NCBI GenBank assembly: GCA_903921785.1
Contig: CAIXRH010000226.1
Location: forward strand, 1-45,638
DNA length: 45,638 nt
Direction: 5' to 3'
Source of the DNA: an uncultured Pseudomonadota bacterium
Lineage (GTDB): Bacteria; Myxococcota_A; UBA796; SXON01
In this document: piece by piece, positions 1 through 45,638 of the stretch
Position numbering within the stretch: position 1 is the first letter of the stretch
Layout of the letters: each line of letters starts with the position of its first letter
Program-made: the position numbers and the translations under genes
The notes under the pieces: model-generated
What the model was told of the DNA's origin: nothing
Databases searched by the model: none
The model's input: only the letters and a program-made list of their open reading frames with translations

Positions 1-126
1 CAGCGGCGCCAGCAGCGAGCGGTAGTGGGGCGGCGCGCCGGGCGCGGCGAGGCGATGGCCCGGCTTCAGGCCGAGCTTCTTGGCGAGCGGGGTGCCGGAG
101 TAGCCAGTGGGCGGGGGCGCGGGCAT
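1..126 (-). CDS. DUF3052 family protein, 5' part only
   Basis: Reading leftwards from an ATG at 126, the first 42 residues include GYSGTPLAKKLGLKPGHR and then a PPHY segment. This matches the conserved start of the DUF3052 family, small cytosolic bacterial proteins of unknown function. The reading frame runs off the left edge, so the C-terminal two thirds or so are missing. The start lies 8 bp downstream of the stop of the lipoprotein gene at 135-371, on the same strand. The minus-strand leader between them reads GTAGGAGCCCCC, with a GGAG ribosome-binding site, so the two genes probably share a transcript. No function can be given beyond the family. Confidence 0.75.
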   Translation of the reverse strand, partial: MPAPPPTGYSGTPLAKKLGLKPGHRLAAPGAPPHYRSLLAPL

Positions 127-134
127 GGGGGCTC

Positions 135-371
135 CTACTGCCGCGCGCCGTCGTACGTCCACTCCATGAAGCTCAAGGTGTCGTGGCAGTTCGCCGCGAA
201 CGCCGCCAGCCCGTCGTCGCCGGGCGGCGCGTCCGCCTCCCCGCGAACGTCCGTCTCGGGGGTGCAGGGGACCGGCGCCGGCTCGCCCTCGACCGCGGGC
301 ACACGCGGCGCACACGCTACGGCGCACCCGAAGAAGGCGGCCAGGAAGGGGCTACGCCAGGACACCCGCAT
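135..371 (-). CDS. small lipoprotein
   Basis: This 78-residue protein starts with a basic/hydrophobic signal peptide ending in the lipobox AVAC (Cys20). It should be exported, lipidated and anchored in the membrane. The mature part is short and acidic and contains a Cys near residue 38 and a second in the sequence AANCHDTLSF. I recognise no domain. The ATG at 371 is preceded by TATAGT with 7 nt between, and no Shine-Dalgarno is visible, so the message is probably leaderless. The DUF3052 gene follows 8 bp after its stop. Its role is unknown; export and lipidation are well supported by the signal sequence. Confidence 0.7.
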   Translation of the reverse strand: MRVSWRSPFLAAFFGCAVACAPRVPAVEGEPAPVPCTPETDVRGEADAPPGDDGLAAFAANCHDTLSFMEWTYDGARQ

Positions 372-378
372 GGCCGTC

Positions 379-384
379 ACTATA
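379..384 (-). promoter_or_regulatory. -10 element of a probably leaderless promoter
   Basis: The minus strand reads TATAGT, then seven bases, then ATG at 371. The hexamer matches the sigma70-type -10 consensus in 5 of 6 positions. Transcription would then begin at or within a base or two of the start codon. No good -35 was seen 16-18 bp upstream. Confidence 0.5.
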
Positions 385-420
385 CCCCGAGGGTTCGGTA
401 GCCGCGCGTCGGGGCTCCGC

Positions 421-490
421 GCCGATGGCGCCGCCGGCGGTTGTCCCGGCTCGCGACGGTGGAGGAGGGCCGGGAGGTCAGCGCACCTCC
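421..490 (+). repeat. dispersed intergenic repeat, family A, copy 1
   Basis: This copy has the family core: GTCC-GGCTCGCGA, then a GGTGGAGGAGGGCCGGGAGG end. It finishes with the small hairpin GAGGTCAGCGCACCTC. The last 22 bases are identical to copy 2 at 2204-2266. It lies 27 bp beyond the stop of the minus-strand propeller gene (518-2077), with its GGGCCGGGAGG end nearest that stop. It may act at the 3' end of that transcript. Confidence 0.75.
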
Positions 491-517
491 TTCGCCCACC
501 CGCCCCCACCGCTCCCG

Positions 518-2077
518 TCACCGCAGCCGGAGCGCCCCCTCTACGCCGCCGGCCCACGCCTTCGTCCACTTCACCGCGCCGGTGGCGCCGTCGAGCGCGT
601 AGAGGTGGTCGGCGTCGCCCGCAAGCAACAGCTTCCCGGCCGCCACCGCCCCGCCCACGACGCCGCCGGGCGCCGGCACCCGCCAGCGCTCCTCCCCGGC
701 CGCGTTCACGGCCGCGATCCAGGGCGCCTCCGCCCCGCCGCCCGTCACCCAGACCGTGCCGTCGTCCCCCTGGGCCAGCGGCCGGACCTCTGTGGACCAG
801 GTCCCCACCCACCGGCGCGCGCCGGCGTCGCGGACCCGCCAGGTCTCCCCGTCCTCGCGGATGCCGAGGAGCGGCGGCGCGTAGCGGCGGGGGTCTGGCT
901 CTCCGTCCCCCGCGTCGAGGGTCGCCCCGGTCTTCCAGTTGAAGAGCTCCCAGGTCCACTTGCCGTGATCCCAGTGGGTCACGGTGATCCAGCGCGGCAC
1001 CGGAGAGGGCTGCACGAGCCCGCCCCCGCCGTCCCCGCCGGTCAAGGTGCGCGACCACCGGGTCTCCCCGCCCGCGTCCACTGCGAGCGTGCGGCCGTGG
1101 TAATCGTGATGGGCCACGCCATCCGCCGCCCCGTTCTCCGGCTTGTGGGCAGGGGACACCTGCGCGAGCCCCGCCGCCGCGGCCCAGCCGGTCGCGCCGA
1201 TCCGGAGCGTAGGTCCCGTCGCCTCGCCGCCGCGGACGGTCCAGCCCCACACCCGCTCCCAGGGGCGGCCGTTCGTTTCTTCGTACGGGAGCAGGCCCAC
1301 CACGTCCCCCGTCTCGCACCCGACGACGCCGAGGTAGGCCGCGTTCATCAGCAGGCACAAGGGGCCCTTCGGGGTGGACCAGGTCCCCCCGCTCACCGGA
1401 GCCGCGGGCGCGGGCCAGCTGTGCGTCGACCCGTCGGTGCCGAGCACGAGCAGCTTCTTGTACGCGGAGGCCACGACCGCGGTCTCCCCCACGGCGGTCC
1501 GCTCCCAGTGCTCCTGGGTGCGGACGCGAACGAGCGTCGCGCCCGAGGCGTCCGCGAGGGTGAAGCTGTAGTGCCCGCCGAGCAGAACGGCCGTCGAGCT
1601 CACGCCGAGCACGCGGCAGCTCGGCATGGCCACGTCGCGCTCGCCCACGCGGAGGTGGGCGAAGAAGTCCTCCGGGCGGTCCTCCGGGTCGTACTCGCAG
1701 GTCATCCCTGGGCGGCGGCACTCCGGGCGGTCCGGCGGCGGAGGTTGCACCCCGGTACACACCTCGCCGCCCGCGAACGGGAGGCACGCGGGTCGGGACG
1801 CCTCGGACGCGGGCGGCGCGGGCGGCGCGACCTCGACGCCGATGAGCCGGTCGCCCTCCCAGGTGAACGCGTACCCCGAGTCGACGACGACCAGCCGCCC
1901 GTCGACGACGGACAGGCTGTACCCCCCCGAGGTCGTCGGCAGCACCCGACGGGCCGCGCCCGTGGCCGGGTCGAAGACCTGCACGCCCACGTGGCTCCGG
2001 AGCGCGAACGTGCCGTCCGGCAACGCGACGAGCTCGGCCGCGTGGGCCAGCGTGAGCAGGAGGCCTACCGGCAGCAT
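518..2077 (-). CDS. secreted PQQ-like beta-propeller protein
   Basis: This is a 519-residue exported protein. The start chosen is the ATG at 2077, preceded by GGAGG with about 7 nt spacing. A signal peptide (MLPVGLLLTLAHA) follows immediately, whereas the longer open frame upstream is Arg-rich and unlikely. Blades of the PQQ/quinoprotein-dehydrogenase-like type are visible. The last reads VNAAGEERWRV, LLLAGDADHLYALDG and ATGAVKW, and earlier blades include VQVFDPATGAARRV. Such propellers bind cofactors or protein partners in the periplasm, or act like BamB scaffolds. No catalytic dehydrogenase residues were recognised. A Cys-rich insert (CLPFAGGEVCTG) lies around residues 120-155. It stands alone, with repeats on both sides. 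Confidence 0.8.
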   Translation of the reverse strand: MLPVGLLLTLAHAAELVALPDGTFALRSHVGVQVFDPATGAARRVLPTTSGGYSLSVVDGRLVVVDSGYAFTWEGDRLIGVEVAPPAPPASEASRPACLPFAGGEVCTGVQPPPPDRPECRRPGMTCEYDPEDRPEDFFAHLRVGERDVAMPSCRVLGVSSTAVLLGGHYSFTLADASGATLVRVRTQEHWERTAVGETAVVASAYKKLLVLGTDGSTHSWPAPAAPVSGGTWSTPKGPLCLLMNAAYLGVVGCETGDVVGLLPYEETNGRPWERVWGWTVRGGEATGPTLRIGATGWAAAAGLAQVSPAHKPENGAADGVAHHDYHGRTLAVDAGGETRWSRTLTGGDGGGGLVQPSPVPRWITVTHWDHGKWTWELFNWKTGATLDAGDGEPDPRRYAPPLLGIREDGETWRVRDAGARRWVGTWSTEVRPLAQGDDGTVWVTGGGAEAPWIAAVNAAGEERWRVPAPGGVVGGAVAAGKLLLAGDADHLYALDGATGAVKWTKAWAGGVEGALRLR

Positions 2078-2203
2078 CGCGAGAAACCTCCGTGGAGCTT
2101 GCCTGTTCGCACGTCGGGCCGCCGGGTGACGGAGCTCCGGTATCGCGCGGCGCGCCGCCGACAACCCGGTTTCGCCGCCGCGTGCCGGGCCGCCGCCCCC
2201 ACC

Positions 2204-2266
2204 GCGCCCGCCGACGCTTGTCCGGGCTCGCGAGGGTGGAGCCGGGCCGGGAGGTCAGCGCACCTC
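2204..2266 (+). repeat. dispersed intergenic repeat, family A, copy 2
   Basis: The copy runs CCGACGCTTGTC, GGGCTCGCGAGGGTGGAG, CCGGGCCGGGAGG and ends in the GAGGTCAGCGCACCTC hairpin, identical there to copy 1. It lies in the divergent gap between the propeller gene and the TetR operon, directly before the operon's TTGACA box. It is the one family A copy without a gene stop beside its GGGAGG end. Confidence 0.75.
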
Positions 2267-2271
2267 GTCTC

Positions 2272-2309
2272 TTGACACCCCCATGAACATCACGATAGCT
2301 ACCACTATC
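2272..2309 (+). promoter_or_regulatory. promoter with overlapping operator dyad for the TetR operon
   Basis: TTGACA at 2272-2277 is a perfect -35. A weak -10 (GATAGC) begins 16 bp downstream at 2294. The perfect dyad GATAG-N6-CTATC spans 2294-2309 and overlaps that -10, with outer CACG and CGTG half-sites adding imperfect symmetry. This is the classic position for autorepression by the TetR-type protein whose ATG is at 2320. The leader would be very short, about 14 nt, with no Shine-Dalgarno. Which protein binds is inferred from position only. Confidence 0.55.
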
Positions 2310-2319
2310 ACCGTGTTCA

Positions 2320-3054
2320 ATGGCTCCCCGCCCACCCCCCACTGACGACCTCCTCCTCGACGCCGCGGCCGCCCTCGTCCGGCGCGGCGAGCCGCTCTCC
2401 GTCGCCGCCGTCGCCACGGAAGCCGGCGTTGCCCGGGGTACGGTGTACAAGCGGTTCGCCGACCGCGAGGCGCTCTCGGCGGCGCTCCTGGCCTCCGGCC
2501 GGGTCGCCGCCGCGCCCGGCGCCGAGCCCGACGCCCGGGAGCGCATCCTCGACGCGGTGGGCGTCGTGCTCAAGCGGAAGGGCCTCGCGGCCACCACGCT
2601 CGACGAGGTAGCGCGGGAGGCCGGCGTCGGCGCGGTCACCGTGTACCGCCGCTTCGGCGACCGCCGCGGGCTGCTCCAAGCGTTCGTGGCCGAACGGTCG
2701 CCGCGGCGGGTGCTGGCCGCCCTCCCGCTCGACGGTTCGGGGGACGTCGAAGCGGGCCTCCTCCTCCTCGCCCGGGAGAGCATCGGGTTCTTCCGCGAAC
2801 ACCGCGAGGTCTTCTTGATGAGCTTCTCCGCCGACCCCGAAGCGCGGGAGCTGGTGGAGAGCGCCCGCCAGGGCTCGCCGTCGGTCCGGGGCATCACCGC
2901 CGCCTTCGTCGGTGCGCACTTCCCCGACCCCCCCGGCCGCACCGTCCAGGCGTTCTTCGGCCTCCTGATGTCCATCGCCTGGAGCGGCGAGGGCGCCGTG
3001 GAGGCGGACGCGGCGTTCGTGGTCTCGACCTTCCTCCATGGGGTGTCGCGATGA
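2320..3054 (+). CDS. TetR-type regulator with two tandem HTH domains
   Basis: In this 244-residue protein two complete TetR-type helix-turn-helix segments are visible. The first, about residues 27-53, contains VATEAGVARGTVYKRFADRE. The second, about residues 92-118, contains VAREAGVGAVTVYRRFGDRR. Canonical TetR proteins have one N-terminal HTH followed by a ligand-binding helical domain. Here only about 120 residues follow the second HTH, enough for one shortened ligand/dimer domain. The gene overlaps the permease gene by ATGA and so is translationally coupled to it. A dyad over the probable promoter suggests autoregulation. The inducer is unknown; the linked enzyme suggests an antibiotic or small metabolite. 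Confidence 0.85.
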   Translation: MAPRPPPTDDLLLDAAAALVRRGEPLSVAAVATEAGVARGTVYKRFADREALSAALLASGRVAAAPGAEPDARERILDAVGVVLKRKGLAATTLDEVAREAGVGAVTVYRRFGDRRGLLQAFVAERSPRRVLAALPLDGSGDVEAGLLLLARESIGFFREHREVFLMSFSADPEARELVESARQGSPSVRGITAAFVGAHFPDPPGRTVQAFFGLLMSIAWSGEGAVEADAAFVVSTFLHGVSR

Positions 3055-3545
3055 AGTGGGCCTACGTGGTTTTCTTCGCCCTGCTCCTCGGCGTCGTCGC
3101 GCTGGCGGCGGCGCAGGGCAAGCTCGGCGAGGGCTTCCGGGCGAGCGGCAAGTCCGCCATGGCGCTCGGGCCGGTGCTGATCCTGGCGTTCCTGGTGATG
3201 GGGTTCACCGAGGTGCTGCTCCCCCAGGGCTGGGTGGAGCGGTGGCTCACCGACGCGTCGGGGCCACGGGGGCTCGCGGTGGCGTGGCTCGCCGGCGTGC
3301 TCACCCCCGGTGGCAGCGTCATCGGCTTCCCCATGGCCGCCGGGCTCCTGAAGACCGGGGCTTCACCCGCAGTCGTCGTCACCTACCTCACCTCCATGGC
3401 GCTGCTCAACGTGCTGCGGCTGCCGATGGAGGTCGGAATCTACGGGGGGCGGATGCTCGCGCTGCGCGTGCTCGCCTGCCTCGTCGTCCCCTTCGTGGCC
3501 GGGGGCTTCGCCCGGCTCCTCGCTCCGCTCGTCCTCGGCCGCTGA
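3051..3545 (+). CDS. short YraQ-like permease
   Basis: This is a 164-residue integral membrane protein with about five hydrophobic segments, near residues 4-22, 38-57, 75-100, 106-122 and 137-160. The stretch TPGGSVIGFPMAAGLLKTGA followed by TYLTSMALLNVLRLPMEVG resembles the conserved half of permeases of the YraQ/ArsP type (COG0701). Full-length members have around 300 residues or more and two such halves. This one is half-size and may work as a homodimer. The start overlaps the regulator's stop (ATGA), and the next gene begins 16 bp downstream. It is probably the transport arm of the operon; its substrate cannot be told from sequence. Confidence 0.65.
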   Translation: MKWAYVVFFALLLGVVALAAAQGKLGEGFRASGKSAMALGPVLILAFLVMGFTEVLLPQGWVERWLTDASGPRGLAVAWLAGVLTPGGSVIGFPMAAGLLKTGASPAVVVTYLTSMALLNVLRLPMEVGIYGGRMLALRVLACLVVPFVAGGFARLLAPLVLGR

Positions 3546-3561
3546 CCGTCCGGAGGTCCCC

Positions 3562-6219
3562 ATGTCCAACCCTGCTTTTGTACTCCCGCTCGCCGACGCT
3601 ACGCTCACCCTCGCCACCGGCGGCGGGAAGGCCGTGAACCTCGGGGCGATGCTCCGCGCCGGGCTGCCGGTGCCGGACGGGGCCGTGGTCACCACGGAGG
3701 CATACCGGTCGTTCGTGGCTGCCAACGGCCTCGCGGGCGCGATCGACGCCGCCTGGGTCCACGCCGCCGACCCGACCGCGGTGGAGGCCGCCTCGGCGCA
3801 GCTCCGCATCGCCTTCGAGGCCGGCGTCGTCCCTCCGGCGATCGCGGATGCCCTCCGTGCCGCCTGGGCGCAGCTCGGGCCGCAGGCCGTCGCGGTGCGC
3901 TCTTCCGCCACCGCCGAGGACCTCCCCGACGCCAGCTTCGCCGGCCAGCAGGACACCTACCTCAACGTCCGCGGCGCGGACGCCGTCGCCGACGCCGTCC
4001 GTCGCTGCTGGGGCAGCCTCTGGACCGCCCGGGCGATGGCGTACCGCGCCCGTCAGGGAATCCGCCCCGAGGACGTGGCGCTCGCCGTCGTCGTCCAGCG
4101 GATGGCGCCCGCCACCGCGGCCGGCGTGATGTTCACCGTGCACCCGGTCACCGGGCGCGCCGACCGCGCCGTGATCAACGCCACCTGGGGCCTCGGCGAG
4201 GCGCTGGTGTCGGGGCGGGTGAACCCGGACACGCTCGTGGTGGAGAAGGCGTCGGGGGCGGTGCTGCGGGTGGAGCTGGGCGACAAGGCGGTGATGACCG
4301 CCGAGACCGCCACGGGCACCGCCGAGGCCGAGGTCTCAGCCGAACGCCGCGCCCAACGTGCGCTCACCGACGCCCAGGCCGCCGCCCTCGCCCGGCACGG
4401 CGTCGCGCTGGAGGCGCTCTTCGGCGGGCCGCAGGACGTGGAGTGGGCGGTGGTCGAGGGCGGGGTCGTGCTCTTGCAGTCGCGCGCGATCACCACGATG
4501 GCCCCGGCTATTCCCGGCGACGACGCCTGGCCGCCGATCGACCGCGGGCAACCCTGGCCCTTCGACGTCTGGACCCAGCAGGACATGGGCGAGCGGTGGC
4601 CCGAGCCCGTCACCCCGCTGACGTGGTCGATCTCCGAGCCGATGAACCAGGCGATCATGGACGGGATGCTCGACGGGCTCCAGGCCCCCTACGCCGGGAA
4701 GGTCCGCTGGAGCCTCCGGGCCTTCGGACGGGTGTGGATGAACGAAGGCGCGCTTTTGCACGCCTACTGCCAAGGCATGGGGATGCCGCTCGCGATGATG
4801 CGCTCCGGGCTCACCCACCCCGCGGCGAAGCCGGTCGGCCCCGAAGGCTGGCAGCTCGGGCCGGCGCTCCGCCACATGGGCTTCTTCTGGAAGGCGATGA
4901 GCGGCTGGGAGAAGAACGTCGACCGGTTCGAAGCCGCCTTCCCCCAGATCGACGCCTGGGTGGACACCTTCATGGCCCGCGACCTCACCGCCACCCCGGA
5001 AGCGGCCTTGCTCCCGGAGCTCCTCGATACGTGGTTCCCCCGGCTCCTCACCTACGTGGCGATGCACACCAACGCCACTTCGCTCTCGATGAGCAGCTAC
5101 GACGAGCTCGAAGGGGTGGTGGTGAAGGCCGGCGGCGACAGCGCCACGGCGCAGGAGCTGATGGGCGGGATCTCCGGGGTGATCGCCGCGGAGATGGTGC
5201 CGTCCCTCGCGGCGATGGCCGCCCTGCTGCGCGTCGCCGGCCTCGTGGAGCTGGTCACCGGGCAGCCGCCCGCCGCCGCCCTGGCCGCTCTCCGTGCCGA
5301 TCCCCGCGCCGCGCCGTTCCTCCAGGAGCTCGCCGCCTTCCTCCAGCGGCACGGGCACCGGGCGGCCACCGAGGGCGAGCTCCGGTTCCCCCGCTGGAGT
5401 GAAGCGCCCGAGCTGGTGATCGAGCAGCTCCTCCCCTACCTCCGCGGCAGCGCCACCCCCACCTCCCAGGGCGCCGCCGACCGTCGTGAGGCCACCAGCC
5501 TCGCCTTCCGCGGGAAGCTGGGGTGGTTCAACCGCATGGCCTTCGACCGCGCCCTGCCCCGCGCCCAGCGGTTCACCCGGATGCGCGACAACGGCCAGGG
5601 CTACGTGGTGAAGCTCCTGATGCCCATCCGGGTGCTCCTGGCCGAGCTCGGGCGGCGCCTCGTCGCCGCCGGCGCCCTCCGCACCGAGGACGACGTGTGG
5701 TTCCTCGTCCGCGAGGACCTCGCCTCCGCCACCGCCGCGAATCCGTCCGACGCCGCCGCCGCCCGCGCCGCCCTCCAGGCCCGCGCCGACGCCCGCCGCG
5801 CCGCCCACACCTTCTGGCTCAGCCAGACCCCGCCCGACGCACTCGACACCCACCTCGAGCCCGTCCCTCCCCCCGCGCCCGCCGAGAACGGCGATCCGAA
5901 CACGCTTGTCGGCGTCCCGGCCAGCCGCGGCACCGTCACCGGGACCGCCCGGGTCATCGCCACCCCGCAGGACGCCGCGCGGCTCCAGCCCGGCGACATC
6001 CTGGTCACCCGCGCCACCGACCCAGGATGGACGCCGGTCTTCTCGGTGATCGGCGGCGCGGTCCTCGAGATCGGCGGGCTCCTCTCCCACGGCGCCATCG
6101 TCGCACGGGAGTACGGGCTGCCCGCGGTGGTGAACGTGCCCCAGTGTACGCGGCGGATCCACGACGGCCAGCGCATCACGGTCAACGGGACGACGGGCCG
6201 GGTGACGATCGAGGGGTGA
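3562..6219 (+). CDS. rifampin phosphotransferase/PEP synthase-like enzyme
   Basis: This 885-residue protein has the three-part architecture of PEP synthase and rifampin phosphotransferase. An N-terminal ATP-grasp domain covers about residues 1-315, with GGGKAVNLGAML, AVRSSATAEDLPDASFAGQQ and VMFTVHPVTGRAD. A central substrate region covers about 320-780. A C-terminal swivelling phosphohistidine domain covers about 785-885, with LLSHGAIVAREYGLPAVV (catalytic His843). Length and domain order are closer to rifampin phosphotransferases (about 860 residues) than to PEP synthase, which carries a C-terminal PEP-binding barrel. Those enzymes transfer the beta-phosphate of ATP to an antibiotic hydroxyl. 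The substrate here is unproven. A GGAGG site precedes the ATG. It is the last gene of the operon, and repeat A3 follows 6 bp after the stop. Confidence 0.75.
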   Translation: MSNPAFVLPLADATLTLATGGGKAVNLGAMLRAGLPVPDGAVVTTEAYRSFVAANGLAGAIDAAWVHAADPTAVEAASAQLRIAFEAGVVPPAIADALRAAWAQLGPQAVAVRSSATAEDLPDASFAGQQDTYLNVRGADAVADAVRRCWGSLWTARAMAYRARQGIRPEDVALAVVVQRMAPATAAGVMFTVHPVTGRADRAVINATWGLGEALVSGRVNPDTLVVEKASGAVLRVELGDKAVMTAETATGTAEAEVSAERRAQRALTDAQAAALARHGVALEALFGGPQDVEWAVVEGGVVLLQSRAITTMAPAIPGDDAWPPIDRGQPWPFDVWTQQDMGERWPEPVTPLTWSISEPMNQAIMDGMLDGLQAPYAGKVRWSLRAFGRVWMNEGALLHAYCQGMGMPLAMMRSGLTHPAAKPVGPEGWQLGPALRHMGFFWKAMSGWEKNVDRFEAAFPQIDAWVDTFMARDLTATPEAALLPELLDTWFPRLLTYVAMHTNATSLSMSSYDELEGVVVKAGGDSATAQELMGGISGVIAAEMVPSLAAMAALLRVAGLVELVTGQPPAAALAALRADPRAAPFLQELAAFLQRHGHRAATEGELRFPRWSEAPELVIEQLLPYLRGSATPTSQGAADRREATSLAFRGKLGWFNRMAFDRALPRAQRFTRMRDNGQGYVVKLLMPIRVLLAELGRRLVAAGALRTEDDVWFLVREDLASATAANPSDAAAARAALQARADARRAAHTFWLSQTPPDALDTHLEPVPPPAPAENGDPNTLVGVPASRGTVTGTARVIATPQDAARLQPGDILVTRATDPGWTPVFSVIGGAVLEIGGLLSHGAIVAREYGLPAVVNVPQCTRRIHDGQRITVNGTTGRVTIEG

Positions 6220-6225
6220 TCGAAG

Positions 6226-6308
6226 AGGAGGGTGGGTTCACCTCTCGGCCCTTCGAGAACGTCGCGAGCCCGAGAGTGGGCCAGCCATGACAAACGTCGG
6301 CGGGGCGC
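6226..6308 (-). repeat. dispersed intergenic repeat, family A, copy 3 (long form)
   Basis: Read on the minus strand this copy has the family order, with a CGACGTTTGTC start and a GGGCTCGCGACG middle. It carries an extra TGGCTGGCCCAC segment that is also present in copy 6 at 31474-31546. Its GGGCCGAGAGG end lies just after the stop of the 3562-6219 gene, the orientation seen beside most neighbouring stop codons. Confidence 0.65.
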
Positions 6309-6379
6309 AACCTCCCGCCAGGGCGGCGGGGTGCTCGCGCTCCGAGGCGGGGACATCCGGGGGAAGCGCAGCGCGACGT

Positions 6380-7057
6380 CTACGCTCCGGCCCCGAGCGC
6401 CGGCCCCGCCCCGTCTCCCGTCGGCGCCCACACCAGCGTCGCCGAGGCCGACGGAGGCCCCGCCACCGCCGCGGGCACGCCGGCGACCATCGTCCGGACA
6501 CGCAACCCGGACCCTGCCGCGGCCAGGCTCCCGAACGCGGCGCGCAGCCCCGACGCAGTGGGCGGGATCGTCAGCATGTAGGGCCGCGCCTGCCACCGCC
6601 GCAACCGCCGCCCTCCCTTCCCGGTCACGCCGGGCAACACGAGGATCGGGTGCGTGCCCGGGGCGTCGACCGGCGCGTGGATGGGCAGCAAGATGCGCGC
6701 GTAGGCGCCCGCCGGGAGCTCGATGCCCGTGGGCGCGGGAACCGCGAAGCGCGACCGCGAGCGGGCCAGCCGCAGCTCCGGCACCAGCCCGACCGTGAGC
6801 GTACGCGGCGTGCTCCAGCCGTTCTGCGCCTCGATCAGCACCATCGACGCGCCGCCCGGCGCGACCGGTGCCTGCGGCCCGAGCACCACGAACTGGACGC
6901 CCGCAAGCTCCAGGATCGCGTCCGCCCCGAACCGTTCCAGGAGCAGATTGGGGAGCTCGTCCTCGGGCGCGACGGTCCTCCGCCGGAGCCCGCCCACGAG
7001 GACGGCGAGCAGGGCCACGACCAGGCCCCCGACGCTGAGCGCGAGGAGCACGCTCAC
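6380..7057 (-). CDS. membrane-anchored hypothetical protein
   Basis: This 225-residue protein has a GTG start at 7057, with a GAGGTG ribosome-binding sequence about 7 nt upstream. Residues 1-25 form a single hydrophobic helix ending in LRRR, a probable N-terminal membrane anchor with the rest outside the membrane. The remainder is beta-rich, with segments such as ILELAGVQFVVLGPQAPVAP and ARILLPIHAPVDAP. It may be an Ig-like or CARDB-like fold, which I cannot confirm. The C-terminus is Ala/Gly/Pro-rich low complexity. No family is recognised. It is flanked by family A repeats on both sides and does not appear to share an operon with its neighbours. Confidence 0.55.
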   Translation of the reverse strand: MSVLLALSVGGLVVALLAVLVGGLRRRTVAPEDELPNLLLERFGADAILELAGVQFVVLGPQAPVAPGGASMVLIEAQNGWSTPRTLTVGLVPELRLARSRSRFAVPAPTGIELPAGAYARILLPIHAPVDAPGTHPILVLPGVTGKGGRRLRRWQARPYMLTIPPTASGLRAAFGSLAAAGSGLRVRTMVAGVPAAVAGPPSASATLVWAPTGDGAGPALGAGA

Positions 7058-7262
7058 GGCGACACCTCGCCGACCCCGCGAGCGCGGGCGTGGGGGTGTG
7101 CACGCTGGCGCCAGGGTGGAGAACCGGGAGAAGGCGGATCACGACGGGGCAGGTACGTTTCCATACGCGGCGTCTAGCCGCGATCCGTCCGCCCGGAAGG
7201 CCGTCCACGCGCACCGTTACACCGCGAGCGGCGTTGTTACCTTCGCGGCGTCCGAGGCAGGG

Positions 7263-7320
7263 GCGCCGCCGACGCCTGTCCTGGCTCGCGATGGTGTAGC
7301 CGGGCCGGGAGGGGGAACCC
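7263..7320 (+). repeat. dispersed intergenic repeat, family A, copy 4
   Basis: A compact copy: CGCCGACGCCTGTCCTGGCT, then CGCGATGGTGTAGCCGGGCC and GGGAGG. It abuts the TAA stop of the minus-strand SPFH gene at 7321 with no spacer. The sequence GGGAA-N6-TTCCC at the junction could form a small hairpin overlapping the stop codon. The GGGAGG end faces the stop, as in copies 1, 3, 5, 6 and 7. Confidence 0.75.
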
Positions 7321-8051
7321 TTATTCCCGCTTCTTCGCTGCGTTGTCCCGGATGACGTTGGCGAGCAACACGTCCACCCGGGTGCCGCCCGAGCCGCCGC
7401 CGCCCCCGGCCGCGCTGTCCGGGACCAGCTTCTGGCCGCTGCCGGCGAGGTGTCTCGCCACCTCGATGGCCGCGTAGTTGTCGGACTTCACCGACTCGAT
7501 CTTCACCTTGATGACGTCGGCCTCGGCGGTGCCGACCGCCTTGATCTTCTCCGCTTCGGCGGCGCCGACGGTCTTCACCACCATCGCGTCGGCCTCGGCG
7601 TTGGTGGTCTTCGCCTTCGCGTCGCCCTCCGCCTTCTTCACCGCGGACTGCGCGTTGAACTCGGCGATCTGCACCTCCCGCTCGGCGTCCACCACGCGGG
7701 CCTGGGTCTTGGCGATGGCCGTTCCACCACCCCGACCTGCCCCTCCGGCACGGTGATGAACGGCTGCCGGGTGACCTGGTATGGCCACGGCCAGTTGCCG
7801 AAGTGCAGGCCGGGCGCGAGGGTGTCCGCCTGGTAGCCGGCTTCGCCGTTGAGCGCGATGATCGTGCCATCCGGCAGGGTCTTGTGGGCGCCGACGAGGG
7901 CGAACATCTTGTTCACCACGCCCATGCTGTCCTCGGGGATCATCACGACCCCGAAGAGGCGCACCCACACGCGGAAGCTGACGATCATCACCAGCGGGGC
8001 GATGACCCACCAGAAGGAGAGGAGCAAGCTCACCAAAGCGTTCACGGACAC
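7321..8051 (-). pseudogene. broken SPFH/band-7 protein gene with internal deletion
   Basis: The 5' part starts at a GTG at 8051 with GGAGG upstream. It encodes a membrane helix and then the N-terminal part of an SPFH/band-7-like protein (IPEDSMGVVNKMF, TLPDGTIIALNGEAGYQADT, FITVPEGQVGVVE). At about 7725 the frame breaks. The other frame resumes directly in the C-terminal coiled-coil, TQARVVDAEREVQIAEFNAQ, which runs through Ala/Glu/Lys repeats to a stop at 7321. Intact relatives are several hundred residues long, with the whole SPFH core between these parts. That core is missing here. This looks like an out-of-frame internal deletion, or an assembly collapse. The two remnants total about 240 codons. 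Confidence 0.7.
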
Positions 8052-8143
8052 CTCCGGAGCCCGGAAACGGATCCGGTCTTACCGAAGCGGGGCGCGAACC
8101 TCAGCCCGACGTCGGCGGCGGCGTCCCGCGATACTCCGGTGAG

Positions 8144-8704
8144 ATGCTCGTTCAGCGCACCTGCGGCTGGTGCACGACCACGGCCGCCGACGTCTCGCTC
8201 AGCAACTGCCGCAACTGCGGCGGTCCGCTCCCGCCCGTACCCGTGTCCATGGGCGGCGTGCGTACGCTCACGCTCGGCCTGGCGCCGCCGCCCGCGCCCC
8301 GGAGCATCCCGGAGCCCTACCGCAACCGGGTGCTGATCTGGAAGAACGTCCTGGTGATCCTGGGCGGGATCTTCACCCTCTGCCTTGGTTGGACCATCGT
8401 CTTTGGGCTGATCGGCGCGCCCATGCTCTACCTCGGGTGGACGCGCGCCCAGGGGAAGCTCCGCGCGCTCGCCTTGGGGCGCTCCGCGCCCGGCCGGGTG
8501 ATCGAGGTGGATCGCGACTACACCGTGAAGATCAACAACCGTAGGCCCTGGAAGATCGCCTACGCCTACGAGGTGGAGGGCGCGCGGCACGAGGGCTGGG
8601 TCCACGCCTGGGAGCGCCCCGACCTCGCCCCCGACGATCCGGTGTGGGTGGTCTGGGGCCCGGACGACCCCAAGGTGAGCTGCCTGTGGCCGCCTGTGGT
8701 CTAG
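8144..8704 (+). CDS. zinc-ribbon membrane protein, DUF3592-like
   Basis: This 186-residue protein has an N-terminal zinc-ribbon-like segment with paired cysteines (CGWC and CRNCG). Two hydrophobic helices follow around residues 67-105, and then a soluble domain with GRVIEVDRDYTVKINNRRPW, YAYEVEGARHEGWVH and VWVVWGPDDP. The last part resembles DUF3592-type domains, small beta domains on membrane proteins of unknown function. The start at 8144 is preceded by GATACT with 8 nt between and only a weak Shine-Dalgarno, fitting a leaderless or very short-leader message. The gene lies alone between the SPFH remnant (divergent) and the carotenoid fusion gene. The function is unknown. Confidence 0.65.
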   Translation: MLVQRTCGWCTTTAADVSLSNCRNCGGPLPPVPVSMGGVRTLTLGLAPPPAPRSIPEPYRNRVLIWKNVLVILGGIFTLCLGWTIVFGLIGAPMLYLGWTRAQGKLRALALGRSAPGRVIEVDRDYTVKINNRRPWKIAYAYEVEGARHEGWVHAWERPDLAPDDPVWVVWGPDDPKVSCLWPPVV

Positions 8705-8778
8705 GAGACCACGAGGGAGGGTTCGCGTCCCGGGCCTCCGCCACGCCCAGGCCCCGCGCCGCACGTTAGTCGGCGGGG

Positions 8779-11016
8779 ATGCGCGGCGAGTACCTGGCCT
8801 TCGATCTGTTCGTGGCGGCGCCGATCCTGGCCCTCGCCGCCCTCCGTCCGGCGTGGTTCCGCGGCGGATGGGCGGCCGCGATCCTCGCCTGCGCGCTGGG
8901 CGGATGGCCGTACCTCGTCTGGGACGCGGAGGTCGCCGGCCGCCATTGGTGGTTCTCCCCGGAGCGGACGCTCGGCCCGGCGCTCTTCGGGCTCCCCCTG
9001 GAGGAGCTGGGGTTCTTCCTGGTGGTCCCCTTCGCCTGCCTCGCCACGTGGGAGCTGGTCTTCACCCCCGCGCGCCACCCACCCGACCTCGCCACGGGCG
9101 CCCTGCGGGGAGCCTTCCTCGCTGCGCTGCCGCTCGCGGCGTGGGCCGCCTCCGCCGGCCGCGAGTACACGGCCCTCGCGCTCGCCGGCCTCGGAGCGTT
9201 CGCCATCCTCGATCACGCGCTCGGCACCGCGCTGCTCCGCAACCGCCGCTTCTTCGCCCACCTCGGCGTGGTCGTGGTGCTCACGACCGTGTTCAACGGC
9301 TACCTCACCGGGCGCCCGATCGTGCTCTATGACGAGCGGTTCCAGCTCGGCCCCCACGTGGGCCCCATCCCGATGGAGGACTACCTGTTCGGGCTGGGTC
9401 TCGTGGGCTTCACCACCGCGATCTACCAGCGCTTACGCGGCCGGCGGCCCGAGCCCTCGTGGATCGGGCGGCTGATCCGCTGGCGGTTCGGCGGCTACCG
9501 GCACGTCGTGAGCGTACCCGACGCGGCGCTCCCCCCCCGCCTGGATCAACCCGTTCCGGTGGTGGTGCTCGGCGCCGGGCTCGCGGGGCTCGGCGCGGCC
9601 ACGCTGCTCGCCGAGCGCGGCTTCGCGGTGACGCTGTTGGAGAAGAACCGCTACCTCGGCGGCAAGGTGGGCGCGTGGAACGACGTGGCCGACGACGGGG
9701 AATCGGTTCCGGTCGAGCACGGCTTTCACGCCTTCTTCCGTCACTACTACAACCTGGACGACTGGCTCTCTTCCCTCGGCGTGCGCCAGCGTCTCCGCGC
9801 GATCGAGGACTACGTGATCTTCGCGCGCGATGGGCGCCGTCACCGCTTCGCGGGGGTGGACACCACGCCCGTCCTCAACCTTGTCTCCCTGGGGCTGCAC
9901 GGCCTCTACCGGTTCCGCGATGTCCTGCAGGAGCGCACCAGCTCCCGCCTCGAAGCCTTCCTCCGCTACGATCCGGCCACCACGCCCGGGCGTTGGGACG
10001 GCACGAGCTACGCACGCTTCGCCGACGACGCCGACCTCCCCGCCGACCTCCGCCTCGTGTTCTCCACGTTCGCGCGCGCCTTCTTCGCGGACGAGGACCG
10101 GATCTCGATGGCCGCGCTGATCCGTAGCTTCCACTTCTATTACCTCTCGCACGATCACGGGCTCGCCTACGACTACGTGCAGGGGAGCTACACGACCGAG
10201 CTCCTCGCCCCGATCCAGGCGGCCCTCGACCGCCTCGGGGTGGCCACCCGGCTCGGGGTGGGCGTTCGGGCGATCGAAGGGGGCCCGGGCGCGTGGACCG
10301 TGGTCCCGGACGAGGGCGAGCCGCTCGGCCCGTTCGCCCATGTGGTCCTCGCCACCAACGTGGCGGCCGCCGCCGCCATCGCGGCGGCCTCCCCCGCGCT
10401 CGCTGCGGCCGCTCCGCGTCTTCCCGCCGCGCTCGCCGCCACTCGATCGGGGCAGCGCTACGCCGTGCTTCGGTTGTGGGTGGAGGGCCCCGTGTCGGTC
10501 GACGAGCCGGTCTTCGTGGTCACCGAGCGTGCCCGCGCGCTCGACGCCATCGCCTTCGTAGACCGCACCGACGCCGACGCGCAGGCCTGGGCCGAGGCCC
10601 ACCGGGGCGCGGTGATCGAGGCCCACTGCTATGCAGTCCCCGACGATCTTGCGGACGACGCCGTGGGCCCCGCGATCGAGGCCGAGCTGCGCGAGCAGAT
10701 CCCCACGCTCGGGCGCATCGTGCGGCGACACCTCCAGCTCCGCAACGACTTCACCGCCTTCCACGTAGGGCTGTACGCCGAGCGGCCCGAGGTCACCACG
10801 GCCGCCTCCGGTCTGTGGTGCGCGGGCGACTGGGTCGCCCTTCCCTTCCCGGCGATGCTCATGGAGGCGGCCCACGCTTCGGGGCGGCTCGCCGCCAACG
10901 CCATCGCAGCGGCGCACGGTGTGCGTGGCGCCCCGGTGTGGAGCGTGCCGCCTACCGGGTTCCTGCACGGCGTGCCGGAGGCACCGCGCAAACCCCAGCG
11001 CGCGCCGCGCGGCTGA
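8779..11016 (+). CDS. lycopene cyclase fused to CrtU-type carotenoid oxidoreductase
   Basis: This 745-residue bifunctional chain has two parts. Residues 1-225 are membrane-embedded and carry two tandem lycopene-cyclase repeats with the hallmark PxE(E/D) motifs, PLEE at 73-76 and PMED at 198-201. This is the CrtYc+CrtYd layout found as two subunits or as fused fungal domains. Residues 258-720 form a FAD-dependent amine-oxidase/phytoene-desaturase fold. It has the dinucleotide motif GAGLAGLGAATLLAERG (265-281), FHAFFRHYYNLDDWL, and the C-terminal FAD motif LWCAGDWVALPFPAMLMEAA. These resemble the carotene desaturase/methyltransferase CrtU (isorenieratene synthase) family. The predicted role is beta-cyclisation of lycopene followed by desaturation and possibly aromatisation of the ring. 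The end product is inferred. It is convergent with the CoaB-like gene, with a 2-bp gap. Confidence 0.8.
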   Translation: MRGEYLAFDLFVAAPILALAALRPAWFRGGWAAAILACALGGWPYLVWDAEVAGRHWWFSPERTLGPALFGLPLEELGFFLVVPFACLATWELVFTPARHPPDLATGALRGAFLAALPLAAWAASAGREYTALALAGLGAFAILDHALGTALLRNRRFFAHLGVVVVLTTVFNGYLTGRPIVLYDERFQLGPHVGPIPMEDYLFGLGLVGFTTAIYQRLRGRRPEPSWIGRLIRWRFGGYRHVVSVPDAALPPRLDQPVPVVVLGAGLAGLGAATLLAERGFAVTLLEKNRYLGGKVGAWNDVADDGESVPVEHGFHAFFRHYYNLDDWLSSLGVRQRLRAIEDYVIFARDGRRHRFAGVDTTPVLNLVSLGLHGLYRFRDVLQERTSSRLEAFLRYDPATTPGRWDGTSYARFADDADLPADLRLVFSTFARAFFADEDRISMAALIRSFHFYYLSHDHGLAYDYVQGSYTTELLAPIQAALDRLGVATRLGVGVRAIEGGPGAWTVVPDEGEPLGPFAHVVLATNVAAAAAIAAASPALAAAAPRLPAALAATRSGQRYAVLRLWVEGPVSVDEPVFVVTERARALDAIAFVDRTDADAQAWAEAHRGAVIEAHCYAVPDDLADDAVGPAIEAELREQIPTLGRIVRRHLQLRNDFTAFHVGLYAERPEVTTAASGLWCAGDWVALPFPAMLMEAAHASGRLAANAIAAAHGVRGAPVWSVPPTGFLHGVPEAPRKPQRAPRG

Positions 11017-11018
11017 CC

Positions 11019-11654
11019 TCAGCCCGGGCGGGTGGACCGGATCCGCTCGACCAGCTTCGCCAGCGCCGCGTCCCGGTCCGCGAAGCGCGCGGTGCCGGCG
11101 CGGTCGAGGAGCAGGCAGCTCGTGCCGAGGGCGCCGATGCGGTTGGCGAAGACGAGGTCGCTGGTGGTGCGCTCGAGCTGCGCGCGCGCAACCGCTTCGA
11201 GCTTCGTTTCGTCCCACTCGGGCGAGCCGGCCTTGAAGCTCACCAGGAACACGTCCGGGTCCCAGCCGCGCACGTGGTCGACGATCTTGGGGCCGGGGGT
11301 GAACCGCAGCACCATCTCCGGCTGGTTGCTGGGGATCTTCGTGGCGGTCGGCACCGCCTCGTAGTCGCCGACCGCCGCGCTGTGGACCAGCACGCCGCCG
11401 GGCCGGGCGCGGAGCTCGACCTCCATCTTCGCCATGAGGTCGCGGGTGGAGGTGTACTCGGCGAGGGGGACACCCGGCGCGTCCAGCCGGGCGCGGAGGC
11501 AGGCTTCGGCGCTCCCAAGCAGCCGAACCGCGTGGCTGGTGGCGAGGGCGCGGGCCAGCGCGACGCCGGTGGTGCCGGTGGCGTGCGCGCTGAGGTAGCG
11601 AATCGCGTCCACCGGGTTGCGGGTGGCACCAGCGGTGAGGAGGGCCGGGAGCAT
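11019..11654 (-). CDS. stand-alone CoaB-like phosphopantothenoylcysteine synthetase domain
   Basis: This 211-residue protein opens with LLTAGATRNPVDAIRYLSAH, the signature of the CoaB (C-terminal) half of Dfp/CoaBC. HSAAVGDYEAV then corresponds to the conserved AAVADY segment, and later FKAG and DLVFANRIG match the phosphate/CTP-binding loops. CoaB joins 4'-phosphopantothenate to cysteine using CTP. The flavoprotein CoaC half is absent, so this is either a monofunctional CoaB or a paralogue acting on another substrate. The usual KIKK-like motif is reduced to TKIPS. The ATG at 11654 is preceded by GATAGT with 7 nt between, so it is likely leaderless. It is divergent from the radical SAM gene, 46 bp away. 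Confidence 0.7.
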   Translation of the reverse strand: MLPALLTAGATRNPVDAIRYLSAHATGTTGVALARALATSHAVRLLGSAEACLRARLDAPGVPLAEYTSTRDLMAKMEVELRARPGGVLVHSAAVGDYEAVPTATKIPSNQPEMVLRFTPGPKIVDHVRGWDPDVFLVSFKAGSPEWDETKLEAVARAQLERTTSDLVFANRIGALGTSCLLLDRAGTARFADRDAALAKLVERIRSTRPG

Positions 11655-11700
11655 GCGGCGGACTATCCCCGTGGCCTCCGCCCCGGAATACCCTCCCCAG
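11655..11700. promoter_or_regulatory. short divergent promoter region
   Basis: This 46-bp gap must hold both promoters. On the minus strand GATAGT ends 7 nt before the CoaB-like ATG. On the plus strand TACCCT ends 6 nt before the GTG at 11701. Neither side has a Shine-Dalgarno, so both messages are probably leaderless. Confidence 0.4.
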
Positions 11701-13059
11701 GTGACCCTGCTCCTCGCGAGCCCCTACCACCTCGCGCTCGACCCGATGGAGGTCGAGGCCGGGAAGCCGTACCCGCCGCTCGGGCCGCTGGTCTCCGCCG
11801 CGGAGCTGCTCGCGCTCGGCCACGACGTCCGCCTCTACGACGCCACCTTCGCCCGAGACATGGAGCCGTTCCAGCTGGCGCTCGCGGGACATCGCCCGAC
11901 GCGGGTGGCGCTCGTGGCCGATCCGCACGCGGTGGCGGTCAAGATGTGCACGACGGCCCAGCGGGAGGCCACCTGCGCGATGGTCGCGGCGGCCAAGGCG
12001 GCCGGCGCCGCGGTGCTCGTCGCCGGTCCCGACCCCACGGACCACCCCGAACCCTACGAAGCCGCCGGGGCGGACGTGGTGGTCGCCGGCGAGCATGACG
12101 GCGCCCTCCGCGACTTCGCCGCCGGCACCCTGCCCTCCGGCCGCGCCCCGCGCCGCCCCAACCGCCACGACCTCGCCCAGCTCCCCGACCCGGCGTGGGA
12201 CCTCGTGGACCTGCCCGCCTACGCCAACCGCTGGCGTTCGAAGCACAACCGCTGGGAGCTCAACCTCTCCACCGCCCGTGGCTGCCCGTACCGGTGCAAC
12301 TGGTGCGCGAAGCCCACCTGGGGTCGCGCCTACGCCACCACCACGCCCGAGCGCGCGGCGGAGCTGGTGCGCGGCGCCCAGGCCCGCGGCGCCGACGCCG
12401 CCTGGTTCACCGACGACATCTTCGCGGTGAAGCCCGCCTGGCTTCGCGCCTTCCGCCAGGCGCTCGCCGGCGCCCCCCTCCCCTTCCGCTGCAACACCCG
12501 CGCCGACCTCGTCCGCGACGGCGCCTACGTCCACGACCTCGCGGCCGCCGGGTGCCACGAGGTGTGGATGGGCGCCGAGTCCGGGAGCGACCGCGTCCTC
12601 GCGGCGATGGACAAGGACCAGACCCGCGCCGACCTCGACGCCGCCGTCGCCCGCCTCCGCGACGCCGGCATCCGCGTCGGGTTCTTCCTCCAGCTCGGCT
12701 ACCCCGGCGAGACCCGCGCCGACGTCCTCGCCACGGTCGCGATGATCCGCCGCCTCCGCCCCGACGAGATCGGGGTCTCGGTGAGCTACCCGCTCCCGGG
12801 GACCGCCTTCCACGACCGCGTGGCGGCCGACCTCCGCCGCGCCAACTGGACGAGCTCCATGGACAACGAGGTGCTCTTCGCCGGCACCTACCCCCAGGCG
12901 TTCTACGACGCCGTCCGGGAGCTCCTCCGCGCCGAACACGCCTGGCTGAGCTTCCGGCCCTCGCTCAGCCGCGGGGGCATCCGGAGGGCGGCGGCGCTGC
13001 CGTACCACGCGGCGCGGTGGCCGGTGCACCGGGCGAAGGTGGCGGTGCTGGGGAGGTAG
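11701..13059 (+). CDS. B12-binding radical SAM protein
   Basis: This 452-residue protein starts at the GTG at 11701, because the N-terminal strand VTLLLASPYHLALDP of the B12-binding-type domain begins there. Residues 1-160 form a Rossmann-like cobalamin-binding domain. Residues 185-400 form the radical SAM barrel with the iron-sulfur motif CPYRCNWC (Cys195, 199, 202). EVWMGAESGSDRVL and GYPGET are typical of the family. Relatives include BchE-like cyclases, hopanoid methylases and many enzymes of unknown substrate. No DxHxxG cobalamin motif was found in the N-terminal part, so cobalamin may not be bound as base-off. The substrate is unknown; neither the adjacent fusion nor the CoaB-like gene settles it. 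Confidence 0.8.
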   Translation: MTLLLASPYHLALDPMEVEAGKPYPPLGPLVSAAELLALGHDVRLYDATFARDMEPFQLALAGHRPTRVALVADPHAVAVKMCTTAQREATCAMVAAAKAAGAAVLVAGPDPTDHPEPYEAAGADVVVAGEHDGALRDFAAGTLPSGRAPRRPNRHDLAQLPDPAWDLVDLPAYANRWRSKHNRWELNLSTARGCPYRCNWCAKPTWGRAYATTTPERAAELVRGAQARGADAAWFTDDIFAVKPAWLRAFRQALAGAPLPFRCNTRADLVRDGAYVHDLAAAGCHEVWMGAESGSDRVLAAMDKDQTRADLDAAVARLRDAGIRVGFFLQLGYPGETRADVLATVAMIRRLRPDEIGVSVSYPLPGTAFHDRVAADLRRANWTSSMDNEVLFAGTYPQAFYDAVRELLRAEHAWLSFRPSLSRGGIRRAAALPYHAARWPVHRAKVAVLGR

Positions 13060-13060
13060 G

Positions 13061-13083
13061 GAGCGGCCCCGCTGCGCCCGCTC
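13061..13083. terminator. hairpin between convergent genes
   Basis: GAGCGG and CCGCTC form a 6-bp stem across an 11-nt loop in the 22-bp gap between two convergent stops. The right arm overlaps the first bases of the 13082 gene's stop codon. There is no T-run on either side. It is a possible bidirectional terminator and weakly supported. Confidence 0.25.
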
Positions 13084-14119
13084 AGTCCCCGCAGGCGGTG
13101 CGGTACACGGGCGGGTTCACGTCCTCGGACAGCGTGAAATAGGCCCGGTTGATCGGATCGTACCCGATGGCCTCGCCCTGCCGCTCGCTGCCGGTGTGCA
13201 GCTCCACCCGGGCGGCGTCCTCCAGATCGTCGAGCCCGTCGGCCGAGAGGGTGAACTCCCAGATGTGGCCGTACGTGCGGAGGATGAGCCGCGACGCGTC
13301 GGGCCAGAGGTCGGCCGCGGTGGTGGCCGCCGCCCCGCCCTCGCCGCTCGCGCCGGTCTCGAAGCGGCCGCGCTCCTCCAGCGTGACGGTCGTGGCGCTG
13401 TCGAGAACCGGGAAGGTGTACGCCGTGGAGTGCTCGGTGTCGTACTCCTTGGTGAACAGGACCGGCAGCCCGTCGGGGAGCACGGCGAGCGCCTCGGCGT
13501 CCCAATGCCCGTCGTCGGGGAAGGCGTAGGGGAAGATGTCGGGGGTGAGGTGCAGATCGAGCCCGCCGGAGAGCGAGACCTCGGGCTCCTCCACCCGGAG
13601 CACGCCGTGCCATGTGCGGTCGTGGTCGTTGTCCCCGATGTCGCCCACGAAGAGGCAGGTGGTCTCTCCGCAGTTGCCCACCGCCACGTCTTCCCAGTCG
13701 TTGTTCACCACGCCGTCGAGCACGAGGCGCCCGAGGACGTTCCCCGCCGCGTCGATCGCGGAGACCTCGTTGGGGCCGGCGTGATCCTCCATCACCCAGA
13801 GCACGCCCGGGTTCCGCCGGGAGGCGGCGATACCGCTGAGCTCGTTGAGCGAGGCGTCGCCCACCGTGCCGGTCTGCTCGGTGGCACCGTAGGTGGCGCA
13901 GGGGGGCTCGACCGGCTCGGCCGTGTCGAGGTTCGCGGCGCTATCTCCCGCGCTGTCGGCCTCACCGGCGGCGGCGCCGGAGTCCGCAGGGTCGTCCGTC
14001 GCTGCGGCGCCGTCGGCCTCCGCGCTCCCACCCGCCCGCAGGGACGCGTCGGGCGGGGCCACGAAGCTGGCCGAGCACGCGGTGAGCAGCAGGCTGGGAA
14101 GGAGCAGGCGGAGCAGCAT
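13082..14119 (-). CDS. beta-propeller lipoprotein
   Basis: This 345-residue protein has the signal peptide MLLRLLLPSLLLTACS, with the lipobox Cys at position 15, followed by a low-complexity Ala/Asp/Ser linker to about residue 75. The ATG at 14119 is preferred because the signal peptide begins there; a GTG at 14137 is an alternative. The globular part contains propeller-like strands (LNELSGIAASRRNPGVLWVM, DWEDVAVGNC, CLFVGDIGDN, WDAEALAVLPDG, GEAIGYDP). This pattern resembles SdiA-regulated or esterase-like propellers. A Cys pair (CGETTC) may form a disulfide. Its expected location is the cell envelope, and its ligand or substrate is unknown. Confidence 0.7.
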   Translation of the reverse strand: MLLRLLLPSLLLTACSASFVAPPDASLRAGGSAEADGAAATDDPADSGAAAGEADSAGDSAANLDTAEPVEPPCATYGATEQTGTVGDASLNELSGIAASRRNPGVLWVMEDHAGPNEVSAIDAAGNVLGRLVLDGVVNNDWEDVAVGNCGETTCLFVGDIGDNDHDRTWHGVLRVEEPEVSLSGGLDLHLTPDIFPYAFPDDGHWDAEALAVLPDGLPVLFTKEYDTEHSTAYTFPVLDSATTVTLEERGRFETGASGEGGAAATTAADLWPDASRLILRTYGHIWEFTLSADGLDDLEDAARVELHTGSERQGEAIGYDPINRAYFTLSEDVNPPVYRTACGD

Positions 14120-14137
14120 CGAACGACCCCGTGTCAC

Positions 14138-14205
14138 TACCTCGATACTCCACCGTTGCCGAGCGCGTGACAGCTGCTTTGGATTTTTGCGAGTTTTGGA
14201 TGCAG
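14138..14205 (-). promoter_or_regulatory. probable promoter with A-rich upstream element
   Basis: The minus strand has an A-rich stretch (AAAACTCGCAAAAATCCAAA) that is unusual for this genome, then CTGTCA, and a TATCGA -10-like box near 14145-14150. This resembles an UP element plus core promoter for the lipoprotein gene at 13082-14119. The spacing to the -35-like box is about 19-20 bp, longer than ideal. Confidence 0.3.
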
Positions 14206-14241
14206 CGCCGGTGGAGCTCGGGTCGACGAACGTAGGCTCAC

Positions 14242-14339
14242 CTCCCGGCCCTCCTCGACCGTCGCGAGCCCGACCGGCGTCGGCGAAGCGCCGCGCCGAC
14301 GCCGGTCCTGGCTCGCGAGGATGGAGCCGGGCCGGGAGG
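14242..14339. repeat. family A copy 5: head-to-head inverted pair, 98-bp palindrome
   Basis: Two family A units face each other with an 8-bp centre (14286-14293). The arms are about 45 bp and pair with only a handful of mismatches: the left arm starts CTCCCGGCCCTCCTCG, and the right arm ends GGAGCCGGGCCGGGAGG. A very long RNA hairpin or DNA cruciform is possible. The right arm has its GGGAGG end towards the stop of the minus-strand gene at 14392, 52 bp away. Confidence 0.85.
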
Positions 14340-14391
14340 GCAGGGCCGAATTCGTTTGGTTACGAGAGCAGAATGGCGCCCGCCTCCGCGC

Positions 14392-15312
14392 TCACTCCTC
14401 CCGAAACACCGCCAGGACCTCGGCCGTGGCGTCGGGCACCCCGCAGCCGCCGAGCGCCACCGGGTTCGCGCACAACGCCACCTTGGCCGGGCCGCCCTTC
14501 TTCGCGGCCTTCTCCAGCTTCTTCTTCACGTCCGGCCAGAGCCTGGTGCCCACCGCCGCCACGCCCTTGCGCCACGTCGTCCGGATCTCCTCGCCCTTCG
14601 CGACCGCCGGGCCCTTCACCGACGGATCGGGGCTGCCCAACGCCTCGCCGAGCTCCTCGATGGCCGCCTCCCGCGTCTCGTCGAGGAGGCGGAGCTGCTC
14701 GCCGGCCACCAGCCGGGCGAGCGCCGCGGCGTCCACCGTGCGCTCCGTGCCGGTGAGCGCGACCGGGGTCTGCGGGGCGCCCTGGAGCGCGATCGCCGGC
14801 CAGTCGATGGTGAGGAGGTCCTCCACCTGCCGCTTGAGCTCGGCGTCCTGGTCGATCGCGGCGGCCACCTTGCCGGAGATGTCGGTGCCGTCGCAGCGGG
14901 GCCCCCGCCCGAGCATCGCCTCCATCTTCCCGATCTGCGTACATTCGGTGACCGTGGCGCCCGCCGACACCACCGGCAACGCCCGCTCCACCGCAGCGCC
15001 GAACATCCGGGAGTAGTCCTCCCCGAGCTGGTCGGCGTGCTTCTGGAGGCGGAGGAACTGCACGCTGAGCTGGCGGTCCACCCCGGTGAGGTAGGTGGCC
15101 CGCGCCGCGTCGGGCGCCATCAGCGCGTCCGCGAGCTCCAGCGACCCCACGGCGCGCTTCGCCCCGTCGAGCGCCTTCTGCGCGACCTCGTAGGCCTTGG
15201 CGTCCCGGGCCTGGGCGCGGCCGAAGAGGGCTGAATTGCGGGTGATCCCGTCCTCGGTCCACCAGCTGGGGGGAGCGTCGGCGAGGGCGAAGGAGAAGAA
15301 GAGGACGAACAT
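14392..15312 (-). CDS. exported hypothetical protein paired with an ATP-grasp gene
   Basis: This 306-residue protein starts at the ATG at 15312, which overlaps the stop of the upstream ATP-grasp gene as TGATG, so translation is coupled. The first 12 residues, MFVLFFSFALAD, look like a short signal peptide. The rest is largely alpha-helical and charged (QLSVQFLRLQKHADQLGEDY, DAELKRQVEDLL). There are Cys near residues 133 and 153 and two near the C-terminus in CANPVALGGCG. No family is recognised. The tight pairing suggests it works with the ATP-grasp enzyme, but the compartments would differ if the signal peptide is real. The long Arg-rich frame upstream of 15312 is rejected as start. Confidence 0.6.
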   Translation of the reverse strand: MFVLFFSFALADAPPSWWTEDGITRNSALFGRAQARDAKAYEVAQKALDGAKRAVGSLELADALMAPDAARATYLTGVDRQLSVQFLRLQKHADQLGEDYSRMFGAAVERALPVVSAGATVTECTQIGKMEAMLGRGPRCDGTDISGKVAAAIDQDAELKRQVEDLLTIDWPAIALQGAPQTPVALTGTERTVDAAALARLVAGEQLRLLDETREAAIEELGEALGSPDPSVKGPAVAKGEEIRTTWRKGVAAVGTRLWPDVKKKLEKAAKKGGPAKVALCANPVALGGCGVPDATAEVLAVFREE

Positions 15313-16628
15313 CACGCGCTCCCGTACGAGAAGACTGGTACCTGACTGGCGCCGCCGGCGCTCACGTTGGCGAGCTCCCCCTCGGCCACCCGACAGAGAA
15401 ACCCCGCGAGGCGTCCCCGAGCCAGGAACGGACCGACGTCGATGACCCTTGAGTGTACCGCGCCGTCCCGGGCATCGAAGAACGGACCGTGGCTCGGGCG
15501 GACGCGGGCCTGCACGATGCATCCCTCCGCTTCGTCCACCGCCTGCTCCCACTCGCGCCGGCTCACCGCCCACCCGAGGACCACGCCCTTGCCCCCGTGA
15601 CCTTCCGCCGGCTTGAGCACCCAGTTCTCGGGGTCGCGCCGCACCCGCTCGCGCGCCGCGTCGTCCACCCGCGCGGTAAACGGCACGTGGCGGCGGACAT
15701 AGCGGCGTTCACGGTCGCTCAGCGGGAAGCTCGGGTCGTGGAGCAGCGCGAAGATCGCCTTGTTGTGCAGCAGCGCGGTCCGGAGGGAATTGACCATGCA
15801 CACGCGGCCGGCCCGGTACGCGTCGAGCAGCGCGGCACACTCCGAGCGGCGCGCGCGGAGGTCGCAGACGAGGAGGCGGCGGAAGACGACGTCCACCGCC
15901 AGGTCCCCGGCGCGGAGGCGGTCGCCCTCGAAGGAGAGGGTGTCGGGGGTGGCGACCACGGTCGGGTGCCCGGCGCGGCGGAACGCAGCGGCCAACAGAT
16001 CGAACTCGGGGGCGGTGGCGACGCCGGGCAGGTCCACGATCGCGATGGAGAAGCGGCGACGGGGGGCGAGCAGGCTGTCCTTCGGGCCCTGCCGCCGCGC
16101 CTTCGCCCAGATCGCCGCGAGCGCCTGCACCGTGGCGACGACCGCCGGGACCGGGTCGAGGAACCGCAAGTGCGGGAAGGCCGCCGCCGCCGCATCCGCC
16201 GCGAAGATCGGCGCCAACGCCGACGCATAGCCCATCCCCGCCGGAGACTCCGCGTTGAGCTCCAGGAAGCGGGGTACGCCCGCCTCCACGTACGCGTCCA
16301 GCCGGGAGAGCGGCGCGACGTTGGGGAAGCCCGGGTCGATCGCGGCCCACTCGATCGCGTCCGCCGGGATGCCGATCCGCGCGGCGAGGCTCTGGGGTCC
16401 GAGGTGAAGGTCGGCCACCAACGCCCGCCGCAGCTTCTTCAGCAGGGTGTGCATCTGCGCGACCAGGGTGCGCCACCGCCGCTCTTCGGCGAACGGCATC
16501 AAAAGCGGCGTGCGGTGCACGCAGACCGGCTCCGCCCCGTGCAACGCTCCCGCCGCGCGCACCTCGGTGAGGAACGTGGGCCGCGTGGCCGCGGACGCGG
16601 CGGCGCTCCATTCGGTGAGGGCATCCAT
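15312..16628 (-). CDS. circularly permuted ATP-grasp family protein
   Basis: This 438-residue protein has segments typical of the circularly permuted ATP-grasp/glutathionylspermidine-synthase-like group: RFLELNAESPAGMGYASA, FDLLAAAFRRAGHPTVVATP, NSLRTALLHNKAIFALLHD, WVLKPAEGHGGKGVVLGW (nucleotide-binding glycine-rich loop) and a final LANVSAGGASQVPV. These enzymes make amide bonds using ATP. In bacterial operons such proteins often accompany peptide or polyamine ligation, but the substrate here is unknown. The start at 16628 has TACCCT 8 nt upstream and no Shine-Dalgarno. It is divergent from holB by 24 bp and translationally coupled to the exported protein gene at 14392-15312. Confidence 0.75.
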   Translation of the reverse strand: MDALTEWSAAASAATRPTFLTEVRAAGALHGAEPVCVHRTPLLMPFAEERRWRTLVAQMHTLLKKLRRALVADLHLGPQSLAARIGIPADAIEWAAIDPGFPNVAPLSRLDAYVEAGVPRFLELNAESPAGMGYASALAPIFAADAAAAAFPHLRFLDPVPAVVATVQALAAIWAKARRQGPKDSLLAPRRRFSIAIVDLPGVATAPEFDLLAAAFRRAGHPTVVATPDTLSFEGDRLRAGDLAVDVVFRRLLVCDLRARRSECAALLDAYRAGRVCMVNSLRTALLHNKAIFALLHDPSFPLSDRERRYVRRHVPFTARVDDAARERVRRDPENWVLKPAEGHGGKGVVLGWAVSRREWEQAVDEAEGCIVQARVRPSHGPFFDARDGAVHSRVIDVGPFLARGRLAGFLCRVAEGELANVSAGGASQVPVFSYGSA

Positions 16629-16652
16629 CCGTGCGCAGGGTAATGGGGGGCC
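16629..16652. promoter_or_regulatory. 24-bp divergent promoter region of ATP-grasp gene and holB
   Basis: Both -10-like boxes overlap here. On the minus strand TACCCT (16642-16637) lies 8 nt before the ATG at 16628. On the plus strand TAATGG (16641-16646) lies 6 nt before the GTG at 16653. The -35 regions must fall inside the opposing genes. Both transcripts would be nearly leaderless. Confidence 0.4.
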
Positions 16653-17645
16653 GTGGCTCCCGCATTCCCCCTCGTCGGCAACCTCGCGGTCCAGGCGCGC
16701 CTCGCCCAGGCGGCCGACGAAGATCGCCTGCACCACGCCTACCTCTTCGAGGGGCCCGACGGGGTTGGAAAGGCCACGTTCGCCCTGTGGTTGGCGCGGT
16801 ACGTCAACTGCGAGGGCACCCGGCGTCCGTGCGGCGAGTGCCGCTCGTGCCGGCTCATGCTCACCGGCGGCCACCCCGACCTCGTGGTGATCGGCCCCGA
16901 CCCTGAGAAGGTCACCCGAGTGATCTCGGTGGATCAGGCGCACCAACTGATCAACGCGGTGCAGCTGCAGCGCCACAGCGCGAAGCGGCGCTTCGTGATC
17001 CTCGACCCGGCGGATGCCCTCAACGAAGACGCCGCGAATTCCCTGCTCAAGACGCTGGAGGAGCCGCCGCGGGGCACCCAGTTCATCCTCGTCACCGCCC
17101 GGGTGGCCTCGCTCCTGCAGACCATCCGCAGCCGCACCCAGCGGGTGCGCTTCGGGCCGGTGCCCGAGGCAGAGCTCACGGCGTTCCTCGGGGCGCGCGG
17201 GGTCTCCCCGGAGATGGCGCGGATGGCGGGCGGCTCGCTCGGCCAGGCGATGAAGCTGGCCGAAGGTGAAGCCGAAGCGAGAACCACGCTGCGGGACGCG
17301 ATCCTCGACGCCACCGGGCAGCCCCTGGTGAAGCTCTTCGCCCTCACCGAAGCCGAGGGGAAGCGCGAAGAAGGGGTGAACCGCGCCGAGCTGGTGGTCG
17401 ACGTCCTGGAGGAGCTCCTCCGCGACGCCGCCTGCGTGGCCAACGATCGCGACGATCGCCTCCTCCACCCTGCCAAACGTGCGCAGCTCGCCTTGTGGGC
17501 GCGCGCCCTCTGGCCCGGCGGCCACGCCCGCATGGCCCTCGCCCTCGCCTCCGCACGGGACCGCCTTCGGCTCAACGTCAACGGCCGCACCGTGCTCGAG
17601 AGCCTCTTCGCGCAGCTGAACCTGGAGCTCTCCGCCACCCGATGA
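16653..17645 (+). CDS. holB: DNA polymerase III subunit delta prime
   Basis: This 330-residue clamp-loader AAA+ subunit has the Walker A motif GPDGVGKAT (residues 34-42), a four-Cys zinc module (Cys53, 60, 63, 66), FVILDPADALNEDAANSLLK for Walker B, and LKTLEEPPRGTQFILVT for the SRC-preceding region. Delta prime helps open the beta clamp and load it on DNA in the cytosol. The intact GKAT loop is more like gamma/tau than the degenerate E. coli delta prime, as in many non-enteric bacteria; the short length and the tatD neighbour favour HolB. The start is a GTG at 16653. The stop overlaps tatD (ATGA), giving a two-gene operon. Confidence 0.88.
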   Translation: MAPAFPLVGNLAVQARLAQAADEDRLHHAYLFEGPDGVGKATFALWLARYVNCEGTRRPCGECRSCRLMLTGGHPDLVVIGPDPEKVTRVISVDQAHQLINAVQLQRHSAKRRFVILDPADALNEDAANSLLKTLEEPPRGTQFILVTARVASLLQTIRSRTQRVRFGPVPEAELTAFLGARGVSPEMARMAGGSLGQAMKLAEGEAEARTTLRDAILDATGQPLVKLFALTEAEGKREEGVNRAELVVDVLEELLRDAACVANDRDDRLLHPAKRAQLALWARALWPGGHARMALALASARDRLRLNVNGRTVLESLFAQLNLELSATR

Positions 17646-18418
17646 TCGACTCCCATTGCCACCTCGATCCTGGCGTCTACGGCGGAGACGCCGGGGTGGA
17701 CGAGACCATCGCCCGCGCCCGCGCCGCCGGCGTCACCCCGATCCTCACGGTGGGCAGCGGCTACGGCTTCGAGAGCGCAGCGCGCGCCCTCGCGGTCGCC
17801 CGCCGCCACCCCGACGTCCGCTGCTCCGTGGGGCTCCATCCCCACGACGCCAAGGACTACACCGAGGCCCGGCTCGGGGAGCTGCTCGCCCTCGCCGACG
17901 CGCCCGAGGTCCTGGCGCTCGGCGAGATGGGGCTCGACTTCTTCTACGACTCCTCCCCGCGCGACGAGCAGCGCCACGCCTTCCGCGCCCAGCTCCGCGC
18001 CGCGAAAGCGCGAAACCTCCCGGTGATCATCCACGACCGGGAGACCGCCGGCGAGACCCTGCGCGTGCTCGACGAAGAGGGCGCCTGGACGACGGGCGTG
18101 CTCTACCACTGCTACACCGGCGACGTGGCGCAGATGGAGGCGATCGTGGAACGAGGCGGGTACATCTCGATCCCGGGCATCGTCACGTTCAAGAACGCGG
18201 AGACGATGCGCGAGGTGGCCGCGGCGGTGCCGGAGGAGCGCCTCCTGGTGGAGACGGACAGCCCCTTCCTCACCCCGGTGCCGCACCGTGGGCGAAAGAA
18301 CGAGCCGGCGTACGTCGCGCACACCCTGGCCTGCGTGGCGGGCCTGAGAAAAACGACGGTGGCCGCGCTCGACGCGACCACCACCGCCAACACGCTGCGT
18401 TTCTTCCGCTGGCGCTGA
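17642..18418 (+). CDS. tatD: TatD-family metal-dependent hydrolase (DNase)
   Basis: This 258-residue TIM-barrel hydrolase begins MIDSHCHLDP, with the metal-binding HxH pair. It has VGLHPHDAKD, LGEMGLDFFYD (metal-bridging Glu), PVIIHDRE, LYHCYTGD and the C-terminal VETDSPFLTPVP, all hallmarks of TatD. Members are 3'-5' exonucleases or deoxyribonucleases of the cytosol. The length is normal. The ATG overlaps the holB stop as ATGA, and the holB-tatD order is common in bacteria. It ends convergent with the small basic-protein gene, with a hairpin at the junction. Confidence 0.92.
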   Translation: MIDSHCHLDPGVYGGDAGVDETIARARAAGVTPILTVGSGYGFESAARALAVARRHPDVRCSVGLHPHDAKDYTEARLGELLALADAPEVLALGEMGLDFFYDSSPRDEQRHAFRAQLRAAKARNLPVIIHDRETAGETLRVLDEEGAWTTGVLYHCYTGDVAQMEAIVERGGYISIPGIVTFKNAETMREVAAAVPEERLLVETDSPFLTPVPHRGRKNEPAYVAHTLACVAGLRKTTVAALDATTTANTLRFFRWR

Positions 18419-18424
18419 GGGCGC

Positions 18425-18444
18425 CCGCGAACGTTACTTCGCGG
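18425..18444. terminator. hairpin between convergent tatD and small gene
   Basis: CCGCGAA-N6-TTCGCGG is a perfect 7-bp inverted repeat starting 6 bp after the tatD stop. It overlaps the last codons of the minus-strand gene at 18434. There is no T-run, so it is a candidate bidirectional terminator only. Confidence 0.4.
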
Positions 18445-18598
18445 ACTTCTTCGCGGCCTCGTTCGCGTCGGCCTCGGCGGTGTGAATCGGGAAAACGGGC
18501 GTGGAGCCCTTGTTCTCGCGCTGGTTGCGCGCCTTGCGACCCGCGTTCTTGTTGCGGATTTCGCGGCGAAGGGTCGTGAGGGCGGTCTTGGAAGCCAT
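18434..18598 (-). CDS. small basic protein of 54 residues
   Basis: A short reading frame encodes MASKTALTTLRREIRNK, then NAGRKARNQRENKGSTP, VFPIHT and an Ala/Glu/Lys tail. It has a good GGAG site 7 nt before the ATG and typical genomic codon use. The N-terminal two thirds are strongly basic, with about a dozen Lys/Arg, and the tail is mixed charge, suggesting a nucleic-acid- or ribosome-binding protein. I recall similar short conserved proteins (KTALKTLRK.., GRKAKN.., TPxFPxHT) in related bacteria, but cannot name a family. It is monocistronic and convergent with tatD. Confidence 0.7.
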   Translation of the reverse strand: MASKTALTTLRREIRNKNAGRKARNQRENKGSTPVFPIHTAEADANEAAKKSAK

Positions 18599-18695
18599 GG
18601 GGACTCCGGATTTCGAGGCGGCGCGATCTATGGGGCGAGGGGGCTGGCGTCAAGGGACCGCTTGCGCGTCGGCATGACTGTGGTAGACGATCCCC

Positions 18696-19466
18696 ATGGT
18701 GATCCTCCTCCTCGCCCTCTCCGCCTGCGACCGGTTGGACGCGGCATCCGGCGTGGTGGACGATCTGGGGGACACCACGGTCGCCCAGGCCATCTACCTC
18801 GGCGCGGACCTCCCGCCCGGCGTCACCCTGCCGGAAGATTCGGGAATCTACACCTCCCTCTGCAAGGTCTTCCTCGCCGAGGTGGCCGATGCGTCGGATG
18901 TCTCCGACGCTCCCGTGAGCGGCGCCAAGGTCAGCTTCCTCGCGGGGAACACCGGAAAGCTCCCCTTCGCCGAGGACGACGACGGCGAGTACCTCCTCTA
19001 CAGCACCGACGGCCTGGAGTACACCCCCGGGCAGGACGCCGTCGTGCGCTTCGAGGTGGCCGGCGAAGCGGGCGAGCTGCACATCAAGGCCCCCGAGGCC
19101 CCTTCGTTCACGGTGTCCGACGGGCTGCGCGCCCACGAGCCCGCCCAGATCACCGTCACCGAAGGGCGCTTCCCGAACCTCGTGGCGATGGTCTACGACC
19201 TCGATCACGACGTGCAGTCGTGGGACAACGTGCCCGACGACGTGGAGACCAGCGCCGAGCTCAACCCGGCGGACAGCGAGCCGATCACCACCCTCGCCAT
19301 CCCCGGCGAGGCGTTCCTCCGGGCGAGCACCTACGTGATCGGGGTGGCCGGGCTCAACACCGCCCCCGCCGAGGACATGACCGGCGTCAACGCGGCGATG
19401 AGCACGTTCGCCGCCGGGCAGCTCGCGATCCAGGTCGTGAGTGTGGACGCGGCGGCAACTCCCTGA
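18696..19466 (+). CDS. lipoprotein of unknown function
   Basis: This 256-residue protein has the very short signal peptide MVILLLALSAC, with the lipobox Cys at 11. The mature protein is acidic and beta-rich, with strands such as AKVSFLAGNTGKLPF, VVRFEVAGEAGELHI, FTVSDGLRAHEPAQITVTEG and ASTYVIGVAGLN. Two Ig-like or carboxypeptidase-regulatory-like domains are possible. It has one further Cys (TSLCKVFLAEV). No family is recognised. The ATG is preceded by TAGACG with 6 nt between and by TTGCGC 16 bp further upstream, a plausible leaderless promoter. It is a single-gene unit. Confidence 0.65.
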   Translation: MVILLLALSACDRLDAASGVVDDLGDTTVAQAIYLGADLPPGVTLPEDSGIYTSLCKVFLAEVADASDVSDAPVSGAKVSFLAGNTGKLPFAEDDDGEYLLYSTDGLEYTPGQDAVVRFEVAGEAGELHIKAPEAPSFTVSDGLRAHEPAQITVTEGRFPNLVAMVYDLDHDVQSWDNVPDDVETSAELNPADSEPITTLAIPGEAFLRASTYVIGVAGLNTAPAEDMTGVNAAMSTFAAGQLAIQVVSVDAAATP

Positions 19467-19808
19467 GGTAGATGCGAGAAGGGCCAGCCGCGCCGCGGAT
19501 CAGCCGGCGAGTTCGGTGCCCCCCTCGACTGCGCTCACGATCACCGCGGCGAGAGCGAGCGACCAAGGCCGTCTTGGTTGCGAAGTAGGGCGCCAGACCC
19601 ACGTCGGCGCTCCGGAGCACCGCCCCAGGCGCCGGCGGGCGAAGCCCGCCGTGAACCGTCACGCTACGAGAGACGGCCCGGTCCCGAACGTCGTCGACGC
19701 AGCGGGACGGCGCGGCGCGAGGCGGAAGTCTCCTTCCCCCGCCCCTCGACGGCGCTGGCGCTCGTGGTCGAGACGGTCGCGCTTCCGCTCCCACGTTAGG
19801 CACGTAGA
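19467..19808. other. 342-bp intergenic region with two perfect hairpins
   Basis: No convincing gene is visible here. Two inverted repeats stand out: ACCAAG-N5-CTTGGT at 19562-19578, and CGGCGGGC-GAA-GCCCGCCG at 19633-19651, a perfect 8-bp stem with a GAA triloop. The region is slightly less GC-rich than the genes. The end near 19796-19808 (GTTAGG, CACGTAGA) may be the promoter of the next lipoprotein gene. A small RNA is possible but unproven. Confidence 0.4.
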
Positions 19809-21341
19809 ATGCTGCTACTGCTCCTCGCGTGCTCAGCCCACGGACCCGACGACACGTCCCAGCCGGCATCGACCGACACCGGGGCCGACGCCGCGACGGA
19901 TTCGGCCGACTCCGCAGACTCCGGCGATTGGGGCGACACCGGCGACTCGGGCGTCGACACCGCGGCCGCCGCCCCGACCCTCACCATTCTCGCGCCGGCG
20001 GACGGCCAGACGTGGTTCCTCGACACCCGCTACGACGTCGTGGTGAGCCTCACCGGCGCGGATGCCGCCGAGGCGACGGTCACCGGGGCCGAAGCCACGT
20101 GCGAAGCGCTGAACGCCGGCGTGCTCCACTGCTCCGTCACCCCGCACGTCGCGGAGACCGTCACGGTGTCGATCGCGGCGACGGGCCCCGGCGGCACGGG
20201 CACCGCGAGCGTGGCGGCCACGGCCCGGGCGGCGGTCGGGATCATCCCGGAGGGCGAGGCGTTCGCGATGGGCGCCTACGAGGTGATGGACGAACGCTGG
20301 TTCGCCCCGATCGTGGACGGGAAGTTCAACCTGGCGCAGTCCTACGGCACCGGCGGATACACCCAGGAGGCCTGGCAGGACTGGGCGGCAGCCGCCGGCG
20401 TGAGGACGATGACCCGCCCAGGCTGGGACTGGGCGGACCCCTGGGCGCTCTCCGACGACGCCACCCTCGCCGCCCTCGCCGCCCGCCCGGAGCTGGCCTG
20501 GTGGGAGCTGCCCGAGACCCCGGTCGAGGACGACAGCTACGCCGACGAGGTGGCGACCGTGGTGGCCCGCATCCGCTCCTTCGACGACCGGCCGACCCAG
20601 ATGTACTTCTGGACCAGCAGCACCGCCGAGCAGATCGCCACGTACATCCCCGATGTGCAGGTCATCTCCCCGGGGACGTACCCCGAGCACGCCTGCCAGC
20701 CGCAGCCGTGGATCCGCTGGCGCATCACCTCGGCGCGCGATGCGGTGGCGCTGGCGGGCTACTCCGAGGCGGAGCGGCCGGTGGTGGGCACCGCCGATCT
20801 CTACGCCCAGCCCGAGACGAGCTGCCCCGAGCGGATCGCCGAGCTCGCCCAGGTGCGGATGAACCCGCTCGCGATGATCGCGGCCGGCGCCCAGGGGGTG
20901 CTCTACTTCGCGTGGTGGTACGCGGCGAACACCCTCGATCCCGCCTGGGCGACCTCCGCCGAGGCCACGGGGGACCTCATCATGGGCGAGTCCGGCCTCG
21001 GCTACGCCGCGATCCACGGGGAGCCGCTCGGGGACCTGCCCGTCACGGTCACCGGCGGGCCGGCGCTGAGCGAAACGTTCACGCCCGCGCAGACCACCAC
21101 GGCGGTCCAGTATGCGTCCATCCACGCCGCGGGATGGGACTACGCCGGGACCCGCTTCGTGGTGGCGGTGAACTACACCAACGAGGCGGTGACCGCCGAG
21201 ATCGGCGGCTTCCCGAGCGTCACCACCGGCGTGGAAGCGGTCGGCGAAGCGCGCGCCCCGGCGGCGACCGACGGCGTCATCGAGGAGACGTTCGACGCGT
21301 GGGGCGCACACGTGTACCGGGCGCCGATCGTCGTCGAGTAG
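19809..21341 (+). CDS. lipoprotein with glycoside-hydrolase-like barrel
   Basis: This 510-residue protein starts with MLLLLLACS, an extremely short lipoprotein signal (Cys8). An Asp/Thr/Ser/Ala linker full of DTG and DSG units runs to about residue 53, followed by an Ig-like domain at about 55-140 (LTILAPADGQTWFLDTRYDV, VTVSIAAT). Residues 150-440 resemble a TIM-barrel carbohydrate-active or cell-wall enzyme, with Trp-rich strands (TMTRPGWDWADPWAL, LAWWELPETP, MYFWTS, GVLYFAWWYAAN). A beta domain with NYTNEAVTAEIGGF follows, typical of C-terminal sandwich domains of glycosidases. Catalytic residues cannot be assigned; Glu and Asp at strand ends (ELPETPVED) are candidates. It is surface-anchored. 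Confidence 0.6.
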   Translation: MLLLLLACSAHGPDDTSQPASTDTGADAATDSADSADSGDWGDTGDSGVDTAAAAPTLTILAPADGQTWFLDTRYDVVVSLTGADAAEATVTGAEATCEALNAGVLHCSVTPHVAETVTVSIAATGPGGTGTASVAATARAAVGIIPEGEAFAMGAYEVMDERWFAPIVDGKFNLAQSYGTGGYTQEAWQDWAAAAGVRTMTRPGWDWADPWALSDDATLAALAARPELAWWELPETPVEDDSYADEVATVVARIRSFDDRPTQMYFWTSSTAEQIATYIPDVQVISPGTYPEHACQPQPWIRWRITSARDAVALAGYSEAERPVVGTADLYAQPETSCPERIAELAQVRMNPLAMIAAGAQGVLYFAWWYAANTLDPAWATSAEATGDLIMGESGLGYAAIHGEPLGDLPVTVTGGPALSETFTPAQTTTAVQYASIHAAGWDYAGTRFVVAVNYTNEAVTAEIGGFPSVTTGVEAVGEARAPAATDGVIEETFDAWGAHVYRAPIVVE

Positions 21342-21354
21342 GCGGACGGCGCCG

Positions 21355-21430
21355 CCCCTTCGCCATTCTCACCCCGTCGGCTCCTCGACCGCCGACGCCG
21401 TCCGGGCGGCAAGGCGGGCCTCGACCGCCA
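21355..21430 (+). repeat. dispersed intergenic repeat, family B, copy 1
   Basis: The family B core is GCCATTCTC, then a CCCCGTCGG box, then CTCCTCGACCGCCGACGCCG. A second shorter CTCGACCGCC follows at the right. It fills the gap between the convergent stops at 21341 and 21439. It shares the CTCCTCGACC element with family A. Confidence 0.65.
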
Positions 21431-21438
21431 CTCCCCCC

Positions 21439-22053
21439 TCACCTCTCGTCGAGGCGGGCACGGAGCTCGGCGAGCTCCCGCTCCAGCTGCGCGATGCGCG
21501 CTTCGTCGTCGCGGAGGCGCTTGTCCTGCGCCTGAACCGCCGCGACGGCCATGCTGGTATACCCGTAGAGGTCCACGTGGTCGCCGTCGACGCTCACCGC
21601 CGGGCTGCCCGCGTCGAGGTCGTCGATGATGAAGCCGAGGTGGGCCCGTTCGCCCGGCGGCGCGTGGTTGTAGGCCCAGGTCGCGAGGTGGAGCTGCAGC
21701 GCCTGGGCGCCGGCCGCGTCGCGCTCGGCCTCGTTGAGGTAGCGGATGTCGTGCTTGTAGGCACGCCGGGAGATGGGGCAGCCGCCTTCCTGGGCGGTCG
21801 GGTCTTCCGCGGCGCAGGTGAGCAGCGCGTTGCAGTCATCCTCGGGATCACACGCGGCGCCCTCGTCGGTACAGCTGCTTCCCGCCTCCTCTTTGTCGCA
21901 GAGCGCCACGCCGTCGGTCGGACCCGTGTAGCCGTTGCAGACCGGGTCTCCGCACGTGAAGAACCACTGGAGCTTCGGCTCGCTGGGCGTGCAGCGGGTC
22001 ACGCTCAGCAGGAACGGGAGCGCCAAGGCGAGGACGAAGACGTGGCGGGACAT
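21439..22053 (-). CDS. lipoprotein with S74-type intramolecular chaperone domain
   Basis: This 204-residue protein has its ATG at 22053, preceded by GGAGG. A signal peptide leads to the lipobox-like TRC (Cys21), then a Cys-rich region (eight Cys at about 34-92). From about residue 95 the sequence SRRAYKHDIRYLNEAE, then LATWAYNHAPPGERAHLGFI and LYGYTSMAVAAVQAQDKRL match the peptidase-S74/tailspike chaperone domain. A C-terminal coiled coil (IAQLERELAELRARL) follows. In S74 domains a Ser and a Lys five residues later cleave the chain autocatalytically after trimerisation. Ser95 and Lys100 have that spacing. Such domains are best known at the C-termini of phage tail fibres; placement on a bacterial lipoprotein is unusual. 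Confidence 0.7.
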   Translation of the reverse strand: MSRHVFVLALALPFLLSVTRCTPSEPKLQWFFTCGDPVCNGYTGPTDGVALCDKEEAGSSCTDEGAACDPEDDCNALLTCAAEDPTAQEGGCPISRRAYKHDIRYLNEAERDAAGAQALQLHLATWAYNHAPPGERAHLGFIIDDLDAGSPAVSVDGDHVDLYGYTSMAVAAVQAQDKRLRDDEARIAQLERELAELRARLDER

Positions 22054-22087
22054 GCTACCCTCCGAAGAACGGCTTGGAAGGCAGCAA

Positions 22088-22104
22088 GCGGCGTGCCACG
22101 CCGC
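22088..22104. terminator. perfect hairpin between two minus-strand genes
   Basis: GCGGCGT-GCC-ACGCCGC, a 7-bp stem with a 3-nt loop, lies 7 bp beyond the stop of the 22111 gene and upstream of the S74 lipoprotein start. On the minus strand it is followed by TTGCTGCCTT, only moderately T-rich. It is a possible terminator. Confidence 0.4.
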
Positions 22105-22110
22105 CATCCG

Positions 22111-22515
22111 TCACTTCGCCCGGACCCGGTTGTTCTTCGGGAGGTGCTCCAGCTCCACCAGGCCGAGCTCCTCCAGGAGCGGCGGCAGGTACATCCCGAA
22201 GCGGCCCCGGTAGCCCTTCCGCTGGCCGTACCAGCCACCTACCGGGTTCTCGGGAGAGCGCCCCCAGGCCTCGACCGTGCCGGCCGCGGGCTCTTTTCCT
22301 TCGTCGGCCGCGCCGAGCGCCATCCAGTCGCCGTGGGCGCGCAGCATGGCCGGGAGATCCTCGAGCACGCGAGCGAGGTAGGTGAGCTTCGTCGTTCCCA
22401 CCATGCAGACGAGCAGCGGCGGGGCCACGGTGTCGTCGCGGTAGATCGTGTACTCGGCAGTTCCCGGGGGGGTCTTCAGGGTCCAGGGGTCGTTTTTGGT
22501 GCCGGTGCCGGCCAT
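22111..22515 (-). CDS. conserved hypothetical protein, 134 residues
   Basis: Start at the ATG at 22515, with GGAG upstream. The N-terminus MAGTGTKNDPWTLKTPPGT matches a compact cytosolic family that I recall in several proteobacteria. That family also has LLVCMVGTTKLTYLARVLED, RAHGDWMALGAADE, VEAWGRSPENPVGGWYG and a final GRFGMYLPPLLEELGLVEL. The conservation of Trp, Gly and Asp suggests a folded domain, but no biochemical role is known to me. It lies 40 bp downstream of the AraC-type gene on the same strand, so the two may be co-transcribed and the regulator may control it. A hairpin follows the stop. Confidence 0.65.
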   Translation of the reverse strand: MAGTGTKNDPWTLKTPPGTAEYTIYRDDTVAPPLLVCMVGTTKLTYLARVLEDLPAMLRAHGDWMALGAADEGKEPAAGTVEAWGRSPENPVGGWYGQRKGYRGRFGMYLPPLLEELGLVELEHLPKNNRVRAK

Positions 22516-22555
22516 GGGGGCTCCTCGCCGCGGGGGGTGGGAGCCGCGGGGTGCG

Positions 22556-23407
22556 TCATCTTCGCTTGGACTTCCCGCGTCCGTCTTGTACGAACACGAC
22601 AACATTGGGCGCGAAGTCGGCGGGGCCGGCGGGGGGGAAGTAGCCGCGGTAGCCGCGGGGCACGCCGCCGCTCATGCGCCGGAAGTCCCGGATGAAGTGG
22701 GCCTGATCGAAGTAGCCGGCCGCGAGGGCGACATCTGCGAGCGGGCAGCCGGGGTCGCGCATCAGGGCTCGGAGCGCGGCCTGGAAGCGCAGGATTCGCC
22801 CGACCACCTTCGGCGGGATGCCGAGCTGGCGCGCGAACCACCGATCGACCTGCCGCACGGACGCGCCGGCGGCGGCGGCGACATCCGCCACCTCGGCGCG
22901 CCCGTCGCTAGCCGTGAGGGCGGCGAGCGCCCGTTCGAAGCCGGGGCGCCCGGCGTCGAGGCGGAGGGACTCCAGGAAGAAGGCGTCGAGTCGGGCGGCG
23001 GCGGCGTCAGGATCGAGGGCCGCCACCGCGGCTTCCACGGCCTCCACACCCGGGCCGAAGACCGCGGACGGCGTCGGCGTGGCCCCGGTGAACGGGCGGA
23101 GCTCCTGCCGTACGAACGGGCCGACGCCGCCGAGGCGGAAGCGCACGCCCACGAGATGCACCCGCCCGCGCTGCTCGATGCGGATCGGGACGAGTCGCTG
23201 GGCGTCCAGGTTGGAGCCGGCATGCTCCGTAGCCGCCCCGCCGATCACCCGGCGGGTGTAGGGCACGCCGAAGTTGAGGATGAGGTCGGCGCGGCCATCG
23301 ACGAAGACGTCGACGCCGAGGTCCACCGGATCGGGATCGGGCTCCACGAACCAGTAGGACTCGATGTAGGCGGCGAGGGCTGGGCTCGGAGGGCGGAGCT
23401 GGTACAC
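22556..23407 (-). CDS. AraC-family transcriptional regulator
   Basis: This 283-residue regulator has its start at the GTG at 23407. The N-terminal 130 residues (PALAAYIESYWFVEPDPD, DGRADLILNFGVPY, VHLVGVRFRLGGVGPF) form a sensing domain of the type often found before AraC HTH regions (DUF6597-like). The C-terminal domain at about 165-262 has both HTH motifs: VADVAAAAGASVRQVDRWFA, then LADVALAAGYFDQAHFIRDF and FRRMSGGVPRGYR, which is the AraC signature. It binds DNA in the cytosol; its inducer is unknown. The most likely target is the adjacent 134-residue gene or an unlinked locus. Confidence 0.85.
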   Translation of the reverse strand: MYQLRPPSPALAAYIESYWFVEPDPDPVDLGVDVFVDGRADLILNFGVPYTRRVIGGAATEHAGSNLDAQRLVPIRIEQRGRVHLVGVRFRLGGVGPFVRQELRPFTGATPTPSAVFGPGVEAVEAAVAALDPDAAAARLDAFFLESLRLDAGRPGFERALAALTASDGRAEVADVAAAAGASVRQVDRWFARQLGIPPKVVGRILRFQAALRALMRDPGCPLADVALAAGYFDQAHFIRDFRRMSGGVPRGYRGYFPPAGPADFAPNVVVFVQDGRGKSKRR

Positions 23408-23446
23408 CGGGAGGTTGTACTACGGCAGGCGGGACCTGTGCTCGGG

Positions 23447-23535
23447 CACGCCGCCCGCCCGGCCATTCTCGCCGCCGGCGGCGCCTCGACCGCCGACGCC
23501 GCGAAACGGGCACGGCGCAGCTCGACCTCCACCCC
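23447..23535 (+). repeat. dispersed intergenic repeat, family B, copy 2
   Basis: GGCCATTCTCGCCGCCGG is followed by GCGCCTCGACCGCCGACGCC, then GCGAAACGGGC and CTCGACCTCCACCCC. The tail CGCGAAACGGGC is shared with copy 3 at 29729-29797. It lies between the AraC-type gene start and the stop of the next minus-strand gene at 23548. Confidence 0.65.
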
Positions 23536-23547
23536 TTCGACCTTCGC

Positions 23548-24057
23548 TCAGTCCCAATCCCAGTCGCCGCCGTCGTCGCCGTGCGCGCCGGTGGGGTGGG
23601 CGCTGTCGGGCGCGGTGGGCAGGTAGAGGTCGGGGCTGAGCCATACGTCCGGCGGGGCCGAACCATCCGGGACGACATCGCGACCGTAAGGGTGTGAACC
23701 GGGCCCCGCGCCCGGGAAGACGCCGCCGCCGAGGATGCCCTTGCACACCACCGCCTCCACCCGCTCCTGGAGCGACTGCACCGGCGTGCACCACGCATCC
23801 ACCCCGACGAGCACCTGGGTTTCCCCGAATAGCCAGTCGTAAGCCACCGGCACAACCTCCACCTCAGCGCCCTCCACGGCGAGGCAGCGCGCTTCGGCCT
23901 TGCAGAGCCCGTCCACCACGAGCGGCGTGTCGACCACGTGTTCGCGGACGGCCGCTTCATCCACCTCGGGGCCCAGGCCGAACGTGGGGATCCGCAGGAG
24001 GCAGCAGCCGCCGCAGGACGCGAGGAGGATGGCGGTGCAACCGATGGTACGGGGCAT
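23548..24057 (-). CDS. small lipoprotein
   Basis: This 169-residue protein begins MPRTIGCTAILLASCGGCC, a short signal with lipobox LASC (Cys15). The mature part has several Cys (CKAEARC, WCTPVQ, VCKG) that may form disulfides. Strands such as VVDGLCKAEARCLAVEGAEV and VVPVAYDWLFGETQVLVGVD are followed by an acidic Gly/Asp/Trp-rich tail. No family is recognised. TATAAG lies 9 nt before the ATG at 24057 with no Shine-Dalgarno, one of the clearest leaderless-type promoters in the window. The longer open frame upstream lacks a signal and is not preferred. Confidence 0.6.
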   Translation of the reverse strand: MPRTIGCTAILLASCGGCCLLRIPTFGLGPEVDEAAVREHVVDTPLVVDGLCKAEARCLAVEGAEVEVVPVAYDWLFGETQVLVGVDAWCTPVQSLQERVEAVVCKGILGGGVFPGAGPGSHPYGRDVVPDGSAPPDVWLSPDLYLPTAPDSAHPTGAHGDDGGDWDWD

Positions 24058-24421
24058 CCACGGGGGCTTATACGGTTCGACCGCGATCGCCGCTCGCCCG
24101 GCGAGGACGCGACACCGGGGAGGCGAGATTCCCGGCGTCGCGAGTTGCGCCACTGTTGCCTCGGCAAACGTGAGGGTCGGCGCTGGGTCCTGCCGCCACG
24201 AGCGCCCGGCCCTCGCTGCGCTCGGCCGGTTCGCCCGTGACGTCACACGCATGGCCCACTTCCGGGCCCGTCACCCCCCGCTGGACCATCGGCGAACAAG
24301 GCAAGGTTTTTACGCGACGCCGGAAAGCCCGCTGTTGCTTGCTGCACAGGCTCGCTCCGCGTCGCCGCGACGTGGGAACGATCCTCATCCGGCACGGACC
24401 GGATTCGCGCGCCGCGAACCG
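24058..24421. other. 364-bp intergenic region, no gene seen
   Basis: The left end carries the promoter of the 23548-24057 gene. The middle has CCGGCC and GGCCGG flanking CTCGCTGCGCTC, and the palindrome TGACGTCA (within GTGACGTCACAC). The segment 24285-24350 is less GC-rich and includes TTTTTACG, which is unlike the surrounding genes. No convincing reading frame or known RNA is recognised. It may be a remnant of older coding sequence or a mobile fragment. Confidence 0.35.
24067..24072 (-). promoter_or_regulatory. -10 element of a probably leaderless promoter
   Basis: The minus strand reads GTATAAG, then nine bases, then ATG at 24057. It matches the sigma70-type -10 in five of six positions. 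The leader would be only a few bases long. Confidence 0.45.
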
Positions 24422-25696
24422 TTACGGAAACACCTGGAGATAGCCGTCGTCGCGGAGATCGACGTTCGCGAGAGAGATCACGGCGCCGCGCTCGTCGAGG
24501 AGGGCGAGATCGAGGGCGGCGGTCGTCGCGGGATCGGCGAGGGGCAACTCGAGGGTCACCGTGTCGATCACCGCCGAGAGCTCCTCTTCAGACGCTACGA
24601 TCTCACCCACGGTGGTGTCGCCCTCGCGCACCCGGAGGCCCAGCCGCCAGGGGCGGTAGGCGGGCGTGCTGCCACGGTTCACCACCTCCACGGTCAGGCC
24701 CGTCGCCGTCCGCTCCGCGCGGGTGACCACGTAGCGCGGACCGGAGAACCCAAGGTACTCGTCGACCGAGTCGCGCCAGGCGTCGGGGACGTCGCGGGAC
24801 TTGTTGTTCACCAGCAGCACGTGGTGGTCGAGCAGCCAGTGAAGGAGCCAGCGAACCTGGCTCTCTTCGTAGGACCCCCACTGCCAGAGGACCATGTCGC
24901 CGCAGGTCTCCACGGCCACCGGGGCCGTCTTCCAGGTGTCGAGCGCGGCGGCGGCCTCCAGGCGATGCTCGTAGAAGTCGTCGTGGTGGTTCCAGTTCTC
25001 GCGGAGGTCGCCCCAACAGTCGGCGCGCCAGCCGAAGCCGCGGTCGAGCCCCAGGCGGAGGTGCGCCTCGCCGCCCTCCACGGTCGAGCCCACGTTCATC
25101 AGCACCGGCGTGGACGGAAAAGCTTGGGCAAAGGCGTCGAGGATGCGCGTGGTGCTGGCGGTGGAGGGGTACGGCACATCCGCCGGGGTGTCCGCCCACT
25201 CGCCGGCCTCGCCGACAAAGCCGACGTCCACCTGCTCGATCCGCGGGTCGCCGTCGTAGCGGGCGCCGAGCGCCGCCACGGTCTGCTCCACCGCGGCGAG
25301 GAACGCCTCGTCGTCGTAGCTCGCGGTGGTCTCCTCCACGGGCATCACGCGGAACGCGAAGGTCTGCCCGTTGTCGTCGGCCGTCTCGATCGCCCCGTCG
25401 ATGGCCTCCCAGCGGATGTCCCCGGGCGTCGGCTCCAGCTCGTCCCACCAGAAGCGCTCGTAGGCGACGCGCATCGGCGGGCTGTTCGGGTTGGCGACGC
25501 CGTAGAACTCCTCCCAGCCCTGGTGCGGGTTGTCGAGGACCGCCCGGCTCTCTTCACCACAGTACACCGCGCCGACCGCGCCGCCGGAGACGGCCGTGCA
25601 GTCGGGGAGCGGGTCCGGGTCCCACAGCGGACCGTCCCAGCGGTGACCGGACGGTGCGCAGGCGACGAGGAGGAGCGGGAGCGGCAGGTGACGCAT
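24422..25696 (-). CDS. lipoprotein with DUF4832/DUF4874-type glycosidase-like domain
   Basis: This 424-residue protein begins MRHLPLPLLLVACAPSG, with the lipobox Cys at 13. The catalytic-like region starts at about 55: VLDNPHQGWEEFYGVAN, YERFWWDELEPTPGDIRW, FAFRVMPVEETT, EQVDVGFVGEAGEWADT, TPVLMNVGSTVEGGEAHLRL, GFGWRADCWGD, VAVETCGDMVLWQW. These match the barrel of DUF4874/DUF4832 proteins, which resemble beta-galactosidase-type glycosidases. GEAGEW has a Glu at the usual acid/base position. The C-terminal 100 residues form a beta-sandwich (LTVEVVNRGSTPAYRPW). It is surface-anchored and probably acts on a polysaccharide. The start is supported by the signal peptide. The activity is inferred. 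Confidence 0.7.
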   Translation of the reverse strand: MRHLPLPLLLVACAPSGHRWDGPLWDPDPLPDCTAVSGGAVGAVYCGEESRAVLDNPHQGWEEFYGVANPNSPPMRVAYERFWWDELEPTPGDIRWEAIDGAIETADDNGQTFAFRVMPVEETTASYDDEAFLAAVEQTVAALGARYDGDPRIEQVDVGFVGEAGEWADTPADVPYPSTASTTRILDAFAQAFPSTPVLMNVGSTVEGGEAHLRLGLDRGFGWRADCWGDLRENWNHHDDFYEHRLEAAAALDTWKTAPVAVETCGDMVLWQWGSYEESQVRWLLHWLLDHHVLLVNNKSRDVPDAWRDSVDEYLGFSGPRYVVTRAERTATGLTVEVVNRGSTPAYRPWRLGLRVREGDTTVGEIVASEEELSAVIDTVTLELPLADPATTAALDLALLDERGAVISLANVDLRDDGYLQVFP

Positions 25697-25793
25697 GTCG
25701 GCCTCGCCGTCTTTGACCCGCCGGGGCGGGGTTGTCGAAAGGGCGGTCAGGCCGCTCAACGGCCGGTGGCGCCCCAACGCCGCCCCGCCCACC

Positions 25794-26378
25794 TCAGAAG
25801 CGCTTCGCCACGCTCACCCCGGCGGTGACCTGCCCCGGCTGGGTGAGACAGTTGAAACAACCGTAGCCGACCTCGCCCTGGAGGACCCAGGTCTTCCCGA
25901 TGCGCCCGGCGATCCCCACCGGAAGGCGCAACGGGAACGAGTCGACGCCGATCCGCGCGCTGGGGGTGACCGTGAGCCAGAGGTCGTCGTTGAGGGCGAA
26001 GGCCGTGGGCACCGCCATGCCCGTCCACGCCCAGCCCGCCTCCCACTCCACGCCCACCCGCACGAGCGGCTTGCGGTAGAACATCCAGCGCACGACGGCG
26101 CCGCCCCCGGGCCAGGTGCTCGTGCCCTGGGTCTCCACGAAGGCCATCGCGCCGGCCGACCAGGTGTCATCGAAGCTGTGGAGGTACCAGAACTGGGCGC
26201 CGGCCCCCGTCTCGCCTTCAAACGCATCGGTGGTGGTGTGGTACTCGGTGCCCAGGCCGACCTCATTGCCGAGACCCTCCATCGGCAGGGGCGCGCGGAA
26301 GTACCCGCCGGGGACGCAGGCGCCGAGGAGGAGGAGGGGCAGCGCGGAGAGGAAGCCAGGGAGGACGCCGTGGGACAC
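25794..26378 (-). CDS. outer-membrane-type beta-barrel lipoprotein
   Basis: This 194-residue protein has a GTG start at 26378 and the signal MSHGVLPGFLSALPLLLLGAC (Cys21 lipobox). The mature protein has alternating hydrophobic/polar strands with aromatic residues (AGAQFWYLHSFDDTWSAGAM, VRWMFYRKPLVRVGVEWEAG, LWLTVTPSARIGVDSFPLRL). The C-terminus ends in Phe (VTAGVSVAKRF), which suits a small outer-membrane beta-barrel recognised by the BAM machinery. A barrel carrying a lipobox is somewhat unusual; the Cys may instead mark a normal signal. Two Cys (CFNCL) lie near the end. It is divergent from a second barrel-like gene at 26537, across a gap with a direct repeat. Confidence 0.55.
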   Translation of the reverse strand: MSHGVLPGFLSALPLLLLGACVPGGYFRAPLPMEGLGNEVGLGTEYHTTTDAFEGETGAGAQFWYLHSFDDTWSAGAMAFVETQGTSTWPGGGAVVRWMFYRKPLVRVGVEWEAGWAWTGMAVPTAFALNDDLWLTVTPSARIGVDSFPLRLPVGIAGRIGKTWVLQGEVGYGCFNCLTQPGQVTAGVSVAKRF

Positions 26379-26435
26379 GTGGAGGCTCGGGAGGGTTTCC
26401 CGGAGCTATCGCTCGGACCCACCGACCAAAACGAA

Positions 26436-26466
26436 CGGCGTGTAACGGGGGGATGCGGCGTGTAAC
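26436..26466 (+). repeat. tandem direct repeat CGGCGTGTAAC, 20-bp period
   Basis: The 11-mer occurs at 26436-26446 and again at 26456-26466, exactly 20 bp (two helical turns) apart. It lies in the divergent gap between two barrel-like genes. Such spacing is typical of sites bound by one dimer or two cooperating regulators. A related TGTAAC occurs on the minus strand at about 7214-7219. Confidence 0.5.
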
Positions 26467-26536
26467 AGCGGTTGGGCTCGTGCCGACTCCGCGGGTAGGG
26501 CGTCGGCGTTCCGAATCGCCCCCTCCGCGGAGACCC

Positions 26537-27286
26537 ATGCTCGCCCTCCTCGTCCCACTCGCCTCCGCCGCCTCACTCCCCGCCGGCTCGATGTTCTCGC
26601 TCGCGAACGCCCTGGACAGCCACGAGGGGTCGGCGTCCGTCTCGAGCGGCGTCACCTACGCCCCGGCGGACGACGGGCGAGAAGCGTGGGCGCAGGTCGG
26701 CGTCGGCGCCCAGGTCGCCATCACCGATCGCCTGGCCGTCGGCGGCAGCGGCGCCTGGTGGATCGACGACGCCAAGACCGGTCACGTGGACCTCCGGTAC
26801 AACGTGGTGAACCGCGACGTGTTCCGCGTAGCCGGCTGGGCCAGCGTCGGGAGCGTCCTGCCCGTGGGCTACCTCTCCTCCTGGGGGATCGGCGCCCTCG
26901 CCGAGCCCCGGCACGCTCGCGACTACTCGTACCAGCGCACGCAGTCCGGGATGGTGGCCTACGGTATCGCGTTGGAGGCAGGGAACGATCGCTTCACCTT
27001 CGACACCTCCCTGCCGATGGTCTGGACCTGGACCGACTACAACGAGACCCCCGGCCGGTGGACGGACTTGTTCATGTACTCTTCCGCCGGGCTAACCTGG
27101 CATCTGAGCGACCGGCACGCCCTCCGCCTGAGCAGCGATGCGTTCCTCGGCCTGCCGACGCTCGCCTACACCTGGACCCCCGACCACGCGTTCATCCGAA
27201 CGACCCTCGCCGCGAACAACGCCCTCGGCGAGCCCATCGAGTACAGCCAGGTGCACCTCACGCTGCAGGGCGGGGTGCGGTGGTAG
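26537..27286 (+). CDS. exported outer-membrane-type beta-barrel protein
   Basis: This 249-residue protein has its start at the ATG at 26537, where GGAG precedes it and the signal peptide MLALLVPLASAASLPAG begins. The mature chain alternates strands with aromatic girdle residues: REAWAQVGVGAQVAITDRLA, GGSGAWWIDDAKTGHVDLRY, VFRVAGWASVGSVLPVGYLS, LTWHLSDRHALRLSSDAFLG. It ends in Trp (TLQGGVRW), as many outer-membrane barrels end in an aromatic residue. This predicts a roughly 10- to 12-strand barrel. Its ligand or transport role is unknown. It pairs divergently with the barrel-like lipoprotein at 25794-26378, possibly under shared control via the direct repeat. Confidence 0.6.
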   Translation: MLALLVPLASAASLPAGSMFSLANALDSHEGSASVSSGVTYAPADDGREAWAQVGVGAQVAITDRLAVGGSGAWWIDDAKTGHVDLRYNVVNRDVFRVAGWASVGSVLPVGYLSSWGIGALAEPRHARDYSYQRTQSGMVAYGIALEAGNDRFTFDTSLPMVWTWTDYNETPGRWTDLFMYSSAGLTWHLSDRHALRLSSDAFLGLPTLAYTWTPDHAFIRTTLAANNALGEPIEYSQVHLTLQGGVRW

Positions 27287-27389
27287 GGGGCTGGCGGCGC
27301 CCCATCGCCTTGCTCGCCAGCCACGTCGGCGGTCGAGCCACCACGGTCGGCGAAACGAGCGGGGCCGGCGGCGTGCCCGAGCCACGCCT

Positions 27390-29582
27390 TCACCGCCAGC
27401 TGGGCACATCCGTCCGGCCGATCGCCCCCGCCGCGTCCCACGCCAACGCCTCGCTCAGCACACGCCCGGAGAGGTCCTCGGCAACCGGAACGCCGAGGAG
27501 CCACGCCACGGTGGGCGCGACGTCCTCCAAGCGGGCAGGGCGGGTGCGGTGCCCGCCTGGGATGTCTTCGCCCACGAACGTGAGGGTGCCGGAGCCGGTC
27601 CCGGTGCCCAGCTCCGCGAGCACGATCACCTCGCCGGGCTGACGGGCTTCGAGGAGCGGAAGGAGCTGCTCGGCGGGCCTGTCCAGGAAGGCCACGGTCA
27701 AGTCCGACGTCGTCGCCGCGCTCCCTTTTGCGCCCGGCCACGACACGACCGTGGCCGGGTGGCCGTTCGCCGCCGCGACCGCCCAGATCGCGGGGCCGCG
27801 GGAGCTACGGCCCGACACCACCGTTGCCCACTGGGCCGCGGCGCGGGCGCTCGCGGAATGTTCCAGGGAGAAGGAGGCCGCGTGTTGAAGCTTGCTCCCG
27901 GCGGCGCCTCGCTTCCGCGGCTCCATCCCGAGGAGCAGCACCCTCCGCGGCGACGCCTTCGCCAGCGGCGTCTCGCGAGGCGCCACCGCATGAAACGGCC
28001 GGGGAACCCCCGAGACCTCGGTGTAGTCGGCCTCGATGTGCCCACCGGCGCGGAGGAAGCCCCAGGAAGCGCGCGGCGAATCCCAGATCACCAACTGGCT
28101 GCCGAGGGGGTGCACCAGGGTGCCCACGGTAGCGTACGTCGTACGGGTGGAGAGCCAGTGGAAGCCGATGTCGGGGCTGCGCCAGGCCGTCCGCTGGGCG
28201 TGGCCTTCTTCCAGCGCGACCACCAACGGGCCCGGCTCCGCGGCGTCCCGGCGCTCCAGCCACCGGGCGAGGAGCGCGTCCTCGTCGGGCCGGGTGGACG
28301 CCTTGTCGAAGCTCACGGCGCGCCACAAGAACCGCGCGCCAAAACCCAGGGAGACCAGCAACAATGCCGCGGCGATCCACCGGGGCACCCCGCCCTGGCG
28401 AAGGCACCACACCACCGAAAGGATGAACGCGGGCAGGGCGACAAGCCCCTCCCGTTGGTCAAAATACCAAGGGCTCCCGAACTGTTTGTGCACCATCTGC
28501 ACCGACACCAGCCCACCCACCGCGAAGAGGACCAGCGTCGTGTACAGCGGCGCTTCCGGCCGGGCGAGCCAGGCGGCCGCCGAGCCCCTCAGCGTGGACC
28601 GGCTCCGCCAGAGCTGAACCACCACGCCGACCACGGCCACCGGGGCCGCCCAGTGCAGCGCGTACACGGTGTCCCAGTACGAACGATCGGTGGGGCCCCA
28701 GGCCACGCCCAGGCCGAGGACGCGGTCCCAAAGGGTGGCGAAGAGGCCGTCGATCGGCACCATCACCACCAGCGGCGGGAGGAGATCGTTCACCTGGCAA
28801 CGATCGAAGCGGAGGAGGATGTTCAGCCCGTGGTGCGCGGTGAAGCTGGCGACATACGCCCACCACCCGCCGACTGCGAACACCATGGGGGCCAGGGTGG
28901 CCGCGGCGAAGCGGGCGAAGGCAGCGCGATCCCGGTGGCGGGGCAGGTGCACGAGCAGCGCCAGGCCCACGGCCATGGGGAAGATCATCAGCTGCGCACG
29001 CGCGAAGTAGGCGAGGCAGGCCCACACCCCGAGCTCCAGCCCCCAGCGTAGGCTCACGTTGGCGCGGTTCTGGGCGAAGCGCCAGAGGCCGAGGGTGAGG
29101 CAGCTCCAGGCCAGGGGCTCGGTGTGCGGGGTGGCGCTCCATTGGGCGAAGTGCGGGCTGAGCCAAAGCAACGCGGCAAAGAGGTGCCCCAGGTGCAGGA
29201 ACGGGCGTCCGCTGGCGCCGGCCGGGGTGAGCTCGCGACCGAGGAGCCACGCACCGATGCCCGCGACGCCGTAGAAGAACCACGGCAGCCAGTGCGCGGC
29301 CACCTGGATGTCCACCAGCCGGCCGGCGTAGCCGAGGAGCAGGGGCCACAGCGGGTAGATCCCCGTCGGCCCCGGGAAACGCTCGTAGCCGAAGTTGTAG
29401 AGGGAGAGATTGGAGACCAGCCCGTGGCCGCGCTGCACCTGCTCGGCCACCCCCAGGTAGTACCCTCCGTCGACGCTCATGCCCGACGTGGCGCGGGTGG
29501 CGGCGGCCCGTGCGCCCCACGTCGCGAGCAGCAGGAACAGAAATGCAAAGTCGAAGCTTCGGATCGCGCGACCAAGGTTCAT
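27390..29582 (-). CDS. membrane glycosyltransferase with partial phosphatase-like C-terminus
   Basis: This 730-residue protein has its ATG at 29582 with GGGGAG 9 nt upstream. Residues 1-430 are a polytopic GT39/ArnT-type glycosyltransferase: about 10-12 membrane helices, the early SVDGGYYLGVAEQVQ loop with the expected catalytic Asp38, and loops containing TEPLAW and WDTVYALHW. Residues 430-545 are soluble. The C-terminal ~190 residues carry LLLGMEPRKR and finally RLEDVAPTVAWLLGVPV, DLSGRVLSEAL. That end is the signature of alkaline-phosphatase/sulfatase-like phosphodiesterases, but the metal-binding N-terminal part of that fold is missing or degenerate. It is a fusion or a decayed domain. 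The likely role is transfer of a sugar from a lipid carrier in the inner membrane. Confidence 0.75.
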   Translation of the reverse strand: MNLGRAIRSFDFAFLFLLLATWGARAAATRATSGMSVDGGYYLGVAEQVQRGHGLVSNLSLYNFGYERFPGPTGIYPLWPLLLGYAGRLVDIQVAAHWLPWFFYGVAGIGAWLLGRELTPAGASGRPFLHLGHLFAALLWLSPHFAQWSATPHTEPLAWSCLTLGLWRFAQNRANVSLRWGLELGVWACLAYFARAQLMIFPMAVGLALLVHLPRHRDRAAFARFAAATLAPMVFAVGGWWAYVASFTAHHGLNILLRFDRCQVNDLLPPLVVMVPIDGLFATLWDRVLGLGVAWGPTDRSYWDTVYALHWAAPVAVVGVVVQLWRSRSTLRGSAAAWLARPEAPLYTTLVLFAVGGLVSVQMVHKQFGSPWYFDQREGLVALPAFILSVVWCLRQGGVPRWIAAALLLVSLGFGARFLWRAVSFDKASTRPDEDALLARWLERRDAAEPGPLVVALEEGHAQRTAWRSPDIGFHWLSTRTTYATVGTLVHPLGSQLVIWDSPRASWGFLRAGGHIEADYTEVSGVPRPFHAVAPRETPLAKASPRRVLLLGMEPRKRGAAGSKLQHAASFSLEHSASARAAAQWATVVSGRSSRGPAIWAVAAANGHPATVVSWPGAKGSAATTSDLTVAFLDRPAEQLLPLLEARQPGEVIVLAELGTGTGSGTLTFVGEDIPGGHRTRPARLEDVAPTVAWLLGVPVAEDLSGRVLSEALAWDAAGAIGRTDVPSWR

Positions 29583-29903
29583 ACGCGGCGCTCCCCGGTG
29601 CTCGCGCGCACCATAGCGCTTCGGACGGGCACCCGGGGCGACGACGGCGAGGTTGTGAGGAGCACGACGCGCACGACGAGATGCGAGTATCGGCCGTGCG
29701 TGAGGGAGCGGGTCCAGACGCGTGACAGGTTCGCCCCCGCGGCTCCTCGACCGCCGGCGTCGCGAAACGGGCGGGGCCGGGCTCGACCCCCACCCCCTTG
29801 ACCTCGGCCGCCCGACCCCCGTCACGCCTGACGGCCGTCCGACACTCCGCCGGCCAACTCCCCAGCTTCGACCATCGGCGCGGCGCCTGCACCTCCGCGG
29901 CGC
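29583..29903. other. 321-bp divergent intergenic region
   Basis: The region lies between the glycosyltransferase start (minus) and the GH13 start (plus). It holds the Shine-Dalgarno of the former, family B repeat copy 3 at 29729-29797, and a stretch from 29640 to 29720 with GCACGACGCGCACGACGAG-type short direct repeats. The minus strand near 29674-29690 has CGATACTCGC, a possible -10 region. No gene is visible. Confidence 0.4.
29729..29797 (+). repeat. dispersed intergenic repeat, family B, copy 3
   Basis: The left GCCATTCTC box is lost, but CGCGGCTCCTCGACCGCCGG, the CGTCGCGAAACGGGCGGGG segment and the CTCGACCCCCACCCCC end remain. The last two are shared with copy 2. It is the only clear family B copy in a divergent promoter region. 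Confidence 0.55.
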
Positions 29904-31436
29904 ATGTGGCTCGCCCTCTCCGTCGCCTGTGCCCCGAACGACCCTCCCGACGCCGCGGCCCCCGCCGCGCCCGCCGCCCTGACCGCGCCGACCGAGCGCG
30001 CGCCAGCGGGCCTCACCTACGAGGTCTACGTGCGCTCCTTCCAGGACAGCGACGGCGACGGCGTCGGCGACCTCGACGGCGTCCGCTCCCGCCTCCCCGA
30101 GCTCGCGACGTTCGGCGTGCGCACGCTGTGGCTGATGCCGGTGTTCCCGGCGTTCGGGCCCGCCGGCTACGACGTCACCGACTACGGGTCGATCACCGCC
30201 GAGTATGGCGACGCCGCCGCCCTCGCCGCCTTGGTGGAGGCCGCGCACGGGCTCGGGATGCGGGTGCTCCTCGACCTGCCGTTCAACCAGCTTCACCGCG
30301 ACCATCCGTGGTTCCAGGCCGCCGAAGCCGGGGACCCGGACGCGCAGGCGCTGTTTGTGTACCGTGACGAGCCCGCGGACAACGACCGGTGGTTCCCCAG
30401 CTCCGCCGGCGGCTCGTACTACGCGAGGTTCGGCGCCGACCTCCCCGACCTCGACTGGGCCTCCGCCGAGACCGCGGCCCGCCTCGACCCGATCTTCGAC
30501 CTCTGGCTCGACGCCGGCGCCGACGGCTACCGCCTCGACGCGGTGATCATGCTCGTGGAGGAGGACGGGGTGACCGAAGGCAGCGCCGCGTCCCACGCCC
30601 TGGTCGGCGAGTGGGTGGAGCGTGCTCGGGCCGCGCATCCGCGGACCTTCTTCCTCGCGGAAGCGAGCGAGTGGACGCTCCCCGCGAGCGTGAGCTGGCT
30701 CGACCAGGAGGGCGCGCCCGGCGCCGACGCGGTGCTCGACTTTCCGCGCCACGACGCTTTCCTCGACGCCGCTGCGTCCGGCGAAGCGTGGCCGCTCGCC
30801 TGGGCGCTGCAGACCGAGGTGAACTACCGCGCGGAAGGGATGGCGGGGTTCCTCGGCAGCCACGACCTCGACCGCCTCCCCAGCGTGGTTCCGGACGCGC
30901 AGCTTCGGCGTACCCTGCGGACGATCCAGCTCCTCGCCCCCGGCAGCCCCGTGCTCTACTACGGGGAGGAGCTCGACCTGCCCGACACGTCCACCGGCAC
31001 GGGCCAAGACTGGGCGATGCGCGCGCCGATGCCGTGGTCCGCCGCCGACGGCGCGGGGTTCAGCGCCGGCACCGCCTGGTTCCCCCCCGATCCGAGCTAC
31101 GCCGAGGGGCTGAACTGGGAGGACGAAGCCGAGGATCCGGACAGCATGCTCTCGCTCGTACGGGGGCTGTCCTGCCTGCGCCGCGCCCTCTCCCTCGACG
31201 AAGGCGCCGACTGGACGCTCGACGATGCGGACCCACACGTCCTCGCGTTCACCCGTACCAACGCGGCCGGCACCGTCGCGGTGAGGGCGAACCTCTCCGG
31301 GGACGTCGTGTCGGCGGCGCGCCCGCCCGCCGGGCTCGTGGACCTCTCGACGGGGAGCGGGACGGCCCGGACGGCGCTGCCAGCGTTCGGGGCGGTGGTG
31401 TACGCGTCGGAGGTGGGGTGCCGGGTGGCGCCGTGA
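29904..31436 (+). CDS. GH13 alpha-amylase-family lipoprotein
   Basis: This 510-residue protein has a short lipoprotein signal, MWLALSVAC (Cys9), then an Ala/Pro linker. The GH13 barrel follows: YEVYVRSFQDSDGDGVGDL, PVFPAFGPAGYDVTDYGSIT, GMRVLLDLPFNQLHRDHPWF, GADGYRLDAV (nucleophile Asp212), FFLAEASEW (acid/base Glu253), FLGSHDLDRL (His320, Asp321), GSPVLYYGEEL. All three catalytic acids are present. The usual NH pair of region I is spaced as N-Q-L-H, and region IV has GSHD instead of NHD. The acidic DSDGDGVGD segment is a calcium site typical of oligo-1,6-glucosidase/amylase subfamilies. It should act on alpha-glucans at the cell surface. It stands alone, and repeat A6 follows the stop. Confidence 0.85.
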   Translation: MWLALSVACAPNDPPDAAAPAAPAALTAPTERAPAGLTYEVYVRSFQDSDGDGVGDLDGVRSRLPELATFGVRTLWLMPVFPAFGPAGYDVTDYGSITAEYGDAAALAALVEAAHGLGMRVLLDLPFNQLHRDHPWFQAAEAGDPDAQALFVYRDEPADNDRWFPSSAGGSYYARFGADLPDLDWASAETAARLDPIFDLWLDAGADGYRLDAVIMLVEEDGVTEGSAASHALVGEWVERARAAHPRTFFLAEASEWTLPASVSWLDQEGAPGADAVLDFPRHDAFLDAAASGEAWPLAWALQTEVNYRAEGMAGFLGSHDLDRLPSVVPDAQLRRTLRTIQLLAPGSPVLYYGEELDLPDTSTGTGQDWAMRAPMPWSAADGAGFSAGTAWFPPDPSYAEGLNWEDEAEDPDSMLSLVRGLSCLRRALSLDEGADWTLDDADPHVLAFTRTNAAGTVAVRANLSGDVVSAARPPAGLVDLSTGSGTARTALPAFGAVVYASEVGCRVAP

Positions 31437-31473
31437 TCGCGGGTCGGCGGCGATTCGGGCCGTGACCCGGCCG

Positions 31474-31546
31474 CGCCCGCCGACGGTGGTCTTGGCTGGC
31501 CCACTTCGGGCTCGCGACGCCCGGAGGAGGGCCGGGAGGAGGGACC
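31474..31546 (+). repeat. dispersed intergenic repeat, family A, copy 6 (long form)
   Basis: CGCCGACGGTGGTC is followed by TTGGCTGGCCCACTTCGGGC, TCGCGACG and GGAGGAGGGCCGGGAGGAGG. It shares the TGGCTGGCCCAC insert with copy 3. It lies between convergent genes, with its GGGAGG end facing the minus-strand stop at 31606, 59 bp away. Confidence 0.7.
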
Positions 31547-31605
31547 CCGATCAACCTGGCCTTGGCGTTCACCGCCGCTCGCCACCCCGCCACGCACGCC
31601 GCTCG

Positions 31606-32118
31606 CTACCGCCCCAGCGCCGCCCGGATCGCCCTCACGTCCGGGAGGTCGGCCACGTGGCAAGCGTGCCACGCGGCTTGCACCACCCCCGAGCCATCGA
31701 GGATGAAGAGGGAGAACAGGGCGTCTCCATGGCGGAGCACGCGAAGCGTGGTGAGCGGCGGGTGGCGCCAGACGCCGCGGAAGGTGGCGGTGAACCTGCG
31801 GTCTGCGCCGATGCGCCACGCGCGGCGGAGCGCCCCGTCCGCGTCGACGACGACGGGGAGGCCGGAAGGCGGCACGCCAGGGCCGGGCGGGACGACGGCG
31901 AGGTCCACGAGGCCGCGGAGGCGTTCGGCCGACGCGCGGCCGGCCGGGCAGGCGAGGGGGCGCAGGAAGGCCACCGCCCGCAGCCCTGGCACCGTCAGCG
32001 CACGACCGTCCACCGTCACCCGAAGCGCCGGCGCCGCATCGCCGGGGAGCAGCGCTGGGGAGCGCCCGGCGCCGGCCGGACTCGGGTGCGCGGGCGGAGC
32101 GAGGCGAGGATCGGCCAT
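31606..32118 (-). CDS. thioredoxin-fold redoxin-like protein
   Basis: This 170-residue protein, from MADPRL at 32118, has the pattern of an AhpC/TSA-type peroxiredoxin. PALLPGDAAPALRVTVDGR is the N-terminal strand, AVAFLRPLACPAGRASAERL has a Cys where the peroxidatic Cys sits, LPVVVDADGALRRAWRI is the conserved middle, and LFSLFILDGSGVVQAAWHAC follows. The canonical PxxTxxC context is changed to RPLACPAG, so peroxidase activity is uncertain. A second Cys near the C-terminus (HACHVADLPD) could be resolving. There is no signal peptide in this version; a longer frame to 32178 adds 20 residues. It is divergent from the serine-hydrolase lipoprotein, with a perfect dyad in the gap. Confidence 0.6.
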   Translation of the reverse strand: MADPRLAPPAHPSPAGAGRSPALLPGDAAPALRVTVDGRALTVPGLRAVAFLRPLACPAGRASAERLRGLVDLAVVPPGPGVPPSGLPVVVDADGALRRAWRIGADRRFTATFRGVWRHPPLTTLRVLRHGDALFSLFILDGSGVVQAAWHACHVADLPDVRAIRAALGR

Positions 32119-32123
32119 CGTGA

Positions 32124-32143
32124 GGCCGGTTATCTCACCGGCC
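32124..32143. promoter_or_regulatory. perfect dyad in divergent promoter region
   Basis: GGCCGGT-TATCTC-ACCGGCC is a perfect 7-bp inverted repeat with a 6-bp centre. It lies 5 bp beyond the start of the redoxin-like gene and 43 bp before the ATG at 32187. On the minus strand its centre contains GATAAC, a plausible -10. It is a good candidate operator, or a cruciform. Confidence 0.45.
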
Positions 32144-32186
32144 AGGTACCCCTCGCGGATCCCCGCGCTCCGGGGCATGTTGCCGC

Positions 32187-33830
32187 ATGCTTACCGTCCT
32201 GCTCCTCGCCTGCGCCACCGACACCGGCTCCCCCGACCCCGACTCCGGCGGCGGCGACACCGCGGACACCGCCGACAGCGGCGGCGAAACCGGCGACACC
32301 GCGACCGCCTTCTACTCGGACGACACGATCCAGGACATCGAGAAGGCGGTGAAGGCCGACATGCGCGGCCACTACGCCTCCGGCGCGCAGATCGCCGTGT
32401 GGCACGGCGGCGCGCTGGTCTACGTGCAGAGCTTCGGAACCAAGGACCCCGACGACGAGACCGCGCTCGTCGACGACGCCACCCTCTTCCAGATCGGCAG
32501 CGACACCAAGAAGATGACCGCCATCGCCGCGCTCCAGCAGGTCGAGGCGGGCAAGCTCTCGCTGGAGGACTCCGTCGCCGACGTCGTGCCGGCGGTCGAC
32601 CTCGTGGAGTCCCCGACGTGGTCCGAGGAGGCGACGCTCCGGCTTTTGCTCTCGCACCAGGGCGGCCTCGTGGACTACACCCCTTGGGAAGAAGACAACG
32701 ACGACGCCCGGCTCGCCGAGATCGCCACGACCACCTTCAGCGAGAACGCCTGGGCGATGGCCCAGCCCGGCGCCTGCTGGAACTACGCGAACCCCAACTT
32801 CTCCATCGCCGGCCTCCTCACCGAGACCGCCGCCGAGAAGCCCTGGGCGGACGTGGTCGAGGACGACGTCTTCACCCCGCTCGGCCTCGCCGACACCTAC
32901 GCCCGGCGCGACGAGGTGAAGGCTCGGGGGAACTACGCGATCGGCACCGGCTACACCATCGTCGACCCCGACCCGTTCGACGCCTGGGACACCCCCAAGT
33001 ACACCGTCGGCACCGTCGGCATCGACGACACCGTGGACAACGCGTTCACCCGCCCCGCGGGCATGGTCTGGTCCACCGCCTCCGACATGGCGTCCTTCGG
33101 CGCCTTCTTCATCCACGGCGACCCGTCCGTGCTCTCCGACAGCCTCCGCGGCGAGATCACCACCGGCCAGGTGCGCACCTACCCGGCGTGGGACGCCCAG
33201 ACCTACGGGATGGGCTGGTTCCTCTCTGACTGGATCAGCACCTACGACGGGGTGTACGCCACGCCGTTCTGGTCGCACGGCGGCAACACGCTCACCATGA
33301 CGTCGCTCACCTGGGTCTTCCCCGAGAAGGACCTCTCGATCTCGATCCTCAGCAACGGCTACGGCGACGACTTCACCAACACCGCCCTCGCCCTGGTCTC
33401 CGGCTCCGGCCTGCTCACCGACCCGGTGGACGCACCCGACGTCCCCGACGAAGAGACCGACCACGCCCAGCTCCTCGGTGACTACTGGGACCACGAGATC
33501 GGCACCGTCTCCATCACCGACGTGGACGGCGCGCTCACCGTCTCCGCCCCGGGGCTCGACGCGTTGGGCGCCAGCTACGACCCGGTGCTGGAGCCCGCCG
33601 GCATCACCGACGTGTACCTGTTCACCCTCGAAGGCGCCGGGTACGACGTCACGTTCATCCCCGACGACGCGGGCGCCTACCGGTGGCTGCGCAACCGGCA
33701 GTTCGTGGGCGAGCGGGTGGACGTCAACGCGATCGCCCCGGCCCACGCCGACCCGACCGCGTTCTGGACGCGCCTCCTGCTGAGCGCGGTCGAGCCCGAC
33801 CGAACGGCCCGTCCGTACACCACGCGATAA
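32187..33830 (+). CDS. serine beta-lactamase/PBP-like lipoprotein
   Basis: This 547-residue protein has the signal MLTVLLLAC (Cys9) and a DTADTADSGGETGDT linker. From about 45 it has a class C beta-lactamase/D-Ala-D-Ala carboxypeptidase fold with all three active-site elements: SDTK (Ser105-Lys108), YAN (Tyr200-Asn202) and HGG (364-366). LLLSHQGGLVDYTP and NPNFSIAGLLTE are typical. The fold covers a wide set of esterases, peptidases and lactamases, so the substrate is uncertain. The C-terminal ~130 residues form a separate beta domain (LLGDYWDHEIGTVSITDVDG), as in several family members with a lipocalin-like tail. It is surface-anchored. The FG-GAP lipoprotein gene follows 20 bp downstream and may be co-transcribed. 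Confidence 0.85.
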   Translation: MLTVLLLACATDTGSPDPDSGGGDTADTADSGGETGDTATAFYSDDTIQDIEKAVKADMRGHYASGAQIAVWHGGALVYVQSFGTKDPDDETALVDDATLFQIGSDTKKMTAIAALQQVEAGKLSLEDSVADVVPAVDLVESPTWSEEATLRLLLSHQGGLVDYTPWEEDNDDARLAEIATTTFSENAWAMAQPGACWNYANPNFSIAGLLTETAAEKPWADVVEDDVFTPLGLADTYARRDEVKARGNYAIGTGYTIVDPDPFDAWDTPKYTVGTVGIDDTVDNAFTRPAGMVWSTASDMASFGAFFIHGDPSVLSDSLRGEITTGQVRTYPAWDAQTYGMGWFLSDWISTYDGVYATPFWSHGGNTLTMTSLTWVFPEKDLSISILSNGYGDDFTNTALALVSGSGLLTDPVDAPDVPDEETDHAQLLGDYWDHEIGTVSITDVDGALTVSAPGLDALGASYDPVLEPAGITDVYLFTLEGAGYDVTFIPDDAGAYRWLRNRQFVGERVDVNAIAPAHADPTAFWTRLLLSAVEPDRTARPYTTR

Positions 33831-33850
33831 TCGGCGCGGGGAGTCGCCCC

Positions 33851-35440
33851 ATGCGCCTTTTGCCGCTCGTCCTGCTCGTCGCCTGCGCCACACCTTCTGC
33901 CAGCGACGAGCCCCAGCCCGGCGAAACCGGATCGGTCGACGCCGACGGCGACGGTGTCCCCTCCAGCGACGATTGCGACGACGAGAACGCCGCCGTCTTC
34001 CCCGGCAACGTCGAGACCCCCCGCAACGACGTGGACGACGACTGCGACCCCGCCACCTGCCACGGCGTCGGCTTCCCCACCACGCCGACCGACTTCACGC
34101 TCCCCGGCGAATACGGGGCGGACGACGCCGCACCCTTCGACCAGCTGGCCAGCTACGCCTCCTGCACCGACGGCACGCCGGCGCACCTCGTGGCGGACGT
34201 CAGCGGCGACGGGCGGCTCGACCTCCTGGTGAGCTTCGTCTGTGGGGACGACGAGGCCACGGGGGACACCCGCTGGTTGGTCCATGCCGGCGCGGAGGGC
34301 GGGTTCGTCGCGGCCGCCACCGACTGGACGCTCCCGAACGAGTACGGCGCGGACGGCGCTGCGCCCTTCGCGAACGCCACGGCGGCCGTCGTCTGTGGCG
34401 ACGGCATCCCCGCCCACTTCTTCACCGACCTCACCGGCGACGGCCTGCCCGACCTGGTGATCACCCAGCTCTGCGACGACGACGCCACCGGCCGCACCCA
34501 GTGGCTGGTGCACGCCGGCACCCCCACCGGCTTCGCCGACACCGCCACGACCTGGGCGTTGCCCGCCGGCTACGGCGTGGACGGGTACCTGCCGTTCTCC
34601 GCCTCCGCCGCGTCGGCCGCCTGCGCCAAGGGCATCCCCGGCCACACGCTCACCGACCTCACGGGCGACGGCGCGCCGGACCTCGTGGTCACCCAGAGCT
34701 GCACCGACACCACGGTCGGCGACACCGCCTGGGCGGTCTACCCGGGCACGGGCGCGGGCTTCGCCACCACCGCCACCGCATGGTCGCTGCCGAGCGCCTA
34801 TGTCGCCTCGGGGAAGGTGCCGTTCTCCTCCACCAGCGCCACCGCCTCCTGCGGCGAGGGCATCCCCGGCCACGACCTCCAGGACCTCGACGGCGACGCC
34901 CTCCCCGACCTCGTCGTCACCGAGTCCTGTGCGGACGACGCCACCGTGGGCGACACCCGCTGGCTCGTCTACCGAGGCCAGTCCGGCGGCTTCGCGGACG
35001 CCGCGGCCGACTGGGCGCTCCCCGCGAGCTACGGCGCCGCCGAGACCACGCCGTTCTCCTCGGTCACCGACGTCGCCGCGGTAGACGACGACACCCCCGC
35101 CCACACCCTCTACGACCTCGACGGCGACGGCGTCCTCGACCTGCTCATCGAGGGTGTCCCAAGCCAGTCCACCGTCGGCTCCGCGGTCTGGTCGGTCCAC
35201 TTCGGCGGCGCGAGCGGCTTCACCGACGCGGCCTGGGACTGGACGCTCCCGCCGCTCACCGCCAACGGTGCGTTTACGACACCACGCACGACCGCCGACT
35301 GTGGCGCCGGCACGCCCGCCTGGGCCCTCACCGACCTCGATGGGGACACGCTCCCCGAGCTCGTCCTCACCGACGAATGCACGGACACGACCGTCGGCGA
35401 CACCCGTTGGACCACGTATGAGGCGGGCTGCGCGCAGTAG
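33851..35440 (+). CDS. FG-GAP repeat lipoprotein with MopE-type metal motif
   Basis: This 529-residue protein has its ATG at 33851, with GGGGAG upstream and the signal MRLLPLVLLVAC (Cys12). Residues ~28-65 hold a MopE-type putative metal-binding motif: DADGDGVPSSDDCDDENAAV, then FPGNVE, DDDCD. Six tandem units of about 76 residues follow, each with a W[TA]LP..YG opening, a PF step, a C.DGIP.H element and DLTGDGLPDLV-type FG-GAP/calcium loops, then GDTRWLV. The units together should form a beta-propeller with bound calcium at the cell surface. Cys pairs recur once per unit. Function is unknown; FG-GAP propellers often mediate adhesion or protein contacts. Hairpin and repeat A7 follow the stop. 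Confidence 0.8.
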   Translation: MRLLPLVLLVACATPSASDEPQPGETGSVDADGDGVPSSDDCDDENAAVFPGNVETPRNDVDDDCDPATCHGVGFPTTPTDFTLPGEYGADDAAPFDQLASYASCTDGTPAHLVADVSGDGRLDLLVSFVCGDDEATGDTRWLVHAGAEGGFVAAATDWTLPNEYGADGAAPFANATAAVVCGDGIPAHFFTDLTGDGLPDLVITQLCDDDATGRTQWLVHAGTPTGFADTATTWALPAGYGVDGYLPFSASAASAACAKGIPGHTLTDLTGDGAPDLVVTQSCTDTTVGDTAWAVYPGTGAGFATTATAWSLPSAYVASGKVPFSSTSATASCGEGIPGHDLQDLDGDALPDLVVTESCADDATVGDTRWLVYRGQSGGFADAAADWALPASYGAAETTPFSSVTDVAAVDDDTPAHTLYDLDGDGVLDLLIEGVPSQSTVGSAVWSVHFGGASGFTDAAWDWTLPPLTANGAFTTPRTTADCGAGTPAWALTDLDGDTLPELVLTDECTDTTVGDTRWTTYEAGCAQ

Positions 35441-35443
35441 GTC

Positions 35444-35463
35444 GAGGGGGTTCGTTCCCCCTC
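35444..35463 (+). terminator. strong hairpin directly after stop
   Basis: GAGGGGG-TTCGTT-CCCCCTC is a perfect 7-bp stem starting 4 bp after the TAG at 35440. It leads straight into family A copy 7. There is no T-run, but the stem is stable. It is the best terminator candidate of the window. Confidence 0.55.
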
Positions 35464-35511
35464 CCGGCCCTCCTCGACCCTCGCGAGCCACGACAGGCGT
35501 CGGCGCTCCGC
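35457..35511 (-). repeat. dispersed intergenic repeat, family A, copy 7
   Basis: Read on the plus strand it runs CCTCCCGGCCCTCCTCGACC, CTCGCGAGCCACGACAGGCG and TCGGCG, that is, the reverse of copies 1, 2, 4 and 6. The CTCCCGG end adjoins the stop of the FG-GAP gene, keeping the same orientation to that gene as in the other terminal copies. Confidence 0.75.
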
Positions 35512-35609
35512 CGGGGCGTCACCTGAGGGGCCGGGCGCCCGCCGGGCACCGCGGCACGTCGGCGCCGAGGCCGAGCCAGATCGCGCGGAACCAGGCCGAC
35601 GTGAGGGAG

Positions 35610-35628
35610 GGTACGTCGTGAGCGTACC
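35610..35628. repeat. short palindrome GGTACG-N7-CGTACC
   Basis: A perfect 6-bp inverted repeat lies between family A copy 7 and family B copy 4 in the 317-bp convergent gap 35441-35757. It may be a protein site or an extra terminator. Apart from the repeats, that gap holds no gene. Confidence 0.35.
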
Positions 35629-35640
35629 CGGGATCCACCC

Positions 35641-35716
35641 TGCCCGTCCCGCCATTCTCGCCCCGGCGGTTCCTCGACCGCGGCGCCGGCCGCCGGGCAC
35701 GCCGTCGGCCCGAGCG
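35641..35716 (+). repeat. dispersed intergenic repeat, family B, copy 4
   Basis: GCCATTCTCGCCCCGGCGG is followed by TTCCTCGACCGCGGCGCCGG and CCGCCGGGCACGCCG. It is the best match to copies 1 and 2. It sits in the same convergent gap as family A copy 7. Confidence 0.65.
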
Positions 35717-35757
35717 CCGCTCCTTCGCCAGCGAGCTTCGGCGCACGACACCCGCGC

Positions 35758-37428
35758 TCAGTACGTGAGCGCGATCGCTTCGTACTCCGTCATCCTTCCC
35801 GCACCCTCGTCCCGGCGCCCGCGGAGCTGCGGCGTCACCGGCGGCGCGTTGATCACCCCGTCCTTGTTGGAGTCGGTGGTGAGCTCGAACGCCAGCGCGC
35901 TGCCCGCGGTCACGATGCTGCCCTTCGACACCACGTTGTCCTTGTCGGCGCCGGCGAGCTCGAGGTCCCCGTCCGCGTCGCGGGAGAACGAGCCGGCGAA
36001 CTTGCCCTTGGCGAGGGTCTGCTGCTTGCCCTTCTTGTTGGCCTCCCCGAGGAGGCTCACCTTGCCGGCGAGGTCCAGGCCCAGCGCGTCCCCCTTGAAG
36101 GTGAGCTCGTTGCCGAAAACCACGCTGAGCGTGTCGTCGAATTCCACCATGGCGGAGTAGTCGACCGCCTCGCCCCCGTCGTCGGTGACCGTGACGGTCA
36201 GCTCGAGGTCATCCGCCAACCCGCTCGCCACGCTGCCGTACTCGCTCACGGTGAGTTCGTAGTCGCCGCTGTCGTTCGGCACGAGCGAGACGCAAGTGCC
36301 GCCCGCGCATACGGGGGTGAGGAGCTCGAGCACGCTGTAGTCGGTGGCCACGAAGTCGCCGCCGGTGATGGTGAGGACGGAGCTCAGGCCGAACACAGGC
36401 TGAACCTCGTAGTTGTTCACCATCCAACTCCGCATCCGCCCCAGACGTTGGTAGCTGTTCGCCGGGATCGTGATCGTGTCGCCGCCGGTGAGCTCGACCT
36501 GGGCCGACACGGGGAGCGTGTCGCCCACCGACCAGCCGGCAGAGCTGACCACGACCTCGCACTTGGTGTTGTCCAGCTCCAGCCCATATTTTCCGCTGCC
36601 GTAGGCGCGGCGGTGCAGGGCCACGGTGGTGAGCGGATCTTCATCCACGGCCAGGGCGGTGATGCCCTCGCCGCCGTCGAACCACGGCATGCCGAGCTTC
36701 GACTTATCGGACTGGCGCTTCTTGCCCTTGCTGTCGTACTCGGTCACCTTCAGCTCGACGACCCCCTCGTGGTCCAGCGTGAGGTCGCCGGCCCAGATCG
36801 CGCCGATCGCGTCCCAGCCAACCTCAGCCCCGGTGCGGGTGGTGCTCGTGGTGCTGGAGCAGCCCTTGACCTTGTCGCACACGGTCGTGGTCACCGTCTC
36901 GGTCACCATGACCTTCGCATAGGCGATCTCGTAGGTGTCGGCGCCCGCGAGGTCCAGGGTGAGGTCGTAGCCGCCGGTGGCGGGGAAGACCTCCCCGGCG
37001 AGCACCTCGATGTCCCAGGCCACCTTGCCGGTGTCGTCGGCGGTGAGCTGCACGGTGCCATCGGCGCCGAGCGTGCCCGAGTACGAGAGGAGCGTGGCGC
37101 TGCCCTTGTCGTAGAGGGTGAGGGTGAGGGCCGCGGAAGACTTCGGGAGCGAAGCGAGCGTGGCCGCGCCGTGCAGCCAGCTGTCGGACTCGTCGAGCGC
37201 CACGTCCTCGCTACCCCCATCGGACTCCACGCGCGCTTCGATGGAGGCGGGTGCGGTGGCGCCGCTCTCGCTCACGACCACGACGCGGTTGCTCACGCTG
37301 CCGTTGGAGTTCGTGATCTGCTTGATGGCCGCGCGCCGGATGAAGGCGGCCTCCGCCGAGCTGGTGCCCAGGGCGGGCAGCACGACGAACAGGGAGAGCG
37401 CACACAGCGCGGAGCGACGGAGAAACAT
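35758..37428 (-). CDS. exported protein of unknown function
   Basis: This 556-residue protein has its ATG at 37428, GAGG 7 nt upstream, and the signal peptide MFLRRSALCALSLFVVLPAL ending near SSAEA-AF. The mature chain is beta-rich and Asp/Thr/Gly-rich with no lipobox, so it is periplasmic or secreted. Strands recur (LTLTLYDKGSATLLSYSGTL, YDLTLDLAGADTYEIAYAKV, LTVTVTDDGGEAVDYSAMVE), suggesting several Ig-like domains. Near the C-terminus KKGKQQTLAKGKFAGSFSRD and TTDSNKDGVINAPP contain an EF-hand-like or dockerin-like calcium loop. A Cys pair (CDKVKGC) and another (CAGGTC) may form disulfides. No family is recognised. It stands alone, with convergent repeats at its 3' end. Confidence 0.6.
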   Translation of the reverse strand: MFLRRSALCALSLFVVLPALGTSSAEAAFIRRAAIKQITNSNGSVSNRVVVVSESGATAPASIEARVESDGGSEDVALDESDSWLHGAATLASLPKSSAALTLTLYDKGSATLLSYSGTLGADGTVQLTADDTGKVAWDIEVLAGEVFPATGGYDLTLDLAGADTYEIAYAKVMVTETVTTTVCDKVKGCSSTTSTTRTGAEVGWDAIGAIWAGDLTLDHEGVVELKVTEYDSKGKKRQSDKSKLGMPWFDGGEGITALAVDEDPLTTVALHRRAYGSGKYGLELDNTKCEVVVSSAGWSVGDTLPVSAQVELTGGDTITIPANSYQRLGRMRSWMVNNYEVQPVFGLSSVLTITGGDFVATDYSVLELLTPVCAGGTCVSLVPNDSGDYELTVSEYGSVASGLADDLELTVTVTDDGGEAVDYSAMVEFDDTLSVVFGNELTFKGDALGLDLAGKVSLLGEANKKGKQQTLAKGKFAGSFSRDADGDLELAGADKDNVVSKGSIVTAGSALAFELTTDSNKDGVINAPPVTPQLRGRRDEGAGRMTEYEAIALTY

Positions 37429-37511
37429 GGCAGCCTCGGTTTCGGGAGCCCCACCGTACGCTGGCATCCCCCAGGCCGAATCTCTCAGCCGTCTCTCATC
37501 GGCGGGCCCGC

Positions 37512-38411
37512 CTACCCGACGACCGCGCGCACCACCTGATCCCCGAGCATCGCGCCGAAGACCAGGAACAAGTAGGCGATCGACACCTTGAACACCTGAT
37601 AGTCCACCCGGCGGTCGTCCGCCCGCATGGACTTGACCACCCACCACGTGAACCACGCGCCCGAGAGGAGCGCGACCCCGGCGTACCCCCAGCTCAACAG
37701 GCCGAGCGGCGCCGGGAGGAGCGTGACCGCCGTAAGCAGGATCGCGTACACCAACGACTGCCGCCGCGTGGACTCCTCCCCCACCACGTTCGGCATCATC
37801 GGGAAGCCCGCGGCGCCGTACTCCTCCAGGCGGAAGATGGCGATCGCCCAGAAGTGCGGGGGCGTCCAGAGGAAAACGATGAGGAAGAGGATCCAGCTCG
37901 CCCAGCTCAGGTGCCCGGTGAGCGCGGCCTCCACGATGAGCGGCGTCGTGGCCCCCGCCGCGCCGCCGATCACGATGTTCTGCGGCGTGCGCGGCTTGAG
38001 CCAGATCGTGTAGACGAAGACGTAGAAGAGGATCGTGGCGAGCCCGACCGCCGCGGCGAACGCGCTGCCCACCCACCACAAGAACGCCGTGCTCACCACC
38101 GTGAGCAGCGACCCGAGGACCATCGCGTGGTTCGGCTGGACGAAGCTGGCCGGGAGCGGGCGGTTGCGGGTGCGCGCCATGTGCGCGTCCGTGTCTCGCT
38201 CAAGCCAGGCGTTGAGCGTGGAGGAGGCGGCGCCCGCGAGGGCCGCGCCGAAGAGCACCAGGAGCCCGCGCCCCAGGTTGGCCATCGTGGCGCCGACCAT
38301 CCCGAAGACCGGCAGTCCGGTGAACAGCACCAGCACGATGACGCGCGGGCGCGTCATCTCCCACCAGAGGCGGAGCTGCAGGCGAAGGGGGACCGCGACC
38401 GCCTGCTCCAT
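37512..38411 (-). CDS. ctaB: protoheme IX farnesyltransferase (haem O synthase)
   Basis: This 299-residue UbiA-family membrane prenyltransferase has about eight or nine helices. The prenyl-diphosphate/Mg site NAWLERDTDAHMARTRNRPL gives the first Asp-rich motif, and WTPPHFWAIAIFRLEEYGAA with GFPMMPNVVGEE matches the conserved CtaB segment. It adds a farnesyl group to haem B, making haem O for the terminal oxidase. The ATG at 38411 overlaps the upstream ctaA stop as TGATG, so the pair is translationally coupled. The length is normal. Its role in aerobic respiration follows from the family; it implies a haem-A or haem-O oxidase elsewhere in the genome. Confidence 0.93.
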   Translation of the reverse strand: MEQAVAVPLRLQLRLWWEMTRPRVIVLVLFTGLPVFGMVGATMANLGRGLLVLFGAALAGAASSTLNAWLERDTDAHMARTRNRPLPASFVQPNHAMVLGSLLTVVSTAFLWWVGSAFAAAVGLATILFYVFVYTIWLKPRTPQNIVIGGAAGATTPLIVEAALTGHLSWASWILFLIVFLWTPPHFWAIAIFRLEEYGAAGFPMMPNVVGEESTRRQSLVYAILLTAVTLLPAPLGLLSWGYAGVALLSGAWFTWWVVKSMRADDRRVDYQVFKVSIAYLFLVFGAMLGDQVVRAVVG

Positions 38412-39331
38412 CAGGACGCCGCCGCCGCGCGCCCGCGCCGGAGCACGCCCGTGGCCACCAGGGTGGTCGTGGCGACCAGCGCGTGGGCCGTGGCGGCGTG
38501 GGCCACCGCGAGCTCCACCGGCATCCGCACCCACACGTTGAGCACGCCGAGGGCGATCTGCACCAGCACCAACGCCACGATGGCCCAGGCGCCCTTTCCC
38601 GCCCGGTCGGCCCGCGCGACGCCGACGAACGCGAACGCCACCGCGGCCACGGTGTAGGCGCCGAGCCGGTGGAAGAGCTGGAGCCCGAGGATGCCGCTGA
38701 ACGTGGGGAACCACACCCCGGCGTTGCAGGACGGCCACTCGATGCAGGCGAGCCCGGCGTAGTTGCTGGAGACGAGGCCGCCGAGGCCGAGCTGGAGCGC
38801 CACGGCCACCACCATCGCCACGGCGAGGAGGCGGATGGTACCGGGGGCGGGCGCTTCCGCGGAGACGGCCGCGCCGGGAGCGGCGCCGGGCGCGCGCAGG
38901 CGCACCGCCATCACCAGCATGAGCGCCATGAAGGCGTTGCCGAGGAGCAGGTGGATCGTGACGCTCCAGAACGCCAGCGACAAAAGCACCGTGAGCCCGC
39001 CGAAGACGATCTGGGCGGCGAGCACCAGCACCATGATCCCGAGCTGGAGCGCGAAGCGGCGGCGCAGCTCGGGGCGCGAGAGGATCACGCCGCCGAGGGC
39101 CACAAAACCCAGGGAGATGGTGCCCGCGAGGAGGCGGTGGCCCCACTCGAGGAAGATGATCATGTTGAGCTGAGGGACGAGCTGGCCGAAACACAGCGGC
39201 CAGTCGGGGCAGGAGAGGCCGGCGCCGTTCACCCGGACCGTGCTCCCGAAGATGAGCAAGAGCCACGTGACGAAGCCCAGGGCTGCGAAGCCCGTGCCCA
39301 ACCGTCGTTCGAGCCCACCGCCGCTGTTCAC
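38411..39331 (-). CDS. ctaA: haem A synthase, COX15/CtaA family
   Basis: This 306-residue eight-helix membrane protein carries the four haem-binding His of the two-repeat family (FLEWGHRLLAG, VTIHLLLGN, LFHRLGAYT, AVAHAATAHAL). It also has two extracytoplasmic Cys pairs, SCPDWPLC and ACIEWPSC, as in Bacillus CtaA. It oxidises the C8 methyl of haem O to the formyl group of haem A. The start chosen is the GTG at 39331 (VNSGGGLERRLG), giving a normal N-terminus before the first helix; the Shine-Dalgarno is weak. The stop overlaps ctaB (TGATG). The two genes would be co-expressed in aerobic growth. Confidence 0.9.
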   Translation of the reverse strand: MNSGGGLERRLGTGFAALGFVTWLLLIFGSTVRVNGAGLSCPDWPLCFGQLVPQLNMIIFLEWGHRLLAGTISLGFVALGGVILSRPELRRRFALQLGIMVLVLAAQIVFGGLTVLLSLAFWSVTIHLLLGNAFMALMLVMAVRLRAPGAAPGAAVSAEAPAPGTIRLLAVAMVVAVALQLGLGGLVSSNYAGLACIEWPSCNAGVWFPTFSGILGLQLFHRLGAYTVAAVAFAFVGVARADRAGKGAWAIVALVLVQIALGVLNVWVRMPVELAVAHAATAHALVATTTLVATGVLRRGRAAAAS

Positions 39332-39508
39332 CCACGCCCCGAGAGGGGGTCGCGCGTAGCCAGATCCCCCTCCAGGGGCAAGCGGCGGAAGGTACGCCAG
39401 CAGACGCGTCCGCCGCGGACCGCGAAGATCCCGTAAGGGACACGGTCTGCGGCCCCCGCGACGCCCCGAAACCTGAGATACTCGGCGGCCCCGCCCCCCG
39501 GTCTGCCG

Positions 39509-42500
39509 ATGCTGCTCGCCCTCGCCCTCGCCCCCGCCCTCGCCGAAGACCCCGCCCCCCCCGCCTGGGACATCGCCGCACCCCACGGCCCCGGCCACGA
39601 CGTGAGCTTCACGGTGAACGAAGGCACCTGGATGGGCGTGGACGTCTCTCCCGACGGCGGCTTCGTGCTCTTCGACCTCCTGGGCGATGTTTACGAGGTG
39701 CCCCTCGCCGGCGGCGCCGCCCGCCGCGTCACCTCGGGCGAGGCCTGGGACACCGACGCCCACTACAGCCGCGACGGCCACCGCATCGCGTTCACGTCGG
39801 ATCGGGGGGGCAGCGAGAACCTCTGGACGATGAACCTCGACGGCACCGAGCTCAAGGCGCTCACCGACGAGAAGGTCGACCGGTGGACGGACCCGGTCTG
39901 GGCCCCCGAGTCGGGGTGGATCCTCGGCCGCCGCCGCTCGGTCGACACGCGGAGCATCGGCGTGCAGGAGCTCTGGCTGCTCAACGAAGCGGGCGGCAGC
40001 GGCATCAAGATCACCGACAAGGCGGCCGACCCCCACGCGGGCGAAGCCGCCTTCTCGCCCGACGGCCGCTACCTCTGGTTCAGCACCCGCAGCGGCCGCT
40101 TCGAGTACGACCAGAACGTCCACCAGGGGCTCTGGGAGATCGCCCGGTACGACCGGGTGCTCGGCGAGCGCACCACGATCACGACGCTCACCGAGGGCGC
40201 TGTCCGCCCCACCCCGTCGCCGGACGGGAAGTCGCTCGCGCTCATCACCCGCAACCGCGCGAAGTCGGTGCTGATGGTGATGGACGTCGCCACCGGCAAG
40301 CTCCGCCGCATCGCCGACTTCCTCGACAAGGACGCGATGGAGGCCTTCGAGCTCCGCGGCGCCTACCCCCGCGTGGACTGGACGCCCGACAGCAACGAGC
40401 TGGTCTTCTGGGCCGGCGGGAAGCTCTGGCGCATCAACGCGAGCACGCTCGCCCGCGCCGAGATCCCCTTCTCCGCCCTGGTGGAGCACCGCATCACGGA
40501 CTCGGTGCACCCTGCCCGGCGCGTCCCCCACGGCGACGTGTCTGCCAAGGTGATCCGCTGGCCGCAGCGCGCGCCGGACGGCACGATCTATGCGGCGGCG
40601 ATCGGGCAGCTCTGGGCGATCCCCGCGTCCGGGGCCGCCAAGGCGATCACGCCTGCGACCCAGACCGCCTACTTCCCCTCGCTCACCGCCGACGGAAAGT
40701 CCCTCACCTACGTCACCTGGAACGACCAGAACGGCGGGCAGGTTTGGTCCGGGCCGGTCGGCGCGCCGAAGCAGATCACCCGCTCCGGCGCCGACTACCA
40801 GTCCCCGGTGCTCAGCCCCGACGGCAAGTGGGTGACGTTCCTCAAGGGCGCCGGCGCGACGGTGGTCGGCGGGGACCTCGGCGGTGAGTCCAACTACGAG
40901 CTGATGCTCGCGCCGGTCAGCGGCGGCGACGGGGAGCGCCTGCGCTCCATCCCCTTCCGCGGCTCCAACAACCGCGCCCCGCGCCTCCAGTGGTCGCCGG
41001 ACGGGCAGCGCATCTACTGGATCGAGGACGAGTTCCCCGAGCCCCGCGCCCACGAGAAGACGGTGCTGAAGTCCTGCGACCGCCTCGGCCACGACGTCCG
41101 CACCCACCTCCGCTTCGACGGCGCCCAGGAGATCCGCCTCTCTCCAGACCAGAAGTGGGTCGCCTACAAGCACGATCACCAGGCGTGGCTCGCGCCGATG
41201 CCCGCGCTGGGGAACCTCACCGTGGAGGCCGACTCGATCCCCTCCCGCAAGCTCACCGACGTCGCGGGGGACTGGCTCGACTTCTCGGGGACCGACATCA
41301 CGTGGTCCCACGGGGATCATTTCTACTCGCTGCCGGTGGCGGGCACCGTGGTGAAGGACGCCACGGAGCTCCCGGTGGCGGCGGACCGCGCGATGGCGGT
41401 GTCGGTGCCGCGGTTCGAGGGCAAGGGCACGGTGGCGTTCGTCAACGCGCACATCGTGACCATGGAGGACGACGTGGAGATCGCCCGCGGGACGCTGGTG
41501 GTCCGCGGTCGGGAGATCGTCTCCATCGGCGCCGGCGTCCTCCCGCCGCCCGACGCGCAGGTGATCGACGTCCACGGCGCGACCATCCTCCCGGGGATCG
41601 TCGATGTGCACGCCCACCTCGGCTACGCCTCGGGCGACGTCTTCCCCGAGCAGGAGTGGCGCCACCTCACGAACCTCGCGTACGGCGTCACCACGGTCTT
41701 CGACCCGAGCGCGGCGACCGACCTCATCTTCGGGCAGGGCGAGCTGGTGGAGGCGGGGCGCATGGCCGGCCCCCGTACGCTCTCTACCGGGTTCATCCTC
41801 TACGGCGCCGACGACACCCAGGGCGCGAAGATCACCAGCTACGAAGACGCGGAGAAGCACGTGCTCCGCCTCCTCCGGCTCGGCGCCTGGGGCGTGAAGT
41901 CCTACCAGCAGCCCTGGCGGAGCCAGCGGCAGTGGATCGTGGAGGCCTGCCGCAAGCTCGGGGTGCTCGATGTGCCGGAAGGCGGCGGCGATCTCTGGAA
42001 CAACATGACGATGATCGTCGACGGGCACTCGTCGATCGAGCACGCCATTCCGGTCGCGCCCGTGTATGCGGACGTCAAGACGCTCTGGTCCAAGTCGCGG
42101 ACCACGTACGTCCCTACCCTGCTGGTGGCATACGGCGGGGTCTCCGGTGAACACGCGAGCTACCAGGCAGAGAAGGTCTGGGACGACCCGCGGCTGAGCC
42201 GGTTCACCCCGCCCGAGGTGCTCATGAGCCGTAGCTACCGCCTGCCGCTGTACATCACGGACGAGGCCGAGTTCCACCACCGCACCGTCGCCCGCGACGC
42301 CGCCGCGCTCCAGCGGCTGGGCGTGAACGTGGCCCTCGGCGCCCACGGCCAACTCCAGGGCCTCGGCCCCCACTGGGAGCTGGAGGACCTCGGCGGCACC
42401 GGCGCGATGTCCCCGCGCAACGCGCTCTACGCCGCGACCATGGGCGGCGCGAAGCACCTCGGCCTCGACCAGGACATCGGCTCGCTCCGCGAAGGGAAGG

Positions 42501-42715
42501 TCGCCGACCTGTTCATCGTCGACGGCGACCCGATGGTCGATCTGAAGGCCGCCCGCGAGGTCCGCTACGTGATGAAGGACGGCATCCTCTACGACGCCGC
42601 CACGATGGACCGGCTCTCTCCCGAGCCCGAGACCCGCAAGGCGATGATCTGGGAAGTGGCCCACCGCACGATGGACGACGCGCAGCCCGTGCAGCGGATG
42701 TCCACGCCGCGATAA
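39509..42715 (+). CDS. TolB-like propeller fused to amidohydrolase
   Basis: This 1068-residue exported protein has the signal MLLALALAPALAED at its N-terminus. Residues ~40-640 form a WD40/TolB-type propeller (VDVSPDGGFVLFDLLGD, HYSRDGHRIAFTSDRGGSEN, AAFSPDGRYLWFSTRSGRFE, RLQWSPDGQRIYWIEDEFP). Residues 640-1050 form a metal-dependent amidohydrolase: the entry motif GIVDVHAHLGYASG, later NMTMIVDGHSSIEHAI, GAHGQLQGLGPHWELEDLGG and the C-terminal SLREGKVADLFIVDGDP. This architecture is a known periplasmic amidohydrolase group; the substrate may be a peptide or cyclic amide. It is the first gene of an operon with the SAHH-like gene 9 bp downstream. GATACT lies 33 nt upstream of the start as a possible -10. 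Confidence 0.85.
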   Translation: MLLALALAPALAEDPAPPAWDIAAPHGPGHDVSFTVNEGTWMGVDVSPDGGFVLFDLLGDVYEVPLAGGAARRVTSGEAWDTDAHYSRDGHRIAFTSDRGGSENLWTMNLDGTELKALTDEKVDRWTDPVWAPESGWILGRRRSVDTRSIGVQELWLLNEAGGSGIKITDKAADPHAGEAAFSPDGRYLWFSTRSGRFEYDQNVHQGLWEIARYDRVLGERTTITTLTEGAVRPTPSPDGKSLALITRNRAKSVLMVMDVATGKLRRIADFLDKDAMEAFELRGAYPRVDWTPDSNELVFWAGGKLWRINASTLARAEIPFSALVEHRITDSVHPARRVPHGDVSAKVIRWPQRAPDGTIYAAAIGQLWAIPASGAAKAITPATQTAYFPSLTADGKSLTYVTWNDQNGGQVWSGPVGAPKQITRSGADYQSPVLSPDGKWVTFLKGAGATVVGGDLGGESNYELMLAPVSGGDGERLRSIPFRGSNNRAPRLQWSPDGQRIYWIEDEFPEPRAHEKTVLKSCDRLGHDVRTHLRFDGAQEIRLSPDQKWVAYKHDHQAWLAPMPALGNLTVEADSIPSRKLTDVAGDWLDFSGTDITWSHGDHFYSLPVAGTVVKDATELPVAADRAMAVSVPRFEGKGTVAFVNAHIVTMEDDVEIARGTLVVRGREIVSIGAGVLPPPDAQVIDVHGATILPGIVDVHAHLGYASGDVFPEQEWRHLTNLAYGVTTVFDPSAATDLIFGQGELVEAGRMAGPRTLSTGFILYGADDTQGAKITSYEDAEKHVLRLLRLGAWGVKSYQQPWRSQRQWIVEACRKLGVLDVPEGGGDLWNNMTMIVDGHSSIEHAIPVAPVYADVKTLWSKSRTTYVPTLLVAYGGVSGEHASYQAEKVWDDPRLSRFTPPEVLMSRSYRLPLYITDEAEFHHRTVARDAAALQRLGVNVALGAHGQLQGLGPHWELEDLGGTGAMSPRNALYAATMGGAKHLGLDQDIGSLREGKVADLFIVDGDPMVDLKAAREVRYVMKDGILYDAATMDRLSPEPETRKAMIWEVAHRTMDDAQPVQRMSTPR

Positions 42716-42724
42716 GCCCGCGGC

Positions 42725-43858
42725 ATGTCCGACCACGCCCGTGTGAGCGCCGAGCTGGCGCGTATCGACGCGTTCTTCCCCGTGCTCCAGGGTCTGGGTA
42801 CGCGGTGGGCCGCGAGCCGCCCCTTCGAAGGCCTCACCATCGGGGTGCACCTGCACCTCACCACGATCACCCTGGCGCTCATGCGCGAGGTGGTGCTCGG
42901 CGGCGGGCGCTGGGTCGTGAGCGCGGCCAGCCCCGCCACGACCGACCCCGGCGTGGTGGAGTACATGCGCACCCTCGGCCTCGAGGTGCACACCGGCCGC
43001 GGCTCGAAGGACGGCATCGCCGCCACCGTCGCCGCCGAGCCGATGCTCTTCGCCGATGTCGGCTTCGCCCTCGGCAGCGCGCTCCTCGACGAGGGGCAGT
43101 GCCCCCGCGGGGGCGTTGAGATCACCCGCACCGGCGTGAACCGGCTCCGCAATCGACTCCCGCTGCCGTTCCCCGTGCTCAACATCAGCGACGGGCGCTT
43201 GAAGCCCGCCGTGGAGAGCCGCCGCGGCGTGGGCGAGGGCCTTTGGCCCGCGTACACGAACCTCACCGGCCAGCACCTCAGCGGGCGGATGGTGCTCGTC
43301 GTCGGCTATGGGCCCGTCGGCGCGGGCGTGGCCAGCTTCGCCCGGGCGGCGGGCGCCACGGTGGAGGTGGCGGAGAACGACCCCGTGCGGCGGCTCATCG
43401 CCCACTACGACGGCCTCGCCACGACCGACGCCGTGCCCGCGCTCAAGCGCGCCCGCATCGTCGTCACCGCCACGGGCCGCAAGCACACCCTCGGCGCCGC
43501 CGAGCTCGCCACGCTCCCGGACGGCTCGATCATCCTCAGCGCCGGCCACGGCGGCGACGAGATCGACGTCGCGTGGCTCCGCAACAACGCCGAGACGGTC
43601 GACCAGATCGGCAAGCTCGTGGTGCGCTACACGCTGCCCGGCGGGCGCAAGGTCACCGTGCTCGCCGACGGGCACCCGCTCAACATCGTCGCCAACTCCG
43701 GCTCGCCGGAGCCGGTGCTCCTGCACTTCGTGCTCCTCGGCCTCGGCCTCGAGTACCTCGCCCAGCGCGAGAGCCCCCCGGGCGAGATGGAGCTGCCGCT
43801 CGGCCTCGAAGAGGAAGCTGCCCGCCTCGCCCTGCGGGTGATCGAGCGGCCGGTGTGA
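42725..43858 (+). CDS. divergent S-adenosylhomocysteinase-like protein
   Basis: This 377-residue protein has the NAD(P)-binding and substrate domains of adenosylhomocysteinase (SAHH) but is clearly divergent. The nucleotide loop is VVGYGPVGAGVASFARAAG (canonical GYGDVGKG), and the TTTGV segment is ITRTGV. In the catalytic stretch (canonical VNDSVTKSKFDN) it reads LNISDGRLKPAVES, so by eye Lys is kept (Lys160) while the Asp and Asn become Glu164 and Ser165. The chain lacks the C-terminal KxxxYRY tail that completes the NAD site of SAHH. True SAHH hydrolyses S-adenosylhomocysteine. This one may use another thioether nucleoside or only bind. It sits between the amidohydrolase and a coupled TPR-like gene. 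Confidence 0.7.
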   Translation: MSDHARVSAELARIDAFFPVLQGLGTRWAASRPFEGLTIGVHLHLTTITLALMREVVLGGGRWVVSAASPATTDPGVVEYMRTLGLEVHTGRGSKDGIAATVAAEPMLFADVGFALGSALLDEGQCPRGGVEITRTGVNRLRNRLPLPFPVLNISDGRLKPAVESRRGVGEGLWPAYTNLTGQHLSGRMVLVVGYGPVGAGVASFARAAGATVEVAENDPVRRLIAHYDGLATTDAVPALKRARIVVTATGRKHTLGAAELATLPDGSIILSAGHGGDEIDVAWLRNNAETVDQIGKLVVRYTLPGGRKVTVLADGHPLNIVANSGSPEPVLLHFVLLGLGLEYLAQRESPPGEMELPLGLEEEAARLALRVIERPV

Positions 43859-44517
43859 CGACGGAGGTGCGCCTCCGCGGCGCCTACGCCGCCCTCCGCG
43901 ACAACCGCCCCGAGGCGGCGCTCGCCGCGCTCGACGCGCTCCTCGGTCCGCCCGACGGGGCGGGCTCCACCGTCGCGAGCGCCGAAGCCCTCCCCCCCCG
44001 CGACCGCGCCCGCGCCCACGCCTGGCGGGCGCAGGCGATGCGCGCCCTCGGCCGCGCCGAGGAGGGCGCCCGCGAGGTGATCGCCGCGATCCGCCTCGCG
44101 AAGGCGGAGGGAGACACCGACGGTGTCCTCGCCCTGCGCGCGCTGCACACCGAGCTCTCGGCGTCCGTCGCCAGCCTGCGCGCGGCGGAGGCCGGGCGCG
44201 CGGCGGACCGGGCGCTCCTCGGCGCCGACGAAGCCGCGATGGACGCCGAGACGCTCCTGCGGAAGTCCGGCGCCTGTGCCGACGCGGGGGAGGCCGCGGA
44301 GGCCGAGCGCACCGCCCGCCTCGCGCTCGCCCGCGCCGCCACGCCCCGCGAGCAGGTCCTCACCCGCCTCGCCCTCGCCCGCCTCACCCGAGACCCGGCG
44401 TTGGTGCTCGCGTCCCACACGATCGCCGACGCCGCCGACGACCAGAACCTCCTCACCGCCGTGGCTCACGCCGCCCGCGCCCTGGCGGTCCAGCTCCCGA
44501 GGCCGTCCTTCGGGTGA
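43855..44517 (+). CDS. TPR-like helical protein coupled to the SAHH-like gene
   Basis: This 220-residue protein starts at the GTG at 43855, which overlaps the preceding stop as GTGA, so its translation is coupled. The sequence is Ala/Arg/Leu-rich and helical, with repeated pairs such as AALRDNRPEAALAALDALLG, RARAHAWRAQAMRALGRAEE and ADAGEAAEAERTARLALARA. This is the spacing of tetratricopeptide-like repeats, though the signature residues are loose. It probably binds a protein partner, perhaps the SAHH-like product or an associated complex. It has no signal peptide, hence is cytosolic. No closer family is recognised. Family B copy 5 follows the stop. Confidence 0.6.
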   Translation: MTTEVRLRGAYAALRDNRPEAALAALDALLGPPDGAGSTVASAEALPPRDRARAHAWRAQAMRALGRAEEGAREVIAAIRLAKAEGDTDGVLALRALHTELSASVASLRAAEAGRAADRALLGADEAAMDAETLLRKSGACADAGEAAEAERTARLALARAATPREQVLTRLALARLTRDPALVLASHTIADAADDQNLLTAVAHAARALAVQLPRPSFG

Positions 44518-44540
44518 AGGCCAAAGGAGCGGCGCCGGAG

Positions 44541-44603
44541 AACCGGCGTGCCGGGCCGGCGGGGTGGGTGGTCGAGGAGCCGCTGGGGGGAGAATGGGGG
44601 GGA
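44541..44603 (-). repeat. dispersed intergenic repeat, family B, copy 5
   Basis: Read on the minus strand it runs CCCCATTCTCCCCCCAGCGG, then CTCCTCGACCACCCACCCCG and CCGGCCCGGCACGCCGG. It is the only inverted family B copy and lies between the stop at 44517 and the lipoprotein start at 44662. Confidence 0.6.
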
Positions 44604-44661
44604 CGTACAGCGGCGCCAGTGACCGCGTCCAGGTCGCGACGAGCACGATAAGCCTCCTCGG

Positions 44662-45612
44662 ATGTCCCCGCTTCTCCTCCTCCTCCTCGGCTGCACCGGG
44701 TGCGCTTCCGACACGACCGAGGCGCCGGCGACCGACACCGGCGACACTGGGGTGGGTTTGCCGTGGGTTGACGTTTCCCTTGGCAGCAGGGCAGCATGCG
44801 GGGTCCGCACGGATACCCGCGTGCGCTGCTGGGGAGAAGGTGTCGACACGGGGTACTCGCCGGAACCCTACCGGGTGATCTCGGGGGCGCCGACGACGGC
44901 CGGTTTCGTCGACGTGGACCTGGAATCGGTCGGGGACGCGCTCGACTACCAGAACGCGTGCGCCCGGCGTGAGGACGGGAGCGTGACTTGTTGGGGAAAG
45001 GGTGGAGGCCGGGATGATGAAGGCCCCTACGACGAAATCCGGATGGTGTACGGGGGGGTCCTCGCGCGCCAGGGAAACACGGTGCACTGTCTCAGTACCT
45101 GGGAGGAGGCGCCTTGCGTTCACGGCGCGGTGACCTACGACGTCGCGCAATACTCGGGCGGAGGCATGACAGCCTTGTTCGTGGGCGTGGACGGCGAACT
45201 CCATCTGGAGTGGTTTGACGCCCATGGGCCCGATCCGTACCAGTTCGTGATGGAGCTCCCGGCGGGGCCGTGGGCCCAGGTGTCCGCGCCGTTCGGGTAC
45301 GAGAACGCATGTGGGATCCGCTCGGGCGGTGACATCGAGTGTTTCGGCGAGGAGCCGTCCGATTGGCCTGGGGTATTCGACGCCCCCGAGGGTGAGTTCG
45401 TGGACCTTTGCGTGGACCTGATGGTGCGCTCCGCATGCGCGCTCGACGCTGGCGGCGCGCCCACATGTTGGGGCTACGATCACTACACTCCGGATCCGGG
45501 CCCGTTCGTGGCCCTGACTTGCGGGGAGAGCAGCTACTGCGGCCGCACCGCGGATGGCGAGGTGCGCTGCTGGGGGGACTGCCGCGGAGGCGTCTGCGAC
45601 GTCCCCCCGTGA
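44662..45612 (+). CDS. RCC1-like repeat lipoprotein
   Basis: This 316-residue protein has a poly-Leu signal peptide and a Cys at position 11 or 14 (MSPLLLLLLGCTGC), then a TDTGDTG linker. Repeats of the RCC1/BLIP-II type with paired Cys follow: ACGVRTDTRVRCWGEG, ACARREDGSVTCWGKG, ACGIRSGGDIECFGE, ACALDAGGAPTCWGYD, YCGRTADGEVRCWGDC. They form a beta-propeller-like fold with Cys pairs about 10 residues apart, probably disulfide-linked in the envelope. Such repeats are abundant in myxobacterial lipoproteins and usually mediate binding. GATAAG lies 9 nt before the ATG with no Shine-Dalgarno. Its third codon positions look slightly less GC-rich than those of its neighbours. Confidence 0.75.
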   Translation: MSPLLLLLLGCTGCASDTTEAPATDTGDTGVGLPWVDVSLGSRAACGVRTDTRVRCWGEGVDTGYSPEPYRVISGAPTTAGFVDVDLESVGDALDYQNACARREDGSVTCWGKGGGRDDEGPYDEIRMVYGGVLARQGNTVHCLSTWEEAPCVHGAVTYDVAQYSGGGMTALFVGVDGELHLEWFDAHGPDPYQFVMELPAGPWAQVSAPFGYENACGIRSGGDIECFGEEPSDWPGVFDAPEGEFVDLCVDLMVRSACALDAGGAPTCWGYDHYTPDPGPFVALTCGESSYCGRTADGEVRCWGDCRGGVCDVPP

Positions 45613-45638
45613 CCGCCGCCCGCCGCGCCCCCGCCCGC

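Follow-up and report, generated by a model that had tools for sequence, protein, structure and literature searches.

Self-cleaving S74 domains have been described in phages, in MYRF and in a Bdellovibrio fibre (PMC3742443, PMC8326128, PMC10769870), and such domains are understood mainly as aids to trimeric fibres. What does such a domain do at the C-terminus of a short, cysteine-rich bacterial protein with a signal peptide? This question is raised by a gene in the window, by which we mean the whole stretch of 45,638 nucleotides analysed here, from an uncultured bacterium. We consider it fairly probable that the gene encodes an exported, probably lipid-anchored and disulfide-rich protein carrying its own removable S74/ICA chaperone-protease, which would cut between Ile94 and Ser95 after trimerising.

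The gene and its C-terminal domain

The reading frame, the strand and the Ser95/Lys100 numbering given by the initial annotation agree with the translation (Table 1). The GGAGGG sequence 4 nt before the ATG at 22053 favours this start over an upstream in-frame ATG at 22107. The protein is composed, in order, of a signal peptide, Cys21, the segment from Cys34 to Cys92, Pro93-Ile94, Ser95-Arg-Arg-Ala-Tyr-Lys100 and a globular part followed by a long C-terminal helix. Its own genome holds one copy of the S74-lipoprotein gene. A candidate second copy (L002) was rejected as a chance match (E 0.66); it has no visible S74-like frame, and its longest frames resemble an unrelated enzyme and the antisense of that enzyme.

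Table 1. Positions of the gene and its features in the window
Feature	Position	Strand	Basis
Whole gene, 204 aa plus stop	21439..22053	-	Open frame and translation; 96 full-length relatives, 27-65% identity
Shine-Dalgarno-like GGAGGG, 4 nt 5' of the ATG	22058..22063	-	Read from the sequence
Signal peptide, residues 1-20 (MSRHVFVLALALPFLLSVTR)	21994..22053	-	Sequence; same element in most relatives, usually with a standard lipobox
Cys21, candidate lipidated cysteine, atypical lipobox VTR-C	21991..21993	-	Sequence; residues at -1 in relatives
Eight-cysteine module, Cys34 to Cys92	21778..21954	-	Cys conservation in aligned rows; standalone structure prediction
Predicted scissile bond Ile94-Ser95	21769..21774	-	Ser95 aligned with the S74 serine; Ser in 97/97
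Lys100, predicted dyad lysine	21754..21756	-	Lys in 97/97; aligned with the S74 lysine
S74/ICA globular part, residues 95-161	21571..21771	-	Pfam, profile-profile and structural match
C-terminal helix and coiled coil, residues 162-203	21445..21570	-	Helix in the model; heptads

The initial annotation had proposed an S74-like domain that a profile search should recover. Pfam Peptidase_S74 does match the window protein, narrowly passing its gathering cut-off (22.1 bits against 22, E 1.9e-4), and it aligns residues 97-148 with profile positions 3-51, so that Ser95 corresponds to position 1 and Lys100 to position 6. An hhalign comparison of a 71-row family alignment with eight fibre-type S74 sequences of the same phylum (probability 99.1, E 1.7e-17) likewise placed Ser95 on S1 and Lys100 on K6; its template was trimmed to begin at the Ser, which partly sets the alignment start by construction, and we trust the register because Pfam gives the identical one independently. 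A six-frame S74 search of the same genome gave no match at E <= 0.001, phmmer found no significant S74 entry among PDB sequences, and a profile of 53 relatives against the PDB had its best matches in a coiled coil (E 0.3) and a phage tail fibre (E 0.66), with S74 not significant. We attribute the weak Pfam score to a divergent S74 subfamily. The Pfam model matches 29 of 53 core sequences at E 0.01 and 26 of the 97 full-length relatives at E <= 0.001. When 140 genomes of the phylum were searched for the S74 family, 13 were positive, at 16 places; these include members of the eight-cysteine family described below (G029 and G128) and three places that belong to, or resemble, a second cysteine-rich group (two in G099, one in G138).

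Structural comparison points to the same domain. The AlphaFold monomer model of residues 20-204, in which model residue 1 is protein residue 20, has a mean pLDDT of 94.6 and a long helix at model residues 143-184. Foldseek against the PDB ranked the ICA domain of MyRF first (7dc3, E 0.021), with nothing at E <= 0.001; against viral models it found S74 proteins down to E 3.9e-4, and 11 models lay at E <= 0.001. The top four VIA-align entries are all ICA domains (7dc3, Z 7.2; 3gw6, 6.8; 4uw8, 6.2; 3gud, 6.1). These scores, below 8, are middling, but the next row is a bare helix at Z 4.0, and we accept an ICA fold with a long C-terminal helix on the basis of this gap and of the agreement with the sequence profiles. 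Pfam, profile-profile and structural evidence thus concur, and the assignment of the C-terminal domain to S74/ICA is strongly supported.

The coiled coil of the initial annotation proved real by its heptad pattern: over residues 173-199 of the 97 members, large hydrophobics make up 72% of the a/d positions versus 4.5% of the other positions. Position 183, a heptad position, is a large hydrophobic in 84% of members and Asp in the window protein. S74/ICA domains are reported to trimerise via their C-terminal helices, after which a Ser-Lys dyad cuts before the Ser (PMC3742443, PMC8326128, PMC6972908, PMC10769870). By analogy, the coiled coil and S74 domain of the window protein would form a trimer. 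No beta-helix stalk precedes the S74 domain in the monomer model, from which a trimeric stalk cannot be fully excluded; the segment 5' of Ser95 consists of three short strands in the compact eight-cysteine module, and only two residues lie between Cys92 and Ser95.

Export signal, eight-cysteine module and family

The signal peptide recognised in the initial annotation is clear in the sequence. Lipoprotein lipoboxes end in Gly, Ala or Ser followed by Cys. Among 98 non-fibre copies, the window included, 72 pass a signal-peptide-plus-Cys rule, 21 fail it and 5 are cut upstream. Gly, Ala or Ser precedes the Cys in 67 of the 72, and several of the 21 show a lipobox by eye. The claim of a lipoprotein is therefore well founded for the family, whereas for the window copy, with Arg at -1 of Cys21, it is weakened to a likelihood. 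Its close relatives L003 and L004 also have atypical lipoboxes, with Thr and Arg, respectively, before the Cys, and these three cases together leave lipidation here likely but unsure.

The cysteine-rich region, also reported in the initial annotation, contains eight cysteines (C34-C92) that are largely kept: all eight are present in 78 of 101 aligned rows, seven in 17 and fewer in 6. Modelled alone, this module has a mean pLDDT of 88.3. It matches no Pfam family at E <= 1, and its profile is not significant against the PDB (one row at E 0.25). Foldseek against the PDB gave nothing at E <= 0.001 (best E 2.4), and a structure comparison with 14 chains gave no row with a Z of 2 or more. We do not claim a new fold, since small disulfide folds are easily missed.

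The module is linked to S74. With a profile built solely from S74-linked copies, which makes the search lean to such copies and could miss divergent stand-alone versions, a module-only search of 140 genomes gave 37 places in 25 genomes: 34 are followed by S74, two are copies with a stop codon and one is marginal (G027:C205, E 9.9e-4). The 22 genomes of taxonomic family f12 hold 32 module places, all shared with the phylum-wide protein search. S74 is unbroken at 29 of these and carries a frameshift at one (G261); the other two are the stop-codon copies. In the latter (G015:C117, or L223, and G049:C221, or L222), the stop comes right after Cys-Pro-Lys, at the position of the catalytic Ser. L223 has no clear S74 remnant 3' of the stop, and L222 has a frameshifted remnant that is about 87% identical to L034. 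To judge from these reading frames, the stop would yield the same product that self-cleavage would leave, which is suggestive only, coming from two draft assemblies; both assemblies are incomplete, and the two copies may be decaying genes or errors.

The family is widespread. Searched at the protein level, 81 of 377 genomes of the phylum gave matches, and in at least five of these (G010, G072, G083, G161 and G192) the match covers the S74 part alone, in frames of 521-1288 residues. Two conserved peptide patterns, searched against 84,980 species with one genome apiece, gave 73 loci. Forty-six of them are titled Myxococcota, Myxococcales, Deltaproteobacteria, Sandaracinaceae or Polyangium, and the rest mostly have unspecific proteobacterial titles. 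These titles suggest that the phylum is Myxococcota. The Polyangium loci are from two cultured strains. Loci with Klebsiella, Oligoflexia or Rhodobacterales in their titles are identical in sequence to loci that the phylum-wide search assigns to the family or order of the window itself, and one locus (L148) has a Euryarchaeota title. The 101-row alignment was made from loci L001-L105 without L002 (the chance match) and L094, L098 and L099 (no tblastn match). The 97-copy set is also without L102, which is cut before the Ser, and the long fibre-type proteins L097, L100 and L101. The first set also leaves out the two stop-codon copies, G261:C549, G323:C665 and G356:C130. Both Ser and Lys are present in G261:C549, which is frameshifted later within S74, and in G323:C665 (L171); G356:C130 (L240) also has both, with an SD motif. 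L179 is an S74 C-terminal fragment only.

Upstream of the module the family varies. Between 17 and 487 residues precede the first module Cys, and no more than 60 do so in 19 of the 97 members; some of these upstream regions are overlong as a result of placing starts at the first ATG. At E <= 0.001, Pfam detects Kazal_1 in 18 of the 97 members, Kazal_2 in 14, antistasin in 9 and pacifastin in 3, with overlaps; L058 and L061 carry both Kazal and antistasin. A stricter Kazal pattern retains 14 copies, all in f12, and the three pacifastin copies (L019, L033 and L041), two of which score below Pfam's cut-off, are all in f53. This confinement of Kazal to f12 and of pacifastin to f53 points to few evolutionary events. 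An Aminotran_3 match in L024 was discarded as an artefact of a frame extended too far upstream. The window protein itself shows no Kazal, antistasin or pacifastin domain at E <= 10, so a protease-inhibitor role is a lead from its relatives and not a property of this protein.

A further group (L093, L094, L095, L096, L185, L194 and L240) looks exported and keeps Ser and Lys; its upstream region is of another kind, and it carries a Ser-Asp (SD) motif. It may represent a second, separate coupling of S74 to a cysteine-rich lipoprotein. In a tree of 108 rows, 94 of the 97 lipoprotein-type rows lie behind one fork (support 92/85, not starred), and L093, L095 and L096 fall with fibre-type S74. This would be weakly in favour of a single origin of the lipoprotein S74, the tree having few alignment columns and an unsettled bootstrap. 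In the same tree, the S74 domains of L097 and L101 (G161 and G083), fibre-type frames of more than 1100 residues, sit on a long branch and are the closest to the lipoprotein S74. Fibres of this type are a possible source of the lipoprotein S74 domain.

The Ser-Lys dyad and the proposed course of cleavage

Ser95, Lys100 and Gly140 are each kept in 97/97 aligned lipoprotein-type copies. In the 101-row alignment they are the most constant positions (100/100 rows reaching them), followed by Tyr128 and the cysteines. The catalytic Ser and Lys have the S-x4-K spacing, and the Ser/Lys pair that the initial annotation noted at the autoproteolytic spacing is upheld by this retention and by the register from Pfam and hhalign. 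Every examined lipoprotein-type copy that reads through the dyad positions has both residues; two further copies have the stop there. Position 126 is Tyr, Trp or Phe in 97/97 and position 128 is Tyr in 96/97, and these two resemble the Tyr pair at the cutting site described for MyRF (Y615/Y617; PMC8326128), a likeness drawn without residue-by-residue alignment.

The same residues bear on whether the S74 domain merely trimerises without cutting, in which case the mature protein would be the whole trimer, with cysteine-rich heads and S74. We regard this as unlikely, although it has points in its favour. The Asp of the SDxxxK motif is Arg in the window protein and is absent from 94 of the 97 members, the three with Asp (L093, L095 and L096) lying outside the main branch. 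There is also no beta-helix stalk before the Ser, and Asp and stalk are features of the best-studied cutters in the sources cited here; in MYRF the Asp after the Ser is described as strictly conserved (PMC3742443). We take the missing Asp to weaken the claim to a standard S74, not the claim to working like one. As for the stalk, cutting in endoNF is described as depending crucially on R897, an Arg in the upstream beta-helix, and the stalk residues of MyRF are described as playing no role in it (both PMC8326128); from the latter, absence of a stalk need not prevent cutting. Against plain trimerisation stands the presence of both dyad residues in 97/97 copies, the relatives being 27-65% identical to the window protein, since a plain trimer module would have no need of both. 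In the reported systems the dyad is what cuts: MyRF S587A and K592A proteins are uncleaved (PMC8326128), and cleavage of Bdellovibrio Bd3182 is blocked by S782A (PMC10769870). Helix mutants that disturb the trimer likewise block cutting (PMC6972908).

We therefore favour self-cleavage, which might proceed as follows. After export, the signal peptide would be removed and Cys21 probably lipidated. The N-terminal module would fold with its eight cysteines, and the C-terminal coiled coil would gather three chains. Once the S74 trimer had formed, Ser95, aided by Lys100, would cut its own chain before Ser95. The cut is predicted to leave a cysteine-rich part held at the membrane, about 74 residues long with Pro93-Ile94 at its end, and to free a trimer whose chains have about 110 residues each. 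Of the two, the N-terminal product is likely the functional one, probably serving as a binding or protease-inhibitor-like module, and S74 would aid or check folding and assembly and then be discarded. The trimer and the shedding of the C-terminus proposed in the initial annotation would thus follow from the known behaviour of S74/ICA domains, and the surface placement proposed there is one of three candidate locations, beside the periplasm and the medium.

The roles of the two products could also be reversed, with the freed S74/coiled-coil trimer doing the work, as a signal or binding protein that is released, and the cysteine-rich part acting as no more than its tether. S74 and the eight-cysteine module are indeed constant in the family and the preceding region is variable, as this would suggest. 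However, in phages and MYRF it is the N-terminal part that is known to do the work (PMC3742443), some members have recognisable inhibitor domains upstream, and the two stop-codon copies lost a working S74 yet kept the N-terminal reading frame, so we judge such a reversal improbable. That a decaying prophage left the gene behind as a remnant of its tail-fibre gene is hardly credible: S74 is best known from phage fibres and PHROGs ranks a tail-fibre and a head-fibre family highest, but the gene is intact, widespread and furnished with a signal peptide, phage records give one partial match only (a single record at E 0.01), and the Pfam-matched neighbours among the 8 proteins scanned, 5 of them without a match, are TatD, DUF6855 and AraC-type genes.

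The DUF6855 gene and the AraC-type regulator, which carries DUF6597, lie directly 5' of the S74 gene on the same strand (22111-23407, minus), with a 57-nt gap. Window frames of at least 90 aa from 15001-29000 were compared with the other loci (L032 onward) at E <= 1e-6. Only three had relatives elsewhere, all overlapping the S74 gene itself, and no relatives of the DUF6855 and AraC-type neighbours were found in the flanks of other loci. Among the 25 frame clusters listed for 72 named loci and the window, every neighbour is confined to 5 or fewer of the 73, and the largest clusters overlap the S74 gene in some frame, by coordinates. No conserved neighbourhood having been found, we do not take the AraC/DUF6855/S74 order as meaningful. 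Two other genes nearby encode proteins without a Pfam match at E 0.01: a 510-aa lipoprotein-like protein convergent with the S74 gene (19809-21341, plus) and a 456-aa protein (24422-25792, minus).

Relation to known S74 systems

The favoured self-cleaving lipoprotein shares with the MYRF ICA domain (7dc3) the ICA fold, Ser and Lys five residues apart, a C-terminal coiled coil and a membrane-tied precursor. MYRF, by contrast, is a transcription factor of eukaryotes; its beta-helix stalk is partly wound, Asp follows the Ser, and its membrane-retained part is C-terminal, whereas that of the window protein would be N-terminal. Phage endosialidase and tail-fibre chaperones (3gw6, 4uw8 and 3gud) have the same domain fold, dyad and C-terminal position. 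In these, a beta-helix or other fibre part precedes the cut, while in the window protein a disulfide-rich module ends two residues before the Ser. The S74-type MAT fibres of Bdellovibrio are also bacterial and exported, with a C-terminal S74, and Bd3182 is reported to self-cleave; as described, however, MATs are long trimeric fibres with SDxxxK (PMC10769870), unlike the 204-aa, cysteine-rich, lipoprotein-like window protein. Kazal, antistasin and pacifastin inhibitors stand upstream in the same polypeptide in some relatives. In literature on S74 with lipoproteins, Myxococcota or inhibitor domains, no short, stalkless, disulfide-rich version appeared among the matches listed.

Here, a small disulfide module is paired with an S74 that has an intact dyad and a changed Asp, in a family mostly missed by the Pfam model. 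We tentatively suggest, as a possibility we would not yet bet on, that this family is a widespread class of lipid-anchored, disulfide-rich and partly inhibitor-bearing proteins with a stalkless, self-removing S74 folding device, in which two copies fixed the cut product by a stop at the Ser. The short window protein is well suited to asking whether cutting requires a stalk or the Asp. If the self-cleaving reading is true, the use of the S74 device extends beyond fibres, to exported bacterial proteins of a widespread family.
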